Of a DNA stretch of 64,000 bases, positions 1 to 64,000 are shown piece by piece. Under the pieces are notes generated by a model. The model was given only the letters and a program-made list of their open reading frames with translations. It was not told where the DNA came from and searched no databases. How positions within the stretch are numbered: position 1 is the stretch's first letter; each line of letters begins with the position of its first letter. The position numbers and the translations under genes were made by a program. This DNA is from Clostridia bacterium (GTDB taxonomy: Bacteria > Bacillota > Clostridia > Monoglobales > Monoglobaceae), in contig JAGARO010000008.1 in NCBI GenBank assembly GCA_017622215.1, positions 1 through 64,000 of the forward strand. The letters are read 5' to 3'.

Positions 1-123
1 CCCCTGATTTTCTATCTCAACAACCTTGTCAGAATGTAGAAAATACAACCCGACCGCCAGAGCTATGATTAACGCTATAACAACTCCGAACCAACAGAAA
101 AACCGCTTTTGTTTTTTCGCCAT
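1..123 (-). CDS. Unknown membrane-anchored protein, N-terminal fragment (cut by left edge)
   Basis: Only the first 41 codons are in the window. They begin ATG GCG AAA AAA and encode a short basic start (MAKKQKRFF), one hydrophobic helix of about 20 residues (around residues 10-29) and then a polar stretch (HSDKVVEIENQ). That is the pattern of a protein held in the membrane by one N-terminal helix with the rest outside. A GGAAGTGAT ribosome-binding site lies just upstream. It follows parB on the same strand after 147 bases. Too little is visible to name a family. Confidence 0.6.
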   Translation of the reverse strand, partial: MAKKQKRFFCWFGVVIALIIALAVGLYFLHSDKVVEIENQG

Positions 124-270
124 TTTTAATCACTTCCGAAAATATGTAAATTTTATGCCCTTAAATCAATTTTAGTTGTTTTTGGACACGCTTTATGTTG
201 AACCTCATTTTTTATCAACCTACCCCTAAAATTTTGGGTCGATTTTTCAAGGTTTGGTTTACATAATATC

Positions 271-1155
271 TTATTTTTTAAGTTCATAGATTATTCTTTC
301 AAGCTCATCCTTTCCAAAATAATCTATAACAATTTTTCCATTTTCTTTTCCGTGCCTAATTGTAACCTTTGTCCCCAGAGCTCGTCCAAGCTGTTCTTCA
401 ATGTCTGCAAAATAAATATCTGTTTTATTTTTCTTTGCAGAGGGCTTTTTCTTGTTCTTTTCTAAATTTGAAACAAGATTTTCGAGCTCACGGACTGAAA
501 GTTCCTTTTTAACAGCAAGCTCTGCAACTTCAAGACGCATCTTTTTATCTGTAAGACCAAGAATAGTCCTTGCGTGGCCCTGGGAGAGCTCCCCGGAAGA
601 TACCATTTTCTTGATTTTATCCTCAAGATTATTAAGTCTTAAAGAGTTTGCCACAGCACTACGGCTCTTTCCAACCCTTTTTGCAACCTCATCCTGAGTC
701 ATACCAAAGGCTTCCATGAGGTTTTTGTAGCCCTCAGCCTCTTCAATCGGGTCTAAATCCTCTCTCTGCAGATTCTCTACTAGAGCAATTTCCATTACCT
801 GTTTCTCGTCGTAATCCTTGATAATAGCAGGAATTTCCTTAAGACCCGCAAGTTTTGACGCTCTCCAGCGCCTTTCACCCGCAATAATACGGTACATTCC
901 GTTATTTTCAGCCGAAACAAGAATAGGTTCAATCACACCGTGAGTTTTGATTGAATCAGCCAACGCCTGAAGCTTTTCCTTGTCAAAATTGCTTCTTGGC
1001 TGGTCAGGATTTGGCTCTACATCAATAATTTTAAGGGATAAAACACCTCCCGACCGTATTTTTTCAGTTTTGATTTCCTTTATTTCTTCGTTGCTTGTTT
1101 CAAAAAGCGCCCCAAGGCCCTTTCCCAAGCCTTTTTTTACAGCCATTTTCTTCAC
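271..1155 (-). CDS. parB: ParB/Spo0J chromosome-partitioning protein
   Basis: 294 residues, a usual length for chromosomal ParB. It binds parS sites near the origin, spreads along DNA as a CTP-dependent clamp, and works with ParA and SMC to organise and segregate origins. Visible: an N-terminal ParA-contact segment (KKGLGKGLGALF), the ParB/Srx box with GERRWRA at about residues 92-98 (CTP pocket), the helix-turn-helix around residues 152-175 (MTQDEVAKRVGKSRSAVANSL) for parS reading, and a C-terminal dimerisation segment. It follows parA with a 2-base gap, so the two are co-transcribed. Two matching parS sites lie about 0.85 kb away, upstream of parA. Identification is secure. Confidence 0.96.
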   Translation of the reverse strand: MKKMAVKKGLGKGLGALFETSNEEIKEIKTEKIRSGGVLSLKIIDVEPNPDQPRSNFDKEKLQALADSIKTHGVIEPILVSAENNGMYRIIAGERRWRASKLAGLKEIPAIIKDYDEKQVMEIALVENLQREDLDPIEEAEGYKNLMEAFGMTQDEVAKRVGKSRSAVANSLRLNNLEDKIKKMVSSGELSQGHARTILGLTDKKMRLEVAELAVKKELSVRELENLVSNLEKNKKKPSAKKNKTDIYFADIEEQLGRALGTKVTIRHGKENGKIVIDYFGKDELERIIYELKK

Positions 1156-1157
1156 CC

Positions 1158-1922
1158 CTATCTGTTATTCCTGATAACTTCTTTGGCAAGAAGTGTATAA
1201 CTTTCAGCACCCTTGCTGTGCTTATCATATTCTATAATAGGAAGTCCGAAGCTCGGAGCCTCTGAAAGCCTTACATTTCGCGGAATTACAGAAGAATAAA
1301 CCTTTTCTCCGAAGTATTTTTTAACCTCTTCAACAACCTGAATAGAGAGATTTGTTCTCGCGTCAAACATTGTAAGAAGAACACCCTCAAGCTGAAGAGC
1401 CGGATTTATAGTCTTTTTAATGATTTTTATTGTGCCTGTAAGCTGACTAAGTCCCTCTAAAGCGTAGTATTCACACTGAATAGGCACTAAAATTGAATCT
1501 GCTGCAGCAAAAGAGTTAAGCGTAATAAGCCCCAAAGACGGCGGACAGTCAATAATTATAAAATCATACTTGTCTTTAACCTTTGAGATGGCCTCTTTTA
1601 AGCAATATTCTCTGTTTGGTTTTGCCACAAGTTCAAGTTCAGCTCCCGCAAGGTCAATATTTGCAGGGCAAAGCCATAAATTCTTAAACTTTAGCTCTAT
1701 AGTAGCCTCATCAAGAGGCATATCGTTGATAACACAGTCATAAATTGATTTTTCAACCGCTCTCGGGTCAACACCGAGACCACTTGATGTGTTTCCCTGT
1801 GGGTCAATATCAATCACAAGCACCTTTTTACCCTGTGCACCAAGGCAGGCACTCAAATTAACAGAGGTGGTTGTTTTTCCAACTCCGCCTTTCTGGTTAG
1901 CAATAGCAATAACTTTTCCCAT
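1158..1922 (-). CDS. parA: ParA/Soj chromosome-partitioning ATPase
   Basis: About 254 residues. It is a deviant Walker ATPase that binds DNA non-specifically as an ATP dimer and is stimulated by ParB; in Firmicutes it also acts on DnaA. Visible: the deviant Walker A box KGGVGKTT (about residues 11-18), the IDIDPQGN motif, and the IDCPPSLGL Walker B region. I place the start at 1922 (MGKVIAIANQ). An ATG 18 bases further upstream overlaps the ribosome-binding site AAAGGACGG, which is well spaced for the 1922 start. A promoter at 1952-1980 and two parS sites at 1998-2047 lie immediately upstream, so ParB could affect its own operon. Confidence 0.96.
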   Translation of the reverse strand: MGKVIAIANQKGGVGKTTTSVNLSACLGAQGKKVLVIDIDPQGNTSSGLGVDPRAVEKSIYDCVINDMPLDEATIELKFKNLWLCPANIDLAGAELELVAKPNREYCLKEAISKVKDKYDFIIIDCPPSLGLITLNSFAAADSILVPIQCEYYALEGLSQLTGTIKIIKKTINPALQLEGVLLTMFDARTNLSIQVVEEVKKYFGEKVYSSVIPRNVRLSEAPSFGLPIIEYDKHSKGAESYTLLAKEVIRNNR

Positions 1923-1951
1923 AAAAACCGTCCTTTGCATTACTTTTCTTT

Positions 1952-1980
1952 ATTCTATCACATTTTGAAATAATTGACAA
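1952..1980 (-). promoter_or_regulatory. Promoter of parA-parB
   Basis: On the minus strand, a -35 TTGTCA (1975-1980) and a -10 TAGAAT (1952-1957) are separated by 17 bases. Each hexamer is one base off consensus. It sits between the parS pair and the parA start, so it is the likely sigma-A promoter of the operon. Confidence 0.7.
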
Positions 1981-1997
1981 TAGTTTTGAATAAAAAA

Positions 1998-2013
1998 AGT
2001 TTCACGTGAAACA
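1998..2013. promoter_or_regulatory. parS: parS site 1
   Basis: AGTTTCACGTGAAACA matches the known ParB target TGTTNCACGTGAAACA at all but the first base, and its centre is a perfect palindrome. It lies 18 bases upstream of the parA -35 element and 18 bases from the second site. Confidence 0.92.
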
Positions 2014-2031
2014 ACTTTTTTCAAGTCAAAT

Positions 2032-2047
2032 TGTTCCACGTGAAACA
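2032..2047. promoter_or_regulatory. parS: parS site 2
   Basis: TGTTCCACGTGAAACA matches the Firmicute parS consensus TGTTNCACGTGAAACA completely. It directly abuts the stop codon of the upstream tex gene. The centres of the two sites are 34 bases apart, about three helical turns, so both could face the same side of the DNA. Confidence 0.95.
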
Positions 2048-4192
2048 TTAAATGTTTTTCATTGTTAAGGAAATTCTTTTTTTCTTTAAATCAATATTTA
2101 GTATCTTAACCTTAACTATATCCCCAACGGATAGTATATCCATAGGATGTTTGATAAATTTGTCTGAAATTTCGGAGATATGAACAAGTCCGTCCTGATG
2201 GACGCCGATATCCACAAAAACACCGAAATCTATAACGTTTCGAACTGTTCCTGTGAGAATCATACCCTCACTTAAATCCTCAATGCTCATAACGTCCGCA
2301 CGGAGCTGTGGGGTTTCTATGTCATCTCGAGGGTCTCTGCCCGGTTTTGCAATTTCTTCTACAATATCCTTAAGAGTTGGAACACCAACGCCCAATTCCT
2401 TTGCCAGAGCATCAATGTCCTTGATTTTACTTGAAATATCAGCAATTCCGCCCTTTGCAACATCCTTTTCCGAATAGCCAAGGCTCTTTAAAAGCGCCTC
2501 TGCAATCTTATAGGATTCAGGGTGAACTGAGGTGTTATCAAGAGAATTTTTGCCGTCATGAATCCTCAAAAAGCCTGCACACTGCTCAAATGCCTTTGGA
2601 CCAAGCTTTGCAACCTTTTTAAGCTCTGCTCTGGAATTAAACTTTCCGTTTTCCTCACGGTAGGCAACAATATTCTTCGCCACAGTGCCATTTATACCTG
2701 AAATATAAGAAAGAAGTGGCCAAGAGGCAGTATTTAAGTCAACGCCAACGCTGTTTACACAATCTTCAACAACTCCGCCGAGAGTTTCACCAAGACGTTT
2801 TTGGTTCATATCGTGCTGATATTGACCCACACCAATAGCTTTTGGCTCAATTTTAACCAACTCTGCCAGCGGGTCCTGTACTCGTCGTGCAATGGACACA
2901 GCGCTACGCTGTGTTACATCAAAATCAGGGAATTCCTCTGTACCAAGCTTTGAAGCAGAGTAAACTGACGCACCCGCTTCGTTGGTAATAATATATTTTG
3001 TGCCTGCTTCAGGGATTTCCTTGATTGTTTCGGAAACAAAAACCTCTGTTTCCCCTGATGCTGTGCCGTTTCCGATTGAAATAAGCTTTATATCATACTT
3101 TTTAATGAGCTTCTTTATAAATTCCTTTGCAGAATCCTTCTGCGCCTGAGAATGAGTTACATAGATAACGCCTGTGTCCAGCACCTTGCCGTATTCGTCA
3201 ACAACCCCAACCTTACAGCCTGTTCGATAGCCAGGGTCAAGGCCGATAACTCGCATTCCCTTAATCGGCGGCTGCATAAGGAGATTTTTAAGATTTACCT
3301 TAAATACAACCATAGCTTTTTCCTGTGCATTTTCAGTTAAATCGTTCCTAATCTCCCGTTCAATTGACGGAGCAATAAGCCTTTTATATGCATCTTCGGT
3401 TGACATAATATTCCATTTGTTTACAACGCCGTTATTTCTCTTTTCCTCTTTTTTGTTAAGGAAATCGAGGATAATTTCCGTATCAAGCTCAATTCCCACA
3501 GACAGAAACTTTTCATTTTCACCTCTGTCAATAGCAAGAACTCTGTGTGGTGCAATTCTGCCCACAGGCTCGGAATAGTCGTAATACTGGGCATAAACAG
3601 AGTCTTCCTCCGTTGTAGCCTTTGATTTTAATATGCCGTGCTTGAAGGTCAGACGTCTAATTGCCTTTCTGTAATCGGCATTATCCGAAATCTCCTCGGC
3701 GATAATATCCATAGCGCCTGCAAGAGCATCTTCGGTTGACATAATCTCTTTTTCTTCATCAATATATTTTTCTGCTTCAGCCTCAATTTTTGCCTCGTCA
3801 GAATTTTCTTTTATAAACTGTGCAAGAGGCTCAAGGCCCTTTTCTTTGGCAATCGTAGCCCTTGTTCGCCTTTTTGGTCTGTATGGACGGTAGATATCCT
3901 CAAGTTCAGTAAGCATTTCTGCTTTTTCTATGGCCTCTGTAAGTTCATCTGTGAGAAGGCCTTGTTCGTCGATAAGGCGTTTAATATCTTCCTTACGCTC
4001 CTCAAGGGAACGGAGATATTTAAGTCTGTCATCAAAGCTTCTTAAAATTTCGTCATTCAGCTCCCCTGTAGCTTCCTTTCTGTATCGGGAGATAAAAGGA
4101 ATTGTATTTCCCTCGTCAATAAGTCCGATTACATTCTCTGTCTGCCAGGGTTTTATGTTAAATTCAGCCGTTAATCTTTCCTGTATAGTCAT
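2048..4192 (-). CDS. tex: Tex-family S1 RNA-binding protein
   Basis: 714 residues, the usual size for Tex/YhgF, a conserved nucleic-acid-binding protein linked to transcription and RNA quality control whose exact role in Firmicutes is not settled. Visible in order: a helical N-terminus with TIPFISRYRKEATG, a YqgF-type RNase-H-like fold (RVIGLDPGYRTG around residues 315-325), helix-hairpin-helix segments (ISGINGTVAKNIVAYREENG and AKLGPKAFEQCAGFLRI), and a C-terminal S1 domain (GMILTGTVRNVIDFGVFVDIG, about residues 640-714). It starts 9 bases after polC with AAGGAG just upstream, so it ends the ispG-polC-tex operon. Confidence 0.93.
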   Translation of the reverse strand: MTIQERLTAEFNIKPWQTENVIGLIDEGNTIPFISRYRKEATGELNDEILRSFDDRLKYLRSLEERKEDIKRLIDEQGLLTDELTEAIEKAEMLTELEDIYRPYRPKRRTRATIAKEKGLEPLAQFIKENSDEAKIEAEAEKYIDEEKEIMSTEDALAGAMDIIAEEISDNADYRKAIRRLTFKHGILKSKATTEEDSVYAQYYDYSEPVGRIAPHRVLAIDRGENEKFLSVGIELDTEIILDFLNKKEEKRNNGVVNKWNIMSTEDAYKRLIAPSIEREIRNDLTENAQEKAMVVFKVNLKNLLMQPPIKGMRVIGLDPGYRTGCKVGVVDEYGKVLDTGVIYVTHSQAQKDSAKEFIKKLIKKYDIKLISIGNGTASGETEVFVSETIKEIPEAGTKYIITNEAGASVYSASKLGTEEFPDFDVTQRSAVSIARRVQDPLAELVKIEPKAIGVGQYQHDMNQKRLGETLGGVVEDCVNSVGVDLNTASWPLLSYISGINGTVAKNIVAYREENGKFNSRAELKKVAKLGPKAFEQCAGFLRIHDGKNSLDNTSVHPESYKIAEALLKSLGYSEKDVAKGGIADISSKIKDIDALAKELGVGVPTLKDIVEEIAKPGRDPRDDIETPQLRADVMSIEDLSEGMILTGTVRNVIDFGVFVDIGVHQDGLVHISEISDKFIKHPMDILSVGDIVKVKILNIDLKKKRISLTMKNI

Positions 4193-4201
4193 AATTTCTC
4201 C

Positions 4202-7200
4202 TTAAATAAATGAAATCTGGTTGGATTCCTCAAGACCCTTAAGGCAACCGCTCTCTTCAAGGGTTTCCATTACATTTTTGTTGAGCTTTGCACGGACCTT
4301 AAGTTCCTCCTTAGAAAGGAATGGCCCGTCTTCTCTTGCGTCCATAATATTTTTGGCCGCAGCATCTCCCATACCCTGGAAAGAGTTGAATGGAAGAAGA
4401 ATCTGCTTGTCGCCAACCTTCTGGAAGTTAAAGGCGTGGGACTTATATAAGTCAACAGGCAAAAACTCAATGCCTCTTTCGTACATTTCATAACAGATTT
4501 CCATAATTGTATAAAGACTCTTTTCAGTTGCAGACCACTCGTTCTGACCTTTCATTTCAAGGCGTCGCATCTCGTTTTTAAGGTGGTCTTTGCCCTTTGC
4601 CATAATCTTTGCATCAAACAAATCGGCACGGACTGTGTAGTATGCAATATAAAATTCTGTGGGATAGTGAACCTTAAAGTATGCAACACGGTACGCCATC
4701 ATAACGTAGGCTGCAGCGTGAGCCTTAGGGAACATATACTTAATCTTCTTACAGGAATCAATGTACCATTCAGGCACATCATGTTCCCTCATTGCACTTT
4801 CGTATTCCTCAGGCATACCCTCTTTGGCTGCACGTCCCTTACGGACAAATTCCATAATCTTAAAGGACATACTTGGGTCAAGGCCCTTGAAAATAAGGTA
4901 AGTCATAATATCATCTCGAAGACCGATAACCTCTGAAAGTGTTGCTGTGCCTGACCTTACAAGGTCCTGTGCGTTATTAAGCCAAACGTCAGTACCATGG
5001 GAAAGTCCCGCAATAAGTACAAGCTCATAAAAAGTTGTAGGCAGAGTATCAAGAAGCATCTGTCTTGTAAAGTTTGTACCAAATTCAGGAATACCAAAAG
5101 TTCCCGTTTTACTGTTAATCTGCTCAGGTGTAACGCCGATTGCCTCTGTGCCTGAAAAAATCTTCATTGTTTCAGGGTCATCAAGTGGTATCTTTGTGGC
5201 GTCTATCCCTGTAAGAACTTCAAGCATTCTTATTGTAGATGGGTCATCGTGTCCCAGAATATCAAGTTTAAGTAAATTATCGTGGATTGAATGGAAGTCG
5301 AAGTGAGTTGTTATAATTCCCGACTCCTTTTTGTCAGCAGGATGCTGAACAGGTGTAAAATCGTGAATATCCATAGTTTTCGGGCAAACAATTACGCCGC
5401 CAGGGTGCTGTCCTGTGGTGTTTTTAACATCAACAAGTCCCTTTGAAACTCGGCGGAGCTCCGCTTCAGGGGGAGTTATACCCTTGTTTTCATAATACTT
5501 CTTTCCATAAAAGCCCATAGCAGTTTTATCAGCAATAGTGCCGATTGTACCCGCCTTAAATACATAACCCTCGCCAAAAAGCTCTTCAACATATTTGTGA
5601 GCTGTGGCCTGGTATTCACCTGAGAAGTTAAGGTCGATATCAGGGACCTTATCTCCCTTAAAGCCTAAGAATGTTTCAAAAGGAATATTAAATCCGTCCT
5701 TGCGGAGCATCTCTCCACAACAAGGGCATTCTTTTCTCGGCATATCAATACCAATTTTATATTCGTCGTGTTCAAAAAATTCTGAATACTGACACTTGTC
5801 GCAGATATAGTGAGGAGCTAAAGCGTTAACCTCTGTAATATCAGCAAGGTAAGCTGCGAAAGATGAGCCGACAGAGCCTCGTGAACCTACAAGATAGCCC
5901 GCCTCGTTGGACTTTTTAACAAGCTTGTGAGCAATCATATACATAACTGCGTAGCCGTTACCGATAATACTGTTGAGCTCTCGGTCCATTCTCTGTTTAA
6001 CAATATCAGGAAGTACCTCGCCGTAGATTCTGTGTGCTTTATCTCTGCACATTTTCTCTAAATCTTCTTCACAGTTCTCAATTGACGGCGGATATGAACC
6101 GTCCTTAAGTGGCTTAAAGTTCTCAATCATATCAGCTATAAGATTTGTGTTTTTAACTACAACTTCATAAGCCTTTTCTTCGCCAAGATAAGAGAATTCC
6201 TCAAGCATTTCTTCAGTTGTTCTGAAATAAAGAGGCGCCTGTTCGTCGGCATCAGCATACCCCTGTGCTCCAAGAAGAATTTTTCTGTATAAGGCGTCCT
6301 CAGGGTCCATAAAATGCACATCACAGGTTGCAACAACAGGTTTACCAAGCTTTTCCCCAAGAGCAACTATCTCCCTGTTTAAGTTTCTTAAATCCTCTTC
6401 GGAAGAAACTTCGCCCTTTCGGAGCATAAACATATTGTTTCCGATTGGCTGAATTTCAAGATAGTCATAAAAACTTGCAATAGCCTCAATTTCTTCCTGT
6501 GGTCTGTGATTTTTGACAGCCTTAAAAAGCTCTCCCTGTTCACAGGCAGAACCAATAATAAGCCCTTCTCTGTGTTTCATCAAAAGACTCTTTGGCATTC
6601 TCGGTTTTTTATAGAAATAATCAATGTTTGATGCAGAAATAATCTTGTAAAGATTTTTAAGTCCCACTGTATCTTTAGCAAGAATAATTATATGGTCATA
6701 TTTTTCTTTGAGGAGGTCAGGATTTGTGTCAATACTGAAATCCTTGTCCTTAAATTTCTCTTCCTGCATAGCCATAAGCTTTATAAAGCACTCAGCAGTA
6801 GCTGTGGCGTCGTCAACAGCCCTGTGGTGGTTATCTAAAACTACGCCCAAACGGTTTACAAGGGCGTCAAGATTGTGTTTTCTCTCTTCAGGGAACAACT
6901 CCTTTGATAAAGCAATTGTATCCATAACCTTATTTGAAAAGCGAAGTCCCAAATCCCTGCAGTTTTTACCGATAAAGCCTGTGTCAAATTTTGCGTTGTG
7001 AGCTACAACTGTACTGTGTCCGCAAAATTCAAGGAATTTCGGCAGGATAACTGAAATATTTTCCTTATCAGCCACCATTTCATTGGTGATTCCCGTAAGC
7101 TCTGTGATGTTTAAAGGAATTTCCTTTTCAGGATTGATAAGTTCCCCGAATTTATCTGTAATTTTTCCGTTTTCAACCTTAACTGCGCCAATTTCAGTAA

Positions 7201-8536
7201 TTTTCTCTGTTTCGCAGTCAAGCCCTGTGGTTTCTATGTCAAAAACAATGTAGGTTTCATCCTTAAAGCTTGTGTTAAGGCCCATAGGCTTATCGTTTAC
7301 GAAATAACCCTCTGTACCGTATAGAATTTTAATTTCCTGTCCTTCTTTTGCAAGCTTTCCGGCTGTTCCGCAGGCTTCAGGGAATGCCTGAACAACGCCA
7401 TGGTCAGTGATTGCTATGGCCTTGTGTCCCCACTTTGCAGCCCTCTTTATAAGATCTGCAGGAGATGAAACAGCGTCCTTTGCACTCATTTTTGTATGAA
7501 GATGAAGTTCAACACGCTTTTCAGGGCTGTTGTCCATTCGGATTGGAGGTTTCTCAAGAAGCTCAACAGCCTCCCCAGTGATTAGGAGTTTGTGTTCAAA
7601 CCTCTCCATTTCAAACTTTCCCTTAACCTTAACCAAGGCTCCTTCTTTAAGCTTTGCCTCAGCCTTTTCCATTTCGGATTTTCTGCCGAAAAGTTTAACT
7701 GAAGTAGCCCAGGTATCGTCGCCGATATCAAATTTAATAGCCATAAAGCTTCTTGTGGACTTTGTGTCTTTTCCGTTTTTGTCTTTGTTTTCGTAGGTCT
7801 TTTTAATTTCTCTTGCCTCAACAAAAAGAACCTCACCCTTTATAACATAAGGTTCTTCACGCTCTGTAAGGGAGATAATTTCTGTGATATCTCCTTTTAT
7901 CGGCTTACCAAATAAAAGATTTTCAGGGCCGTTGTCCTTTTTCTCTTCCCAAGGAGCGCTGTCCTTAAAGCTTTCAGGTTTAGGCACAGTTTCCCTTTTT
8001 TCTTCTCTCTGTTTTCTGGTTTCTTCCATAATTTTGTCTGTTTCTTCCTTAAATTTTTCTAAATCAAGGCTTTCGCAAACAAATTCAGTAACTACATTTA
8101 TTCCAAGCTCACGACGGATTATTTCTTCAATAATTCTGTCGCATCTTTTCTCTTTAAGCAAATCAAGTCCGCCTGTTATATTTGAAACAACAAGTTTTTC
8201 TCCCTGAATTTCAGCTCCGGCTCTTCTTATAAAAGCCTTACAGCACGGGCATTTTTCGATTGTTTCGAAAATTACTTCATTAAAATATTCCTGTGAAAAA
8301 TCTAAATTTTTATACTCCAAAAAGACCTTAACATCGCTTAGTTTATAAACATCTTTTATCTGTTTACAGAACCCGAAAAGGTCTTGCTTTTTAAATAAAA
8401 CTTCCGACTCAAGATAGATTTCAGCTGTAAGTTTTTTCGCGGAAAGCTCTACATTTTTCAGTTTTGCCTGTTCAATTTTCCTTGCAAAGTCCTCTAAAAC
8501 GGTAACTCTGTCAAAGACTTCAAGTAAATTTGCCAT
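4202..8536 (-). CDS. polC: DNA polymerase III alpha subunit, PolC type
   Basis: 1444 residues, typical of the Gram-positive replicative polymerase with built-in proofreading. Visible in order: an N-terminal domain with CPCC (about residue 97), an OB-like region, a PHP domain beginning with HLHT (about residue 345), a DEDD 3'-5' exonuclease inserted in the PHP domain (FDIETTGLD near 431, HNAKFDTGF further on), a zinc-binding pair CDKC/CPCC, and the C-family catalytic aspartates in PDIDLNFSGE (about residue 965). The start overlaps the ispG stop as TAATG, giving translational coupling. tex follows. The ispG-polC pairing is common in Clostridia. Identification is secure. Confidence 0.97.
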   Translation of the reverse strand: MANLLEVFDRVTVLEDFARKIEQAKLKNVELSAKKLTAEIYLESEVLFKKQDLFGFCKQIKDVYKLSDVKVFLEYKNLDFSQEYFNEVIFETIEKCPCCKAFIRRAGAEIQGEKLVVSNITGGLDLLKEKRCDRIIEEIIRRELGINVVTEFVCESLDLEKFKEETDKIMEETRKQREEKRETVPKPESFKDSAPWEEKKDNGPENLLFGKPIKGDITEIISLTEREEPYVIKGEVLFVEAREIKKTYENKDKNGKDTKSTRSFMAIKFDIGDDTWATSVKLFGRKSEMEKAEAKLKEGALVKVKGKFEMERFEHKLLITGEAVELLEKPPIRMDNSPEKRVELHLHTKMSAKDAVSSPADLIKRAAKWGHKAIAITDHGVVQAFPEACGTAGKLAKEGQEIKILYGTEGYFVNDKPMGLNTSFKDETYIVFDIETTGLDCETEKITEIGAVKVENGKITDKFGELINPEKEIPLNITELTGITNEMVADKENISVILPKFLEFCGHSTVVAHNAKFDTGFIGKNCRDLGLRFSNKVMDTIALSKELFPEERKHNLDALVNRLGVVLDNHHRAVDDATATAECFIKLMAMQEEKFKDKDFSIDTNPDLLKEKYDHIIILAKDTVGLKNLYKIISASNIDYFYKKPRMPKSLLMKHREGLIIGSACEQGELFKAVKNHRPQEEIEAIASFYDYLEIQPIGNNMFMLRKGEVSSEEDLRNLNREIVALGEKLGKPVVATCDVHFMDPEDALYRKILLGAQGYADADEQAPLYFRTTEEMLEEFSYLGEEKAYEVVVKNTNLIADMIENFKPLKDGSYPPSIENCEEDLEKMCRDKAHRIYGEVLPDIVKQRMDRELNSIIGNGYAVMYMIAHKLVKKSNEAGYLVGSRGSVGSSFAAYLADITEVNALAPHYICDKCQYSEFFEHDEYKIGIDMPRKECPCCGEMLRKDGFNIPFETFLGFKGDKVPDIDLNFSGEYQATAHKYVEELFGEGYVFKAGTIGTIADKTAMGFYGKKYYENKGITPPEAELRRVSKGLVDVKNTTGQHPGGVIVCPKTMDIHDFTPVQHPADKKESGIITTHFDFHSIHDNLLKLDILGHDDPSTIRMLEVLTGIDATKIPLDDPETMKIFSGTEAIGVTPEQINSKTGTFGIPEFGTNFTRQMLLDTLPTTFYELVLIAGLSHGTDVWLNNAQDLVRSGTATLSEVIGLRDDIMTYLIFKGLDPSMSFKIMEFVRKGRAAKEGMPEEYESAMREHDVPEWYIDSCKKIKYMFPKAHAAAYVMMAYRVAYFKVHYPTEFYIAYYTVRADLFDAKIMAKGKDHLKNEMRRLEMKGQNEWSATEKSLYTIMEICYEMYERGIEFLPVDLYKSHAFNFQKVGDKQILLPFNSFQGMGDAAAKNIMDAREDGPFLSKEELKVRAKLNKNVMETLEESGCLKGLEESNQISFI

Positions 8537-9567
8537 TACATTTTCTCAATTTCCGAAACTAAAGTTTCAACTATATTTTCTTCAGGAATTTTCCCGATTA
8601 TTTCACCTTTTTTGAATAAAACTGCACAGCCGTCCCCGCCTGCAATGCCGATGTCGGCGTCCTTTGCTTCCCCTGGACCGTTAACTACACATCCCATAAC
8701 TGCAACCTTAAGGGGTTTTTTAACATTTTTCAGTGCATCATTAACTTTATTTGCAATTTCAATAAGATTTATTTTTGTGCGTCCACAGGTTGGGCATGAA
8801 ACAACTTCAATTCCATTGTCCCCCATTCCAAGAGCTTTTAAAATAAGCTTGCCTGCCTCAACTTCTTTAATTGGGTCATCAGTTAAAGATACTCTTATTG
8901 TGTCCCCGATTCCGTCAGCCAAAAGCGAGCCAATGCCAATTGAGGATTTTATAACACCCTCTGTATATGTGCCTGCCTCAGTAACGCCGATATGAAGTGG
9001 ATAAGGGAAAACCTTATGTGCCAAGCGGTAGGCGTCAATTGTCTTTTTAACATTAGAAGATTTAAGGGAAATTACAATATCGTGAAAATCGTATTTTTCC
9101 ATTAAATCAATATGTCTTTTTGCACTTTCAATCATACCCTCAGGGGTAGTTTCTCCGTACTTTTCAAGGATTTCCTTTTCCAAAGAACCACCATTTACAC
9201 CGATTCTGATAGGAATATGCTTTTCCTTTGCCATTTTAAGAACTTTAACAGCGTTCTCTTCGCTACCGATATTACCAGGGTTAATTCTTACTTTATCAAC
9301 ACCCATTTCCATAGCTTTTAAAGCTAAACGGTAGTCAAAATGTATATCTGCAACAAGGGGAATATTTATATTTTTCTTTATTTCATATATTGCCTCAGCC
9401 GACTGTTCATCAGGCACAGCAACACGGATAATATCACAGCCTGCCCCTTCCAAAGCCTTAATCTGTCCCACAGTTTTTTCTGCATCCCCTGTGTAGGTAT
9501 TACACATAGACTGAACTAAAATCTGTTTTTTATCCCCTATAAATTTGTTTCCGATTTTAATTTTCAT
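8536..9567 (-). CDS. ispG: 4-hydroxy-3-methylbut-2-en-1-yl diphosphate synthase (IspG/GcpE)
   Basis: 343 residues. It catalyses the penultimate step of the MEP isoprenoid pathway, turning cyclic MEcPP into HMBPP with a [4Fe-4S] cluster. Visible: an N-terminal TIM barrel (VQSMCNT, IRVAVPD, KVRINPGNIG) and a C-terminal cluster domain with the cysteine set SCPTCGRT and MGCVVNGPGE. I place the start at the ATG at 9567 (MKIKIGN). An in-frame GTG nine bases upstream overlaps the AGGAAG ribosome-binding site and is less likely. It is the first gene of the ispG-polC-tex operon, with its promoter at 9600-9628. Confidence 0.96.
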   Translation of the reverse strand: MKIKIGNKFIGDKKQILVQSMCNTYTGDAEKTVGQIKALEGAGCDIIRVAVPDEQSAEAIYEIKKNINIPLVADIHFDYRLALKAMEMGVDKVRINPGNIGSEENAVKVLKMAKEKHIPIRIGVNGGSLEKEILEKYGETTPEGMIESAKRHIDLMEKYDFHDIVISLKSSNVKKTIDAYRLAHKVFPYPLHIGVTEAGTYTEGVIKSSIGIGSLLADGIGDTIRVSLTDDPIKEVEAGKLILKALGMGDNGIEVVSCPTCGRTKINLIEIANKVNDALKNVKKPLKVAVMGCVVNGPGEAKDADIGIAGGDGCAVLFKKGEIIGKIPEENIVETLVSEIEKM

Positions 9568-9599
9568 AAAGAACACTTCCTATAAAAATTTCCACTTTT

Positions 9600-9628
9600 A
9601 TTTTACCATAATAAGACCTTTTATTCAA
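9600..9628 (-). promoter_or_regulatory. Promoter of ispG-polC-tex
   Basis: On the minus strand, a -35 TTGAAT (9623-9628) and a -10 TAAAAT (9600-9605) are separated by 17 bases. It is back to back with the promoter of the divergent DUF5662 gene. Confidence 0.65.
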
Positions 9629-9638
9629 GAAATTTATG

Positions 9639-9667
9639 TTTACTTTTTGTATTTTCTGTGATAAAAT
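9639..9667 (+). promoter_or_regulatory. Promoter of the DUF5662 gene
   Basis: A -35 TTTACT (9639-9644) and a -10 TAAAAT (9662-9667) are separated by 17 bases, ending about 23 bases before the start codon. The -35 match is weak (4 of 6). Confidence 0.5.
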
Positions 9668-9689
9668 TTTACTCAAAGGAATGATAAAA

Positions 9690-10217
9690 ATGAAACTCTT
9701 AAAACACTTAAAAACTATAGTAAAACACCGCCACGCAGTTATACGCCACGGCTTTAAGACAGGGATTGGTTTCCAGAGTTTATTTCACGATTTATCTAAA
9801 TTTTCACCTGTGGAATTTTTAACAGGGGGAAAATTTTTTACTGACGGGAAAAGAAGTCCTAATGAAACTGAACGAAAAGAATACGGCTATTCAAAGGCGT
9901 GGCTACACCATAAAGGCAGAAACAGACACCATTTTGAATACTGGACAGACTACAATCCAATCGAAAGAAAAGTTATGCCTGTAAAAATGCCAATTAAATA
10001 TGTAAAGGAAATGTTTTGCGACAGAGTTGCCGCAAGTAAAATCTATCAGGGAAAAAATTATAACGACTCCCACCCTTACGAATACTTTATGGGAGCAAAA
10101 GGAAAAAGATTTATCCACCCTGAAACCTCTGACCTTTTGGAAAGCTGGTTACTTTTACTTAAAGAAAAAGGCGAAAAAGAAACATTTAAGGAAATAAAAA
10201 AGACCTCTAGTTATTAG
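9690..10217 (+). CDS. DUF5662 family protein
   Basis: 175 residues from the ATG at 9690 (MKLLKHLKTIVKHRHAV), which AAAGGA precedes by 9 bases; an ATG further upstream has no ribosome-binding site. It resembles the small DUF5662 family, whose function is not known to me. It is rich in histidines, in clusters such as HDLSKFSP, WLHHKGRNRHHFEYW and an ADxxRVAAS-like segment (CDRVAASKIYQGK), a pattern that suggests a metal-binding helical bundle. That is inference. No signal peptide or membrane segment is seen. It is transcribed alone and converges on folA: the last 11 bases of the two genes overlap inside a shared terminator. Confidence 0.75.
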   Translation: MKLLKHLKTIVKHRHAVIRHGFKTGIGFQSLFHDLSKFSPVEFLTGGKFFTDGKRSPNETERKEYGYSKAWLHHKGRNRHHFEYWTDYNPIERKVMPVKMPIKYVKEMFCDRVAASKIYQGKNYNDSHPYEYFMGAKGKRFIHPETSDLLESWLLLLKEKGEKETFKEIKKTSSY

Positions 10218-10227
10218 AGGTCTTTTT
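10196..10227. terminator. Bidirectional terminator between DUF5662 gene and folA
   Basis: The stem AAAGACCTCTA/TAGAGGTCTTT with a 5-base loop is flanked by A and T runs, so it can end transcripts from both sides. Both stop codons lie within the hairpin. Confidence 0.9.
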
Positions 10228-10710
10228 GTATGTTGTAAAAATTAACTTTAGTCCTTTTTCTGTGATTTGCTCTCTTTCTTCGGCAATCTCCCAGTTTTCC
10301 ATTTCGTCAAAGTTCTTTATAAACCTGTCAGCACCATAAGCTTTATCAATTTTTGTGATATAAGCTGTGTCAATATAATCTGTGCAGGCATTATAAACTG
10401 AAGCTCCGCCGATGAAGAAAATATCCTCTGATTTATAATTCTTAAGAGCAAAATCCACACATTCTTCCATTGACGGAAAAATTGTTAAATCATCTCTTCC
10501 ATCTAAGGAATTATCGTTACAAAGAATTAAATTCACTCTTTTTGGAAGTGGTTTTTCATTTGGAAGTGAGCGAAGAGTAACAGCTCCCATAATAACAACC
10601 TTATCTAAAGTTGTTTCCCTGAAAAATTTCATATCTTCTGGAATATTATCCAGCAAATCCCCGTTTTTTCCAATTCCCCACTCTTTATCTGCAGCAACAA
10701 TTAAATTCAT
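10207..10710 (-). CDS. folA: Dihydrofolate reductase
   Basis: 167 residues, usual for DHFR, which reduces dihydrofolate to tetrahydrofolate and so regenerates the cofactor spent by ThyA next door. Visible: the N-terminal strand and Met20-type loop (LIVAADKEWGIGKNGDLL), the substrate-binding acid in PEDMKFF (about residue 26), the NADPH-binding segment (VVIMGAVTLRSLP, where most family members have MGRKTWES) and the FFIGGASVYN motif. The altered cofactor loop is a mild oddity. It is the last gene of dnaN-recF-remB-gyrB-thyA-folA, 11 bases after thyA, and ends in the terminator shared with the DUF5662 gene. Confidence 0.94.
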   Translation of the reverse strand: MNLIVAADKEWGIGKNGDLLDNIPEDMKFFRETTLDKVVIMGAVTLRSLPNEKPLPKRVNLILCNDNSLDGRDDLTIFPSMEECVDFALKNYKSEDIFFIGGASVYNACTDYIDTAYITKIDKAYGADRFIKNFDEMENWEIAEEREQITEKGLKLIFTTYKKTSNN

Positions 10711-10721
10711 AAAATTGCCTC

Positions 10722-11552
10722 CTAAATTGCAACAGGAATATTTTTAATCTGTTCGTTTTTCTCATAGCCCACAAGCTCAAAATCATCAACTGTGAAATCG
10801 TAGAAATTCTTGATTTCAGGGTTAATTTTAAGTTTTGGAGCGTCAAACTGCGGTCTTTCAATCATCTCTTTAATTACAGGAATATGTCTGTCGTAAATAT
10901 GAGCGTCAGCAATAACGTGAACAAATTCCCCAACTTCAAGACCTGAAACCTGTGCAAACATATGCACTAAAATTGCATACTGACAAACATTCCAGTTATT
11001 CGCAGTTAAAATATCCTGTGAACGCTGATTTAAAATTGCGTTAAGCTTATTTCCTGTAACATTAAATGTCATACTGTAAGCGCAAGGATAAAGACTCATT
11101 TCGTGCAAATCCTGATGCACATAGATATTTGTCATAATTCTACGGCTTGACGGATTGTTTTTAAGGTCAAACAAAACTCTGTCAACCTGGTCAAACTCTC
11201 CCTCAGGGTATTTATGTTTAACTCCAAGCTGATAACCGTAAGCCTTTCCGATTGTTCCTTTTTCATCAGCCCAACTGTCCCAGATATGGCTTTTAAGTTC
11301 AGAAACACGGTTTGATTTTTTCTGCCAAATCCATAAAAGCTCATCTATCGCACTTTTAAGATAAGTCGGTCTTAAAGTCATAATCGGAAATTCTTCCTGA
11401 AGATTATATCTGTTAACCACACCAAATTTTTTAATTGTATGTGCAGGAGTCCCGTCCTCCCATTTTGGACGAACAGGCAAATCCTCGTCGGAATAACCGT
11501 TTTCGATTATATCTTTGCACATTTCAATAAAAATTTTATCAGCATTACTCAT
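10722..11552 (-). CDS. thyA: Thymidylate synthase, Bacillus ThyA/phi3T-like form
   Basis: 276 residues. It methylates dUMP to dTMP using methylene-tetrahydrofolate. Visible: the phosphate-binding NNPSSRR, the catalytic cysteine in LYPCAYS, the QRSQD segment, and HIYDRH. The residue after the catalytic cysteine is Ala, not the His of E. coli-type enzymes. That feature and the overall pattern (GTPAHT, LLWIWQ, GTIGKAYGYQLG, FYDFTVDDFEL) recall, from memory, the B. subtilis ThyA type related to phage phi3T. AAGGAG lies 7 bases before the start. It sits between gyrB and folA with gaps of about 10 bases on each side. Confidence 0.94.
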   Translation of the reverse strand: MSNADKIFIEMCKDIIENGYSDEDLPVRPKWEDGTPAHTIKKFGVVNRYNLQEEFPIMTLRPTYLKSAIDELLWIWQKKSNRVSELKSHIWDSWADEKGTIGKAYGYQLGVKHKYPEGEFDQVDRVLFDLKNNPSSRRIMTNIYVHQDLHEMSLYPCAYSMTFNVTGNKLNAILNQRSQDILTANNWNVCQYAILVHMFAQVSGLEVGEFVHVIADAHIYDRHIPVIKEMIERPQFDAPKLKINPEIKNFYDFTVDDFELVGYEKNEQIKNIPVAI

Positions 11553-11562
11553 TTTTTTCTCC

Positions 11563-13765
<2,203 letters not shown>

Positions 13766-13766
<1 letters not shown>

Positions 13767-14857
13767 TATATCTGTCTTCCTTTGTCTATTCTTATAAATT
13801 TTGTGTTTTCCATATTTTTAAATTTTCTTCTGTCAGTGCAGGTAATAATTATCTGCATATTTTGAAGTTTACTTAAAAGAAAACGCTGTCTTTTAATATC
13901 AAGCTCACTGGTTATATCATCAAGTAAAAGAACAGGATATTCTCCTTTTTCTTCTTTTATAATTTCAACCTCAGCAATTTTCTGCACTAAAACAACAGTT
14001 TTCTGCTGTCCCTGTGAACCAAAAGATTTTACATCTTTTCCGTTAATAAAAAATTCTATATCATCTCTCTGACAGCCTGCCATTGATTCTTTATATAAAA
14101 TTTCTCTTTTGAAAACTGAATTTATTTTATCTTCAATTCTTTTTTTTATTTTTTTATCATCAAATTCTTCTATATATCCAATAAAAGAATTATATTTTAT
14201 TTCTAAATCTTCTTTTCCGCCTGAAATTTCATTTTGATAAATCTTTGAAAACTTTTCAAGCTTTTTAATATATTCAAATCTGTATTTTATAATTTCAAGA
14301 GAAATTTTTATAAGATTTTCATTCAAAACAGAAAGCATCATTTTATCAGGATTGTCCATTTTTAAAAGTGCATTTTTCTGCTCAATAATTTTCTTTGACT
14401 GCATTAAAGAATAGAAAAAATCTTTATGGAGCTGTGAAATTAAAATATCTAAATTTTTTCTTCTGTTTTTTGGGCCTTCTTTAACAATTGACATATATTC
14501 AGGTCCAAAATAAACAGTATTAAATTTTCCCACAAGCTCGCTGTTTTTCTTTACAGGAATTTCGTTAATTTCTATCTTTTTTCTCTTATCAGAAAAAATT
14601 TTAAATTCAGCGCTGTTTTCTCTGCCCTGTGAAAAAAATTCTAAATTTAATTTAGCATCTTTCTCACCGAATTTAATAAGCTCGCTGTCATGAACAGTCC
14701 TGTTGGATTTTCCAACTGAAAAAATATAAATTCCCTCTAAAATATTAGTTTTTCCCTGTGCATTATTTCCGTAAATAATATTCACATTTGGAGAAAACTC
14801 GATTTTTTCATTTTCATAATTCCTGAAATTATTTAAAGAAATATTTTTAACTATCAT
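13766..14857 (-). CDS. recF: RecF recombination and repair ATPase
   Basis: 363 residues, usual for RecF, an SMC-like ATPase that helps load RecA at single-strand gaps. Visible: the N-terminal SLNNFRNY motif, Walker A GNNAQGKTN (about residues 30-38), the ABC-type signature SFGSQGQQKT, and Walker B VLLLDDITSELD. The start overlaps the dnaN stop as ATGA. The S4-domain gene yaaA that lies between dnaN and recF in Bacillus is absent. Confidence 0.96.
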
Positions 14858-15954
14858 CTTATTTTAACTGGAAGAATAAGCTGGAGGAAATTATCTCCCT
14901 CCTGAGGTGTAATAACAAGAGGAGAAATACTCTTGTTAAGTCCCATTCTTATAACATCTCCATCACAGGCACGGAGTGCATCCATAAGATAATTGTTATC
15001 AAAACCAATTTCTAGATTTGCATCTTTTGTATTAGTTAAAATTATATCATCAACCTTACCTGCATTTGTTTCACAGGAAATGTTAATTGAATCTTCAAAG
15101 AATTTCATTTTAACAGGAGATTTATTTAAATCATTTGTGATAATTAAAGATGCTCTGTAAACACAGTGGAACATTTCCATAATAGGGCAAATAATGTCAA
15201 TTTCAAAAGATTTAGGAATAACAGATTCATATTTAATATATTCACCCTCAATAAGACGGGTAATAAGCTTAAAGTTATCACAGATAAATGATGCCTGTTT
15301 TCCTGTAATATTAATTAAAACTTCTTCATCATCTTTTAAAATTTTTGAAAGCTCATTAAGTGCCTTTTCAGGAATAATAATTGAAATTGGGTCAAAATCT
15401 CCTTCAATATCTTCCTGTCTCATAGCAAGACGGTAACCGTCTAAAGCTACCATTCTGATTTTTCCGGGTTTAATTTCAAGAAGACAGCCTCTTAAAACAG
15501 GCTTATCCTCTCTGTGAGATACTGCAAAAGAAGTTTTGCTTATCATATTTTTAAATAAACCCTGATTAATAGAAATTGAATAAGATGCATCAATTTCAGG
15601 AAGAGCAGGAAAATCCTTATGTGAAATACCTAAAATTTCAAATTTGGCATTACCCGCTTTAATAGTTGTCATAAGATTGTCGTTAACTGAAATACTAACT
15701 CTTTCATCAGGAAGATTTTTAATAATTCCTGTAAGCATTTTTGCATTTAAAACAACTTTTCCCGGAGTTAAAACTTCGGCGTCAATATATGTTTCAATTC
15801 CAATTTCAAGGTCGTTAGAAACAAGCTTTAATTTTCCGTTTTCAGCCTCTAAATAAATACCCTCTAAAACAGGGAGAGAACTCTTGGAAGATACAGCTTT
15901 AGTAACTATATTTAAGGTTTCATTAAGTTTAAACTGAGAACAAATTATATTCAT
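14854..15954 (-). CDS. dnaN: DNA polymerase III beta subunit (sliding clamp)
   Basis: 366 residues. It forms the ring-shaped clamp that tethers PolC to DNA. Visible: the three-domain clamp pattern, with MNIICSQFKLNETLNIV at the start, SKSSLPVLEGI, FAVSHREDKPVLRGCLLEI at the domain 1/2 boundary, LDGYRLAMR, and QLILPVKIR at the end. It leads the operon dnaN-recF-remB-gyrB-thyA-folA, with its own promoter (15992-16020) and AAAGGAG. No dnaA lies upstream, although that is its usual partner. Confidence 0.97.
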   Translation of the reverse strand: MNIICSQFKLNETLNIVTKAVSSKSSLPVLEGIYLEAENGKLKLVSNDLEIGIETYIDAEVLTPGKVVLNAKMLTGIIKNLPDERVSISVNDNLMTTIKAGNAKFEILGISHKDFPALPEIDASYSISINQGLFKNMISKTSFAVSHREDKPVLRGCLLEIKPGKIRMVALDGYRLAMRQEDIEGDFDPISIIIPEKALNELSKILKDDEEVLINITGKQASFICDNFKLITRLIEGEYIKYESVIPKSFEIDIICPIMEMFHCVYRASLIITNDLNKSPVKMKFFEDSINISCETNAGKVDDIILTNTKDANLEIGFDNNYLMDALRACDGDVIRMGLNKSISPLVITPQEGDNFLQLILPVKIR

Positions 15955-15991
15955 TTTTTGTACTCCTTTTTTACTATAAATTTATAATAAA

Positions 15992-16020
15992 ATTATAACA
16001 TTTTTTATCCGAAAAGTAAA
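15992..16020 (-). promoter_or_regulatory. Promoter of the dnaN operon
   Basis: On the minus strand, a -35 TTTACT (16015-16020) and a perfect -10 TATAAT (15992-15997) are separated by 17 bases, followed 30 bases later by AAAGGAG and the dnaN start. Confidence 0.7.
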
Positions 16021-16286
16021 GAAATTTATCACAATTTTTCACTTATTTTTTATAAAAAATTTACTGTAATTTTACTATAAAATAATTAATATAATTTATT
16101 AGTTGTTGTTGCTGTTGTTGGGGGTGTTTAAATTGTGGAAAAGCATCTTTTTGATTGTCATAATTTAATTTGCAACCACTTGAAAACTATGTGTAAATTA
16201 ATGTTTTTAAATCCACAGTTTTCACAACAAGTAAATAAATAAAAAGTTATCCACACTTACACAAGATGTTAATTCATTGAAAAATG

Positions 16287-16315
16287 TTGACAAATTATAA
16301 AAAATATTATATTAT
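16287..16315 (+). promoter_or_regulatory. Promoter of the ferredoxin gene
   Basis: A perfect -35 TTGACA (16287-16292) and a -10 TATTAT (16310-16315) are separated by 17 bases; AAAAAGGAG follows and the start codon is at 16349. Confidence 0.75.
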
Positions 16316-16348
16316 ACTCTTGTAATTTGGAAAAAGGAGTTGAAAAAA

Positions 16349-16516
16349 ATGGCTTTCAAAATTACTGATGATTGTATTTCTTGCGGAGCTTGCGCTGACG
16401 TTTGTCCTGTTGGAGCAATTTCTGAAGGAGACGGAAAATATGTAATCAACGAAGATTGCATTTCATGCGGAGCTTGTGCTGACACATGCCCTGTTGAAGC
16501 GCCTGTTGAAGACTAA
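16349..16516 (+). CDS. 2[4Fe-4S] ferredoxin
   Basis: 55 residues. Two cluster motifs CxxCxxCxxxCP are visible: CISCGACADVCP (residues 9-20) and CISCGACADTCP (about residues 37-48), the internal duplication typical of clostridial ferredoxins, small cytoplasmic low-potential electron carriers for hydrogenase and pyruvate:ferredoxin oxidoreductase. The strong promoter, good ribosome-binding site and a terminator directly after it make it a single-gene, probably highly expressed, unit. It stands where dnaA would be expected next to dnaN. Confidence 0.96.
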   Translation: MAFKITDDCISCGACADVCPVGAISEGDGKYVINEDCISCGACADTCPVEAPVED

Positions 16517-16530
16517 TTTTTCATAAAAAT

Positions 16531-16559
16531 AAAAAGAGTGTAGAAATACACTCTTTTTT
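16531..16559 (+). terminator. Terminator of the ferredoxin gene
   Basis: The stem AAAAAGAGTGTA/TACACTCTTTTT with a GAAA loop is followed by a T run. rsmG starts only 17 bases later, so rsmG must rely on read-through or on an unseen promoter. Confidence 0.88.
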
Positions 16560-16575
16560 AGTTACTGGAGATAAA

Positions 16576-17280
16576 ATGAATAAAGATTTATTTATAAATA
16601 CAGCAAAAAAATTAAATATTGAAGTTTCCTCAAAACAGGTTGAATATTTTAAAAAATATTCAGAGATTCTTGTGGAAAAAAATAAGGTTATGAATTTAAC
16701 CTCAATAACTGATGATGAGGGAATTGCAATAAAACACTTTATTGATTCAATTTTAGTTCTTTCTTTAGTTGAAATTCCTGAAAATTCAAAGGTAATTGAC
16801 GTAGGCACAGGTGCAGGTTTCCCTGGAATTCCCCTTAAAATAATGAGAGAGGATATGGAAATTACTCTTTTAGACTCTCTGAATAAGCGTATAACCTTTT
16901 TAAATGAGGTTAAAACTGCCCTTAATTTAGAAAAAACAACCTGCATCCACAGTAGAGCTGAGGACGGGGGTAAAAACAAGGATTTACGGGAAAAATTTGA
17001 TTTTTCAGTATCCCGTGCAGTTGCTCCTCTTAAGGTTTTGTGTGAATATGACCTGCCTTTTGTTAAGGTTGGCGGTTATTTTATAGCAATGAAATCTGCT
17101 GAAATCGAAGAAGAATTAGAGGAATCAAGAGCAATGATAGGTTCTTTGGGCGGAAAAATCAAAGAAATTAAGGAAATTACAATTCCTGATACAGATATAA
17201 AAAGAAAAATTGTAATTATTGAAAAAATAAAGGAAACTCCAAAGCAGTTTCCGAGAAACCCTAAAAAAATAGGACATTAA
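16576..17280 (+). CDS. rsmG: 16S rRNA (guanine-527-N7) methyltransferase RsmG (GidB)
   Basis: 234 residues. It methylates G527 of 16S rRNA; loss in other bacteria gives low-level streptomycin resistance. Visible: the class I SAM-binding motif VIDVGTGAGFPGIPLKI (about residues 75-91), NLTSITDDEGIAIKHFIDS ahead of it, and SRAVAPLKVLCEY. rsmG is usually next to mnmG and parAB near the origin; here it stands alone beside the ferredoxin gene, which fits a rearranged origin cluster. It ends at a terminator shared with rpoD. Confidence 0.95.
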   Translation: MNKDLFINTAKKLNIEVSSKQVEYFKKYSEILVEKNKVMNLTSITDDEGIAIKHFIDSILVLSLVEIPENSKVIDVGTGAGFPGIPLKIMREDMEITLLDSLNKRITFLNEVKTALNLEKTTCIHSRAEDGGKNKDLREKFDFSVSRAVAPLKVLCEYDLPFVKVGGYFIAMKSAEIEEELEESRAMIGSLGGKIKEIKEITIPDTDIKRKIVIIEKIKETPKQFPRNPKKIGH

Positions 17281-17306
17281 AAAAGGACGGCTATTGCCGT
17301 CCTTTT
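17281..17306. terminator. Bidirectional terminator between rsmG and rpoD
   Basis: The perfect 11-base stem AAAAGGACGGC/GCCGTCCTTTT with a TATT loop lies directly between the two convergent genes. Confidence 0.92.
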
Positions 17307-17308
17307 AA

Positions 17309-18769
17309 TTATTCCATAAAGTCGCGAAGCTTTTTACTTCTAGATGGGTGGCGGAGTTTTCTTAAAGCCTTTGCCTCAATCTGTCTTATTCTTTCTCTTG
17401 TTACGTTGAATTCCTGTCCAACTTCCTCGAGAGTTCTTGTTCTTCCGTCGTCTAAACCGAAACGGAGTCTTAAAACCTTTTCTTCTCTTGCTGTAAGGGA
17501 TTCTAAAACCTCGTTAAGCTGTTCGCGGAGAAGTGTCTGTGTAGCAGATTCAGCAGGCTCTAATGCGTCCTCATCCTGAATAAAGTCGCCGAGATGGCTG
17601 TCTTCTTCTTCGCCGATTGGTGTTTCCAAAGATACAGGCTCCTGAGCAATCTTCATAATTTCTCCTACTTTATCAATAGGAATATTAAGCTCTCTTGCAA
17701 TTTCTTCAGGGCTTGGGTCGCGTCCGTAGTCCTGAACGAGCTGACGGTTTACACGGATAAGCTTGTTGATTGTTTCAACCATGTGAACAGGGATTCTGAT
17801 TGTTCTTGCCTGGTCAGCAATAGCTCTTGTTATAGCCTGACGAATCCACCAGGTTGCATAGGTACTGAACTTAAAGCCTTTTTTATAGTCAAACTTTTCA
17901 ACAGCCTTAATAAGACCTAAGTTACCCTCCTGAATTAAGTCAAGGAATAACATTCCTCGGCCCACATATCTTTTAGCAATAGAAACAACAAGACGGAGAT
18001 TAGCCTCTGCAAGACGCTTTTTAGCTTTTAAATCCCCCTCTGACATTCTCTGTGAAAGTTCTAATTCTTCCTCGTTTGTAAGGAGGGGAACTTTACCGAT
18101 TTCCTTAAGGTACATTCTGACAGGGTCATCGATTGAAACAGATTCAGGAACAGTAAGGTCCTCAAGCTCGTCCTTTGAGATTTCTATATTATCTTCGTCA
18201 ATATCATCCAGGTCTATTTCCTCAAAACCGCTTGTAATTTCAATTCCCATACTTTCAAGAGTTTCAAAAACAGTGTCCATCTGGTCTGCGTCAAGGTCAA
18301 ACTCAGCAAGCTTTGAAGAAATTTCTTCGAAAGTTAAGGATTCATTCTTCTTACCCTCAGCAATAAGTTCTAAAACAACCTGTTCCTTTGATTTCTTTTC
18401 TTCTTTTGGCTCTTCAGACTTCTTTTTTGAAGATTTTTTTTTCTTTGGCTTTTCCTCTTCAGGAGGAGTAAGTGTTTCCACTACAACTTCCTCGGCTGGT
18501 TCAGCCTTTTTCTTTGAAGATTTTTTCTTAGGCTTTTCTTCAATTTTTATTCCGCCGTCAATTTCCATTGGCTGATTATCCTCTTTTACTTCTTCAGTCT
18601 TCTTTTTAGCGCACTTTCTCTTTGGTTTTTCAGCTGTTTCTTCTGTTTTTACTTCTTCAACAGGAGTCTCCTCCGCTTTCTTTTTCGTTGTCTTTCTCTT
18701 TGGTTTTTCTTCAGCCACAGGTGTTTCAACAACCTGTTCTACAATCTCTTCAGTCTTTTTCTTAGCCAT
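17309..18769 (-). CDS. rpoD: Primary sigma factor RpoD (SigA) with lysine-rich N-terminal extension
   Basis: 486 residues, about 100 longer than B. subtilis SigA. The conserved part has a region 1.1-like segment (about 127-190), region 1.2 ([12 protein letters not shown], about 214-225), region 2 with the core-binding and -10 reading helices ([18 protein letters not shown] through [16 protein letters not shown]), region 3, and region 4 with the -35 reading helix-turn-helix ([20 protein letters not shown]). The first 125 residues are a highly charged, probably disordered tail with four repeats of a lysine-rich unit. It is the last gene of dgt-dnaG-rpoD, 15 bases after dnaG. The many TTGACA/TATAAT promoters in the window fit its specificity. 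Confidence 0.96.
18410..18709 (-). repeat. Four lysine-rich repeats inside RpoD
   Basis: Residues 21-34, 47-60, 78-91 and 106-120 of RpoD follow one pattern: EKPK, one to three basic residues, two small residues, KKK, a small residue, then E (for example [14 protein letters not shown]). They alternate with acidic, valine- and proline-rich linkers. The repeat is at protein level and imperfect at DNA level. Confidence 0.85.
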
Positions 18770-18784
18770 AATGTCCGCCCTTTC

Positions 18785-20560
18785 TTACTGTTTTTCTTCT
18801 TTGAGTTTCTTAAAATATTCAAGCATAGATTCGTCGCTTTTGTCGCTTATAGTCTTTGAATTTAATGATTCTTTAATAATTTTATAAGGCATAGCCGCAG
18901 CCCTCAATCTGTCGTCAACATTCTTGTCGTCTGCAAGAATTTCCGAGACCCTGCCCATAAGTTCAGGAGAAAATGAGGATACTATTGCGGTAGGATTAAT
19001 TTTTTCTCCCTTTTTATGTGTATTATAAATAATTTCTGCAAGATTTTTGTGTAAATCTGTGGAAAAGTCCTCAGGGTTAAGTGTAGGACTAACCCTGTCG
19101 AAAACAACCTTGTCGCAAAGGAGATTAAGTAATAGTTTTTCAGCGTTGAAAACCTTTAACTTTTCAGGGTTGGTTATGTGCTGATTTTTAGTATTTATTT
19201 CTCTTTGTTGGTTAGAAATAAGTCTGGAGTTTTCCTTTGTTTTGGTTTTGTATTCAAGATTTCTTATCTGTGCAAAGATTGAATCAGGAGAAATTGAAAA
19301 TTCATCTGCAATTTTCTTAACAAAAATTTCCTGCTCAACAGAATTTTTCATTTCTGAGAAAATATGTGCAGTTTTTTCCACAAATTCAACCTTATCGTCA
19401 GGGTTATCGAGATTATAGTTTTCCCTGAGCTTGCGTATTTTATAAGAAATTATGTTCTCAGCGTTGTCAATTAAAATCTGAAAACGGTCTTTTCCCTCTT
19501 TTTTAATGAAATCGTCAGGGTCCTTACCGCTGGTTATAGTTAAAACCCTTGCTTTGATTTCTGCAGTTTTAAGTATGTCGGAAGCCCTGTAGGTTGCCTT
19601 TTGACCTGCCTCGTCGGAGTCATAACAAAGTATAACCTTGTCGGTGTATTTTTTAATAACCCTTGCCTGTTGCTCTGTAAAAGCAGTTCCGCAGGACGCC
19701 ACAGCGTTAGTAAATCCCGCCTGATGGAGAGAAATTACGTCCATATAGCCTTCCATAAGGAGAATTCCGTTCGTACTTGAATTTTTTGCAAAATTCATAG
19801 CAAAAAGTGTCTGACTTTTGTTGTAAACGGGAGTATCAGGTGAGTTTAAGTACTTGGGTGAATTTTCCTTGTCAGTTAAAATTCTTCCGCCGAATGCCAC
19901 AACATTTCCTCTAAGGTCAATGATTGGGAACATAACTCTGTCGCGGAATTTGTCAAAATAAGTACCGTTGTCCCTCTTTACAGAAAGCCCTGCCTCAAAA
20001 ATTTCATTTTCGGTGTAGCCCTCGCTTTTCAGGCGGTCAATAAGACTTGTCCAGCTGTCGGGAGCGTAGCCCAAACCGAAATGTCGGATTGTATCCTCGG
20101 AAAGCTGTCGGTTTTTGAAGTAGTCCAAAGCAAATTTGTACTGCGGACTCATTAAATTTTCGTAGAAGAACTTCCCTGCCAGGGAGTTCATTTTATATAT
20201 TTTTTCTTTTTTCTCCTGTAATTTAAGCTGTGCATCCCTTTCCGATGGTGTTCGTCTGTCAGGAATAGGAACTCTCGCCCTTTCTGCAAGAAGATTTAAG
20301 GCGTCGGTGTAGTCAAGATTTTCCTTTGCCATTACAAACTGAATAACAGTTCCCCCTGCCCCGCATCCGAAACAGTGGAAAAGCTGTTTGTCTGCTGAAA
20401 CTGAAAAAGAAGGAGTATTTTTGTCGTGATGGAGAGGACAAAGTCCCTGATATCTGTTTCCCACGCGCTTGAGCTTTGTGTACTGGGACACAATATCCAC
20501 AATGTCATTTTTTTCAATTACTTCGTCAACAAACGCCTGGAAATCAACTGATATAGCCAT
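18785..20560 (-). CDS. dnaG: DNA primase
   Basis: 591 residues, normal for DnaG, which makes RNA primers at the replication fork. Visible: the N-terminal CHC2 zinc finger (CPLHHDKNTPSFSV and HCFGCGAGG, about residues 42-69), the TOPRIM catalytic core (LLMEGYMDVISLHQAG and LCYDSDEAGQKA), and a C-terminal helicase-binding part. AAAGGAG stands 6 bases before the ATG, in the 15-base gap after dgt. It lies between dgt and rpoD, a common Firmicute arrangement. Confidence 0.96.
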   Translation of the reverse strand: MAISVDFQAFVDEVIEKNDIVDIVSQYTKLKRVGNRYQGLCPLHHDKNTPSFSVSADKQLFHCFGCGAGGTVIQFVMAKENLDYTDALNLLAERARVPIPDRRTPSERDAQLKLQEKKEKIYKMNSLAGKFFYENLMSPQYKFALDYFKNRQLSEDTIRHFGLGYAPDSWTSLIDRLKSEGYTENEIFEAGLSVKRDNGTYFDKFRDRVMFPIIDLRGNVVAFGGRILTDKENSPKYLNSPDTPVYNKSQTLFAMNFAKNSSTNGILLMEGYMDVISLHQAGFTNAVASCGTAFTEQQARVIKKYTDKVILCYDSDEAGQKATYRASDILKTAEIKARVLTITSGKDPDDFIKKEGKDRFQILIDNAENIISYKIRKLRENYNLDNPDDKVEFVEKTAHIFSEMKNSVEQEIFVKKIADEFSISPDSIFAQIRNLEYKTKTKENSRLISNQQREINTKNQHITNPEKLKVFNAEKLLLNLLCDKVVFDRVSPTLNPEDFSTDLHKNLAEIIYNTHKKGEKINPTAIVSSFSPELMGRVSEILADDKNVDDRLRAAAMPYKIIKESLNSKTISDKSDESMLEYFKKLKEEKQ

Positions 20561-20575
20561 AAAAAACTCCTTTCT

Positions 20576-21556
20576 TTACAAGTCTTTTCCCTCGTGCCAT
20601 GAGCTTGGAAGAAAATATTTTTTGAACTCAGAAATGGCGTACCTGTCGGACATTCCTGAAATAAAATCTAAAACAGAAGTCTCCACATCCTCCGTTACAC
20701 CAATTAAATGGGGCTTTTCCATAAACAGGTTGTAGAGATTTTTAATTATGTGGAAGGATTTTTCTTCCTGAATTTGTGCAAAAGGAAGAAAATATACGTT
20801 GTCAAACATCCACTTGCGGAGATTCATCATAGCAGAGTAATAAGGCTCGTCCATAAGTATATCATTCTTATTTTCGCTTGACCTTATTATTGCAAGAATC
20901 ATACTGTTAATACGCTCTGCATGAGTTTCGCCGAGAATTTCAATGTATTCACGGGGTATGGTGCTTTCCTCAAGAACTCCCCCTCGGACAGCGTCATCAA
21001 TATCGTGATTTATGTAAGCAATTTTATCTGCAAGACAGACTACCTTTCCCTCAAGAGTGGCTGGAGTACCTTTCCCTGTGTGATTTAAAATTCCGTCCCT
21101 TACTTCGTATGTAAGATTAAGATTTTCTAAAACGTCAACAACTCTTAAGCTCTGCTCGTTGTGGTGAAAACCCTTTTCGGAAACCTTTGACAGTGCCCGT
21201 TCCCCTGCATGTCCGAAAGGTGTGTGGCCTAAATCATGACCTAAGGAAATTGCCTCTGTTAAGTCTTCGTTCAGTCGGAGTGCGCGGGCAATAGTCCTTG
21301 CAATCTGTGAAACCTCAAGGGTGTGAGTAAGTCTTGTTCGGTAGTGATCCCCTCTCGGCGAGAGAAAAACCTGTGTTTTATGCTTTAATCGTCTGAAAGA
21401 TTTGGAATGAAGAATTTTATCCCTGTCCCTTTGAAACTCAGTACGGAGCTGACATTTCTCAGCCGGCTCAGGTCTGCCCTTTGTATCACAGGACAAACAG
21501 GCAAAGGGGCTTAAAAATTCCTTTTCCTTGTATTCTGAAAACTCTCTCGGATTCAT
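20576..21556 (-). CDS. dgt: dGTPase-like HD-domain triphosphohydrolase
   Basis: 326 residues. The family removes triphosphate from deoxynucleotides, classically dGTP, to balance dNTP pools; the substrate of this shorter type is less certain. Visible: the HD-domain metal ligands (RLTHTLEVSQIA, SLGHDLGHTPFGHAGE and DKIAYINHDIDDAV) and the upstream segment FRRLKHKTQVFLSPRGDHYRTR. AAGGAGTGAT precedes the ATG. It leads dgt-dnaG-rpoD and is divergent from trmK-nif3. Confidence 0.93.
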   Translation of the reverse strand: MNPREFSEYKEKEFLSPFACLSCDTKGRPEPAEKCQLRTEFQRDRDKILHSKSFRRLKHKTQVFLSPRGDHYRTRLTHTLEVSQIARTIARALRLNEDLTEAISLGHDLGHTPFGHAGERALSKVSEKGFHHNEQSLRVVDVLENLNLTYEVRDGILNHTGKGTPATLEGKVVCLADKIAYINHDIDDAVRGGVLEESTIPREYIEILGETHAERINSMILAIIRSSENKNDILMDEPYYSAMMNLRKWMFDNVYFLPFAQIQEEKSFHIIKNLYNLFMEKPHLIGVTEDVETSVLDFISGMSDRYAISEFKKYFLPSSWHEGKDL

Positions 21557-21610
21557 AAAATCACTCCTTAATATATTTTTCTACATATAAGTCCAAAATC
21601 CTTTTTTTGG

Positions 21611-21638
21611 TTGACAAAAATTTATTTTTTTATATAAT
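21611..21638 (+). promoter_or_regulatory. Promoter of trmK-nif3
   Basis: Perfect hexamers TTGACA (21611-21616) and TATAAT (21633-21638) are 16 bases apart, with the ribosome-binding site TAGGAGA soon after. Confidence 0.8.
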
Positions 21639-21656
21639 TTAGGTAGGAGATTGATT

Positions 21657-22343
21657 ATGAAAATACCGAAATTAACCGAAAGATTATATAAAATAGCAGA
21701 GCTTGTAAGGGAAAATTCCCGCCTTGCAGATATCGGCACAGACCACGCCTATCTGCCTGTTTACCTTGTAAACACAGGGAAAATTGACTTTGCCATAGCC
21801 TCGGATATTGGAGAAGGACCGCTGGAGAGAGCAAAGGCAGTGGCGGAAGAATATTCTGCAGGAGAAAAAGTGGATATCCGCTTGGGTTCAGGCCTTGAAA
21901 CAGTTAAAAAAGGGGAGATTGACACAGCTGTTATAGCTGGAATGGGCGGAATGCTTATAGCAGAAATCTTAGAAACCTCCAAACATCTTGCTCAAGATAT
22001 AGAACTGATTTTACAGCCTATGACTGCTGATGACGAATTAAGGGAATATTTAATAAAAAGTAACTTCAGAATTACTAAAGAAGTTTTAGCTAAAGAGGGC
22101 GAAAAGATATATAATATAATGGTTGCCCGCTTTGGAGAGGCTGAAGAATATACTGAGGCCGAAATTTATATAGGAAAGCTTTTAAGAGAGGATATTTATT
22201 TTTCCGAATACTTAAAACGGAGAATAAAAAAATTGAAAAATGCCATAGAGGGCATTGAAAAAGCTGAAAATCCTGACAGAGATAAACTTGAAAGATTAAA
22301 AAAATTACTTCTTGAAACGGAGGAGGAATTTTATGAAAGTTAA
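21657..22343 (+). CDS. trmK: tRNA (adenine-22-N1)-methyltransferase TrmK
   Basis: 228 residues from the ATG at 21657; an in-frame TTG six bases upstream directly abuts the AGGAGA site and is less likely. TrmK methylates A22 in the D-loop of some tRNAs in Gram-positive bacteria. Visible: the SAM-binding motif LADIGTDHAYLPVYLV (about residues 23-38), AVIAGMGGMLIAEIL, and the LQPMTADDELREYL segment, followed by a C-terminal coiled-coil-like helix pair. The last 11 bases overlap nif3. The trmK-nif3 pair beside rpoD is conserved in Firmicutes, although here it is divergent from the dgt-dnaG-rpoD operon. Confidence 0.94.
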   Translation: MKIPKLTERLYKIAELVRENSRLADIGTDHAYLPVYLVNTGKIDFAIASDIGEGPLERAKAVAEEYSAGEKVDIRLGSGLETVKKGEIDTAVIAGMGGMLIAEILETSKHLAQDIELILQPMTADDELREYLIKSNFRITKEVLAKEGEKIYNIMVARFGEAEEYTEAEIYIGKLLREDIYFSEYLKRRIKKLKNAIEGIEKAENPDRDKLERLKKLLLETEEEFYES

Positions 22344-23133
22344 AGAAATTAAGAAAGCTTTGGAGCGTCTTGCACCCCCTGAATTAAAGGAAGAATGGGA
22401 CAACGTGGGTCTTATGGTTGGCAATCTTGAGCAAGATATCGACAAAATTCTTGTTTGCCTTGATATTACAATGGAAAATGTTAATCAGGCAATATCTTCA
22501 GGAGCAGATATGATTATCTCCCACCACCCGCTTTTGTTCACTCCCCTTAAGGCTGTGATTGAACAGGATGAAACAGGGGCAATCGTAAGAAAGCTTATAC
22601 AAAATAACATTTCCGCTTACAGTATGCACACAAATTTTGATAAGTGCAACGGCGGAATGAATGACCTTTTGGCTGAAAAGCTGGGGCTTTCTGATGTGAG
22701 GATGTTCACAAAAGAGGAATGCACAGACGTTTTTGGCAATTCAATTGAAGCAATCGGCAGAGTAGGATATTTAGACACACCAATGTCCATGGATAACTAT
22801 GTGGACTTCGTAAAAGCCTCACTTTCTTCAACTGCAATCCGTGCAGGCGGAGATATGGAAAGAAGAATTGAAACCGTAGCCCTCTGCAGCGGCAGCGGCG
22901 GAGATTTTATACAGTGCGCGAAGAATGCAGGCGCCGACGTATTTGTAACAGCTGACGTGCCTCATCATAAGGGTCTTATGGCGAAAGCCCTTGACCTTAA
23001 TATAATTGACGCAGGCCACTTTGAAACGGAGAATATAATCTGTAACTTCCTTGGAAGATTTATAAGAAATAATTTTCCTGATGTGGATGTTGAAATTTCA
23101 AACTCAAAACCGTTTTTCAATAGTGTAGAATAA
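22333..23133 (+). CDS. Nif3-like dinuclear metal-centre protein
   Basis: 266 residues from the ATG at 22333, which has a GGAGGA site inside the end of trmK; an in-frame ATG 21 bases upstream lacks one. The family (E. coli YbgI, B. subtilis YqfO) binds two metal ions in a toroidal hexamer; its activity is not settled. Visible metal ligands: ISHHPLLF (about residues 62-69), MHTNFDKCNGG, and near the end VPHHKGLMAKALDLNIIDAGHFETE. The short length indicates the form without the central PII-like insert found in YqfO. Confidence 0.92.
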   Translation: MKVKEIKKALERLAPPELKEEWDNVGLMVGNLEQDIDKILVCLDITMENVNQAISSGADMIISHHPLLFTPLKAVIEQDETGAIVRKLIQNNISAYSMHTNFDKCNGGMNDLLAEKLGLSDVRMFTKEECTDVFGNSIEAIGRVGYLDTPMSMDNYVDFVKASLSSTAIRAGGDMERRIETVALCSGSGGDFIQCAKNAGADVFVTADVPHHKGLMAKALDLNIIDAGHFETENIICNFLGRFIRNNFPDVDVEISNSKPFFNSVE

Positions 23134-23158
23134 AAAACCCCTCGAAAGAGGGGTTTTT
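23133..23158. terminator. Terminator between nif3-like gene and the glycosidase gene
   Basis: The 11-base stem AAAAACCCCTC/GAGGGGTTTTT with a GAAA loop has A and T runs on both sides and serves the two convergent genes. Confidence 0.92.
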
Positions 23159-23163
23159 CTTAT

Positions 23164-25095
23164 TTACATTTCGTAAATTCCAGGGTAAACCTTTTCAAAT
23201 ACGCCGTCGTTATTTCTCTGGTAAACCTTGCCTGTAAACTTTTCGGTAATAGTTTTAACATTATCGTACTCTGCAGGGAGCTTTACGTCGATTTCAGGAG
23301 CTTTTTTATCGTAGAATGCTACGAATAAAAGGTTTTCGTAAACTGAAAGCAGGTCGCCTGCATACTTAAATGTGTCACGTCCGCCAACTTCACGGAGAAG
23401 CTTTACGAGGAAGCGGTTGTGTTCTTTAAATGGTTCGCCCATTTTTCTTGGAATTGTTTCACAAAGACCTGAGCCTGGGTTTAAGAAACCTGCCTGGTCA
23501 ATAACAAATCTCTTTTTGGAGTACTTGTTAATATTTAAGAAGAAATCTCTTGGGCCAAGGCCGTCAATAGCTTTAACAGGGTTAGAGTGAAGTGCGAAGA
23601 TGTTGCAAGGACCTTCTAAGCTTGTGCCCTCGCCGAGCATAATTGCTTCAGGGTCAAGCTCCTTGATATAGTCGTACATTTCGTTCATAAACTTGATAGA
23701 CTGGAGGTTTGTGTCCCCAGGGTATCTCATAAAGTCGCGCTTTGTGTAGTCCGGGGAGAATGCCCAGCCTAAACAGTCAAAGAAAATACCCTTTGCGCCA
23801 CATTCCTTAATATAGAACTTAATCCATTTCTTTGTGTATTCAATATATTCAGGGTGTCCAGGGTTAATTGTGAACATACCGTCATTTTCCGAGCCCCAGC
23901 TTGCGGAAATTCTGCCATCGATACCGCGGATGAACCAGTCGTCCTTAACGTCAGGTGCACCAGGAACAAGACCGCTGTGGGACATCCAGATAAGCATAGG
24001 AATACCCTTTTCCTTAAGTCTTAAGCACATTTCCTTAAATTCCTGTTTTGTGCCGTGGTTAGGGTCAGGCTCATAGCCAAATGGGTTTGTGCCTGAGTCA
24101 ACAGGTCTGTTTGTAACAAGGGAATACTTGATACCGCTGAACTGACCGTCTTCGTATTCTTTAATCCACTTGTCGCCCTGCTCTTTCCATGTAGGAGCGT
24201 TATCCCATGTAAGTCCCTCTTTCCAGAGAGTCTTGAATGTCCATTCAGGCGGTTCCTGATAGTAGTGGGCAACGTAGTCTGCCATAAACTTATTCATTTC
24301 TTCCTTATTGTTTCCGTAGAAGATGCGGATTTCAGGCATTCTGAGCCAGTCGTTAAGCTTAAATTCAGCATGAAGTGTAAAGTCATAGCTTACACCCTTG
24401 CCTGCGTTGTTTGTATTAAGAACATAGCCAACATGGGAGTTTCTGCAGGTAATTGCAACCCATTCTTCAGTCTTAACATTATAAAAAATTCCGCCGTGAA
24501 AAACCATAACACCAGGATAAAGGCGTCTGCGAACGTTTGTTAAATATTTTTTACAAACCTCAGGGGTATCATTTTCGTAGCCGATGTGGGCTGCAGTATC
24601 AGCAGGTCCTGCACTGTGGGAAGAACCGAAAATCATACGTGTGTCCTCGCCCCAGAACTTCCAGTTAAGATTAAGAAGTGAAAATGTGTCAACAAAGAGG
24701 GGAGCCTCGATAACAGGGCCACCCGGACCTGGGCTGACACAGGTCTGATGAGCTTTTTCTCTTCGGATTATGTAGTTAATTCCGAAACAGTTGTATGGGG
24801 AATAAACTTCCTTTGTGAAGTCGGAAATTCTTTCGCCCATATTACGGGAAAGCACCAGGCCCCAGCCTGATAAATGCTCTGTAAAGCGTTCACCCTTCAT
24901 TGTAGAGTTCGGGTCATAGAAATCCCCGCCGTATGGGTCAACATACTTACGGAGTTCAAGGGGTAAACCGTTTACATAGAATTCACTTGGAGACGGATTA
25001 TCAGTATCCAGAAGTTCCTTTCCGTAAAGTTTAAAGGAACAGATATTATTGGTAATCTCGTCGCATTTTACTTCTAAATTCTTACTGAGTTTCAT
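23164..25095 (-). CDS. TIM-barrel glycoside hydrolase-like protein
   Basis: 643 residues without a signal peptide, so probably cytoplasmic. The first 280 residues look like a beta-rich domain. From about residue 285 a TIM barrel pattern appears, with GIPMLIWMSHSGLVPG, a putative nucleophile D440 in GIFFDCLGW and a possible acid/base E489 in MLGEGTS. These resemble the clan GH-D and GH31 style of catalysis, but I cannot name a family or substrate. The C-terminus is a small beta domain. It lies 70 bases downstream of tuf, beyond the tuf terminator; GGAGG precedes its ATG but I see no convincing promoter in the gap. It shows little obvious similarity to the three glycosidases at 47.8-53 kb. Confidence 0.7.
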   Translation of the reverse strand: MKLSKNLEVKCDEITNNICSFKLYGKELLDTDNPSPSEFYVNGLPLELRKYVDPYGGDFYDPNSTMKGERFTEHLSGWGLVLSRNMGERISDFTKEVYSPYNCFGINYIIRREKAHQTCVSPGPGGPVIEAPLFVDTFSLLNLNWKFWGEDTRMIFGSSHSAGPADTAAHIGYENDTPEVCKKYLTNVRRRLYPGVMVFHGGIFYNVKTEEWVAITCRNSHVGYVLNTNNAGKGVSYDFTLHAEFKLNDWLRMPEIRIFYGNNKEEMNKFMADYVAHYYQEPPEWTFKTLWKEGLTWDNAPTWKEQGDKWIKEYEDGQFSGIKYSLVTNRPVDSGTNPFGYEPDPNHGTKQEFKEMCLRLKEKGIPMLIWMSHSGLVPGAPDVKDDWFIRGIDGRISASWGSENDGMFTINPGHPEYIEYTKKWIKFYIKECGAKGIFFDCLGWAFSPDYTKRDFMRYPGDTNLQSIKFMNEMYDYIKELDPEAIMLGEGTSLEGPCNIFALHSNPVKAIDGLGPRDFFLNINKYSKKRFVIDQAGFLNPGSGLCETIPRKMGEPFKEHNRFLVKLLREVGGRDTFKYAGDLLSVYENLLFVAFYDKKAPEIDVKLPAEYDNVKTITEKFTGKVYQRNNDGVFEKVYPGIYEM

Positions 25096-25124
25096 GGTAA
25101 ATCCTCCTGCAGTTTAGTAAAAAT

Positions 25125-25153
25125 AAAGGGTGCAAAATGCATTTGCACCCTTT
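25125..25153 (-). terminator. Terminator of tuf
   Basis: The 12-base stem AAAGGGTGCAAA/TTTGCACCCTTT has a 5-base loop; on the minus strand it is followed by ATTTTTAC. It separates tuf from the glycosidase-like gene. Confidence 0.9.
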
Positions 25154-25166
25154 AACAAGAAGTCAA

Positions 25167-26366
25167 TTATTCAATAACTTCAGAAACAACGCCTGAACCT
25201 ACTGTTCTACCGCCTTCACGAATAGCGAAACGGAGACCTGGTTCGATAGCAATGTTTGTTGTAAGTTCAACAGTCATAACAACGTTATCACCAGGCATAC
25301 ACATTTCTACGCCTTCTGGGAGAGAAATAACGCCTGTAACGTCTGTTGTTCTGAAATAGAACTGTGGTCTGTAGTTTGTGAAGAATGGAGTATGACGTCC
25401 GCCTTCTTCCTTAGTAAGAACGTAAACCTGACCCTTAAACTTTGTGTGTGGTGTGATAGAACCGATCTTAGCGAGAACCTGTCCTCTTTCGATTTCGTCT
25501 CTAGCGATACCACGGAGAAGAGCACCTACGTTATCACCAGCCATAGCTTCGTCAAGTGACTTTCTGAACATTTCGAGACCTGTGATAACAACCTTTCTTG
25601 TTTCACCAAGACCTACGATTTCAACTTCATCACCAACGTGAGCGACACCTCTTTCAACTCTACCTGTAGCAACTGTACCACGGCCTGAGATTGAGAATAC
25701 GTCTTCTACTGGCATACAGAAAGGCTGGTCAGACATTCTGTCTGGTTCTGGGATGTAGCTGTCAACAGCAGCCATAAGTTCATGGATACAAGCGTATTCA
25801 GGAGCGTTAGGATCTGTTGATGTTGATTCGAGAACGCCGAGACCTGAACCCTTAACGATTGGAATATCGTCACCTGGGAAGTCATATTCTGAGAGAAGGT
25901 CTCTGATTTCCATTTCAACGAGTTCGAGAAGTTCTGGATCGTCAACCTGGTCAACCTTGTTCATGAATACTACGATGTAAGGAACGCCAACCTGTCTTGA
26001 AAGAAGGATGTGTTCTCTTGTCTGTGGCATTGGGCCATCAGCAGATGAAACAACGAGGATAGCACCGTCCATCTGAGCTGCACCAGTGATCATGTTCTTA
26101 ACGTAGTCAGCATGTCCTGGACAGTCAACGTGTGCGTAGTGTCTTAAATCTGTTTCGTATTCAACGTGAGCTGTAGAGATTGTGATACCTCTTTCTCTTT
26201 CTTCTGGAGCCTTATCGATCATATCGTAAGCTTCGAACTGTGCCTTACCATTTAAAGCGAGAACTTTTGTAATAGCAGCAGTAAGAGTTGTCTTACCATG
26301 GTCAACGTGTCCAATTGTACCAATGTTTACATGTGGTTTGGTTCTGTTAAACTTTTCCTTTGCCAT
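25167..26366 (-). CDS. tuf: Elongation factor Tu
   Basis: 399 residues, about normal for EF-Tu, which carries aminoacyl-tRNA to the ribosome. Visible: the G1 box GHVDHGKTT (about residues 18-26), switch [14 protein letters not shown], the NKVD specificity motif, and the two C-terminal beta-barrel domains ([53 protein letters not shown] in shorter pieces). AGGAGG precedes the ATG. It follows fusA after 124 bases and has its own promoter there. Confidence 0.98.
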
Positions 26367-26415
26367 TTTGTTTTCCTCCTAATATAGAAACTTTTAATTT
26401 ATTTACTTAAATAAT

Positions 26416-26444
26416 ATTTTACTATGAAAAGGCAAACTTTTCAA
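26416..26444 (-). promoter_or_regulatory. Promoter of tuf
   Basis: On the minus strand, a -35 TTGAAA (26439-26444) and a -10 TAAAAT (26416-26421) are 17 bases apart; each is one base off consensus. It lets tuf be transcribed apart from fusA. A short inverted repeat TTGTC/GACAA just upstream could be a weak fusA terminator. Confidence 0.65.
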
Positions 26445-26490
26445 TAGTTTTTTGAAAAATTTTGTCAACTGACAAGCTGTATCAGGGAGA

Positions 26491-28602
26491 TTAGTCCTTC
26501 TTTGCTCTTTCGTCAACAATCTTTTCCTGAATGTTCTTTGGAACTTCGCTGTAGTGTGATGGTTCCATTGTGTACTGTCCACGGCCCTGTGTACCAGAAC
26601 GGAGAACTGTAGCATAACCGAACATTTCTGAAAGTGGAACTTCAGCAGTAACCTGTGTAACGCCACCGCTACGAACTTCCTGGCTTCTGATCATACCACG
26701 TCTTGAGCTTAAGTCACCGATAACGAAACCGAGGTAATCGTCAGGAGTGATTACGTTAACGAGCATGATAGGTTCTTTAAGAACTGGGTCTGACTTTCTC
26801 ATAGCTTCCTTGAAAGCCATAGAAGCAGCAATCTTAAACGCCATTTCAGAAGAGTCAACTTCGTGGTAAGAACCGTCATAGAGTCTTGCCTTTAAGTCAA
26901 CTACGTTGTAACCTGCAAGTACACCGTTGAGCATAGCGCTCTGGATACCAGCGTCAACAGCAGGGATGTATTCCTTAGGAATAGCACCGCCGACAATTGC
27001 GTTTTCGAATACATATCCGTCGCCTTCGTTAAGTGGTTCGAATTCAACGAGTACGTGGCCGTACTGACCCTTACCACCTGACTGACGAGCGTACTTGTGC
27101 TCGATTTTAACAGGATTTCTGAATGCTTCACGGTATGAAACCTGAGGCTGACCAACGTTAGCTTCAACCTTAAATTCTCTTAAGAGACGGTCAACGATGA
27201 TTTCAAGGTGAAGTTCACCCATACCAGCGATAATTGTCTGACCTGTTTCTTCGTCTGTATAAGTCTTGAATGTTGGATCTTCTTCAGCAAGCTTTGCAAG
27301 AGCCAAGCCCATCTTTTCCTGTCCAGCCTTAGTTTTTGGTTCGATAGCAACACGGATAACTGGTTCAGGGAACACCATTGATTCAAGGATAATTGGAGCC
27401 TTTTCATCACAAAGTGTTTCACCAGTTGTTGTGTTCTGGAGACCAACAGCTGCAGCGATATCACCAGAGTAAACGATATCTAAATCTTCTCTGTGGTTAG
27501 CGTGCATCTGAAGAATTCTACCCATTCTTTCTCTCTTACCCTTGCAGGAGTTGAGAACGTATGAACCCTTTTCAAGAGAACCTGAATATACACGGAAGAA
27601 GCAGATCTTACCTACGAATGGGTCTGTTGCAATCTTAAATGCGAGAGCAGCAAACGGAGCATCGTCTGAAGATGGTCTTTCGTCTTCTTCGTCAGTATTT
27701 GGGTTAACACCCTTGATGTTAGGAACGTCTGTTGGAGCTGGCATATATTCGATGATAGCATCGAGAAGGAGCTGAACGCCCTTGTTTCTATATGCTGTAC
27801 CACAGAGAATAGGAATAATTTCATTGTTAATTGTAGCTTTTCTTAAAGCCTTCTTAAGTTCTGCAACAGTGATTTCTTCACCTTCGAAGAACTTTTCAAG
27901 GAGAACTTCGTCTGTTTCACAGATTTTTTCAACCATGTTCTGACGATATTCTTCTGCCTTGTCCATCATATCAGCAGGGATAGCATCCTTGTGATACTTT
28001 TCACCAAGCTCGTCATCATAGATTTCAGCTTCCATGTTCATAAGGTCGATGATACCTATAAAGTCTTCTTCAGCACCGATAGGGAGCTGGATTGGAACAC
28101 CGTTAGCCTGGAGTCTTTCGTGAACCATGTTAACAACGTTATAGAAGTCAGCACCCATGATATCCATCTTGTTAACGAAAATCATACGTGGAACTTTATA
28201 ATCGTCAGCCTGACGCCATACAGTTTCAGACTGTGGTTCTACACCGCCCTTAGCACACATAACAGTAACAGAACCGTCAAGTACACGGAGTGAACGCTGA
28301 ACTTCAACTGTAAAGTCAACGTGTCCAGGTGTATCGATGATGTTGATTCTGTTCTTTATGCCTTTGTAAGGACCTTCTTTTGGCTGCCAGAAACATGTTG
28401 TAGCAGCAGAAGTAATTGTAATACCACGCTCCTGTTCCTGAGCCATCCAGTCCATAGTAGCGGAACCATCATGAGTTTCACCGAGTTTATGATTAATACC
28501 TGTATAATACAGGATTCTTTCAGTAGTAGTAGTTTTTCCGGCATCGATGTGAGCCATGATACCAATATTTCTTGTATTTTGAAGTGAATACTGTCTAGCC
28601 AT
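26491..28602 (-). CDS. fusA: Elongation factor G
   Basis: 703 residues, the usual EF-G length; it drives ribosomal translocation. Visible: the G1 box [12 protein letters not shown] (about residues 17-28), [12 protein letters not shown], the NKMD motif, and the C-terminal domains IV and V ([42 protein letters not shown]). AAAGGAGG precedes the ATG, 57 bases after rpsG. It belongs to the str operon. Confidence 0.98.
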
Positions 28603-28659
28603 AATAATTTCCTCCTTTCAAAAGTTAAATCTAAAAGATTTGTAAAAACCGAACAGGAA

Positions 28660-29130
28660 TTACCATCTGAAGTGTGCAAAAGCCTTGTTAGCTTCAGCCA
28701 TCTTATGAGTGTCTTCCTTCTTCTTGTAAGCTCCGCCTGCATTGTTTGTAGCATCGATAAGCTCGTTAGCAAGTCTTTCTGCCATTGTTCTTTCGCTTCT
28801 CTGTCTTGAATATAATGTAATCCATCTGAGACCGAGAGTTTCTCTTCTGTCAGCTCTAACTTCGATTGGAACCTGATAGTTAGCACCACCTACACGGCGA
28901 GCCTTAACTTCGAGAACAGGCATAACATTATTCATTGCGTCTTCGAATACTTCAACAGGATCCTTTCCTGTCTTTTCTTTGATGATTTCAAATGCATCAT
29001 AAACGATTGCCTGAGCAACACCCTTCTTACCGTCAAGCATAATGTTGTTGATAAGACGGGAAACAGTCTTGCTGTTGTAAAGTGGATCAGGTAAAACGTC
29101 ACGACGTGCAACATGTCCTTTTCTTGGCAC
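28660..29130 (-). CDS. rpsG: 30S ribosomal protein S7
   Basis: 156 residues from a GTG start at 29130 ([10 protein letters not shown], read as Met). This gives the standard S7 length and N-terminus, and GGAGG stands 8 bases upstream. A longer reading to 29232 is open but would run through a series of hairpins and has no family counterpart. S7 nucleates assembly of the 30S head. Visible: [32 protein letters not shown] and [20 protein letters not shown]. Confidence 0.96.
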
Positions 29131-29148
29131 TTTTCTTCCCTCCATTCT

Positions 29149-29234
29149 TGGGGTAACGACCCCATGGTACTCAATATCCCTTTGGGATACTGTCGTGCTG
29201 TATACTATTACACATCGGTGGGAATGTAACATTC
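29149..29234 (-). promoter_or_regulatory. Structured rpsL-rpsG spacer (three stem-loops)
   Basis: The 160-base spacer upstream of rpsG contains three perfect short hairpins in a row: GAATG/CATTC (29222-29234), TATCCC/GGGATA (29175-29189) and TGGGG/CCCCA (29149-29164). The last lies just before the ribosome-binding site. None has a T run, so they are not terminators. In E. coli, S7 binds the rpsL-rpsG spacer to repress translation. A similar autoregulatory leader here is inference. Confidence 0.5.
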
Positions 29235-29290
29235 ACTTTGATATATATTAAATAGCAATACGCACTATTTGTTTACTTAATTTTTGCAAA

Positions 29291-29710
29291 TTACTTTGCG
29301 TCCTTCGGCTTCTTTGCACCGTACTTAGATCTTGACTGGTTACGCTTTGTAACACCTGCAGTATCAAGAGTACCGCGGATGATGTGGTAACGTACACCAG
29401 GAAGGTCCTTAACTCTACCGCCACGAATCATAACAACGCTATGTTCCTGAAGGTTGTGTCCTTCGCCAGGAATGTAGGCTGAAACTTCGATGCCGTTAGT
29501 AAGTCTTACTCTGGCAACCTTTCTGAGGGCTGAGTTAGGCTTTTTAGGTGTCATTGTTCTAACAGAAGTACAAACGCCTCTCTTCTGTGGAGAATTCTGG
29601 TCTGTAGCTTTCTTCTGAATAGCATTGAAACCCTTTAAGAGTGCAGGAGCAGTAGATTTCTTTTCTGCTGTAGCTCTGCCGTTCTTTACCAACTGGTTAA
29701 ATGTAGGCAA
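29291..29710 (-). CDS. rpsL: 30S ribosomal protein S12
   Basis: 139 residues from a TTG start at 29710 (reads [12 protein letters not shown]), matching the family N-terminus. AGGAGG lies 8 bases before it. An in-frame GTG nine bases upstream overlaps that site and is less likely. S12 is part of the decoding centre. Visible: [17 protein letters not shown] and [13 protein letters not shown], with the lysines known from streptomycin work present in their usual form. Confidence 0.96.
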
Positions 29711-29741
29711 TATTTTCACCTCCTATATATAATATGTATAT

Positions 29742-29760
29742 AAAAACGCAATCTGCGTCT
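29742..29760 (-). terminator. Short terminator-like hairpin between the L7Ae-like gene and rpsL
   Basis: On the minus strand, ACGCA-GAT-TGCGT is followed by TTTTATA, and the stem can extend by two weaker pairs. It is small and may only attenuate read-through from the L7Ae-like gene to rpsL. Confidence 0.45.
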
Positions 29761-30000
29761 TTACCTGAGTAAAACAGCAACCGCCGTAGGAACTTCCACG
29801 TGACAGGCCTTTCCAAGCTCTTTCATATTGTTAACATAGACAATTTCTATGTTATGCTCCTTGCAGAGCGTTTCGAAAGGAAAGGCAACGTGATACTCGG
29901 CGTCCCTTGCTACAAAAGCGAGAGTGGCCTTGTCTTCCTCAATAGCCCTGACGGACTGCTTAAGGCCTACAACGTGCTTCTCTGTCTTTAATCTTTCCAT
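29761..30000 (-). CDS. L7Ae-family ribosomal protein (YbxF-like, kink-turn binding)
   Basis: 79 residues. It resembles the small L7Ae/L30e proteins (B. subtilis YbxF/RplGB), which bind kink-turn RNA and are usually encoded between rpoC and rpsL. Visible: HVVGLKQSVRAIEEDKA, LAFVARDAEYHV and VPTAVAVL. AGGTGAT precedes the ATG. Here it is the first gene of the str operon: rpoB and rpoC are not upstream, and a promoter lies at 30041-30069. Confidence 0.88.
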   Translation of the reverse strand: MERLKTEKHVVGLKQSVRAIEEDKATLAFVARDAEYHVAFPFETLCKEHNIEIVYVNNMKELGKACHVEVPTAVAVLLR

Positions 30001-30040
30001 CTATATCACCTAATATGACTTCTAAATTATAAGCCTAATT

Positions 30041-30069
30041 ATACTATCACAGTTTACAAAAATTGTCAA
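30041..30069 (-). promoter_or_regulatory. Promoter of the str operon
   Basis: On the minus strand, a perfect -35 TTGACA (30064-30069) and a -10 TAGTAT (30041-30046) are 17 bases apart, about 40 bases upstream of the L7Ae-like start. Confidence 0.65.
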
Positions 30070-30376
30070 GCCTTTTATTGGAAAATTTCCAAATATAATG
30101 GGCTTTCACAAGATTTTGTGTAGGCGTCTGAAAAACAGAACTATATAGGGACTATATATAATAGGAAGAAAAAAACGGAGAAAAATTGACTTAAAGAAAT
30201 GTGAACATTGTGTGAACGCCCTAAATAAAAGGGTTTTCAGGTAAAAAATTATAAAAAACTATGCAAAATAACCAAAAGATTTTTAATAATTTTGTATAAT
30301 TAGCATCTTTTCTTTTTCTTCGATATGTGTTATCATATTATGGAACTTATATGTAGTAAATTAGGAGGTAACTATA
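30070..30376. other. Gene-free spacer between the str operon and the ABC ATPase gene
   Basis: About 300 bases, AT-rich, with no convincing reading frame or RNA gene. It must hold the plus-strand promoter of the ATPase gene. A TATAAT at 30295-30300 and a TATTAT at 30336-30341 are candidate -10 elements, but neither has a good -35 at 17 bases. AGGAGG (from about 30364) precedes the ATG. Confidence 0.5.
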
Positions 30377-31489
30377 ATGGCAGAATTAAGTTTAAGAAAT
30401 ATTTGCAAAACTTACGACAGTGGTTTTGAAGCTATAAAGGACTTAAATATTGAAATTCCTGATAAAGAATTCCTTATTCTTGTTGGTCCGTCAGGTTGCG
30501 GTAAGTCAACAACTCTCCGTATGATTGCAGGTCTTGAAGAAATTACAGACGGTGAACTCTACATCGGCGGAAAGCTTATGAATGACGTTCTCCCTAAGGA
30601 TAGAGATATTGCCATGGTTTTCCAGAACTATGCTCTTTATCCACATATGACAATTTACGATAACATGGCATTCGGTCTTAAGCTGAGAAAGGTTCCTAAG
30701 GCTGAAATCGACCAGAAGGTACATGAAGCTGCTAAGATTCTTGATATCGAGCATCTCCTCGACAGAAAGCCAAAGGCTCTCTCCGGTGGTCAGAGACAGC
30801 GTGTTGCCCTCGGTCGTGCTATCGTAAGAAATCCAAAGGTATTCTTAATGGATGAACCTTTATCTAACCTTGATGCGAAGCTCAGAGTTCAGATGAGAAC
30901 TGAAATCACAAAGCTCCACCATAGACTTAACACCACATTTATCTATGTAACTCATGACCAGACAGAAGCTCTTACAATGGGTACAAGAATTGTTGTTATG
31001 AAGGATGGTATCGCACAGCAGATTGATACTCCAACAGGTCTTTACTTCACACCACAGAATATGTTCGTTGCAGGCTTCATCGGTTCACCACAGATGAACT
31101 TCATCGACGTTAAGGTTGAAAAGAAGGAAGATGGAATTTACCTTGTAAATGATGCGTTTGCTATCAAGCTTCCTGAAGCTAAGGCACAGAAGGCTATTAT
31201 CCAGGAATACATCGGCAAGGATGTTGTTATGGGTGTCAGACCTGAAGATATTTATGATGATGACCATAACCTTGAAAAGTTTGCAGATACACAGGTTGAA
31301 GCTTATGTAGAGGTTGTTGAAATGATGGGTGCTGAAAGTTACGTTTACGCAAAGTTCGGTAACAATAACATCACAGCAAGAGTTAGACCTGACACAAAGA
31401 CAACACATGATACAACAATTAAGATGGCTATCGACGGTGCAAGAATTCACCTCTTCGATAAGACAACTGAAGAAACAATCATGAACTAA
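30377..31489 (+). CDS. ABC-transporter ATPase of the MsmX/UgpC (sugar importer) type
   Basis: 370 residues, the normal size for the CUT1 sugar-importer ATPases, which couple ATP hydrolysis to oligosaccharide uptake at the inner face of the membrane. Visible: Walker A GPSGCGKST (residues 37-45), Q-loop VFQNYALYPHM, signature LSGGQRQRVALG, Walker B VFLMDEPLSNLD, the switch histidine in THDQTEA, and a C-terminal TOBE-like regulatory domain (about 235-370). No permease or binding-protein gene is near. In Firmicutes one such orphan ATPase (MsmX) often serves many importers, so that is the likely role, by inference. Terminators follow directly. Confidence 0.9.
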   Translation: MAELSLRNICKTYDSGFEAIKDLNIEIPDKEFLILVGPSGCGKSTTLRMIAGLEEITDGELYIGGKLMNDVLPKDRDIAMVFQNYALYPHMTIYDNMAFGLKLRKVPKAEIDQKVHEAAKILDIEHLLDRKPKALSGGQRQRVALGRAIVRNPKVFLMDEPLSNLDAKLRVQMRTEITKLHHRLNTTFIYVTHDQTEALTMGTRIVVMKDGIAQQIDTPTGLYFTPQNMFVAGFIGSPQMNFIDVKVEKKEDGIYLVNDAFAIKLPEAKAQKAIIQEYIGKDVVMGVRPEDIYDDDHNLEKFADTQVEAYVEVVEMMGAESYVYAKFGNNNITARVRPDTKTTHDTTIKMAIDGARIHLFDKTTEETIMN

Positions 31490-31494
31490 TCAAT

Positions 31495-31526
31495 AAAGCC
31501 TTACAGTACAATGTGCTGTAAGGCTT
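31495..31526 (+). terminator. Terminator of the ABC ATPase gene
   Basis: The 12-base stem AAAGCCTTACAG/CTGTAAGGCTTT with a 9-base loop is followed by TTATAAT, six bases after the stop codon. Confidence 0.88.
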
Positions 31527-31575
31527 TTATAATACTTAAATCTAAATTGACTTCTCCCAAGAGAAAGAAGCCCTC

Positions 31576-31600
31576 GGAGTCCAAACGGACTCCTTTTTTT
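31576..31600 (+). terminator. Second terminator-like hairpin downstream of the ATPase gene
   Basis: The perfect stem GGAGTCC/GGACTCC with an AAAC loop is followed by seven T. It stands about 50 bases beyond the first terminator, with no gene between them. Confidence 0.8.
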
Positions 31601-31654
31601 AGTATATGTGTGGGTCCAAGCCTGTGAGATGAGTTGGTTTTTTCGGACAAAAAG

Positions 31655-31681
31655 AAAGCCGTAGCTTTTGCTACGGCTTTT
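31655..31681. terminator. Terminator of lysC (third hairpin in the spacer)
   Basis: The 11-base stem AAAGCCGTAGC/GCTACGGCTTT with a TTTT loop has A and T flanks on both sides. It lies 26 bases beyond the lysC stop and can work in both directions. Confidence 0.88.
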
Positions 31682-31706
31682 ATTCTTCCTTGTGTACGAC
31701 TGGCTC

Positions 31707-32912
31707 CTAATCAAAGAATGCGCGGTGAACAACCTGCACAGCCTTGTCAGCGTAGTCCTTGTTAATAAGAACTGAAACCTTGATTTCTGATGTAGAAATC
31801 ATATGGATGTTAATTCCTGCGTCATAGAGAGCCTGGAACATTTTAGCTGCAACCCCAGGGTTGTTAACCATACCTGAACCAACAATAGAAATCTTGCAGA
31901 TATCTTCTCTGTGGAGGAGTTCCTTGAAGCGGAGAACGTCCTTTTCGCCCTCTAAAATAGCGAGAGCCTTTTCAAGATGTCCCTTTGTAACAGTGAATGA
32001 AATATCCTTTTCATCATTTCTGCCGATTGACTGGAGAATGATGTCAACATTTATACCTTCCTGTGCAAGCTTTGAGAATACCTTGTATGCGATGCCTGGC
32101 TGGTCAGGAAGACCAACAACTGAAATACGGGCAACATCGTTATCTCTTGCCACACCTCTGATTAACATTTTTTCCATAGCAATTGCCTCCTTAACTAATG
32201 TTCCGTCAACCTTATTAAAGCTTGACTTAACTTCGAGTTTAACATTATATTTCTTTGCAATTTCAACCGAACGGTTGTGAAGTACGTTTGCACCAAGACT
32301 TGCAAGCTCAAGCATTTCATCAAATGTGATTTCGTCAAGCTTTTTAGCTTCTGGAACAATACGTGGGTCTGTTGTGTAAACGCCGTCAACGTCAGTGTAA
32401 ATTTCACACTTTTCAGCACCAATCTGTGCCGCAATAGCAACAGCTGAAGTATCACTTCCGCCTCTGCCGAGAGTTGTGATGTCGTCGTATTTGTCAAGAC
32501 CCTGGAAACCTGCAACAATAATAACTTTTCTTCTTGCAAGCTCTTCTTTCATTCTTGTAGTATCAATTTTTTCGATTCTTGCGCTTCCGCAGTTGGAGTC
32601 AGTCCTAAAGCCTGCCTGCCAGCCTGTAAGAGAAATAACAGGAACGCCAAGTGTTTCGATAGCCATAGCTAAAAGTGAAATTGAAATCTGTTCACCTGTC
32701 GCCAAAAGCATATCCATTTCTCTTTTTGATGGATTTGGGTTGATTTCAGCAGCCTTTTCAAGAAGATCGTCAGTTGTATCTCCCTGAGCAGAAACAACAA
32801 CAATTACGTCATAGCCGTTTTTGTATGTTTCCACAACTCTGTTTGCAACGTTAAAGACTTTGTCTTTGTCAGCAACAGAGCTGCCGCCGAATTTCTGTAC
32901 GATAATTGCCAC
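31707..32912 (-). CDS. lysC: Aspartate kinase
   Basis: 401 residues with a GTG start; AGGAGG lies 7 bases before it. It phosphorylates aspartate, the first step to threonine, methionine and lysine. Visible: the kinase start VQKFGGSSV (residues 5-13), VVVSAQGDTTDDLL, LGRGGSDTSAVAIAA, YTDVDGVYTTDPRI, and two C-terminal ACT regulatory domains (ISVVGLPDQPGIAYKVF and ISIVGSGMVNNPGVAAKMF), so feedback control by an amino acid is expected. No riboswitch precedes it. It is the third gene of hom-thrB-lysC, 11 bases after thrB, which suggests threonine as the main product. Confidence 0.96.
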   Translation of the reverse strand: MAIIVQKFGGSSVADKDKVFNVANRVVETYKNGYDVIVVVSAQGDTTDDLLEKAAEINPNPSKREMDMLLATGEQISISLLAMAIETLGVPVISLTGWQAGFRTDSNCGSARIEKIDTTRMKEELARRKVIIVAGFQGLDKYDDITTLGRGGSDTSAVAIAAQIGAEKCEIYTDVDGVYTTDPRIVPEAKKLDEITFDEMLELASLGANVLHNRSVEIAKKYNVKLEVKSSFNKVDGTLVKEAIAMEKMLIRGVARDNDVARISVVGLPDQPGIAYKVFSKLAQEGINVDIILQSIGRNDEKDISFTVTKGHLEKALAILEGEKDVLRFKELLHREDICKISIVGSGMVNNPGVAAKMFQALYDAGINIHMISTSEIKVSVLINKDYADKAVQVVHRAFFD

Positions 32913-32923
32913 AATAAAACCTC

Positions 32924-33811
32924 CTATAATATAACAGCGCCGTCGTTGTCCGGTTCATAGACATCGACCTGCCATTTTTTATACTTTTCCATATCTTTTT
33001 TTATATTTTCAAGGAACTCCACGTTTTCCTTGGAAATAACAGAAATAATTGTAGGACCTGCTCCGCTTAAATAGCTTCCCAAAGCTCCGTTTTTCTCAGA
33101 AACTGTGAAAATGTAGTCCATATCCGGAATGAGCTTTTTCCTGAACTTCTGGTGAAGCTCGTCAGAAAAGCCAATTTTTAAAAATTCATATTTTCCTGTA
33201 AGTAATGCCCCCACAAGCATAGCAGCATTTCCTGTGTTGGTTGCTGCACTGTGGTGAGAAACTGTGTTCGGAAGCACAGAACGGGACTTCTTTGTTTTAA
33301 GGAAGAACGCAGGCTTGAAAACTGCGAAACAAATGTCCTCGGGAACAGGGAATTTAAGGCTCTTCACAGTTTTTCCGTTGTAGGAATTTACTGTAAATCC
33401 CCCGAAAACTGCAGGGGAAACGTTGTCCGCGTGGCCCTCTTTTTCCGCAGCAATATCAAGGATTTCCTGCATAGTAAGGGGACTTCCCACAAGGGTATTT
33501 CCCGCAATCATTCCGCCTAAAATACTTGCACTGCTGCTTCCTAAACCTCTTGTAATAGGGATATTGTTCTCTAAAATAAGATGCAGTCCCTTAACGGTTT
33601 TGCCTGCCCTTGAGATAATCTCCATAGCGCTCTGGTAAACGAGATTTCTTTCGTCCTTTGGAAGAAAATCCTCTCCGTCGCCGATTATGTCAATTTTAAT
33701 CCCGTCATATTCTTCAATTGAAACATAGTTGTAAAGCTGAATTGCTACACCAAGACAGTCAAACCCGGGCCCCATATTAGCTGATGTGGCAGGAACTCTG
33801 ACTTTAATCAT
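32924..33811 (-). CDS. thrB: Homoserine kinase
   Basis: 295 residues of the GHMP kinase family. It phosphorylates homoserine on the way to threonine. Visible: VPATSANMGPGFDCLGVA (residues 4-21), the ATP-binding GHMP loop PITRGLGSSSASILGG (about residues 87-102), and the C-terminal motif GSYLSGAGPTIISV. Its ATG overlaps the hom stop as TAATG, so translation is coupled. Threonine synthase (thrC) is not in the window. Confidence 0.96.
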   Translation of the reverse strand: MIKVRVPATSANMGPGFDCLGVAIQLYNYVSIEEYDGIKIDIIGDGEDFLPKDERNLVYQSAMEIISRAGKTVKGLHLILENNIPITRGLGSSSASILGGMIAGNTLVGSPLTMQEILDIAAEKEGHADNVSPAVFGGFTVNSYNGKTVKSLKFPVPEDICFAVFKPAFFLKTKKSRSVLPNTVSHHSAATNTGNAAMLVGALLTGKYEFLKIGFSDELHQKFRKKLIPDMDYIFTVSEKNGALGSYLSGAGPTIISVISKENVEFLENIKKDMEKYKKWQVDVYEPDNDGAVIL

Positions 33812-34986
33812 TAGCCAATCACTCTCATCTTTCCGATTATTTCATGACCTTTTGCGATTTCTTCGATTTCTGCCTCTGTAATTTTGTCTGTGATAATTGC
33901 AAATTCGCCGTCAGCGATTGAAACAGCATTTTCAAAGCCGTTCATATCGCCTTTAAGACGGAGATAGAACTTGTATTTGCAGTCTTTTCCGTCTAAAAGA
34001 TAGCCCTCAGGGGCATCTGTCCAGAGAATTCTTATGTTTGTTTCCTTGTGCTTAACAGCGTCAACTACGTCGGATACAACAGCGCTGGCAGTAGGGAGCT
34101 TACCTGCTCCACGGCCGTAGAACATAACTGAACCAACCTCGTCGCCGTCAACCATAATGCCGTTGAATACGCCGTTTACATTTGAAATAAGGTTAGAATA
34201 AGGAACAAAAGCAGGGCAAACCCTTGCAAATACGCCATTTTCAGCCTTTCTGCATTCGCCGATAAGCTTAACAGAACAGGAGAATTTTTCTGCGTACATT
34301 GTGTCCTCTAAAGTAACCTTTGTAATTCCCTCTGTTGGGATTTTTTCTGAATCAATAGCCTTGCCGAAAGCAAGGGATGCGAGAATTGCAGTCTTTCTGC
34401 AGGTGTCAAAGCCTTCAATGTCGTTTGTCGGGTCCTTTTCGGAGTAGCCCTTTTCCTGTGCTTCAGAAAGTGCTTCTTCAAAAGTTTTGCCCTTATCAAT
34501 CATCTGTGTAAGAATGTAGTTTGTAGTACCGTTTAAAATTCCCACAACAGAGTTGATTCCGCTTCCTGTGAGAGAAGAAATAAGTGGACGGATGATTGGA
34601 ATACCACCGCCAACAGATGCTTCAAAGAGATAGTTGATGCTTTTTTCTCTTGCAATAGTCAAAAGCTCTGTGCCGTGCTTTGCAACAAGCTCCTTGTTGG
34701 AGGTAATAACGTGCTTACCCTTTGTGAGAAGTCTTTTTGTGAAGTCGTATGCAGGAACTGTACCCCCCATAGCTTCAACAACAAGTCCAACCTCGTCGTC
34801 GTTTAAGATGTCCTCAAAGTTCTTTGTAAAGCACTTAAAAGGACTGTCAGGAAAATCACGGAGGTCTAGGATGTACTTAACCTCAATCGGTTCTCCTGCT
34901 TTCTTTGTCATTTCTTCTTTCTGTGAAACAAGTATTTCACCAACTCCGGAACCAACTGTTCCGAAACCCATAATTGCAATTTTCAT
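33811..34986 (-). CDS. hom: Homoserine dehydrogenase
   Basis: 391 residues from the ATG at 34986 (MKIAIMGFGTVGSG). An upstream in-frame start would add eight residues before the nucleotide-binding strand, which the family does not show. It reduces aspartate semialdehyde to homoserine. Visible: the Rossmann motif GFGTVGSGVGE, ITSNKELVAKHG, FEASVGGGIPII, LNGTTNYILTQM, GFDTCRKTAILASLAFG, and the catalytic-region segment YGRGAGKLPTASAVVSDVV. A divergent C-terminal stretch replaces a clear ACT domain. The ribosome-binding site AAAGG is rather far (11 bases). First of hom-thrB-lysC. Confidence 0.94.
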   Translation of the reverse strand: MKIAIMGFGTVGSGVGEILVSQKEEMTKKAGEPIEVKYILDLRDFPDSPFKCFTKNFEDILNDDEVGLVVEAMGGTVPAYDFTKRLLTKGKHVITSNKELVAKHGTELLTIAREKSINYLFEASVGGGIPIIRPLISSLTGSGINSVVGILNGTTNYILTQMIDKGKTFEEALSEAQEKGYSEKDPTNDIEGFDTCRKTAILASLAFGKAIDSEKIPTEGITKVTLEDTMYAEKFSCSVKLIGECRKAENGVFARVCPAFVPYSNLISNVNGVFNGIMVDGDEVGSVMFYGRGAGKLPTASAVVSDVVDAVKHKETNIRILWTDAPEGYLLDGKDCKYKFYLRLKGDMNGFENAVSIADGEFAIITDKITEAEIEEIAKGHEIIGKMRVIG

Positions 34987-35046
34987 TGTATTCAAGGCCT
35001 TTCTTCCCACATATTTATCGAGCTTACCCGTGGGTAGAGTAAAATA

Positions 35047-36357
35047 TTATCCTAATGAATTAAAGAGTACCCCTGTAACAGGCTTTGGCCAGAAATATGT
35101 TGATTTCTGTGGCATTTTTTCGCCTAAAAGTGAGATGTCTTTAATCTGTGAAATCTTTGTAGCGTTAATTAAGAATGAACAGTGGCACTTGCCTTCCTGA
35201 ACAGCTCCGATAGCTTCCTTTGAATCTCTTGAGTAGAGGAGATTTTTCTGCTGTGCCATATTTTCCATATTTATTCCGAAATGTCTGTCGAGAATAAGTG
35301 TATGGAGACAGCTTACGTCAAGTCGTCTGTAAACCTCAGGCTTGTCGGAAATATATGAATCCATAATGGAAACATCCTTAAGCCTTAAGAGATAGTAATA
35401 ATCCTTGCCTGTGTACATAGCAAACTGAATTTCGTCGCCACAGTTACGGAGCTTTGACATAATAATTTCATCATATTCACCGTCAGTAAAGCGGATTTTT
35501 GAAATACTGAAATTATCTGTAAGAGCGCTTACAATTGACTCCTCGTCAAAGTCAGGCATATCCTTAATCATTCTGTGTGTAGGGAAAACGAGAAGACCAG
35601 GGTCGCTCATTGAAGTTAAAAGCATCATAACATAGTTAAATGGAGCGTCCTCGCTCATATCCCCTGTCTGCTCTCTCATATAATCTCTGTATCTGAGTGC
35701 AGTTTCATATCTGTGGTGTCCGTCAGCAATGAAAACCTGCTTATCAGAGAAGAAAGCTGTAATTTTGTCTGTTGCTTCCTTGTCTTTGACAATCCATACA
35801 TTGTGGCCTACGCCGTCCTCTGTACCGAAGGATAAATCAGGGTTACCCTGACTTAAAACCTCGATGAATTCCTGCATAGACTTGTCCTCGTCAAGATAGA
35901 GGGAGTAGATTGCACTTAAGTTTGCGTTTGTAGTCTTCATAAGCTCAAAACGGTCAGCCTTAGCTTTGCTTAAGGTTTCTTCGTGTGGAAGCACGATGTT
36001 TTCCTTGAAATCGCAAAGCTGAACAAGGGAGTAGAGCCCCTTTAAGCTGTATTTTGAGTTGTTGCTACTAAAAACCTGCTCGTAAATATAGAAACAAGGT
36101 GTGTCTTCGGCTTTTATAATGTCTTCCTTGAGCCACTTTTCAAAAAGTTCTCCTGACCTTGTGTATTTGTTAACAGTATCGTTGTCTTCAGGAAATTCCT
36201 TTCCGAAGTCTGCTCTTACAATATTGTATTCAGACTTGTTGTAAAGTGCGTCCTGAATTTCAGGGGAAATAATGTCGTATGGGGGAGCTACAACATCAAA
36301 AAGTGAAACTTTTTCGGTGTTATATCTGAGCCCGCTGAACGGATAAACTTTTGCCAT
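35047..36357 (-). CDS. DUF1015 family protein
   Basis: 436 residues from the ATG at 36357 (MAKVYPFSGLRYN); GAGGAGG lies just before it, and the longer open frame upstream runs through the promoter. Visible family hallmarks: the N-terminal VVAPPYDIISPE and the central IADGHHRYETALRYRDYM. The role of the family is unknown to me, though it is often found beside serine-biosynthesis genes in anaerobes; here it precedes the threonine-pathway genes by 60 bases on the same strand and may be co-transcribed with them. No signal peptide. The DGHHRYE box suggests an enzymatic site, but that is inference. Confidence 0.88.
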   Translation of the reverse strand: MAKVYPFSGLRYNTEKVSLFDVVAPPYDIISPEIQDALYNKSEYNIVRADFGKEFPEDNDTVNKYTRSGELFEKWLKEDIIKAEDTPCFYIYEQVFSSNNSKYSLKGLYSLVQLCDFKENIVLPHEETLSKAKADRFELMKTTNANLSAIYSLYLDEDKSMQEFIEVLSQGNPDLSFGTEDGVGHNVWIVKDKEATDKITAFFSDKQVFIADGHHRYETALRYRDYMREQTGDMSEDAPFNYVMMLLTSMSDPGLLVFPTHRMIKDMPDFDEESIVSALTDNFSISKIRFTDGEYDEIIMSKLRNCGDEIQFAMYTGKDYYYLLRLKDVSIMDSYISDKPEVYRRLDVSCLHTLILDRHFGINMENMAQQKNLLYSRDSKEAIGAVQEGKCHCSFLINATKISQIKDISLLGEKMPQKSTYFWPKPVTGVLFNSLG

Positions 36358-36393
36358 AATTCTTCCTCCTCGAAAAAAATTTAATAATACAAT

Positions 36394-36422
36394 ATAATAC
36401 ACCAAAAACTGCAATTCGTCAA
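36394..36422 (-). promoter_or_regulatory. Promoter of the DUF1015 gene
   Basis: On the minus strand, a -35 TTGACG (36417-36422) and a -10 TATTAT (36394-36399) are 17 bases apart, each one base off consensus. It may drive DUF1015-hom-thrB-lysC. Confidence 0.7.
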
Positions 36423-36450
36423 TAATTTCAGTCATTTTAATTGGAAAAAT

Positions 36451-36479
36451 TTTAAAAAATTTCTACAAATATATATAAT
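36451..36479 (+). promoter_or_regulatory. Promoter of the 49-residue protein gene
   Basis: A -35 TTTAAA (36451-36456; 4 of 6) and a perfect -10 TATAAT (36474-36479) are 17 bases apart, divergent from the DUF1015 promoter. Confidence 0.5.
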
Positions 36480-36543
36480 GAGAAAAAGAAAAATAAGAAT
36501 GAAAGGAAGAAGATGATGCAAAATAAAAAGGGAGGTATGAAAT

Positions 36544-36693
36544 ATGAAAAATTTTTCTAAAGGATTTTTAATAGGAACAGCAATTGCAATCGGAGCGTCA
36601 ATAGCCTTAAACCCAATGAATACAAGGGATGTAAAAAGGGCAAGAAGAAAATGCGAGAGAATTGCACACAAGGTTTCCGATATGTTCGACTAA
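36544..36693 (+). CDS. 49-residue membrane protein, YtxH-like
   Basis: It starts MKNFSKGFLIGTAIAIGASIALNP, a single short Gly/Ala-rich hydrophobic segment, and continues as a basic, helical tail (RDVKRARRKCERIAHKVSDMF). GGGAGG lies 8 bases before the ATG, a promoter is visible upstream and a terminator follows at once, so it is a self-contained small gene. The layout recalls small YtxH/gas-vesicle-like membrane proteins, but the match is general and the function unknown. Confidence 0.75.
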   Translation: MKNFSKGFLIGTAIAIGASIALNPMNTRDVKRARRKCERIAHKVSDMFD

Positions 36694-36695
36694 AG

Positions 36696-36720
36696 AAAAG
36701 GCACATAAAATGTGCCTTTT
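36696..36720. terminator. Bidirectional terminator between the small membrane protein and the amidase
   Basis: The perfect 10-base stem AAAAGGCACA/TGTGCCTTTT with a TAAAA loop stands between the two convergent genes and reaches the amidase stop codon. Confidence 0.9.
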
Positions 36721-37280
36721 CAGGACGGTGAACCCGTGTAATTTATAATTCCCTGACAGATTGCGTTTGCAACTGCCCTCTGCCAGGCAGGACTGTTTAA
36801 GTTGAGAGCCTCTGTGGTGTTGGTGAGATAGCCAAGCTCTAAAAGAACAGCAGGCATTCTTGTTCTTCTCAGGACTGCAAATCTTCCCGGAAAAACACCG
36901 CGGTTAACGGAGCCAAGCTGTGAAGAAATGGAAGAGAGAATGGACTGTGCGAGGCGTTCTGAAGTCCCTCCCAGATTATATACATAGGCCTCGGCTCCTT
37001 GCGCCTGCGGACGCTCCGAGCTGTTTGTATGGATTGAGATAAAGTAGTCTGCACCCCATCGGTTTGCCATATTTGCACGGTTTGAAAGGTCGGAATTTTT
37101 GTCGTCTAAAACATTCTCGTCCTGAGTTGTGCGATAAAGCATAGTTTCGTAGCCTGCACTGTTTAAACAGCGCGCAAGGGCGAGCGCCACATTTAAGTTT
37201 ACATATTCCTCGATTACATCGTTGCCCACAGCCCCCGGGTCAGGCCCGCCGTGTCCTGCGTCAATAAATATTTTAATCAT
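36720..37280 (-). CDS. N-acetylmuramoyl-L-alanine amidase (Amidase_3)
   Basis: 186 residues, essentially just the catalytic domain. It would cut the amide bond between muramic acid and the stem peptide. Zinc ligands and catalytic residues are visible: DAGHGGPDPGAVG (His about residue 9), an acid in IEEYVNLNVALAL, ISIHTNSS, and the final catalytic Glu in VLLELGYLTN. No signal peptide, membrane segment or cell-wall-binding repeat is seen, so export would need another route, as with phage-type or spore-type enzymes; CwlD-like sporulation proteins normally carry a signal. GAGGAG precedes the ATG. Confidence 0.9.
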   Translation of the reverse strand: MIKIFIDAGHGGPDPGAVGNDVIEEYVNLNVALALARCLNSAGYETMLYRTTQDENVLDDKNSDLSNRANMANRWGADYFISIHTNSSERPQAQGAEAYVYNLGGTSERLAQSILSSISSQLGSVNRGVFPGRFAVLRRTRMPAVLLELGYLTNTTEALNLNSPAWQRAVANAICQGIINYTGSPS

Positions 37281-37336
37281 ATCATCAACTCCTCATTCAT
37301 AATATGTTATAAGGGACATTTTGTTACATAAATCCG

Positions 37337-37365
37337 TTGCAAAGGATAATTCTTTATGTTAAAAT
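37337..37365 (+). promoter_or_regulatory. Promoter of the GH13 gene
   Basis: A -35 TTGCAA (37337-37342) and a -10 TAAAAT (37360-37365) are 17 bases apart, 28 bases before the start codon. Confidence 0.6.
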
Positions 37366-37393
37366 AAAGGAAAATAACAGTAGGGTGATAAAG

Positions 37394-39301
37394 ATGTACA
37401 TATACCATAATTCTCAAAATGAAATATACAGAAAACCTTTTGGTGCAGTGGAGACAGGAACGGAAATTGAACTTGCTCTTGAGGTTAGAGATACAGAGGC
37501 TCACCAGGTTTTAGTCCGCACCTGGTCCGGAAACAGGGAAAACTATATTCCTATGGAGAAGAAGGACAACCTCTGGTGTGCCAGAGTTAAGACTCCTGAT
37601 GAGAAGGGGTTGTTCTGGTATTATTTTGTAATCCGTACAAACCAGGGCGAATTTTATTATTTTAACAATGACGAAAAGCTGGGAGGAGAGGGTGTTTTAA
37701 AGAAAGAGAACACTATGAACTCCTATCAGGTAACAGTTTTTGATAAGAATTACCACACTCCAAAATGGTTTCGCGACAGCGTGATGTACCAGATTTTCCC
37801 TGACAGATTTTTCCACGGGAAAGACACGGACTACCCTGTAAAAAGGGAGGAATACACAATCCATAGGGATTGGTACGAAAGATTTGCCAGCAACCGCCAC
37901 CCATACGAAAACGGTCCTGCCTGTAACGATTTTTACGGGGGAAACCTTAAGGGGATTGAGGAAAAACTGCCTTATCTTAAGGAGCTTGGAATATCAGTTA
38001 TCTACTTAAATCCGATTTTCGAAGCGTACTCAAACCACAGATACGATACAGGAAATTATAAAAAGATTGATATGATGCTGGGCACAGAGGCTGACTTTGT
38101 GAGCCTGACAAAAAAGGCAGAGGAAATGGGCATCAATATAATTTTAGACGGTGTATTCAGCCACACAGGCTCCGACAGTATTTACTTCAATAAATACGGA
38201 AACTACGGCGAGGGCGGTGCCTACAGGGATAAAAATTCCCCATACAGAAGCTGGTTCCAGTTCAAAGGGGACACAAATGATTACGACAGCTGGTGGGGTT
38301 GCACAAATCTGCCCAATGTAAATGAAATGAGCGAGGGCTACCTTGACTACATTTTAAGGGATGAAGATGCAGTTATAAAGAAGTGGTTGAGGCTTGGTGC
38401 AAAGGGCTGGAGACTTGATGTAGCCGACGAGCTCCCTGACGAATTTATAAAGATTTTAAGGGAAGAAATAAAGAAGACAGACGAGGATGCAGTTATAATC
38501 GGAGAGGTCTGGGAGGACGCTACAAATAAGGTGAGCTACGGCAATCTCCGTGAGTATTTAACAGGGGACGAACTTGACAGTGTAATGAACTATCCCTTCA
38601 AGGATGCAATGATAGATTTTGTTTTGGGTAACTGTAATGGGACAAACTTTGGAAAGAGAATAATGTCAATATTGGAAAACTATCCAAAGGAGGTTGCCTA
38701 TTCCCTTATGAATATTGCAGGGACCCACGATACGGAAAGAATTAAAACTGTAATGGGACAGCAAAATTACGGAAATGGGACAGACTGGGACACAAAGCTT
38801 TCAGGTGGGGAAGAAAGCCGTGCTTTAAGACGGCAGATGCTCTTTGCCTTTATGCAGATGACCTTTGTCGGAGTACCTTGTGTGTACTATGGAGACGAAA
38901 TCGGCATGGAGGGCGGAAAGGACCCATATAACAGAAAGCCGTATACCTGGAGGAATATAAATCCCGAACTGCTTGATTATTACAAGGAGATTATAGGAAT
39001 TAGAAATGAAAAACCTGCCTTAAGACGAGGAGATTTTAAGGTTGTTTATAGCGACGATAAGGTTTTCGCATACACAAGAGAGCTGAAAGGCGATAAGGAT
39101 GTTTTCGGAGAAAAAACACAGGGAAAGAACTATCTCTGCGTTGTAAATACCGACCAGTGGGACAGGGAAATTGTTATAGAAAATGAATTTTGCGGAAAAA
39201 CGCAATTTAATGAAATTTTCAGGGATAAAAAACACACATTGACAGATAATAAATTAAACATAAAAATTATGTCAGAATCTGCGATGTTGTTTGAATATTG
39301 A
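37394..39301 (+). CDS. GH13 alpha-glucan hydrolase, neopullulanase/cyclomaltodextrinase-like
   Basis: 635 residues from the ATG at 37394 (MYIYHNSQNEIYRKPFG), with AGGGTGAT just upstream. No signal peptide, so it acts in the cytoplasm on imported maltodextrins or cyclodextrins, or on glycogen fragments. The first 110 residues form a beta domain of CBM34 type. The catalytic barrel shows all four GH13 regions: DGVFSHTG, GWRLDVADE (nucleophile Asp near residue 341), IIGEVWED (acid/base Glu near 369) and IAGTHDTERI. The length and N-domain match the GH13_20 group. It precedes the glycogen genes, which have their own promoter. Confidence 0.92.
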   Translation: MYIYHNSQNEIYRKPFGAVETGTEIELALEVRDTEAHQVLVRTWSGNRENYIPMEKKDNLWCARVKTPDEKGLFWYYFVIRTNQGEFYYFNNDEKLGGEGVLKKENTMNSYQVTVFDKNYHTPKWFRDSVMYQIFPDRFFHGKDTDYPVKREEYTIHRDWYERFASNRHPYENGPACNDFYGGNLKGIEEKLPYLKELGISVIYLNPIFEAYSNHRYDTGNYKKIDMMLGTEADFVSLTKKAEEMGINIILDGVFSHTGSDSIYFNKYGNYGEGGAYRDKNSPYRSWFQFKGDTNDYDSWWGCTNLPNVNEMSEGYLDYILRDEDAVIKKWLRLGAKGWRLDVADELPDEFIKILREEIKKTDEDAVIIGEVWEDATNKVSYGNLREYLTGDELDSVMNYPFKDAMIDFVLGNCNGTNFGKRIMSILENYPKEVAYSLMNIAGTHDTERIKTVMGQQNYGNGTDWDTKLSGGEESRALRRQMLFAFMQMTFVGVPCVYYGDEIGMEGGKDPYNRKPYTWRNINPELLDYYKEIIGIRNEKPALRRGDFKVVYSDDKVFAYTRELKGDKDVFGEKTQGKNYLCVVNTDQWDREIVIENEFCGKTQFNEIFRDKKHTLTDNKLNIKIMSESAMLFEY

Positions 39302-39349
39302 TTGTGCATACTACACAAAAAATATGACAATTTTTGTCAAGATTATTTA

Positions 39350-39378
39350 TAGACAAATTATTCCCTTTTTGGTATTAT
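39350..39378 (+). promoter_or_regulatory. Promoter of the glg operon
   Basis: A -35 TAGACA (39350-39355) and a -10 TATTAT (39373-39378) are 17 bases apart, each one base off consensus. Two inverted repeats, TTGTG-N7-CACAA (39302-39318) and TGACAA-N3-TTGTCA (39325-39339), lie just upstream. Confidence 0.7.
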
Positions 39379-39433
39379 ATAAGTAAAAATAGGGCTGATG
39401 GGACTTTTTAACAGTCTGAAAGGGACGGACACT

Positions 39434-41335
39434 ATGAATAATTACGAAAAAATTCCAAAAGAGCTTATGTATCTTTTTAATAAAGGTGAGCTTTTCTACG
39501 CATATAAAATTTTGGGGGCACACGTCGTAAAGGACGAAAAGGGGAAAATCGGAACCCGTTTTTCCGTGTGGGCTCCTGAAGCAAAAAGTGTTTCTGTGGT
39601 CTGCAATAAAAACGGATGGGACAGAAATGTAAACCCCATGGAAAAGGATGCAGATTCAGGAATATGGACTGCTTTTTTAGAGGGTGTAAAAAAGGGCGAA
39701 GTTTATAAATACTCCATTGAGAGTAAAGACGGAAGAACTTTTTTAAAGGCTGACCCCTTTGCCTTCCAGAGCGAAGTCAGACCTGCCACAGCCTCGGTTG
39801 TTTTTGAGGATAGCTTCAAGTGGAAAGACAAAAAATGGATGGAAAAAAGGAGAGAGAATCCTCCTTACGATAAACCGATAAATATTTACGAAATGCACTT
39901 CGGTTCATGGAAAAGACACGAAGATGGGACACTCTACAGCTATGACGAAATGGCGGAGAGTCTTGTGCCTTATGTAAAGGAACAGGGCTATACTCATATT
40001 GAGGTTATGCCTCTATCGGAGTATCCCTTTGACGGCTCCTGGGGATATCAGGTAACAGGCTATTACTCTGTAAATAGTAGGTACGGCACCCCTGAGGGAC
40101 TTAAGAGGTTTGTGGATAAGTGCCACAGGAACGGAATCGGAGTTATAATGGACTGGGTTCCTGCCCATTTTCCAAAGGATGCCCACGGCCTTGCAAGATT
40201 TGACGGAAGCTGTCTTTTCGAGCATCCCGATTCAAGACGGGGGGAACATAAGGAATGGGGAACTCTTGTTTTTAACTGGGAAAAGAGTGAGGTACATTCA
40301 TTCCTTATTTCAAACACTCTTTTCTGGCTTGAGGAATATCACATTGACGGTTTAAGAGTTGATGCAGTTTCAAGTATGCTGTATCTTGATTATAACAGGC
40401 GGGACGGCGAGTGGATACCGAATAAGTATGGCGGAAATGAGAATCTTGACGCCATTGAATTTTTACAAAAAATGAATAAAGCTGTATTTGAGAGATTTCC
40501 CAATGTAATGATGATTGCAGAGGAATCTACAGCCTGGGGCGGAGTTACAATGCCTGCCCATGAGGGAGGACTTGGTTTTAACTTCAAGTGGAATATGGGC
40601 TGGATGAATGACATTTTAAGATATATGTCAATGGACCCGTTTTTCAGGGGCCCCAACCACGGAATGCTTACATTTTCAATGATGTACGCTTTTTCTGAAA
40701 ACTATATTTTGCCTCTGTCCCACGACGAGGTTGTTCACGGAAAAAGGTCGCTTATTGATAAGATGTACGGAACATATGAACAGAAGTTTGCGTCCTTAAG
40801 GCTCTTGTTTGCGTATATGTATGCTCACCCGGGAAAGAAGCTTTTGTTTATGGGCGGAGAAATTGCCCAGTTTATAGAATGGCGTTTCGCGGAGCAGCTT
40901 GACTGGTTGCTTTTAGATTATGATATGCATAGAAATATGCAGAAGTACACAGGGGAGCTTAATAAGTTCTATAAGTCCCATAAGGCTATGCACGAGGTTG
41001 AAAGGGACTGGGCAGGCTTTAAGTGGATTTGCCCTGACGACAGTCAGAATAATGTTGTGTCCTTTATGAGGATAAGTAAAAATAAGCGGGACAAGGTTAT
41101 AGTTGTTGCAAACTTTGCTGCCCGCAGAAGAGATGACTATTATGTGGGAGTTCCTGCATCAGGCGAGTACGAAATTGTGCTTTCCACAAATGATAAGGCT
41201 TATGGAGGAACAGGGGACATAAAGAAAGTCTTTAAGGCTGAAAAAGGAACATACGGAGATTTTAAGTATCGTATAAAAGTTGATTTGCCGGAACTTTCAG
41301 CGTTTTATATAAAGAAACGCCGAAACAAAAGATAG
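39434..41335 (+). CDS. glgB: 1,4-alpha-glucan branching enzyme
   Basis: 633 residues from the ATG at 39434 (MNNYEKIPKELMYLF), with AAAGGGA 8 bases upstream; a start 36 bases earlier lacks a site. It makes the alpha-1,6 branches of glycogen. Visible: a CBM48 domain (TRFSVWAPEAKSVSVV), YEMHFGSWKRHEDG, DWVPAHFPKDAHGL, GLRVDAVSSMLYLDY (nucleophile Asp near residue 310), MIAEEST (Glu near 362) and LPLSHDEVVHGKRSL. It is the first gene of glgB-glgC-glgD-glgA. Confidence 0.96.
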   Translation: MNNYEKIPKELMYLFNKGELFYAYKILGAHVVKDEKGKIGTRFSVWAPEAKSVSVVCNKNGWDRNVNPMEKDADSGIWTAFLEGVKKGEVYKYSIESKDGRTFLKADPFAFQSEVRPATASVVFEDSFKWKDKKWMEKRRENPPYDKPINIYEMHFGSWKRHEDGTLYSYDEMAESLVPYVKEQGYTHIEVMPLSEYPFDGSWGYQVTGYYSVNSRYGTPEGLKRFVDKCHRNGIGVIMDWVPAHFPKDAHGLARFDGSCLFEHPDSRRGEHKEWGTLVFNWEKSEVHSFLISNTLFWLEEYHIDGLRVDAVSSMLYLDYNRRDGEWIPNKYGGNENLDAIEFLQKMNKAVFERFPNVMMIAEESTAWGGVTMPAHEGGLGFNFKWNMGWMNDILRYMSMDPFFRGPNHGMLTFSMMYAFSENYILPLSHDEVVHGKRSLIDKMYGTYEQKFASLRLLFAYMYAHPGKKLLFMGGEIAQFIEWRFAEQLDWLLLDYDMHRNMQKYTGELNKFYKSHKAMHEVERDWAGFKWICPDDSQNNVVSFMRISKNKRDKVIVVANFAARRRDDYYVGVPASGEYEIVLSTNDKAYGGTGDIKKVFKAEKGTYGDFKYRIKVDLPELSAFYIKKRRNKR

Positions 41336-41363
41336 GCTAATAATTACCTTGGAGGGATAAAAT

Positions 41364-42587
41364 ATGAAAGCGAAGGAATGCGTAGCAATGATTCTTGCAG
41401 GCGGACAGGGCAGCCGTCTTGGGGCACTTACCAAGAAGGTGGCAAAACCTGCTGTACCATTCGGAGGGAAATACAGAATTATAGATTTTCCTTTGAGTAA
41501 CTGCACCCATTCGGGAATTGATACAGTAGGTGTTTTAACCCAGTACCAGCCTCTTGAACTTAATACCTATATCGGTTCAGGACAGCCATGGGATTTGGAC
41601 AGAAAAGACGGAGGAGTTTTTGTACTTCCTCCTTATGTGTCTGCTGAAAAAGGGGAATGGTATAAGGGCACAGCCAACGCCATATACCAGAACATCGGTT
41701 TTGTTGACCAGTTCGACCCTGAATATGTTGTAATTCTTTCGGGGGACCATATCTATAAAATGGACTATGCGAAAATGCTCAAGGCTCATAAAAAGGCTAA
41801 CGCTGACGCTACAATTGCTGTAATTGAAGTTCCGTGGGACGAGGCATCACGATTCGGAATTATGAATACAGATGAGAACTTAGAGATTGTAGAGTTTGAA
41901 GAAAAGCCAAAGAAACCAAAATCAAATCTTGCCTCAATGGGCGTTTATGTTTTCACATGGAAGGTACTTAAAAAGTATCTTATTGAAGATGAAAAGGATG
42001 TAAATTCAGACAACGATTTCGGTAAGAATATTATTCCTAAGATGCTTGAAAACGGAAAGAAGCTGATGGCGCACAGGTTCGACGGCTACTGGAAGGATGT
42101 TGGAACAATCCAGAGCTTGTGGGATGCTAACATGGAGCTTTTGGACGATGCACCTGCAATGAATATTTCCGATAAGGACTGGAGAATTTTCAGTAAAAAC
42201 CCTGCAAAGCCACCTCATTATATTTCAAACACAGCTGTGGTTAAAAACTGTTATATAACAGAGGGCTGTGAAATTGACGGTGTCGTTGAACATTCGATTT
42301 TATCCGAAGGTGTTGTTGTGGAAGAGGGAGCAAAGGTTATTGACTCAGTAATTCTTCCCGGGGCATATATAAGCCGTGATGCAGTAATTAAAAAGGCTAT
42401 CGTAGGCACAGGAGCAGTTATCGGAAAGAATGTTAGAATCGGCACAGAAGAAATAGGTGCCATGGAAGATTTTGTAAATACAAAAATCTGTGCTGCAGAT
42501 ATAACGCTTGTTGCACCTGAAGTAAAAATAAAAGACGGAGTAGCTATTGCGAAAAATTCAATGGTTACAAAGAGTATAAAGGCGTAA
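41364..42587 (+). CDS. glgC: Glucose-1-phosphate adenylyltransferase, catalytic subunit
   Basis: 407 residues. It makes ADP-glucose from ATP and glucose-1-phosphate. Visible: the nucleotidyltransferase signature [25 protein letters not shown] split over residues 11-35, [10 protein letters not shown] with the catalytic aspartate, [18 protein letters not shown], and a left-handed beta-helix C-terminus with hexapeptide-type repeats ([10 protein letters not shown]). TTGGAGGG precedes the ATG, 28 bases after glgB. It probably forms a mixed complex with GlgD, as in other Firmicutes. Confidence 0.96.
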
Positions 42588-42601
42588 GGGGGTAAAGAGA
42601 T

Positions 42602-43726
42602 ATGCATAACAGTACACTTGGTTTAATTTTTTCAGAAAACCCTGAGGCGAATTTAGGGGACCTCACAAATCTCCGTGCCCTTGCGGCAGTTCCTGTTGGA
42701 GGCAGATACAGAATTATTGACTTTATTCTGTCAAATATGGTAAATACCGGCATAGCAAATGTCGGTATAACCACCACCTCAAAGATGCAGTCTTTAACTG
42801 ACCATCTTGGAACAGGAAAGGACTGGGACCTTGCAAGAAAGCAGAACGGTCTTTTCATTCTTCCTCATAATGAGGCTTATGACAGCAATGAGCAGTACGG
42901 CGTTGACTATATCTATAATGCTTTCAGCTATTTAAGACGAAGCAGACAGGACTATGTTTTAGTTTCCGACTGTAATACAATCTGTAACTTAACTTATGAA
43001 GATGTTGAAAAGCTTCATATGGAAAAGGATGCAGATATTACAATGGTTTATAAAAAGGTTGGAAAGGTTGAAGATTCCCGCCTTAAAAGACATATCTTTT
43101 TAGATGTTGACGAAGACGGCAGAGTTACAGATATGCAACTTTACCCTACTGTTCAGAAGCTCAACAATTCATATATGCATATGTTTTACATAAAGAAGTC
43201 CCTGCTTTTAGAACTTGTAGGGGACTGTATTGCTCACGGAAAGCATAAGCTCAATGCTGATTTGCTTATGTCAAATATTGATAAGCTTAAAATTTATGCT
43301 TATGAATTTGTGGGCTATTCAAAGACAATTGATAATATAAAGACATATTTCGGCTTTAATCTTGACCTGCTTAAGAAAGATGTAAGAGATGAGCTTTTCG
43401 GCACAAAGGATGACGACAGAATTTACACAAAGGTAAAGGATACAGTTCCTACAAGATACGGAAAGGATTCTTCTGTTACAAATTCAATTATTGCAGACGG
43501 TTGTGTGATTGAGGGCACAGTTAAGAATTGTATTATTTTCCGAGGTGTAAAAATCGGAGAGGGTGCTGTGGTTGAAAATTCAATCATAATGCAGAACTCA
43601 CAGATTATGGAAAACTGCCTTGTGGAAAACGCAATTTTCGATAAGGAAGTTATTTTAAGAGAGGGCAAGAAGCTTGTGGGACAGGAAACATACCCTGTAA
43701 TCATAGGAAAGCGAGTAGTAGTATAA
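42602..43726 (+). CDS. glgD: GlgD, non-catalytic partner of GlgC
   Basis: 374 residues and clearly homologous to GlgC (PVGGRYRIIDFILSN; LGTGKDWDL; C-terminal beta-helix with VKIGEGAVVENSIIM). The glycine-rich GGxGxRL loop is replaced by SENPEANLGDLTNLRALAA, and the catalytic SGDHI motif by VSDCNTI. That fits GlgD as the regulatory subunit that raises GlgC activity in Firmicutes. AAGGGGG lies upstream; the gap to glgC is 14 bases. Confidence 0.94.
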   Translation: MHNSTLGLIFSENPEANLGDLTNLRALAAVPVGGRYRIIDFILSNMVNTGIANVGITTTSKMQSLTDHLGTGKDWDLARKQNGLFILPHNEAYDSNEQYGVDYIYNAFSYLRRSRQDYVLVSDCNTICNLTYEDVEKLHMEKDADITMVYKKVGKVEDSRLKRHIFLDVDEDGRVTDMQLYPTVQKLNNSYMHMFYIKKSLLLELVGDCIAHGKHKLNADLLMSNIDKLKIYAYEFVGYSKTIDNIKTYFGFNLDLLKKDVRDELFGTKDDDRIYTKVKDTVPTRYGKDSSVTNSIIADGCVIEGTVKNCIIFRGVKIGEGAVVENSIIMQNSQIMENCLVENAIFDKEVILREGKKLVGQETYPVIIGKRVVV

Positions 43727-43739
43727 GGGGGACATAAAA

Positions 43740-45164
43740 TTGAAAATACTTATGGTTTCATCTGAGGTAGCACCCTATGCTAAAAGCGGAGGCCTTGGCG
43801 ATGTAGTGGGAGCTCTCCCCAGAGCCCTTGTGAAACAGGGCCATGAGGTTGCAGTAGTGATGCCGAAGTATGGCTGTATAGATGAGAAATATGTTTCACA
43901 GATGGAATATAAATTCTTTATCTATGTGCCTGTGGGCTGGCGCACAAAATACTGTGGCGTTTTTGAAATTGTCAAAGACGGAGTAAGATATTATTTTATT
44001 GATAATGAATACTATTTCGGAGATAAAGAACTTTATAAATGGAATGACCTTGAAAGGTTTGCATTTTTGGATAAGGCAGCCCTTGAAATATTAAAGGGCA
44101 TTGACTTTAAACCTGATGTAATCCACTGCCACGACTGGCAGACAGGTATGATACCTGTAATTCTTGAGGGTTATTATAAGGAAGACCCATTTTTCAAGGA
44201 AACAAAGACAATGTTCACAATTCATAATTTAAGGTATCAGGGAATTTACGATATTGAAACAGTTGCAGATTTCTTCTCCTTAAATATGGGATATTTTGTG
44301 AATGATAAGCTTGAATTCCACGGCTGTGCAAATCTTTTGAAGGCGGGGGTTGTTTACTCGAATTATGTAACAACTGTAAGCCCTACTTATGCTGAAGAAA
44401 TTCAGACTCCTCAGGGCGGAGAAAGACTTGACGGTCTTCTTCGTGCAAGGGATAACAGCCTTTTCGGTATTCTTAACGGAATTGACTATGAGGACTATAA
44501 TCCAAGAAAGGATAACCTCATTTTTGAAAAGTATAACTTGAATAACTGCATTGAGGGCAAGAAAAAGAATAAAATGGAGCTCCAGAAGGAGCTTGGACTT
44601 CCTGTTGACGGGGAAAAGGTTATGATTGGTCTTGTTTCAAGACTTGTTGACCAGAAAGGCCTTGACCTTATTGCAGAAATTATGAACGAGCTTGTGGGGA
44701 TGGATATCCAGTTCGTAGTTTTAGGCACAGGGGACAGTAAATACGAGGATATGTTCAGGCACTACGCATGGTGCAATCCTGAAAAGGTTTCTGCCAATAT
44801 TATGTTCAGTAACGAGCGTGCCCATAAGGTTTACGCGGCCTGCGACTTGTTCCTTATGCCGTCAATGTTTGAGCCTTGCGGTCTTGGACAGATTATAGCT
44901 TTAGCCTACGGTACAATCCCTATTGTAAGAGAAACTGGCGGACTTAAGGACACAATAAAATCCTATAACGAGTTCACAGGCGAGGGCAACGGCTTCTCCT
45001 TTAATGCTTATAATGCGCAGGATATGCTTTATACAATCCGCCGTGCAATAAGCTTCTTCTCGGATAAGGATGTATGGAAAAAGCTTGTTAAAAGAGCAAT
45101 GAAAGAAGATTTTTCATGGGAAGAATCAGCTAAAAAGTATATTGACTTATATGAGCAGTTATAG
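43740..45164 (+). CDS. glgA: Glycogen synthase (ADP-glucose type)
   Basis: 474 residues, with a TTG start after AAGGGGG, 13 bases beyond glgD. It extends glycogen from ADP-glucose; GT5 family with a GT-B fold. Visible: KSGGLGDVVGALPRAL near residue 15, HCHDWQTGMIP, TIHNLRYQGIYD, LVSRLVDQKGLDLI, and EPCGLGQIIALAYGTIPIVRETGGLKDT (in two parts) near the end. It closes the glgBCDA operon and is followed by a strong terminator. Confidence 0.96.
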   Translation: MKILMVSSEVAPYAKSGGLGDVVGALPRALVKQGHEVAVVMPKYGCIDEKYVSQMEYKFFIYVPVGWRTKYCGVFEIVKDGVRYYFIDNEYYFGDKELYKWNDLERFAFLDKAALEILKGIDFKPDVIHCHDWQTGMIPVILEGYYKEDPFFKETKTMFTIHNLRYQGIYDIETVADFFSLNMGYFVNDKLEFHGCANLLKAGVVYSNYVTTVSPTYAEEIQTPQGGERLDGLLRARDNSLFGILNGIDYEDYNPRKDNLIFEKYNLNNCIEGKKKNKMELQKELGLPVDGEKVMIGLVSRLVDQKGLDLIAEIMNELVGMDIQFVVLGTGDSKYEDMFRHYAWCNPEKVSANIMFSNERAHKVYAACDLFLMPSMFEPCGLGQIIALAYGTIPIVRETGGLKDTIKSYNEFTGEGNGFSFNAYNAQDMLYTIRRAISFFSDKDVWKKLVKRAMKEDFSWEESAKKYIDLYEQL

Positions 45165-45181
45165 TATAATTAAGAATTATG

Positions 45182-45214
45182 AAAACAATAGTAACTTAAT
45201 GTTACTATTGTTTT
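45182..45214 (+). terminator. Terminator after glgA
   Basis: The 14-base stem AAAACAATAGTAAC/GTTACTATTGTTTT with a TTAAT loop is followed by more T. It separates the synthesis genes from glgP. Confidence 0.9.
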
Positions 45215-45296
45215 TATTTTTGTAATACATAGGGACAAATTGGGGAAAATAGAATATAGTATGTTGGTTGGAAATATCCTGTTAGGAGGAATATAG

Positions 45297-47750
45297 ATGA
45301 AAAAAATGACTAAGGCTGAATATACAGCCAAGAAAGACCAGATAGTCAGAGAAATAAAGAGTAAGCTCAGACGCCACTATGCAAAGACAGTGGAAACTGC
45401 TACTCCGAAACAGCTTTACCAGGCTTGTGCCCTTGCTGTTAAGGATGAGATAATGGAAAAGTGGGCAGTTTCAAGGGAAGAGCTTGAAAAGGGCGACCAG
45501 AAAGAGCTTTACTATCTTTCCTTTGAATTTTTAATGGGAAGAGCCCTTGGCAATAACCTTATAAATATTCTTCAGGAAGAAGTTTATAAGGATGCTTTAA
45601 AGGAATGTGGCTTAAACCTTGACGAAATCGAAGAGGTTGAAAAGGACGCAGGTTTAGGAAACGGCGGTCTCGGCAGACTTGCTGCCTGCTTCTTAGACTC
45701 ACTTTCAACTCTCGAGCTTCCTGCTTTTGGTTGTGGTATCAGATACGAATACGGTCTTTTCAGACAGAAAATCGTTGACGGTTACCAGACAGAGCTCCCT
45801 GATGAATGGCTTGAGGACGGAAATGTATGGGAAGTACAGCGTCCTGAGGACAGAGTTGAAGTGCACTACGGCGGTAAGATTGAGGAATATTTTGAAGACG
45901 GCAGAATGAAGTTTAATCACGTAGGCTATAACACAGTAATCGGTGAGCCTTACGATATGCCTATTTCAGGTTATAATTCAAAGCTTGTAAACACATTAAG
46001 ACTGTGGAAGGCTTGTTCTCCGCAGGTAATCAATATGAGCGAATTCAACCGCGGTGACTACCAGATGGCAATGAAGGACAGAGAACTTGCTGAAGTTGTT
46101 TCAAAGGTTCTCTACCCTGAAGATAATCACTACGAGGGTAAGCTTTTAAGACTTAAACAGCAGTACTTCTTTGTTTCAGCCACAATCCAGTGGATTCTCA
46201 AGAAACAGAAGAGACGCGGTCATTCCCTTTATGAACTTCCAAAGTATGTGCAGATTCATATAAATGATACACATCCAACCCTTGCAATCCCTGAACTTAT
46301 GAGAATTTTAATGGATGAAGAGGGCTTTGGCTGGGATGATGCCTGGAAGATTGTAAACGAAACCTTTGCATATACAAACCACACAATTTTATGTGAAGCT
46401 CTTGAAAAGTGGCCTGCAGAAATGGCAAAGACACTTCTTCCAAGAATCTATATGATTATCAAGGAAATTGACAGACGCCAGAGAGAAAATTTACAGAACC
46501 ACTACGGCAACGACACAGGCAAAATCGAATATATGTCTGTAATCACAGGGGGAAATGTAAGTATGGCAAACCTCTGTCTTACAGCTTGCCATAATGTAAA
46601 CGGCGTTGCAGCTCTCCATACTGAAATTCTTAAGAATGAAACCTTTAAGGATTATTATAATTTATCTCCTGAAAAGTTTGTAAATGTTACAAACGGTGTA
46701 ACTCAGAGAAGATGGCTTTATAAGGCTAACCCTGAGCTTAAAAACCTTATTACATCAGCCATCGGCGATAAGTGGGTTAAGGACGAGAATGAGTTTGAAA
46801 AGCTTGTGAAGTTCGCAGACGACAGCGCATTCCGTGATGAATTTGCAAAGATAAAGTATGATAATAAGGTAAGACTTGCTGAATATATTAAGGAACATAA
46901 TGGCATAACAGTTGACCCAAATTCACTTTTTGACGTGCAGATTAAAAGACTTCACGAATATAAAAGACAGCTCCTTAAGGTAATGCATATTATTTACAGA
47001 TATAAGATGATTACAGAACAGCCTGAGGTTGCCTCAATGCTCCCTGAAACATTTATTTTCGGTGCAAAGGCTGCCCCTGGTTATCACGCTGCAAAGCTTA
47101 TTATTAAGCTTATCAATAATGTTGCAGAGGTTGTAAATAATGACCCAAGAACAAAGGATATTTTAAAGGTTGTATTTATTGAAAACTACAGCGTTTCAAT
47201 CGCTGAAAAGATTGTTGCCGCTGCAAACCTCTCCGAGCAGATTTCAACTGCAAGTAAAGAGGCGTCAGGCACAGGTAATATGAAGCTTATGTTAAACGGT
47301 GCCTTGACAATCGGTACAATGGACGGCGCTAACGTGGAAATTGCTGAAAGAGTAGGAATGGATAATATCTATATCTTTGGTTTATCTTCCGAGGAAGTTT
47401 TAAGCATCTATGCCTCAGGCCAGAGCCCAAGCCCGAAGATTTATAACGAAAATGCAGTTGTAAAATCTATTGTTGACTCAATCATAAGCGAAAAGTTCTC
47501 CTTTGACAGACCAAACATCTTTAACGATATTCATAAGAGTTTGGTTTATGGAAACGGCGGATTTGCTGACCAGTACCTCCACCTTGCAGACTTCGAGTCC
47601 TACCTTGACGCCTGCCACAGAGCAGCCAAGGAATTCCAGACACCTGATGTATGGAACAAGAAGGCAATTATCAATGTTGCAAAGGCAGGCTTCTTCTCAT
47701 CAGACCGTTCAATCAAGGACTATAACGATAGAATCTGGAAATTGAGATAA
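45297..47750 (+). CDS. glgP: Glycogen/maltodextrin phosphorylase
   Basis: 817 residues, normal for GT35 phosphorylases, which release glucose-1-phosphate from alpha-1,4-glucans. Visible: LGNGGLGRLAACFLDS, YGLFRQKIVDGYQ, VQIHINDTHPTLAIPELMR, VNVTNGVTQRRWL, and the PLP lysine K663 in EASGTGNMKLMLNGA. TTAGGAGG precedes the ATG. It stands apart from glgBCDA behind a terminator, so storage breakdown can be controlled separately; no clear promoter is recognisable in the 83 bases after the hairpin. Confidence 0.96.
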   Translation: MKKMTKAEYTAKKDQIVREIKSKLRRHYAKTVETATPKQLYQACALAVKDEIMEKWAVSREELEKGDQKELYYLSFEFLMGRALGNNLINILQEEVYKDALKECGLNLDEIEEVEKDAGLGNGGLGRLAACFLDSLSTLELPAFGCGIRYEYGLFRQKIVDGYQTELPDEWLEDGNVWEVQRPEDRVEVHYGGKIEEYFEDGRMKFNHVGYNTVIGEPYDMPISGYNSKLVNTLRLWKACSPQVINMSEFNRGDYQMAMKDRELAEVVSKVLYPEDNHYEGKLLRLKQQYFFVSATIQWILKKQKRRGHSLYELPKYVQIHINDTHPTLAIPELMRILMDEEGFGWDDAWKIVNETFAYTNHTILCEALEKWPAEMAKTLLPRIYMIIKEIDRRQRENLQNHYGNDTGKIEYMSVITGGNVSMANLCLTACHNVNGVAALHTEILKNETFKDYYNLSPEKFVNVTNGVTQRRWLYKANPELKNLITSAIGDKWVKDENEFEKLVKFADDSAFRDEFAKIKYDNKVRLAEYIKEHNGITVDPNSLFDVQIKRLHEYKRQLLKVMHIIYRYKMITEQPEVASMLPETFIFGAKAAPGYHAAKLIIKLINNVAEVVNNDPRTKDILKVVFIENYSVSIAEKIVAAANLSEQISTASKEASGTGNMKLMLNGALTIGTMDGANVEIAERVGMDNIYIFGLSSEEVLSIYASGQSPSPKIYNENAVVKSIVDSIISEKFSFDRPNIFNDIHKSLVYGNGGFADQYLHLADFESYLDACHRAAKEFQTPDVWNKKAIINVAKAGFFSSDRSIKDYNDRIWKLR

Positions 47751-47759
47751 AAAAATAAA

Positions 47760-47790
47760 CCCCCCTCAACCGAGGGGGATATTTTTTATG
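47760..47790. terminator. Bidirectional terminator between glgP and the glycosidase cluster
   Basis: The stem CCCCCTC/GAGGGGG with an AACC loop is flanked by AAAAAATAAA and ATATTTTTT, and serves the two converging units. Confidence 0.88.
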
Positions 47791-47794
47791 CAAA

Positions 47795-49525
47795 TTATTT
47801 TACGAAGATGATACCTGAAAGAGGAACGTTAATTTCTTCAAGGTTTGAATCAATCTTGCCTGTTTCGAGGACTTCGCCCATACAGTTAACAACTTCAAAA
47901 TCTCTGCCCCTGGCATTTTTGATAATAAGGAAGTTGTTCTTTGTACTGTTGATAACCTTGGCGGTCTTTAAGTCGCCGGTTTCAACAAGAGAGTCGGTGT
48001 ATGCTGTGATAACAGCGTTGCCGTCCTTGACCCCGCATACAACGCTGTAGCCTGTTTCAGGGTTCTTTGCGAAGATATCGCCGTAAGCCAGGATGTCTCT
48101 GTTCTTTCTCCAGAAATCAAGGTAGAAACCAAGCATCTTCTTGTGGTCTTCAGGGAGCGCCTGAATTCTGACAGAAATCTGGGGAACACAGTAGATACAG
48201 TTTGTAATCTGCATAGCTGCATTTTCAACAGGCTCGTTTACATTCCACATAAGCATATCCGAGTGAACAGCTGTGTTTCCTGCCACAAGACGAACATTGA
48301 TTGAGTCAGTCCTGTTGATAAGTGCGTCGTTAGGGCAGTCAGTAACACGGAGCATATTTCCGTACTGTCTTATACAAGGTCCGACGTAGGTTTCACGGAA
48401 CTCAATTAAAATGTCAGGATTGATTTCTGTTAAAGCGTCGCGGATTGCAATCATAAGTGTGTCGATTGCTTCTTCAAGACTCTTTATGTCGCGTCTGTCG
48501 TCAGGCTTTAATGATACATCTGTGTGAGTAAAGGCATCAATGAAGTCAAGCTTTACGCCGTCAATTCCCCATTCCTTAACCTGTGTTACATAGGTTTCAA
48601 CAAGATAGTCACGAACTTCCTTGTAACGTGGGTCAAAGTTAAATGTATGCTCACTTTCGTTTAAGAACATTCCCTTAAAACGCTGATAAACCTTGTTTTC
48701 AACCCCCGGAAGAACAGGGTCCCATTTTCCTACAAAAGGAACAGAGAACCAAACCATAACCTTCATACCAATTTTATGAATTCTGTCAACAAAGTTTGTA
48801 AAATCAGGGAACTTATCTGTGTTAACCTGCCAGTCACCGCACTGATGATAGCCGTCGCCCCACTGCCAGCCGTCGTCGATTAAGATTGTTTCCATACCGA
48901 GAGGTTTTGAAAGTTCACATTCTCTGATTATATCTTCTTCGTCAAGTCCTCTGTGGTAGGAGTACCAGCTTGAGTTCATAGGAAGCTTTGCGTGTTCAGG
49001 AACGAATGCAGGAGTATATCCGCAATCTGTTTCCCACCAGGAAGATACCTCTTTGACTGCCTGCTCATAAGGAATGTCGCGAAGGTCAACACGGATTGTA
49101 GTGTGATATTCCTTAATTGGTGCAACAGAAACTGTGAAGAAGTTGATGTAACAGTCAAGCCAAGCACAGTATTCGTTTACACCTGATGTAAATTCAATAG
49201 GATTTTTCGCGTCAGCAACAGCAACAGTCTGTCTGTTTCTGCCGTCTCTTGAGAAATGACAGTGAATCGGCATCCAGGATGCAATTCTTGAAGTTGTTTT
49301 CTGTGGCTGCCAGTTTGGACCTAAATATCTCCAGGCCTTAATTGTAGGGCTCCAGGTGGAGAGGGTATCAACCACATCAAAACTCCACTTAAGAGAGAAC
49401 TTTTTTGGAATAGCCTCTTCCTCTAAAACCATATCTAAATCAAAGTAAAGAACCCCGTCTTTTTCTGCAGTCTGTTCGACTGTAATTTTCGCATTTTCAG
49501 GTGCTCCGATAATATCAAACTTCAT
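47795..49525 (-). CDS. GH36-like glycosidase, paralogue 1
   Basis: 576 residues, no signal peptide. A beta-sandwich N-terminus (to about 170) precedes a TIM barrel with METILIDDGW (211-220), a putative nucleophile D327 in GVKLDFIDAF, a putative acid/base D396 in RVTDCPND, and a small C-terminal beta domain. The layout is that of clan GH-D (GH36/GH27: alpha-galactosidase and relatives), but the substrate cannot be read from the sequence. It is the last of three tandem paralogues, with an 11-base gap to the middle one; about four in five residues match that copy by eye. Confidence 0.8.
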   Translation of the reverse strand: MKFDIIGAPENAKITVEQTAEKDGVLYFDLDMVLEEEAIPKKFSLKWSFDVVDTLSTWSPTIKAWRYLGPNWQPQKTTSRIASWMPIHCHFSRDGRNRQTVAVADAKNPIEFTSGVNEYCAWLDCYINFFTVSVAPIKEYHTTIRVDLRDIPYEQAVKEVSSWWETDCGYTPAFVPEHAKLPMNSSWYSYHRGLDEEDIIRECELSKPLGMETILIDDGWQWGDGYHQCGDWQVNTDKFPDFTNFVDRIHKIGMKVMVWFSVPFVGKWDPVLPGVENKVYQRFKGMFLNESEHTFNFDPRYKEVRDYLVETYVTQVKEWGIDGVKLDFIDAFTHTDVSLKPDDRRDIKSLEEAIDTLMIAIRDALTEINPDILIEFRETYVGPCIRQYGNMLRVTDCPNDALINRTDSINVRLVAGNTAVHSDMLMWNVNEPVENAAMQITNCIYCVPQISVRIQALPEDHKKMLGFYLDFWRKNRDILAYGDIFAKNPETGYSVVCGVKDGNAVITAYTDSLVETGDLKTAKVINSTKNNFLIIKNARGRDFEVVNCMGEVLETGKIDSNLEEINVPLSGIIFVK

Positions 49526-49536
49526 AATTTTTCTCC

Positions 49537-51273
49537 TTATTTTATAAATATAATTCCCGAAAGAGGAACGTTGATTTTTACAAGATTTGTGTTTAGTTTG
49601 CCTGTTTCCAAAACTTCGCCCATACAGTTAACAACTTCAAAATCTCTGCCCTCTGCATTTTCGATAACAAGGGCATCGTATCTTGTACTGTTAATAATCT
49701 TGGCAGTTTTTAAGTCGCCGACTTCAACAAGGGAATCGGTGTATGCTGTAATAACAGCGTTGCCGTCTTTAACGCCCCAGGCCATGCTGTAGTTTGTTTC
49801 AGGGTTCTTTGCGAAGATGTCGCCGTAAGCCAGGATGTCCCTGTTCTTTCTCCAGAAATCGAGGTAGAAACCAAGCATCTTTTTGTGGTCTTCAGGGAGC
49901 TCCTGAATTTTAACAGAAATCTGGGGAACACAGTAGATACAGTTTGTAATCTGCATAGCTGCAATTTCAACAGCTTCGTTCTTGTTCCACATAAGCATAT
50001 CTGAATGAACAGCGGTGTTACCTGAAACAATTCTTAAATTGATTGAGTCAGCTCTGTTAATGAGGGCATCAATTGCACAGTCGTGAACACGAAGCATGTT
50101 GCCAAACTGTCTTATACAAGGTCCGATGTAGGGTTCGCGGAACTCGATTAAAATATCAGGATTGATTTCTGTTAAAGCATTATGAATATCAATCATAAGA
50201 GTATTTATAGCTTCTTCAAGACTCTTTATGTCGCGCTTGTCGTCAGGCTTTAATGATACATCTGTATGGCGGAAACAGTCAATAAAGTCAAGTTTAACAC
50301 CGTCAAGGCCATAGGTTTTAACTGCGTTTACATAGATTCCGATAAGATAGTCACGAACTTCCTTGTAACGTGGGTCAAAGTGAAGAACCCACTCAACACC
50401 GCTGTCATTTAAGAACATTCCCTTAAAACGCTTATAAACATTGTTTTCAACATCATGATTATCAGCGTCCCATCTTCCTACAAAAGGAACAGAGAACCAA
50501 AGCATAACTTTCATACCGATTTTATGAATTCTGTCAACAAAGTTCTTAAAATCAGGGAATATGTCAGTGTTAACTATCCAGTCGCCAAGTCGGCTATAGT
50601 CGTCGCCTTTCTGCCAGCCGTCGTCGATTAAAATTGTTTCCATACCGAGAGGTTTTGAAAGTTCGCACTCTCTGATTATATCCTCTTCGTCAAGGCCTCT
50701 GTGATATGTGTACCAGCTTGAGTTCATAGGAAGCTTTGCGTGTTCAGGAACGAATGCAGGAGTATATCCGCAATCTGTTTCCCACCATTTTGAAACCTCT
50801 TTAACTGCCTGCTCATAAGGGATATCGCGGAGGTCAACGCGGATTGTTGTGTGATATTCCTTAATAGGTGCAACAGAAACTGTGAAGAAGTTGATATAAC
50901 AGTCAAGGGAAGCTGTGTATTCGTTTACACCTGATGCGAAGCTGATAGGATTTTTCGCGTCAGCAACGGCAATAGTCTGTCTGTTTCTGCCGTCCCTTGA
51001 GAAGTGACAGTGAAGTGGCATTCCTGATGCGATTCTTGAGTGTGTTTTGTGCGTCCCGAAGTTTGGGCGTAAATATCTTAAGGTATCATATGCTGCACTC
51101 CAGGTGCATAGTGTGTCAATTGCGTCAAATGCCCACTTTAATGTTAACTTTTTTGGAATAGCCTCTTCTTCTAAAACCATGTCTAAATCAAAGAAAAGAA
51201 CGCCGTCTTTTTCTGCAGTCTGTTCAACTGTAACCTTTGCATTTTCAGGTGCTCCGATAATATCAAATTTCAT
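49537..51273 (-). CDS. GH36-like glycosidase, paralogue 2
   Basis: 578 residues, with the same architecture and nearly the same scaffold as paralogue 1. Putative catalytic residues are kept: D329 in GVKLDFIDCF and D398 in RVHDCAID. The changes cluster in loops near the active site (QKGDDYSRLGDWI after the DDGW motif; CFRHTDVS; HDCAID for TDCPND), and TLRYLRPNFGTHKTHSR replaces the AWRYLGPNWQPQKTTSR segment. AAGGAG precedes the ATG, with an 11-base gap from paralogue 3. Confidence 0.8.
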   Translation of the reverse strand: MKFDIIGAPENAKVTVEQTAEKDGVLFFDLDMVLEEEAIPKKLTLKWAFDAIDTLCTWSAAYDTLRYLRPNFGTHKTHSRIASGMPLHCHFSRDGRNRQTIAVADAKNPISFASGVNEYTASLDCYINFFTVSVAPIKEYHTTIRVDLRDIPYEQAVKEVSKWWETDCGYTPAFVPEHAKLPMNSSWYTYHRGLDEEDIIRECELSKPLGMETILIDDGWQKGDDYSRLGDWIVNTDIFPDFKNFVDRIHKIGMKVMLWFSVPFVGRWDADNHDVENNVYKRFKGMFLNDSGVEWVLHFDPRYKEVRDYLIGIYVNAVKTYGLDGVKLDFIDCFRHTDVSLKPDDKRDIKSLEEAINTLMIDIHNALTEINPDILIEFREPYIGPCIRQFGNMLRVHDCAIDALINRADSINLRIVSGNTAVHSDMLMWNKNEAVEIAAMQITNCIYCVPQISVKIQELPEDHKKMLGFYLDFWRKNRDILAYGDIFAKNPETNYSMAWGVKDGNAVITAYTDSLVEVGDLKTAKIINSTRYDALVIENAEGRDFEVVNCMGEVLETGKLNTNLVKINVPLSGIIFIK

Positions 51274-51284
51274 AATATTTCTCC

Positions 51285-53027
51285 TTATTTTATAAATATA
51301 ATTCCCGAAAGAGGAACATTGATTTTTATAACATTGTTTTCAATTCTGCCTGTTTTCAGAACTTCGCCCATACAGTTCACAACCTCAAAATCCTTGCCCT
51401 CTGCATTTTCAACGATAAGGGCGTCAAGGCGTGTACTGTTTATGATTTTTGCAGTTTTCATATCCTCGATGTCAACAGCTGTGTCGGCGTAAAGTGCAAA
51501 AACAGCTTCTTTATCCTTAACGGCATAGGCCATACTGTAACCGAATTCAGGATTCTTTGCGAAGATATCGCCATAGGCTAAAATATCCCTGTTTTTTCTC
51601 CAGAAGTCGAGGTAGAAACCAAGCATCTTTTTGTGGTCTTCAGGAAGCTCCTGAATTCTCATTGAAATCTGTGGAACGGAGAAAATACAGTTTGTAATCT
51701 GCATAGCAGCGTTCTCAACAGGCTCATTCACATTCCACATAAGCATATCGGAGTGGATTGCTGTATCTCCTGAAATAAGGCGGAGGTTGATTGTGTCCCC
51801 TCTGTTGATAAGAGCGTCGTTAGGGCAGTCAATAACACGGAGCATATTGCCGTACTGTCTTATACAAGGTCCTACATAGGTTTCGCGGAACTCGATAAGT
51901 ATATCAGGCTTGACTTTTATAAGGGCATCGTGTACAGCCAGCATAAGAGTGTCGATTGCTTCTTCGAGGCTCTTGATGTCGCGTCTGTCATCAGGCTTTA
52001 AGGATATGTCTGTAAGGTTGAACCAGTCAATAAAGTCAAGCTTTAAGCCGTCAATTCCCCATTCCTGAACTCTGCTCACGTAAATATCCACAAGGTAGTC
52101 GCGGACCTCCTTGTAGCGAGGGTCAAAGTGGAAGGTGTCACCGAAGCCGTCTGTACCTCCGTTAAGAACCATATCTTTAAAACGGGTGTAAACGGGGTTT
52201 TCCCTGCCTTCCTCAAGGGCACTCCATTTTCCGAGAAACGGAACAGAGAACCATACCATAACCTTCATGCCGATTTCGTGAACTTTATCTACAAAAAGCT
52301 TAAAAGCAGGGAACTTGTCGGCGTTCACCATCCAGTCTCCCACCATGTGGTGGCCTTCCCCTCTCTGCCAGCCGTCGTCGATTAAGATTGTTTCCATACC
52401 AAGAGGCTTTGAAAGGGCACATTCTCTTAAAAGGTCGTCTTCTGCCAAATCTCTGTGATAGCTGTACCAGGTAGAGTTCATAGGATATTTTGCATATTCA
52501 GGAACGAAAGCAGGTGTATAACCGCAGTCTGTTTCCCACCATTTTGTTACATCCCTGATTGCCTGCTCATAAGGAATGTGGCGTAGGTCAATACGGATTG
52601 TTGTGTGGTATTCCTTGATAGGCGCAACAGGATTTGTAAAAAATTCTATTGCACAGTAAAGCTCGGCTGTATTATCGTTTGCACCAGATAAAAGACTGAT
52701 AGGAGTTTTCGCGTCAGCAACAGCAACAGTTTGTCTGTTTCTGCCGTCCCTTGAAAAATGACAGTGGATTGGCATCCATGATGCAGTTCTCGATGTTGTT
52801 CTCTGCGCTTTCCAGTGAGGAGCCAGATATCTCCATGCCTTGATTGTAGGGCTCCAGGTTGAAAGGGTGTCAATAATCGGAAAGTTCCAGCAAACAGTAA
52901 ACTGCTGTGGCACAGCCTCTTCCTCTAAAATCATATCAACATCAAAAAAAAGAACGCCGTCCTTTTCTGCTTTTTTCTCAATAGAAATTTTTGCATTCGG
53001 CGAACCGCCGTAGGTTACAAAATTCAT
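51285..53027 (-). CDS. GH36-like glycosidase, paralogue 3
   Basis: 580 residues from the ATG at 53027 (MNFVTYGGSPNAK), with TTGGAGG upstream; an in-frame start 33 bases earlier overlaps that site. It is the first gene of the three and the most diverged. The DDGW motif, the nucleophile region GLKLDFIDWF and the acid/base region RVIDCPND are all present. It shares the AWRYLAPHW segment with paralogue 1 but not with paralogue 2. No export signal, so it probably acts on imported oligosaccharides. Promoter at 53059-53086. Confidence 0.8.
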   Translation of the reverse strand: MNFVTYGGSPNAKISIEKKAEKDGVLFFDVDMILEEEAVPQQFTVCWNFPIIDTLSTWSPTIKAWRYLAPHWKAQRTTSRTASWMPIHCHFSRDGRNRQTVAVADAKTPISLLSGANDNTAELYCAIEFFTNPVAPIKEYHTTIRIDLRHIPYEQAIRDVTKWWETDCGYTPAFVPEYAKYPMNSTWYSYHRDLAEDDLLRECALSKPLGMETILIDDGWQRGEGHHMVGDWMVNADKFPAFKLFVDKVHEIGMKVMVWFSVPFLGKWSALEEGRENPVYTRFKDMVLNGGTDGFGDTFHFDPRYKEVRDYLVDIYVSRVQEWGIDGLKLDFIDWFNLTDISLKPDDRRDIKSLEEAIDTLMLAVHDALIKVKPDILIEFRETYVGPCIRQYGNMLRVIDCPNDALINRGDTINLRLISGDTAIHSDMLMWNVNEPVENAAMQITNCIFSVPQISMRIQELPEDHKKMLGFYLDFWRKNRDILAYGDIFAKNPEFGYSMAYAVKDKEAVFALYADTAVDIEDMKTAKIINSTRLDALIVENAEGKDFEVVNCMGEVLKTGRIENNVIKINVPLSGIIFIK

Positions 53028-53058
53028 AGCAAAATCCTCCAATTTATAGGCTAGTTTC

Positions 53059-53086
53059 ATTATAACAAACAGGGAAAAAATTACAA
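53059..53086 (-). promoter_or_regulatory. Promoter of the three GH36-like genes
   Basis: On the minus strand, a -35 TTGTAA (53081-53086; 4 of 6) and a perfect -10 TATAAT (53059-53064) are 16 bases apart. Confidence 0.6.
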
Positions 53087-53164
53087 TAGTTTTCGGGGAA
53101 ATTAAATATTAAAAGTTTGTAACAAAATTTCAGGGATTTTCGGGCAAAAATCAGCTGTTTTTTG

Positions 53165-53193
53165 TTGCAAATTTGATATTTTTATGGTACAAT
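53165..53193 (+). promoter_or_regulatory. Promoter of gyrA
   Basis: A -35 TTGCAA (53165-53170; 4 of 6) and a -10 TACAAT (53188-53193) are 17 bases apart. About 55 bases downstream, in the untranslated leader, lies a hairpin AAAAAGGA/TCCTTTTT (53248-53266) just before the AAAGGAG site. Confidence 0.6.
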
Positions 53194-53283
53194 ATTTTAT
53201 AAGTAATGAAAAAATGCAAAAAATTGCGGTTTATTTCCATAAAGACAAAAAAGGATTATCCTTTTTGAAAGGAGAAATTTAAA

Positions 53284-55773
53284 ATGGCAAACGAAGAAAA
53301 AGAATTTTTTGACTTGTCAAAACTGAACATTATTCCTGTTGATATTAACAAGGAAATGAAGAAGTCGTATATTGACTATGCGATTTCAGTTCTGGTAGGC
53401 AGAGCCCTCCCTGATGTAAGAGACGGACTTAAGCCTGTTCACAGAAGAATTTTATACGCAATGTATGAAGACGGAATTACACCTGATAAGGAGCACAGAA
53501 AGTGTGCTACAACCGTCGGCGACGTGCTTGGTAGATACCATCCGCACGGTGACGCATCTGTTTATGATGCCCTCGTAAGAATGGCGCAGACCTTCTCTAT
53601 GAGATACCCAACAGTTGACGGACAGGGTAACTTCGGTTCAATTGACGGCGACGGCGCTGCTGCTTACAGATATACTGAAGCAAGAATGTCAAAGATTTCT
53701 ATGAAGATGCTTGCAGATATCGAAAAGGATACTGTAAACTTTGTACCAAACTTTGATGAAAGACTTAAGGAACCTGAAGTGCTTCCTGCAAGATTCCCGC
53801 ACCTTCTTGTTAACGGCTCAAGCGGTATTGCTGTCGGTATGGCTACAAATATCCCTCCCCATAACTTAGGTGAAGTTATTGACGGTGTTGTAGCCTTAGT
53901 TGACGACCCTGAGCTTGACATTGACGGACTTATGGAATATATAAAGGGCCCTGACTTCCCAACAGGTGCTATGATTATGGGCACAAGCGGAATAAGAGCT
54001 GCTTACCATACAGGCAGAGGTAAAATAAGAGTTCGTGCAAGGGCTGAAATTGAAGCATGGAAAGACGACAGAGAAAGAATTATTGTAACAGAAATTCCTT
54101 ATGTTGTGAATAAGGCAAAGCTTGTAGAGAAAATTGCTGAGCTTGTTCACGAAAAGAGAGTTGAAGGAATTTCAGGCCTCCGTGACGAATCCGACAGAAA
54201 CGGTATGAGAATTGTAATTGAGGTTAAGAGGGATGCTAACGCCCAGATAGTTCTCAACCAGCTCTATAAATATACTCAGATGGAAGAAACTTTCGGTGTA
54301 ATCAACCTTGCCCTTGTTAATAAGACAGAGCCAAAGGTTATGAACCTTAAGGAAATGCTTGAGGAATATATCAAGTTCCAGAAAGAAATTATTGTAAGAA
54401 GAACGAAGTTTGATAAGGATAAGGCAGAGGCAAGAGCCCACATTTTAGAGGGCTTAAGAATTGCCCTTGACAATATCGACGAGGTTATTAAGACAATAAG
54501 AGAAAGCTATAACGACGCCCAGGAACAGTTAATGGCTAAATTCTCCTTATCTGAAATTCAGGCAAAGGCAATCCTTGATATGAAACTTGCAAGACTTCAG
54601 GGATTAGAGCGAGAAAAGATTGACGCTGAATATGACGAGTTAATGAAGCTTATTGCATACCTTACAGATGTTTTAAACAGCGAAAGTATGGTTTGCGATA
54701 TTCTTAAGAAGGAAATTCTTGAGGTTAAGGAAAAGTTTGCAGACGAAAGAAGAACAAGCATAGAGCCTGTTGCAGACGATATTGATATTGAAGACCTGAT
54801 TGAAGAAGAGGATAATGTTATCACAATGACTCACGCAGGCTATATCAAGAGACTTGCAGTTGACACATATAAGAGCCAGAAGCGTGGCGGTCGCGGAATT
54901 ATCGGTATGCAGACCAAGGAAGAGGACTTTGTAAATACAATGTTCGTAGCCTCAACCCACGACCATATTATGTTCTTTACAAACACAGGAAGAATGTATA
55001 GAATCAAGACTTACGAAATTCCTGAAGCAGGCAGACAGGCAAAGGGCACACCAATTGTAAATCTTATAAATCTTGCAGAGGGCGAAAAGATTTCTGCAAT
55101 GATTCCTATAAGAAACTATGAAGAGGGACAGTACCTCATTATGGCTACAAGAAACGGTGTAATCAAGAAGACTGATGTTCTTGAATATGAAAATGCACCA
55201 AAGGTAGGTAAAATTGCAATCAATCTTGACGAGGGCGACAGTCTTATCAAGGTTGAGCTTACAGACGGCAACGCTACAATCTTTATGGGAACTCATAAGG
55301 GTAAGCTCATAAGATTTGACGAAAATGATGCAAGAGCTATGGGAAGAACCTCTCGAGGCGTAAGAGGTATTCTCTTAGATGATGATGACTATGTAATCGG
55401 AATGAGCCGTGATGTAGAGGGCGGTCAGGTTCTTGTTGTGTCCGAAAAGGGCTACGGTAAGAAGACTGATATGGACGAATATAAGATACAGACCAGAGGC
55501 GGTAAGGGTACAACAACCTATAAACCGTCCGAACAGACAGGCCTTGTGTCAGGCTTTGATATTGTTACACCTGAAGATGATATTATTCTTATCACATCAG
55601 AGGGCGTAGTAATCCGTATGGATTCATGCGACATTTCAACCTTCGGCAGAGTTACAAAGGGTGTAAGACTTATGCGACTTGGCGAGGGAGTGTCTATTGT
55701 ATCAGGTGCAAAGATACAGAAAGACAACGAAGAAACAGAAACAACTGAGGAAACACAGCAGGAGGAAAAGTAA
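53284..55773 (+). CDS. gyrA: DNA gyrase subunit A
   Basis: 829 residues. It is the breakage-reunion half of gyrase. Visible: the winged-helix/active-site region with [15 protein letters not shown] (86-100), the catalytic tyrosine Y130 in AYRYTEARM, the coiled-coil segment, and a C-terminal beta-pinwheel with a gyrase box (QKRGGRG) and its repeats. The residue after HPHGD is Ala91, where most species have Ser or Thr. Its partner gyrB is about 40 kb away on the other strand. The stop overlaps the aconitase start as TAATG. Confidence 0.96.
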
Positions 55774-57704
55774 TGGGATACACATTAGCACAAAAAATAT
55801 TAAAAGACCATCTCGTGTCAGGTGAATTTAAGAAAGGTAATTCAATTGCCATAAAAATTGACCAGACCTTAACACAGGATGCCACAGGAACTATGGCATA
55901 TTTAGAGTTTGAAGCTATGGGAGTAAAGAGGGTTAAGACAGAGAAATCTGTTGCATATATTGACCATAATACTCTCCAGTCAGGCTTTGAAAACGCAGAC
56001 GACCACCGTTTTATCGGCAGTATCTGTAAAAAGCACGGAATTTATTTTTCAAGACCTGGTAACGGTATTTGTCACCAGGTACATCTTGAGAGATTTGGTA
56101 AGCCGGGCAAGACTCTTATCGGTTCAGACTCCCACACACCAACAGGCGGCGGTATCGGTATGATTGCAATCGGTGCAGGCGGTATGGACGTTGCAGTTGC
56201 TATGGGCGGCGGAGCGTACCATATTGTATGTCCTGAAATCGTAAAGGTAGAGCTTACAGGTAAACTCAGCCCATGGGTTAGTGCCAAGGATGTAATTTTA
56301 GAGGTTTTAAGAATTCTCTCTGTTAAAGGCGGAGTTGGAAAGATTATTGAATATTGCGGAGAGGGTGTTAAGACACTTTCTGTTCCTGAAAGAGCAACAA
56401 TCACAAATATGGGTGCAGAGCTTGGCGCTACAACTTCAATCTTCCCATCTGATGAAATCACAAGAGAATTTTTAAAGGCACAGAAGAGAGAAGAGGACTA
56501 TGTTCCGCTTTCAGCTGATGCAGATGCAGAATATGATATGGTTGTAGAAATCAACTTGTCAGAGCTTAAGCCACTTGCTGCCTGCCCACATTCTCCTGAT
56601 AATGTAAAATCAGTTGAAGAAATCGGCAATATGAAAATTGACCAGGTATGTATCGGTTCATGCACAAACTCATCACTTCTTGATATGATGAAGGTTGCTC
56701 ATATCTTAAAGGGAAAAACAGTTCACCCTGATGTATCACTTTCAATCGCTCCTGGTTCTAAGCAGGTACTTAATATGCTTGCTGAAAACGGCGCGTTGTC
56801 AGTTTTAATTGATGCAGGTGCAAGAATTCTGGAAAGTGCCTGCGGACCATGTATCGGTATGGGACAGTCCCCTAACTCAAAGGGTATTTCTTTAAGAACC
56901 TTTAACCGTAACTTTGAAGGCAGGTCAGGCACAAAAGACGGACAGATTTACCTTGTTTCACCTGAAATGGCTGCAATTTCAGCCATAAACGGCTATCTTA
57001 CAGACCCAAGAGAAATCGGTGAAATGCCTGAATTTAAGTTACCTGAAGTATTTACAATCAATGATAATATGGTTGTTCCTCCTGTTCCTGAAGAGGAAAT
57101 GGATACAGTTGAAATCCTCCGCGGACCAAATATTAAGCCGTTCCCTGTTTCAGAACCAATGGAAGACACAATCGAGGCGGGAGTAAGCCTTAAGGTTGAG
57201 GATAATATTACAACAGACCATATTATGCCTGCAGGTGCAAAGATTCTTCCGCTGAGGTCAAATATTCCTGCAATTTCGAAGTTCTGCTTTGCAGTTTGCG
57301 ACGAAGAATTCCACGACAGAGCCCTTGAAATGAAGAAGTCAATTATAATCGGCGGTGCAAACTATGGTCAGGGCTCCTCAAGAGAGCACGCAGCTCTAGC
57401 TCCTCTTTATCTTGGAGTAAAGGCTGTTATCGTTAAGTCTTTCGCAAGAATACATAAGGCAAACCTTATTAATGCAGGTATAATTCCGCTTACATTTAAG
57501 AATGAAGCAGACTATGATAAGATTTCACTTAAGGATGAGCTTGTGCTTAATAATATTAAAGAGCTTATTAAGAATGACGGAAAAATTGTAATGGTTAATA
57601 AGACAACAGGGGACGAAATTGAGCTTGTGGCTGAATTGTCGGAGCGAGACCGTGAAATGCTTATAGACGGCGGACTTTTAAATTACACAAAAAATAATAA
57701 TTAG
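55773..57704 (+). CDS. acn: Aconitate hydratase, Aquifex-like type
   Basis: 643 residues, shorter than the AcnA/AcnB forms (about 860-900) and like the compact putative aconitases of Aquifex and Clostridia. It interconverts citrate and isocitrate with a [4Fe-4S] cluster. Visible: the substrate segment GSDSHTPTGGGIGMIAIG, the cluster cysteines in CIGSCTNSS and SACGPCIGMGQ, and the C-terminal swivel domain (NYGQGSSREHAALAPLYLG). Translation is coupled to gyrA through TAATG. No citrate synthase or isocitrate dehydrogenase lies in the window. Confidence 0.93.
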   Translation: MGYTLAQKILKDHLVSGEFKKGNSIAIKIDQTLTQDATGTMAYLEFEAMGVKRVKTEKSVAYIDHNTLQSGFENADDHRFIGSICKKHGIYFSRPGNGICHQVHLERFGKPGKTLIGSDSHTPTGGGIGMIAIGAGGMDVAVAMGGGAYHIVCPEIVKVELTGKLSPWVSAKDVILEVLRILSVKGGVGKIIEYCGEGVKTLSVPERATITNMGAELGATTSIFPSDEITREFLKAQKREEDYVPLSADADAEYDMVVEINLSELKPLAACPHSPDNVKSVEEIGNMKIDQVCIGSCTNSSLLDMMKVAHILKGKTVHPDVSLSIAPGSKQVLNMLAENGALSVLIDAGARILESACGPCIGMGQSPNSKGISLRTFNRNFEGRSGTKDGQIYLVSPEMAAISAINGYLTDPREIGEMPEFKLPEVFTINDNMVVPPVPEEEMDTVEILRGPNIKPFPVSEPMEDTIEAGVSLKVEDNITTDHIMPAGAKILPLRSNIPAISKFCFAVCDEEFHDRALEMKKSIIIGGANYGQGSSREHAALAPLYLGVKAVIVKSFARIHKANLINAGIIPLTFKNEADYDKISLKDELVLNNIKELIKNDGKIVMVNKTTGDEIELVAELSERDREMLIDGGLLNYTKNNN

Positions 57705-57717
57705 TTCGAGGTGTAAT

Positions 57718-58344
57718 ATGAAAAAAAAGGTATCGGAATCTGTAATAAACCGTTTGCCGAGATATTACAGATATCTTGATGAACTGTTAAAAACAGGTGT
57801 TGACAGAATATCCTCAAAGTCCTTAAGTGAGAAAATGGGACTTACAGCCTCCCAGGTCAGACAGGATTTTAACTGTTTCGGGGGCTTTGGACAGCAGGGC
57901 TACGGCTATAAGGTGGAAAGCCTTAAGGAAAGCATCGGGAAGATTTTAGGGGTCGATAAACAGCATTCCGCAATTTTAATCGGTGCAGGTAATATAGGAA
58001 GAGCCTTTGCTCTTAATATTACTTTTGAAAAAAGGGGCTTTCACCTTGTTGGAATTTTTGATAATGACCCTGAAAAAATCGGACAGACTGTGGGAGATAT
58101 AGTTGTAACTGATTTTGAGGAAGTAGAAAGGTTTATAGAAGAAAACAAGCCTGAAATGGCAATCGTTGCAATCCCGAAAGCAGGGGTAAATCAGGTTGTG
58201 TCCCGCCTTAAAAATGCGGGTATAAAAGCTTTCTTAAACTTTACCCACGCCGAAGTTGAGGATGCAGAGGATATTGTTGTTGAAAATATCCACTTAGGCG
58301 ACAGCTTAATGAGATTATCATACAAAATGGGAGAAAAAATATGA
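57718..58344 (+). CDS. rex: Redox-sensing transcriptional repressor Rex
   Basis: 208 residues, the family length. Rex senses NADH/NAD+ and represses fermentation and respiration genes when NADH is low. Visible: an N-terminal winged helix (INRLPRYYRYLDEL; SEKMGLTASQVRQDFNCFGGFG, helix-turn-helix about residues 35-60), the Rossmann NAD(H) site ILIGAGNIGRAFA (about residues 82-94), and VGIFDNDPEKIG. It follows the aconitase after 13 bases and overlaps the next gene by four bases (ATGA). I found no convincing Rex operator in the window. Confidence 0.95.
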   Translation: MKKKVSESVINRLPRYYRYLDELLKTGVDRISSKSLSEKMGLTASQVRQDFNCFGGFGQQGYGYKVESLKESIGKILGVDKQHSAILIGAGNIGRAFALNITFEKRGFHLVGIFDNDPEKIGQTVGDIVVTDFEEVERFIEENKPEMAIVAIPKAGVNQVVSRLKNAGIKAFLNFTHAEVEDAEDIVVENIHLGDSLMRLSYKMGEKI

Positions 58345-59852
58345 GTATTTTAAGAGTTCCTTACGGAAAGAAAATAATAGACGGAACAAAAAAGGGCTAT
58401 GAAAATGCCGTAGAAATTAAAATTGAGAAAAATGTAAAGGCTTTTGAAGCCTTTGGAAACACAGCTAAAGCAAGTCTTATGTGGGACGAAGAAGGACTTT
58501 ACATTTTTGCTGAATGTAAAAAGGAAAATGTTTCAGTTGACGGAGAACAGCCATGGGACAATGACTCCTTTGAAATCTTTGTGAACGAGGATAATTCCAA
58601 GTCAGCCCAGACAAAAGACGGAGACGGTCAGTACAGAGTTGGTGCTGACGGAGAAATTTCTATAGGTCTTAAGGCAAAGACAGAAAATATCACAGCAATT
58701 GCAAAGATGACAGAAGATGGCTACACAGTTGATGCCTATATTAAGTTTGAAACTAAGAAAGAAATCGGCCACGTAATGGGCTTTGATATTTTGGTAAACG
58801 ACAGAAGGGACGGTGCAAGACGCTCAGTTTCTGCCTGGATTGATAACTCCGTAAACGGCTGGCTTACAACCGAAAACTACGGAACAATTATGCTCTCGGG
58901 GGATATGTCCTTAATGCAGGAAAAGTTGAGAGTTTTCTCAAACAAAGAGATTATAGACCTTGCAACAGGCTATGTAAGAGCTTATGAAAAGCACGGCTTC
59001 CCTGTTTTTGAAAGAGTTACTCCAAGACAGGTTGAAGTGTTAAACGGCTACAACGGAACATGGCAGAGAACATCAGGTGTCTCCCTTAACTTCCACACAA
59101 ACTCAAAGTTTGTTGCAATGGAGCTTTTTAATGACTACGAAAGCGGAGATACATCCTTTGATTTTTATGTTGACGGAGTTATGGCGAAGAGTGTAAACGC
59201 TGTAACACTTGATGAGGTTACATTCTTTAAGCTTAACCTTGACGGTGAAATGCACAATGTGCAGATTTACTACTCCAACCAGTCTAGAGGCTTTTTAAGA
59301 AATCTTGCCATTGAAAAGGATGCAGTTTTTGAAAAGCACCAGTATAAAAAGAAGATTTTATTCCTTGGGGACTCTATAACAGAGGGTGCAGGCGCTACAA
59401 CTTCTTCAATGTGCTATGCAAATATTGTTGCAAGAGAAATGGATTATGAAGTTTTAAACCAGGCAATTTCAGGCTACGGCCACGACGCAGATTATATTGA
59501 AATGCCTGAGGTGGCCCCTGATGTAGTTCTTCTTGCCATGGGCATAAACGACCAGGGCAATGCGAATTTTGAAGAAAAGTTAAGAGCTTACCACGAAAAG
59601 CTTGATAAACTTTTCGGAGATAAGGAAATTTATATTATCACACCAAGATGGACATCAGTTCACACAGATGAACAGGTGCTTACTGCAAAGGCTAAAATTA
59701 TAAAGAGTGCATCAAGATTTGACTATATGCAGATTATTGAGGGGGACAAAACTCTTCCGCATGATGTAAAATATTTTGCAGACGGTGTCCACCCAAATAA
59801 CTTCGGTTATCATATTGAAGCCGTAAGAGTTATAAGTACAATGAAGAAATAA
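58341..59852 (+). CDS. Cytoplasmic CBM9-like + SGNH/GDSL hydrolase protein
   Basis: 503 residues, no signal peptide. About residues 1-195 are a CBM9/DOMON-like sugar-binding domain (VPYGKKIIDGT, PWDNDSFEIFVNED, DGQYRVGADGE). A middle beta domain (about 215-335) resembles the N-domain of CE2-type esterases. The C-terminus is an SGNH hydrolase: catalytic Ser in LGDSITEG (about residue 344), MGIND (about 400), and the Asp/His pair in DGVHPN (about 480). Such enzymes commonly remove acetyl groups from sugars; that role is inference. The ATGA overlap couples it to rex. Confidence 0.8.
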   Translation: MSILRVPYGKKIIDGTKKGYENAVEIKIEKNVKAFEAFGNTAKASLMWDEEGLYIFAECKKENVSVDGEQPWDNDSFEIFVNEDNSKSAQTKDGDGQYRVGADGEISIGLKAKTENITAIAKMTEDGYTVDAYIKFETKKEIGHVMGFDILVNDRRDGARRSVSAWIDNSVNGWLTTENYGTIMLSGDMSLMQEKLRVFSNKEIIDLATGYVRAYEKHGFPVFERVTPRQVEVLNGYNGTWQRTSGVSLNFHTNSKFVAMELFNDYESGDTSFDFYVDGVMAKSVNAVTLDEVTFFKLNLDGEMHNVQIYYSNQSRGFLRNLAIEKDAVFEKHQYKKKILFLGDSITEGAGATTSSMCYANIVAREMDYEVLNQAISGYGHDADYIEMPEVAPDVVLLAMGINDQGNANFEEKLRAYHEKLDKLFGDKEIYIITPRWTSVHTDEQVLTAKAKIIKSASRFDYMQIIEGDKTLPHDVKYFADGVHPNNFGYHIEAVRVISTMKK

Positions 59853-59861
59853 GGTGTTCTT

Positions 59862-61811
59862 ATGAAAAAGATTTTGACTGTTTTTCTGACTTTGGGGATA
59901 CTTTTGTCCATTGCTGTAACAGTAAACGCAGCTCCCGAAACTATTGCAGTTCCCTACGGAGAGGCAAAGATTGACGGAGTAATGGACGAGGCGTATACCT
60001 TAGGCAAAACAATAAATGTTAAGAAGTTCAGCAGTATTTTCACAGGTACAGGAAGCTACGGAGAATTCTATGCTCTCTGGAACGAAAAGGGAATTTATAT
60101 TTTCGCCGAAGTAGTTGAAAAGACAAAGGAAACTGACGGTGTAAACCCTTGGGATGACGATAATATTGAGTATTATATTGACGAGGATAACCCGAGAAAT
60201 ACTGCAGTTGACCAAAACGACGGACAGTACAGAATAGGTCTTGACGGAGAAATGTCCTTTGGGCTCAGTGCCTCCGCTGAATTTATGCAGGGCAAGGTAA
60301 AGCAGACTAAGACAGGCTATAACGCTGAAGTGTTTATTGCCTTTAAGGAAGAACATAAAGCGGGAGATATAATCGGACTTGACTTTATTATAAGCGACAG
60401 ACGCGATGGCGAAAGACGAAGCGCAGCCTGCTTTAAAGATGCAACAGGCAACGGCTGGCTCACCACTGCTAATTATGGAACAGCTGTTCTTTGTAAGGAA
60501 GAGGGAGAGGAAATCTGCCTTTCTGACAGGCGTGTTTATGAGGTTAAGGATGGACTTCTTCCTTTAAGACCAGTTGCCGAAGACCTTGGCGCAGAGGTAA
60601 GCTACGAGGAAAAAACTGATACAGCCAAAGTGAGCCTGGGGACAGATGTGATTTATGTGTCCCAAAAGGAAATAAAGATTGGGGACAAAACCTTTGAAGG
60701 CGGAGTACAAAAGGACGGAAGATTTTATGTTCCGAAAGAAATTTTTGTAGAAAGCGGAATTGCGGTTATTGAGAAGAAGGATGAATTGAACGCAAGCTTT
60801 ATTTCCCTTTCAGAAAAGCATAAGCCTTTTAAGACAGATGCAAAAATTCCTGCCGACGGAGAGAAGATTAAGGATGAAAAGTTAAAGACAGCTTTCCACG
60901 GAGAGGTTGAATTTATAGTAGAGGAAGGATATCTTGTCCCAAGAAGATTCAACAAGGCACAGGTAAAAAGCTTTGAGGAAATGGGCTTTGTTTACCAGCC
61001 ACGCCGTGCAACAGGCATAAAGCTTATTTTTGAAACTGACAGTAAATATTTCGCCTTTGACTATAACGCAGGTTATGTAACGGGAAATTCCTGTGAGGTT
61101 TATGTTGACGGAGCGAAGTCGGGAGGACTTAACTTTGAAACTGATTTTATAAGCGGAGTTTATTATCACGCTTTGGACGGTGGAAAGCATAAGGTTGAAA
61201 TTTACTTCCCTAACTCACAGATGGGAATTAAGAATTTCACAGTTGAAAAGGGAAAGGCTTTTGAAACTGTCCCTGAAAAAGAGGAAATTTTGTTCCTCGG
61301 CGACTCTATAACAGAGGGTATCGGTATTGCAAACATTTCAAAAACCTATCCGCAGATTGTTGCAGAGGCTCTTGATATGACTCTCTATAACCAGGGCGTC
61401 GCAAGCTATACTCACGACGAAAGAACAATCGATGAAATCGGGGGAGCTGACCCTGAAATAGTTTTCGTTGCTATGGGTGTAAATGAGGTTTTCCAGGCTG
61501 ATATGGAAGAAAACCTTAAGGGAAAGGTTGAAAAGTATTACGAAAAGCTTTTGAAAACTTTCCCTGACTCAAAGATTTATGTAATGACACCTCTCACAGC
61601 CTTTGACAGAGACTATAAAAAGGTACAGATTGTAAGGGATATAATAAAGGAAGTTGTGTCAAAGTACGAGGGGATTACTGTGATAAACGGAGAGGAGATT
61701 CTGTCTCCGCAGATGTGCTTTGAGGACGGAACACTCCTTTCGGATTATGTTCATCCATCAGACAAAGGCGCAAAGGTTATAGCAGAAAAATTAATTGAAA
61801 TAATGAAATAA
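59862..61811 (+). CDS. Secreted CBM9-like + SGNH/GDSL hydrolase protein
   Basis: 649 residues, starting with a clear signal peptide (MKKILTVFLTLGILLSIAV, cleavage probably after VNA). It then has the same CBM9-like domain as its upstream neighbour (VPYGEAKIDGV, PWDDDNIEYYIDED, DGQYRIGLDGE). Next comes an extra domain of about 90 residues of copper-amine-oxidase-N/stalk type (GLLPLRPVAEDLGAEV, GRFYVPKEIF), then a CE2-N-like beta domain and an SGNH domain (LGDSITEG near residue 480; MGVNE in place of GxND; DYVHPSDKG). It starts 10 bases after the previous gene and ends at a terminator. Confidence 0.8.
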   Translation: MKKILTVFLTLGILLSIAVTVNAAPETIAVPYGEAKIDGVMDEAYTLGKTINVKKFSSIFTGTGSYGEFYALWNEKGIYIFAEVVEKTKETDGVNPWDDDNIEYYIDEDNPRNTAVDQNDGQYRIGLDGEMSFGLSASAEFMQGKVKQTKTGYNAEVFIAFKEEHKAGDIIGLDFIISDRRDGERRSAACFKDATGNGWLTTANYGTAVLCKEEGEEICLSDRRVYEVKDGLLPLRPVAEDLGAEVSYEEKTDTAKVSLGTDVIYVSQKEIKIGDKTFEGGVQKDGRFYVPKEIFVESGIAVIEKKDELNASFISLSEKHKPFKTDAKIPADGEKIKDEKLKTAFHGEVEFIVEEGYLVPRRFNKAQVKSFEEMGFVYQPRRATGIKLIFETDSKYFAFDYNAGYVTGNSCEVYVDGAKSGGLNFETDFISGVYYHALDGGKHKVEIYFPNSQMGIKNFTVEKGKAFETVPEKEEILFLGDSITEGIGIANISKTYPQIVAEALDMTLYNQGVASYTHDERTIDEIGGADPEIVFVAMGVNEVFQADMEENLKGKVEKYYEKLLKTFPDSKIYVMTPLTAFDRDYKKVQIVRDIIKEVVSKYEGITVINGEEILSPQMCFEDGTLLSDYVHPSDKGAKVIAEKLIEIMK

Positions 61812-61834
61812 AAAGAGGCTTTATGCCTCTTTTT
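61811..61834 (+). terminator. Terminator of the gyrA-acn-rex-esterase series
   Basis: The stem AAAAGAGGC/GCCTCTTTT with a TTTAT loop is followed by T and begins at the stop codon. Confidence 0.88.
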
Positions 61835-61918
61835 TATGTCGGAAAATTCTATGCCAAAAGGGTAATTTATTGGACACATATTCTGTTATGCTTAAGCCAA
61901 GGAAAGGCGGTATGTGTA

Positions 61919-62134
61919 ATGAAAAACTTTTTTAATGTATTTATCTTTGCAGGAGTAGTAATAATTTTCGGGATAATGGGCACATCAGACATTGAACCCC
62001 TTGAAATGAGTTACATTCTTAAAAATGTGTTCTTTGGAAGCGGGCTGGTAATTTTCGGAGCAGTCGGAAGAAGATTTTGCCAATTCTTTGCGGAAATTAA
62101 ATTAAGTAAAAGAAAAAGAGCCTGTGTAGGTTAA
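61919..62134 (+). CDS. 71-residue membrane protein with two helices
   Basis: From the ATG at 61919 (MKNFFNVFIFAGVVIIFGIMG); AAAGGCGG lies about 9 bases upstream, while the open frame before it starts inside a terminator. Two hydrophobic segments are seen (about residues 3-20 and 33-50), linked by an acidic loop, with a basic tail (KLSKRKRA). I recognise no family. It is a single-gene unit between two terminators. Confidence 0.6.
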   Translation: MKNFFNVFIFAGVVIIFGIMGTSDIEPLEMSYILKNVFFGSGLVIFGAVGRRFCQFFAEIKLSKRKRACVG

Positions 62135-62139
62135 AAGGA

Positions 62140-62181
62140 AATGCTGTTTGGTTATTTTACACACAAACAGCGTTCTTTTTT
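62140..62181 (+). terminator. Terminator of the 71-residue protein gene
   Basis: The stem AATGCTGTTTG/CAAACAGCGTT (one G-T pair) with a 13-base loop is followed by CTTTTTTT. Confidence 0.82.
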
Positions 62182-62207
62182 TGTGCAAAATAAACAAGGC
62201 GGATGTA

Positions 62208-62236
62208 TTGACAAAGTTGAAAGAATCCTTTATAAT
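62208..62236 (+). promoter_or_regulatory. Consensus promoter of the large secreted protein
   Basis: Perfect TTGACA (62208-62213) and TATAAT (62231-62236) are exactly 17 bases apart. A leader of about 90 bases follows, with a hairpin GGCTGAT/ATCAGTC (about 62277-62301), before TGGAGG and the start codon. Confidence 0.88.
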
Positions 62237-62334
62237 ACTGTATAGGTATCATAATGCCTGTTTTGTATATTATTAGGGCTGATAGGTTCGGAAAATCAGT
62301 CTTTTAAGACATAACATAAAATGGAGGATGACCT

Positions 62335-64000
62335 ATGAAAATCACTACACTTAAAAGAATCGGATGTTTAGTGCTTTGCCTTGCTATGCTTACAACCACA
62401 GTATTTGGTGCAAGTATTACAAATGCAAAGTATAAGAACGGCGTAGTAACTGTCGGCTACTACGTAGAAAACGACGATGCTACAATTTACGCAGTTGACT
62501 CAAATGACGAGGAAAAGGCTGCTTATATTGACCAGGAGGAATATGACGGAAGCTTCTCATTCAAGCTCCCTGAATATATGACTGTTGGCGAAGGGGAAGG
62601 AGAAACAAGTGAGCTTACAATTAAGGTAGGCGGTACAAACGAAGCTCCTGAAACAGTAACTCTTAACCTTATTGAAGAGCCTGATGCTGAAGACCCTGAT
62701 GCTGCAAACTATTCATACTATAAGAATGAAGAGTTTGAAAATCTTGTTATAGACTACAAGAATAAGGCTATTGACAGTGATTCTGATATGGATATCTCTA
62801 TAACAGACAGCTTGTTTAATGTGCCTGGTATCTTTACATATTATGATACTTATGCAGGTAAAGACGATGTTCTCTATGTTGACTGGACACAGACAACAAG
62901 AAACGAATCTCTCAATAAGTACGCAGTTTCAGAGGCATCAAACATTTACTTTATGTTTGACGAAGTTATAAGCGGTACAGCTAAGGTTTCATACGACTTC
63001 CTTGCTACAAAGGGAAGTAATAACAATGCAGCTTTCGGTACACTTTTAACTCCTGCGAACCAGGAAGCTGTTGCTATTGTAGAAGCAAAGGGTAATCTTG
63101 CAAATAAGGCAACTGGAAATGTATATACAACATTTGCAAATACATTTGCAGATGGCAGATGGCATCACGTTGAATATGTTATCGATGTTGATGCGAGAAC
63201 ATATGATATTTACTTTGACGAGGTTAAGGTTGGCGACACATACACATTCAATAATGCTGTTGCTGAATCCTTTGATAAACTCCAGTTCAGAACATATCAG
63301 ACAAACCAGAACGCAGGCCAGAACTCAAAGTTTGCTCTTGCGAACGTAACAGTTAAGGCGCAGGAAGAAAATGTTGTTATGAAGGACAGAGTTACTGTTA
63401 CATTCTATAACGACGATGCTACAAAGATTTATGGCACAAAGCAGGTTATTAAAGGTAATAACTGTGCATATATTAAGAGCCCTGAAATCAGCGGACATAC
63501 TTTTGTTAACTGGCTTTCAGGTCCAAACCACACAGGTGCTGAAACAACGCTCTTAAAGCTTAACGCTAATGCTTCTGTATATTCACACTTTGAAAGTAAG
63601 CAGTCAGTTACATTCTACGATGTTGTGAAGGATATAAACACAGACCCTGAAACATGGGCACCGGAGGCTACACCGCTTAGAACATTAACTGTTGATTACG
63701 GTGCATCTGCAAGCTATGAGACAGAAGTTCCTGAAGGATACTCATTTAAGGGCTGGTACAAGGAAGACGGCACAGAGGCTGACCTTTCATCCGTTACTGA
63801 AAGCTTAGTTGTTTATGCTAAATATGTTAAGATGCCGGTTGTTACATTATATAATAAGGACGGCTCAACCTTAAGCCAGGAAGCTGTTGAATACGGCGCA
63901 TCTTATGATGTACCTGTACTTCCTGATACAGAGGATACAATGTTTGTAGGCTGGGTAGATGAAACAGGTGAAGCTGTAAGCTTCCACGAAGTAACAGGTG
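62335..64000 (+). CDS. Large secreted repeat protein, N-terminal part (cut by right edge)
   Basis: 555 codons are in the window without a stop. The protein starts with a signal peptide (MKITTLKRIGCLVLCLAML, cleavage probably near VFGAS). A beta-rich region follows, then (about residues 160-345) a LamG/concanavalin-like domain (DGRWHHVEYVIDVD), and from about residue 352 a series of InlB/Flg_new-type repeats with the GW signature (YSFKGWYKEDGTE, MFVGWVDETGEAV). Such proteins are usually cell-surface adhesins or glycan-binding enzymes. No catalytic domain is visible yet. TGGAGG precedes the ATG, behind a consensus promoter. Confidence 0.88.
   Translation, partial: MKITTLKRIGCLVLCLAMLTTTVFGASITNAKYKNGVVTVGYYVENDDATIYAVDSNDEEKAAYIDQEEYDGSFSFKLPEYMTVGEGEGETSELTIKVGGTNEAPETVTLNLIEEPDAEDPDAANYSYYKNEEFENLVIDYKNKAIDSDSDMDISITDSLFNVPGIFTYYDTYAGKDDVLYVDWTQTTRNESLNKYAVSEASNIYFMFDEVISGTAKVSYDFLATKGSNNNAAFGTLLTPANQEAVAIVEAKGNLANKATGNVYTTFANTFADGRWHHVEYVIDVDARTYDIYFDEVKVGDTYTFNNAVAESFDKLQFRTYQTNQNAGQNSKFALANVTVKAQEENVVMKDRVTVTFYNDDATKIYGTKQVIKGNNCAYIKSPEISGHTFVNWLSGPNHTGAETTLLKLNANASVYSHFESKQSVTFYDVVKDINTDPETWAPEATPLRTLTVDYGASASYETEVPEGYSFKGWYKEDGTEADLSSVTESLVVYAKYVKMPVVTLYNKDGSTLSQEAVEYGASYDVPVLPDTEDTMFVGWVDETGEAVSFHEVTG

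Follow-up and report, generated by a model that had tools for sequence, protein, structure and literature searches.

Within the window (the whole stretch of 64,000 nucleotides analysed), three tandem genes encode divergent GH36-like enzymes in which a genuine excess of active-site-loop change traces to copy 2, while two changes of loop length are carried by all copies. We favour, at a probability of roughly 55%, the reading that the three genes, probably one operon, encode cytoplasmic GH36-like exo-alpha-glycosidases of the retaining kind, likeliest alpha-galactosidases in the broad sense, with altered leaving-group subsites. The original prediction of a tandem trio was confirmed by three intact open reading frames on the minus strand, with the following layout:

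47795..49525, minus strand: copy 1 (c1), 576-aa GH36-like protein with the type-1 loops QWGDGYHQC and KWDPVLPGVENKVYQR; model pLDDT 88.4, pTM 0.89
49537..51273, minus strand: copy 2 (c2), 578 aa, whose active-site loops and N-domain stretch deviate most; model pLDDT 88.8, pTM 0.88
51285..53027, minus strand: copy 3 (c3), 580 aa, at the 5' end of the probable operon
49526..49536, minus strand: c2-c1 spacer, 11 nt with a GGAG motif
51274..51284, minus strand: c3-c2 spacer, 11 nt with a GGAG motif
47759..47780, minus strand (plus-strand match too): hairpin after c1, resembling an intrinsic terminator
53059..53086, minus strand: weak promoter-like site upstream of c3, TTGTAA-16-TATAAT with TG before the –10

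The three genes probably make up one minus-strand operon, c3-c2-c1. The longest frame of c3 starts at 53060, and the ATG at 53027 has GGAGG upstream. The hairpin, on which the glycogen phosphorylase gene converges 3' of c1, has the most pairs of the eight terminator-like sites found (4.8 ± 2.3 expected); the promoter-like site is weak, as the region holds 17 such sites against 12.8 ± 3.8 by chance. No transporter was found within the operon. At the amino acid level c1 and c2 are 82.6% identical, c1 and c3 73.6%, and c2 and c3 69.9%. A simple hydropathy scan, as distinct from a signal-peptide predictor, revealed no strongly hydrophobic N-terminus, in line with the claim that signal peptides are absent. 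Another genome, from water deer cecum (JAGAIJ010000086.1) and of a second species of the genus, carries this array at the corresponding location with all reading frames open; we call its copies d1, d2 and d3. The six array genes of the two species form one clade (100/100), in agreement with an origin by duplication.

The assignment to a GH36-like family is backed by Pfam, by profile comparison, by fold and by distant annotated relatives. The Pfam Melibiase family scored 41.3, 48.6 and 41.6 bits for c1, c2 and c3 (cut-off 27), yet the GH31 barrel (PF01055) also exceeded its cut-off of 23.5, at 34.1, 26.2 and 29.2 bits. Membership in GH31 was rejected, because Melibiase scores higher in all three copies and, in a Foldseek search with the c1 model, rows 1-23 are alpha-galactosidases or FpGalactosaminidase and the first GH31 enzyme appears in row 24. 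By secondary structure, the AlphaFold models of c1 and c2 comprise a beta-sandwich N-domain, a TIM barrel and a C-terminal beta domain. Solved GH36 alpha-galactosidases align with the c1 model at 11-16% identity (VIA Z of 28.4 for SpAga and 24.8-25.3 for TmGalA; rmsd 3.1-3.3 across 453-456 residues), although a shared fold by itself says nothing of function.

No copy has lost its catalytic residues, as the original prediction held for the putative catalytic Asp residues. The galactose-pocket residues of TmGalA, taken from PMC6089974, map onto invariant or almost invariant residues of the array family: by hhalign, with R393 and D396 matched by eye, W187, Y188, D217, W259, K325, D327, R393 and D396 (c1 numbering) are found in 40/40 members and D218 in 39/40. 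The nucleophile motif after beta5 (K325-L-D327, 40/40) aligns with the KxD of solved enzymes. The putative acid/base D396 also occurs in five distant plasmid relatives, and its equivalence to TmGalA was judged by eye, the register being different. According to PMC9912918, the acid/base motif of TmGalA and of plant alkaline type GH36 is RxxxD. The copies were not placed in that subgroup, as all 40 members have RxxD followed by Cys instead. The set of 40 omits L041, whose gene order identifies it with the L082 locus, and the incomplete G016, G077:C73, G118 and G295.

48545..48547, minus strand: c1 D327, nucleophile by homology, in KLDF (40/40 members)
48326..48346, minus strand: c1 loop after beta7 (394-400, VTDCPND), with the likely acid/base D396 (40/40)
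50068..50088, minus strand: c2 loop after beta7 (VHDCAID)
51816..51836, minus strand: c3 loop after beta7 (VIDCPND)

To these fixed residues are joined loops of unusual length. With loops assigned from DSSP of the c1 model, and with six array genes (the window's three and those of the second species) compared with 34 outside members, the loop after beta2 has 9 residues in 6/6 array genes versus 12-13 in 34/34 others, and the loop after beta3 has 16 residues in 6/6 versus 8 elsewhere, a change seen in 0/34 others. The alignment also contains the divergent segments named in the original prediction, namely TDCPND, HDCAID and IDCPND and the stretches after DDGW and after KLDFID, together with the N-domain stretch common to copies 1 and 3 only (TIKAWRYL...W, versus AAYDTLRYL...F in c2).

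48803..48877, minus strand: c1 loop after beta2 (217-241, DDGW...GDW...), short by 3-4 aa relative to the 34 outside members
50551..50625, minus strand: c2 loop after beta2
52305..52379, minus strand: c3 loop after beta2
48695..48748, minus strand: c1 loop after beta3 (260-277), with an array-only 8-aa insertion
50443..50496, minus strand: c2 loop after beta3, array-only insertion
52197..52250, minus strand: c3 loop after beta3, array-only insertion
49283..49363, minus strand: c1 N-domain stretch 55-81, including W58 (TmGalA W65), common to c3 and altered in c2
51031..51111, minus strand: c2 N-domain stretch 55-81, with P60A, W65L and W72F relative to c1/c3, and W84G just outside
52785..52865, minus strand: c3 N-domain stretch 55-81, c1-like

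The copies had been predicted to change mainly at the active-site loops. This stood for comparisons with copy 2, in which the ratio of loop rate to that of the rest of the barrel is 1.71 (c1-c2) and 1.38 (c2-c3), and failed for copies 1 and 3, whose differences are spread about evenly over the barrel (23/107 loop and 44/205 other positions; ratio 1.00). Outside the array the ratio was at most 1.07 in 559 pairs (561 possible, minus two in which the rest of the barrel differs at under 10 positions) and 0.22-0.96 in 12 sister pairs. Removal of positions 268-277, where the array-specific insertion lies, left ratios of 1.51 (c1-c2), 1.27 (c2-c3) and 0.82 (c1-c3), with the outside maximum still 1.07. 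These comparisons are to be read with array pairs being mutually non-independent and with Fisher tests that treat alignment columns as independent; stretch 55-81 was picked after the alignment had been viewed, which flatters its p values. Across species, the loops differ at 6/107 positions in c2/d2 and 2/107 in c3/d3, compared with 23-36/107 between paralogues; by these counts, the copy types are kept across both species.

The codon-level dN/dS comparison proposed with the original prediction found no positive selection: values remain below 1 throughout, in every segment class, and on this measure (0.148 and 0.114) the array genes are under purifying selection. For c1-c2, dN/dS is 0.26 in active-site segments versus 0.16 elsewhere, with a bootstrap interval of the ratio (0.90-2.91) that includes 1. 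The proposed recombination tests support recombination between copies. Maximum chi-square analysis (2000 permutations) gave p about 0.0005 in 5/7 tests and 0.02 and 0.085 in the others, with partner switches at codon 436 in c1, 43 in c2, 502 in d1 and 540 in d2. In segment trees, c1 groups with c2/d2 in codons 437-540 (92/94) and with d2 in codons 541-580 (99/95); c1, d1 and c2 are not resolved in codons 201-435 (45/27). Run-length conversion tests on all polymorphic sites, which mix in uneven constraint, gave uncorrected p < 0.05 in 14/15 pairs, and on silent sites only in 2/15 (c2-d2, 0.04; d1-c3, 0.02). The gene conversion that had been suggested is thus borne out by the partner switches, with weak silent-site run tests. 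Between c1 and d1, dS is 0.67 versus 0.12-0.16 in adjacent genes; 96/107 loop residues are kept, and the C-domains differ at 33/94 positions.

Such exchange could by itself yield a mosaic lacking functional divergence, in which blocks outside the loops were homogenised and the loops are the unconverted remainder. The maximum chi-square switches and segment trees favour this account, as does c1-c2 pS, which is higher in the loops (0.47) than in the rest of the barrel (0.36) and is also raised in the N-domain stretch, so that part of the pattern may reflect conversion boundaries. We nevertheless regard it as rather unlikely, given that the breakpoints lie nearer the gene ends while the loops occur throughout the barrel, that every copy carries both loop-length changes and no compared member outside the array does, and that copy-specific loops are kept across species. 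An assembly chimaera of strain variants would accommodate the draft state of the genome (14 contigs) and the high c1/d1 dS; it is scarcely credible when JAGAIJ010000086.1 carries the array intact and in place and c1 retains its distinctive loops in the two genomes.

Should the three copies serve to raise enzyme level, the loops of copy 2 might simply drift under relaxed constraint. The faster change of c2/d2 in the loops (6/107 versus 4/205 in the rest) fits relaxation as well, and dN/dS of c2/d2 (0.148) and c3/d3 (0.111) exceeds that of the neighbouring gyrA (0.010) and the gene for glycogen phosphorylase (0.025). Against this, catalytic residues are intact in every copy, c3/d3 loops are nearly frozen, and copies 1 and 2 still differ from copy 3 by 26% and 30%; we judge the explanation improbable. 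Action on glycogen or maltodextrins is brought to mind by the abutting glg operon, in which GlgB, GlgC, GlgD, GlgA and alpha-glucan phosphorylase are encoded and converge on the array, and by the GH31 barrel score. The glg genes lie on the opposite strand with the terminator-like hairpin between, no homologue of them was found in the fetched DNA at seven loci of relatives outside the genus, and the galactose-pocket DD pair is conserved; a link to glycogen metabolism was not supported, and this reading is very improbable.

Relatives annotated as 'glycoside hydrolase family 36 protein' or 'alpha-galactosidase' (Paenibacillus, Persicobacter, Streptomyces plasmids; 30-36% identity over 86-98% of length) adjoin sugar ABC transporters or other glycosidases. 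Among 30 of 66 neighbour entries (one listed twice) scanned with Pfam at 1e-8, 8/30 belong to glycosidase families (GH2, GH3, GH31, GH35, trehalase), 6/30 have no match, and the remainder fall into esterase, lyase-like, transport, regulatory and other families. The idea of a conserved operon partner was dropped, as none recurs among close relatives (≤8 proteins scanned, loci L035-L038). None of 37 pattern matches in viral contigs was a relative, and no title or abstract among the papers listed concerns such an array. GalK and GalE were found in the genome and GalT of either class was not, which, like the lack of a transporter in the operon and the acid/base register that differs from TmGalA, counts against the favoured reading.

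In the favoured reading of GH36-like exo-alpha-glycosidases with altered leaving-group subsites, tandem duplication would have preceded the species split. The genes have exchanged segments, all copies bear both loop-length changes, and copy 2 has in addition changed its loops and N-domain stretch beyond the rest of the barrel. By homology, all three probably bind one and the same sugar at subsite –1 through W187, Y188, D217, D218, W259, K325, D327 and R393/D396, and cleave by double displacement. Their leaving-group preferences may differ, given that the changed segments fall at places equivalent to TmGalA W65, Arabidopsis K75/W78 and the extra loop, which contact leaving-group sugars according to PMC9912918. 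With these enzymes a single cell could draw on several imported alpha-galactosides, copy 2 being the likely specialist and copies 1 and 3 possibly overlapping. The pattern suggests, as predicted, a shift in substrate choice between copies; dN/dS below 1, the bootstrap interval that includes 1 and the lack of excess between copies 1 and 3 speak against such a shift. More tentatively, one lineage may have shortened the loop after beta2, doubled that after beta3 and gained a glycoside that other members do not process, the three copies then keeping distinct active-site types while recombination refreshes the scaffold; we hold this possible but doubtful.

The enzyme chemistry is ordinary and the pattern of loop change unusual. 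Across the 559 outside pairs the loops do not outpace the rest of the barrel, or do so only slightly, a norm reversed in one array copy, and loop lengths that hardly vary in 34 other members have changed in the array. Three copies are retained despite a 1.18 Mb draft genome, and the array amounts to a small-scale natural experiment in how the leaving-group specificity of GH36-type pockets changes.

Among known systems, the Thermotoga maritima GH36 alpha-galactosidase TmGalA (PDB 1zy9/5m0x) resembles the copies in length and in its order of N-domain, TIM barrel and C-domain. Its W65, W190, Y191, D220, D221, W257, K325 and D327 correspond to c1 W58, W187, Y188, D217, D218, W259, K325 and D327, at 11-13% identity in structural alignment; the acid/base motif differs, being RxxxD in TmGalA and RxxD-C in the array family. 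Plant (Arabidopsis) GH36, likened here by its published description in PMC9912918, shares the KxD nucleophile motif and an N-domain Trp beside the active site. Its acid/base is there the second Asp of RASDD, a place occupied by Cys in the array family and by Asn in one distant relative. The extra loop that builds its +2/+3 subsites would, by analogy, correspond to the array loop after beta3. Bacterial enzymes of the AgaA/SpAga type (PDB 4fnr, 2xn0, 6phw) are among the best profile and fold matches, but at 12-16% identity, with structure chains of 718-729 residues and a profile match to about the first half of the barrel only. The annotated relatives differ in having one copy at the place read and, in the five aligned, loops of normal length after beta2 and beta3; in both loops the array enzymes depart in length from the rest of their own clade.

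The three tandem GH36-like genes are a real array encoding enzymes of ordinary chemistry, in which the active sites have changed in an unusual way. They are open frames on the minus strand, followed by a hairpin:

51285-53027, minus strand, c3 (copy 3)
49537-51273, minus strand, c2 (copy 2)
47795-49525, minus strand, c1 (copy 1)
47759-47780, terminator-type hairpin after c1

The spacers are 11 nt long, each with a GGAG motif ahead of the following ATG, and a promoter-like site lies upstream of c3, in a region where the count of such sites is near chance level. The array converges on an alpha-glucan phosphorylase gene and diverges from gyrA. By this arrangement, c3-c2-c1 look like one operon, read in that order. 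A search of the array's own genome (G000; 1.18 Mb, 14 contigs, 93.6% complete) with c1 returned only c1-c3 and one distant relative (25% identity, partial length).

Change between copies was compared within a 40-member family set, consisting of the array genes, their counterparts d1-d3 in a second species of the genus, and 34 other members, with residues numbered as in c1. The active-site loops are the beta-alpha loops on the barrel's C-terminal face, as defined from DSSP of the c1 model. Outside the array, the ratio of loop rate to rest-of-barrel rate was 0.22-0.96 in 12 sister pairs and at most 1.07 in 559 pairs.

Loop/rest-of-barrel ratio, Fisher p against pooled sister pairs, and ratio without positions 268-277 (outside maximum still 1.07)
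c1-c2: 1.71; p 0.0005; 1.51
c2-c3: 1.38; p 0.0007; 1.27
c1-c3: 1.00; p 0.08; 0.82
d1-d2: 1.41; p 0.003; 1.24
d2-d3: 1.32; p 0.002; 1.19
d1-d3: 1.06; p 0.04; 0.91

The loop-focused change of the original prediction is therefore real for comparisons with copy 2 (1.71, 1.38), but c1-c3 has no excess (1.00); the excess is carried by copy 2. In the N-domain stretch 55-81, c1 and c2 differ at 13 of 27 positions vs 15/143 in the remaining N-domain (ratio 4.59; outside pairs at most 1.47). Copy 2 lacks P60, W65 and W72, and also W84, just past the stretch. In the 34 other members P60 is 85% and W72 88% conserved; W65 is not conserved, and the commonest residue at position 84 is Gly (53%).

Purifying selection acts on the array genes: dN/dS is 0.15-0.19 among copies of one genome and 0.11-0.15 for counterparts in the two species. 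For c1-c2, the active-site segments gave a dN/dS of 0.26 against 0.16 for the remainder (interval of the ratio 0.90-2.91), and the N-domain stretch gave 0.52. No positive selection was shown, dN/dS being below 1 between copies, between species and in the c1-c2 segment classes.

In the second species (G001, contig 59; record JAGAIJ010000086.1, a water-deer cecum assembly) the array occupies the same place, and the six array genes form one clade with support 100/100 and a long stem. The dS values of c2/d2 (0.12) and c3/d3 (0.14) are comparable to 0.16 for gyrA and 0.145 for the phosphorylase gene; that of c1/d1, 0.67, is far above c2/d2 and c3/d3. Segment replacement seems common in this region, since dS over 28 ORF pairs ranges more than 100-fold, from 0.008 to 1.08, c1 being second to a GH13 gene. 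Among seven maximum chi-square tests, c1 breaks at codon 436 both vs d1/c2 and vs d1/d2, d1 at 502, c2 at 43 and d2 at 540 (p 0.0005 each), with p 0.02 for c3 and 0.085 for d3; segment trees concur for the 3' parts. Of the duplication with gene conversion originally suggested, duplication is supported by the single clade, and conversion by p 0.0005 in five of the seven tests and by concordant 3' trees.

Along 22312-64000, dS against G001 contig 59 is spread ORF by ORF, as if blocks had been swapped recently, and 25167-32912 is nearly identical. The most diverged of the 28 pairs (83% amino acid identity, dS 1.08) is a GH13 alpha-amylase-type gene beside glycogen genes (37337-39301, plus strand); all but one of the other 27 share 93% identity or more.

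The enzyme family has one further tandem pair, independent of the array and in another lineage:

L097 6885-10261 (G065 contig 43), copies about 22 nt apart, the second cut by the contig end

Its loops are conserved (ratio 0.68) and its differences lie mostly in the C-domain (47/93 positions). Because its loops are conserved, tandem duplication alone does not yield the loop pattern.

As predicted, no signal peptide was apparent in c1-c3, and substrates are presumably imported. Galactokinase-type GalK and GalE genes were found in the own genome; GalT of class I or II was not found in this 93.6% complete assembly. Neighbours in other genomes include glycosidases (8/30 scanned) and some transporters, which fits glycan use, sugar not specified. 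Within the window, two adjacent CBM9-GDSL esterase genes (58341-61811, plus strand; 503 and 649 aa) occur, the second carrying a copper-amine-oxidase N-terminal-like domain.

Pfam Melibiase and GH31 barrel scored above their cut-offs in all three copies; no NCBIfam model came near any cut-off for the array proteins. The nearest solved sequences by profile are GH36-type alpha-galactosidases. Predicted models were obtained for copy 1 (pLDDT 88.4, pTM 0.89) and copy 2 (pLDDT 88.8, pTM 0.88), and a fold search with the former matched GH36 enzymes over the whole length at 11-16% identity. Plasmid relatives in Paenibacillus, Photobacterium, Streptomyces and Persicobacter (30-36% identity over 86-98% of length) are annotated, where at all, as 'glycoside hydrolase family 36 protein' or 'alpha-galactosidase'. 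At E <= 1e-40, and with the own genome included in each count, the clade is sparse: 24/391 genomes in the class, 7/38 in the family and 2/398 in a phylum-wide draw.

Contacts described for TmGalA, the Thermotoga maritima GH36 alpha-galactosidase, include W65, W190, Y191, D220, D221, W257, K325, D327, R383 and D387 (PMC6089974, PMC5132143). When the 40-member family was aligned to it by hhalign (96% probability), W58, W187, Y188, D217, D218, W259, K325 and D327 of c1 fell on the first eight; R393 and D396 were assigned by eye, since the alignment misses the motifs after beta6. Pocket residues are invariant in 40/40 except W58 (38/40) and D218 (39/40), so that the putative catalytic Asp residues, D327 and the eye-placed D396, are kept as anticipated. 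The acid/base motif is RxxxD in TmGalA and the Arabidopsis enzyme, whereas all 40 members here have RxxD then Cys. One distant relative has Asn in place of that Cys and retains the Asp, which favours D396 as the acid/base in this by-eye register.

The array also departs from its family in loop length: 9 residues separate W220 from G230 in the six array genes vs 12 (n=30) or 13 (n=4) in the others, and 16 separate G266 from F283 vs 8 in all 34. In the Arabidopsis enzyme, the +1 subsite is built in part by a Trp and a Lys of the N-domain, and sugars at the +2 and +3 subsites are bound with the help of an extra loop, 329-352 (PMC9912918). By analogy with these subsites, we infer that the leaving-group side may have changed in the array.
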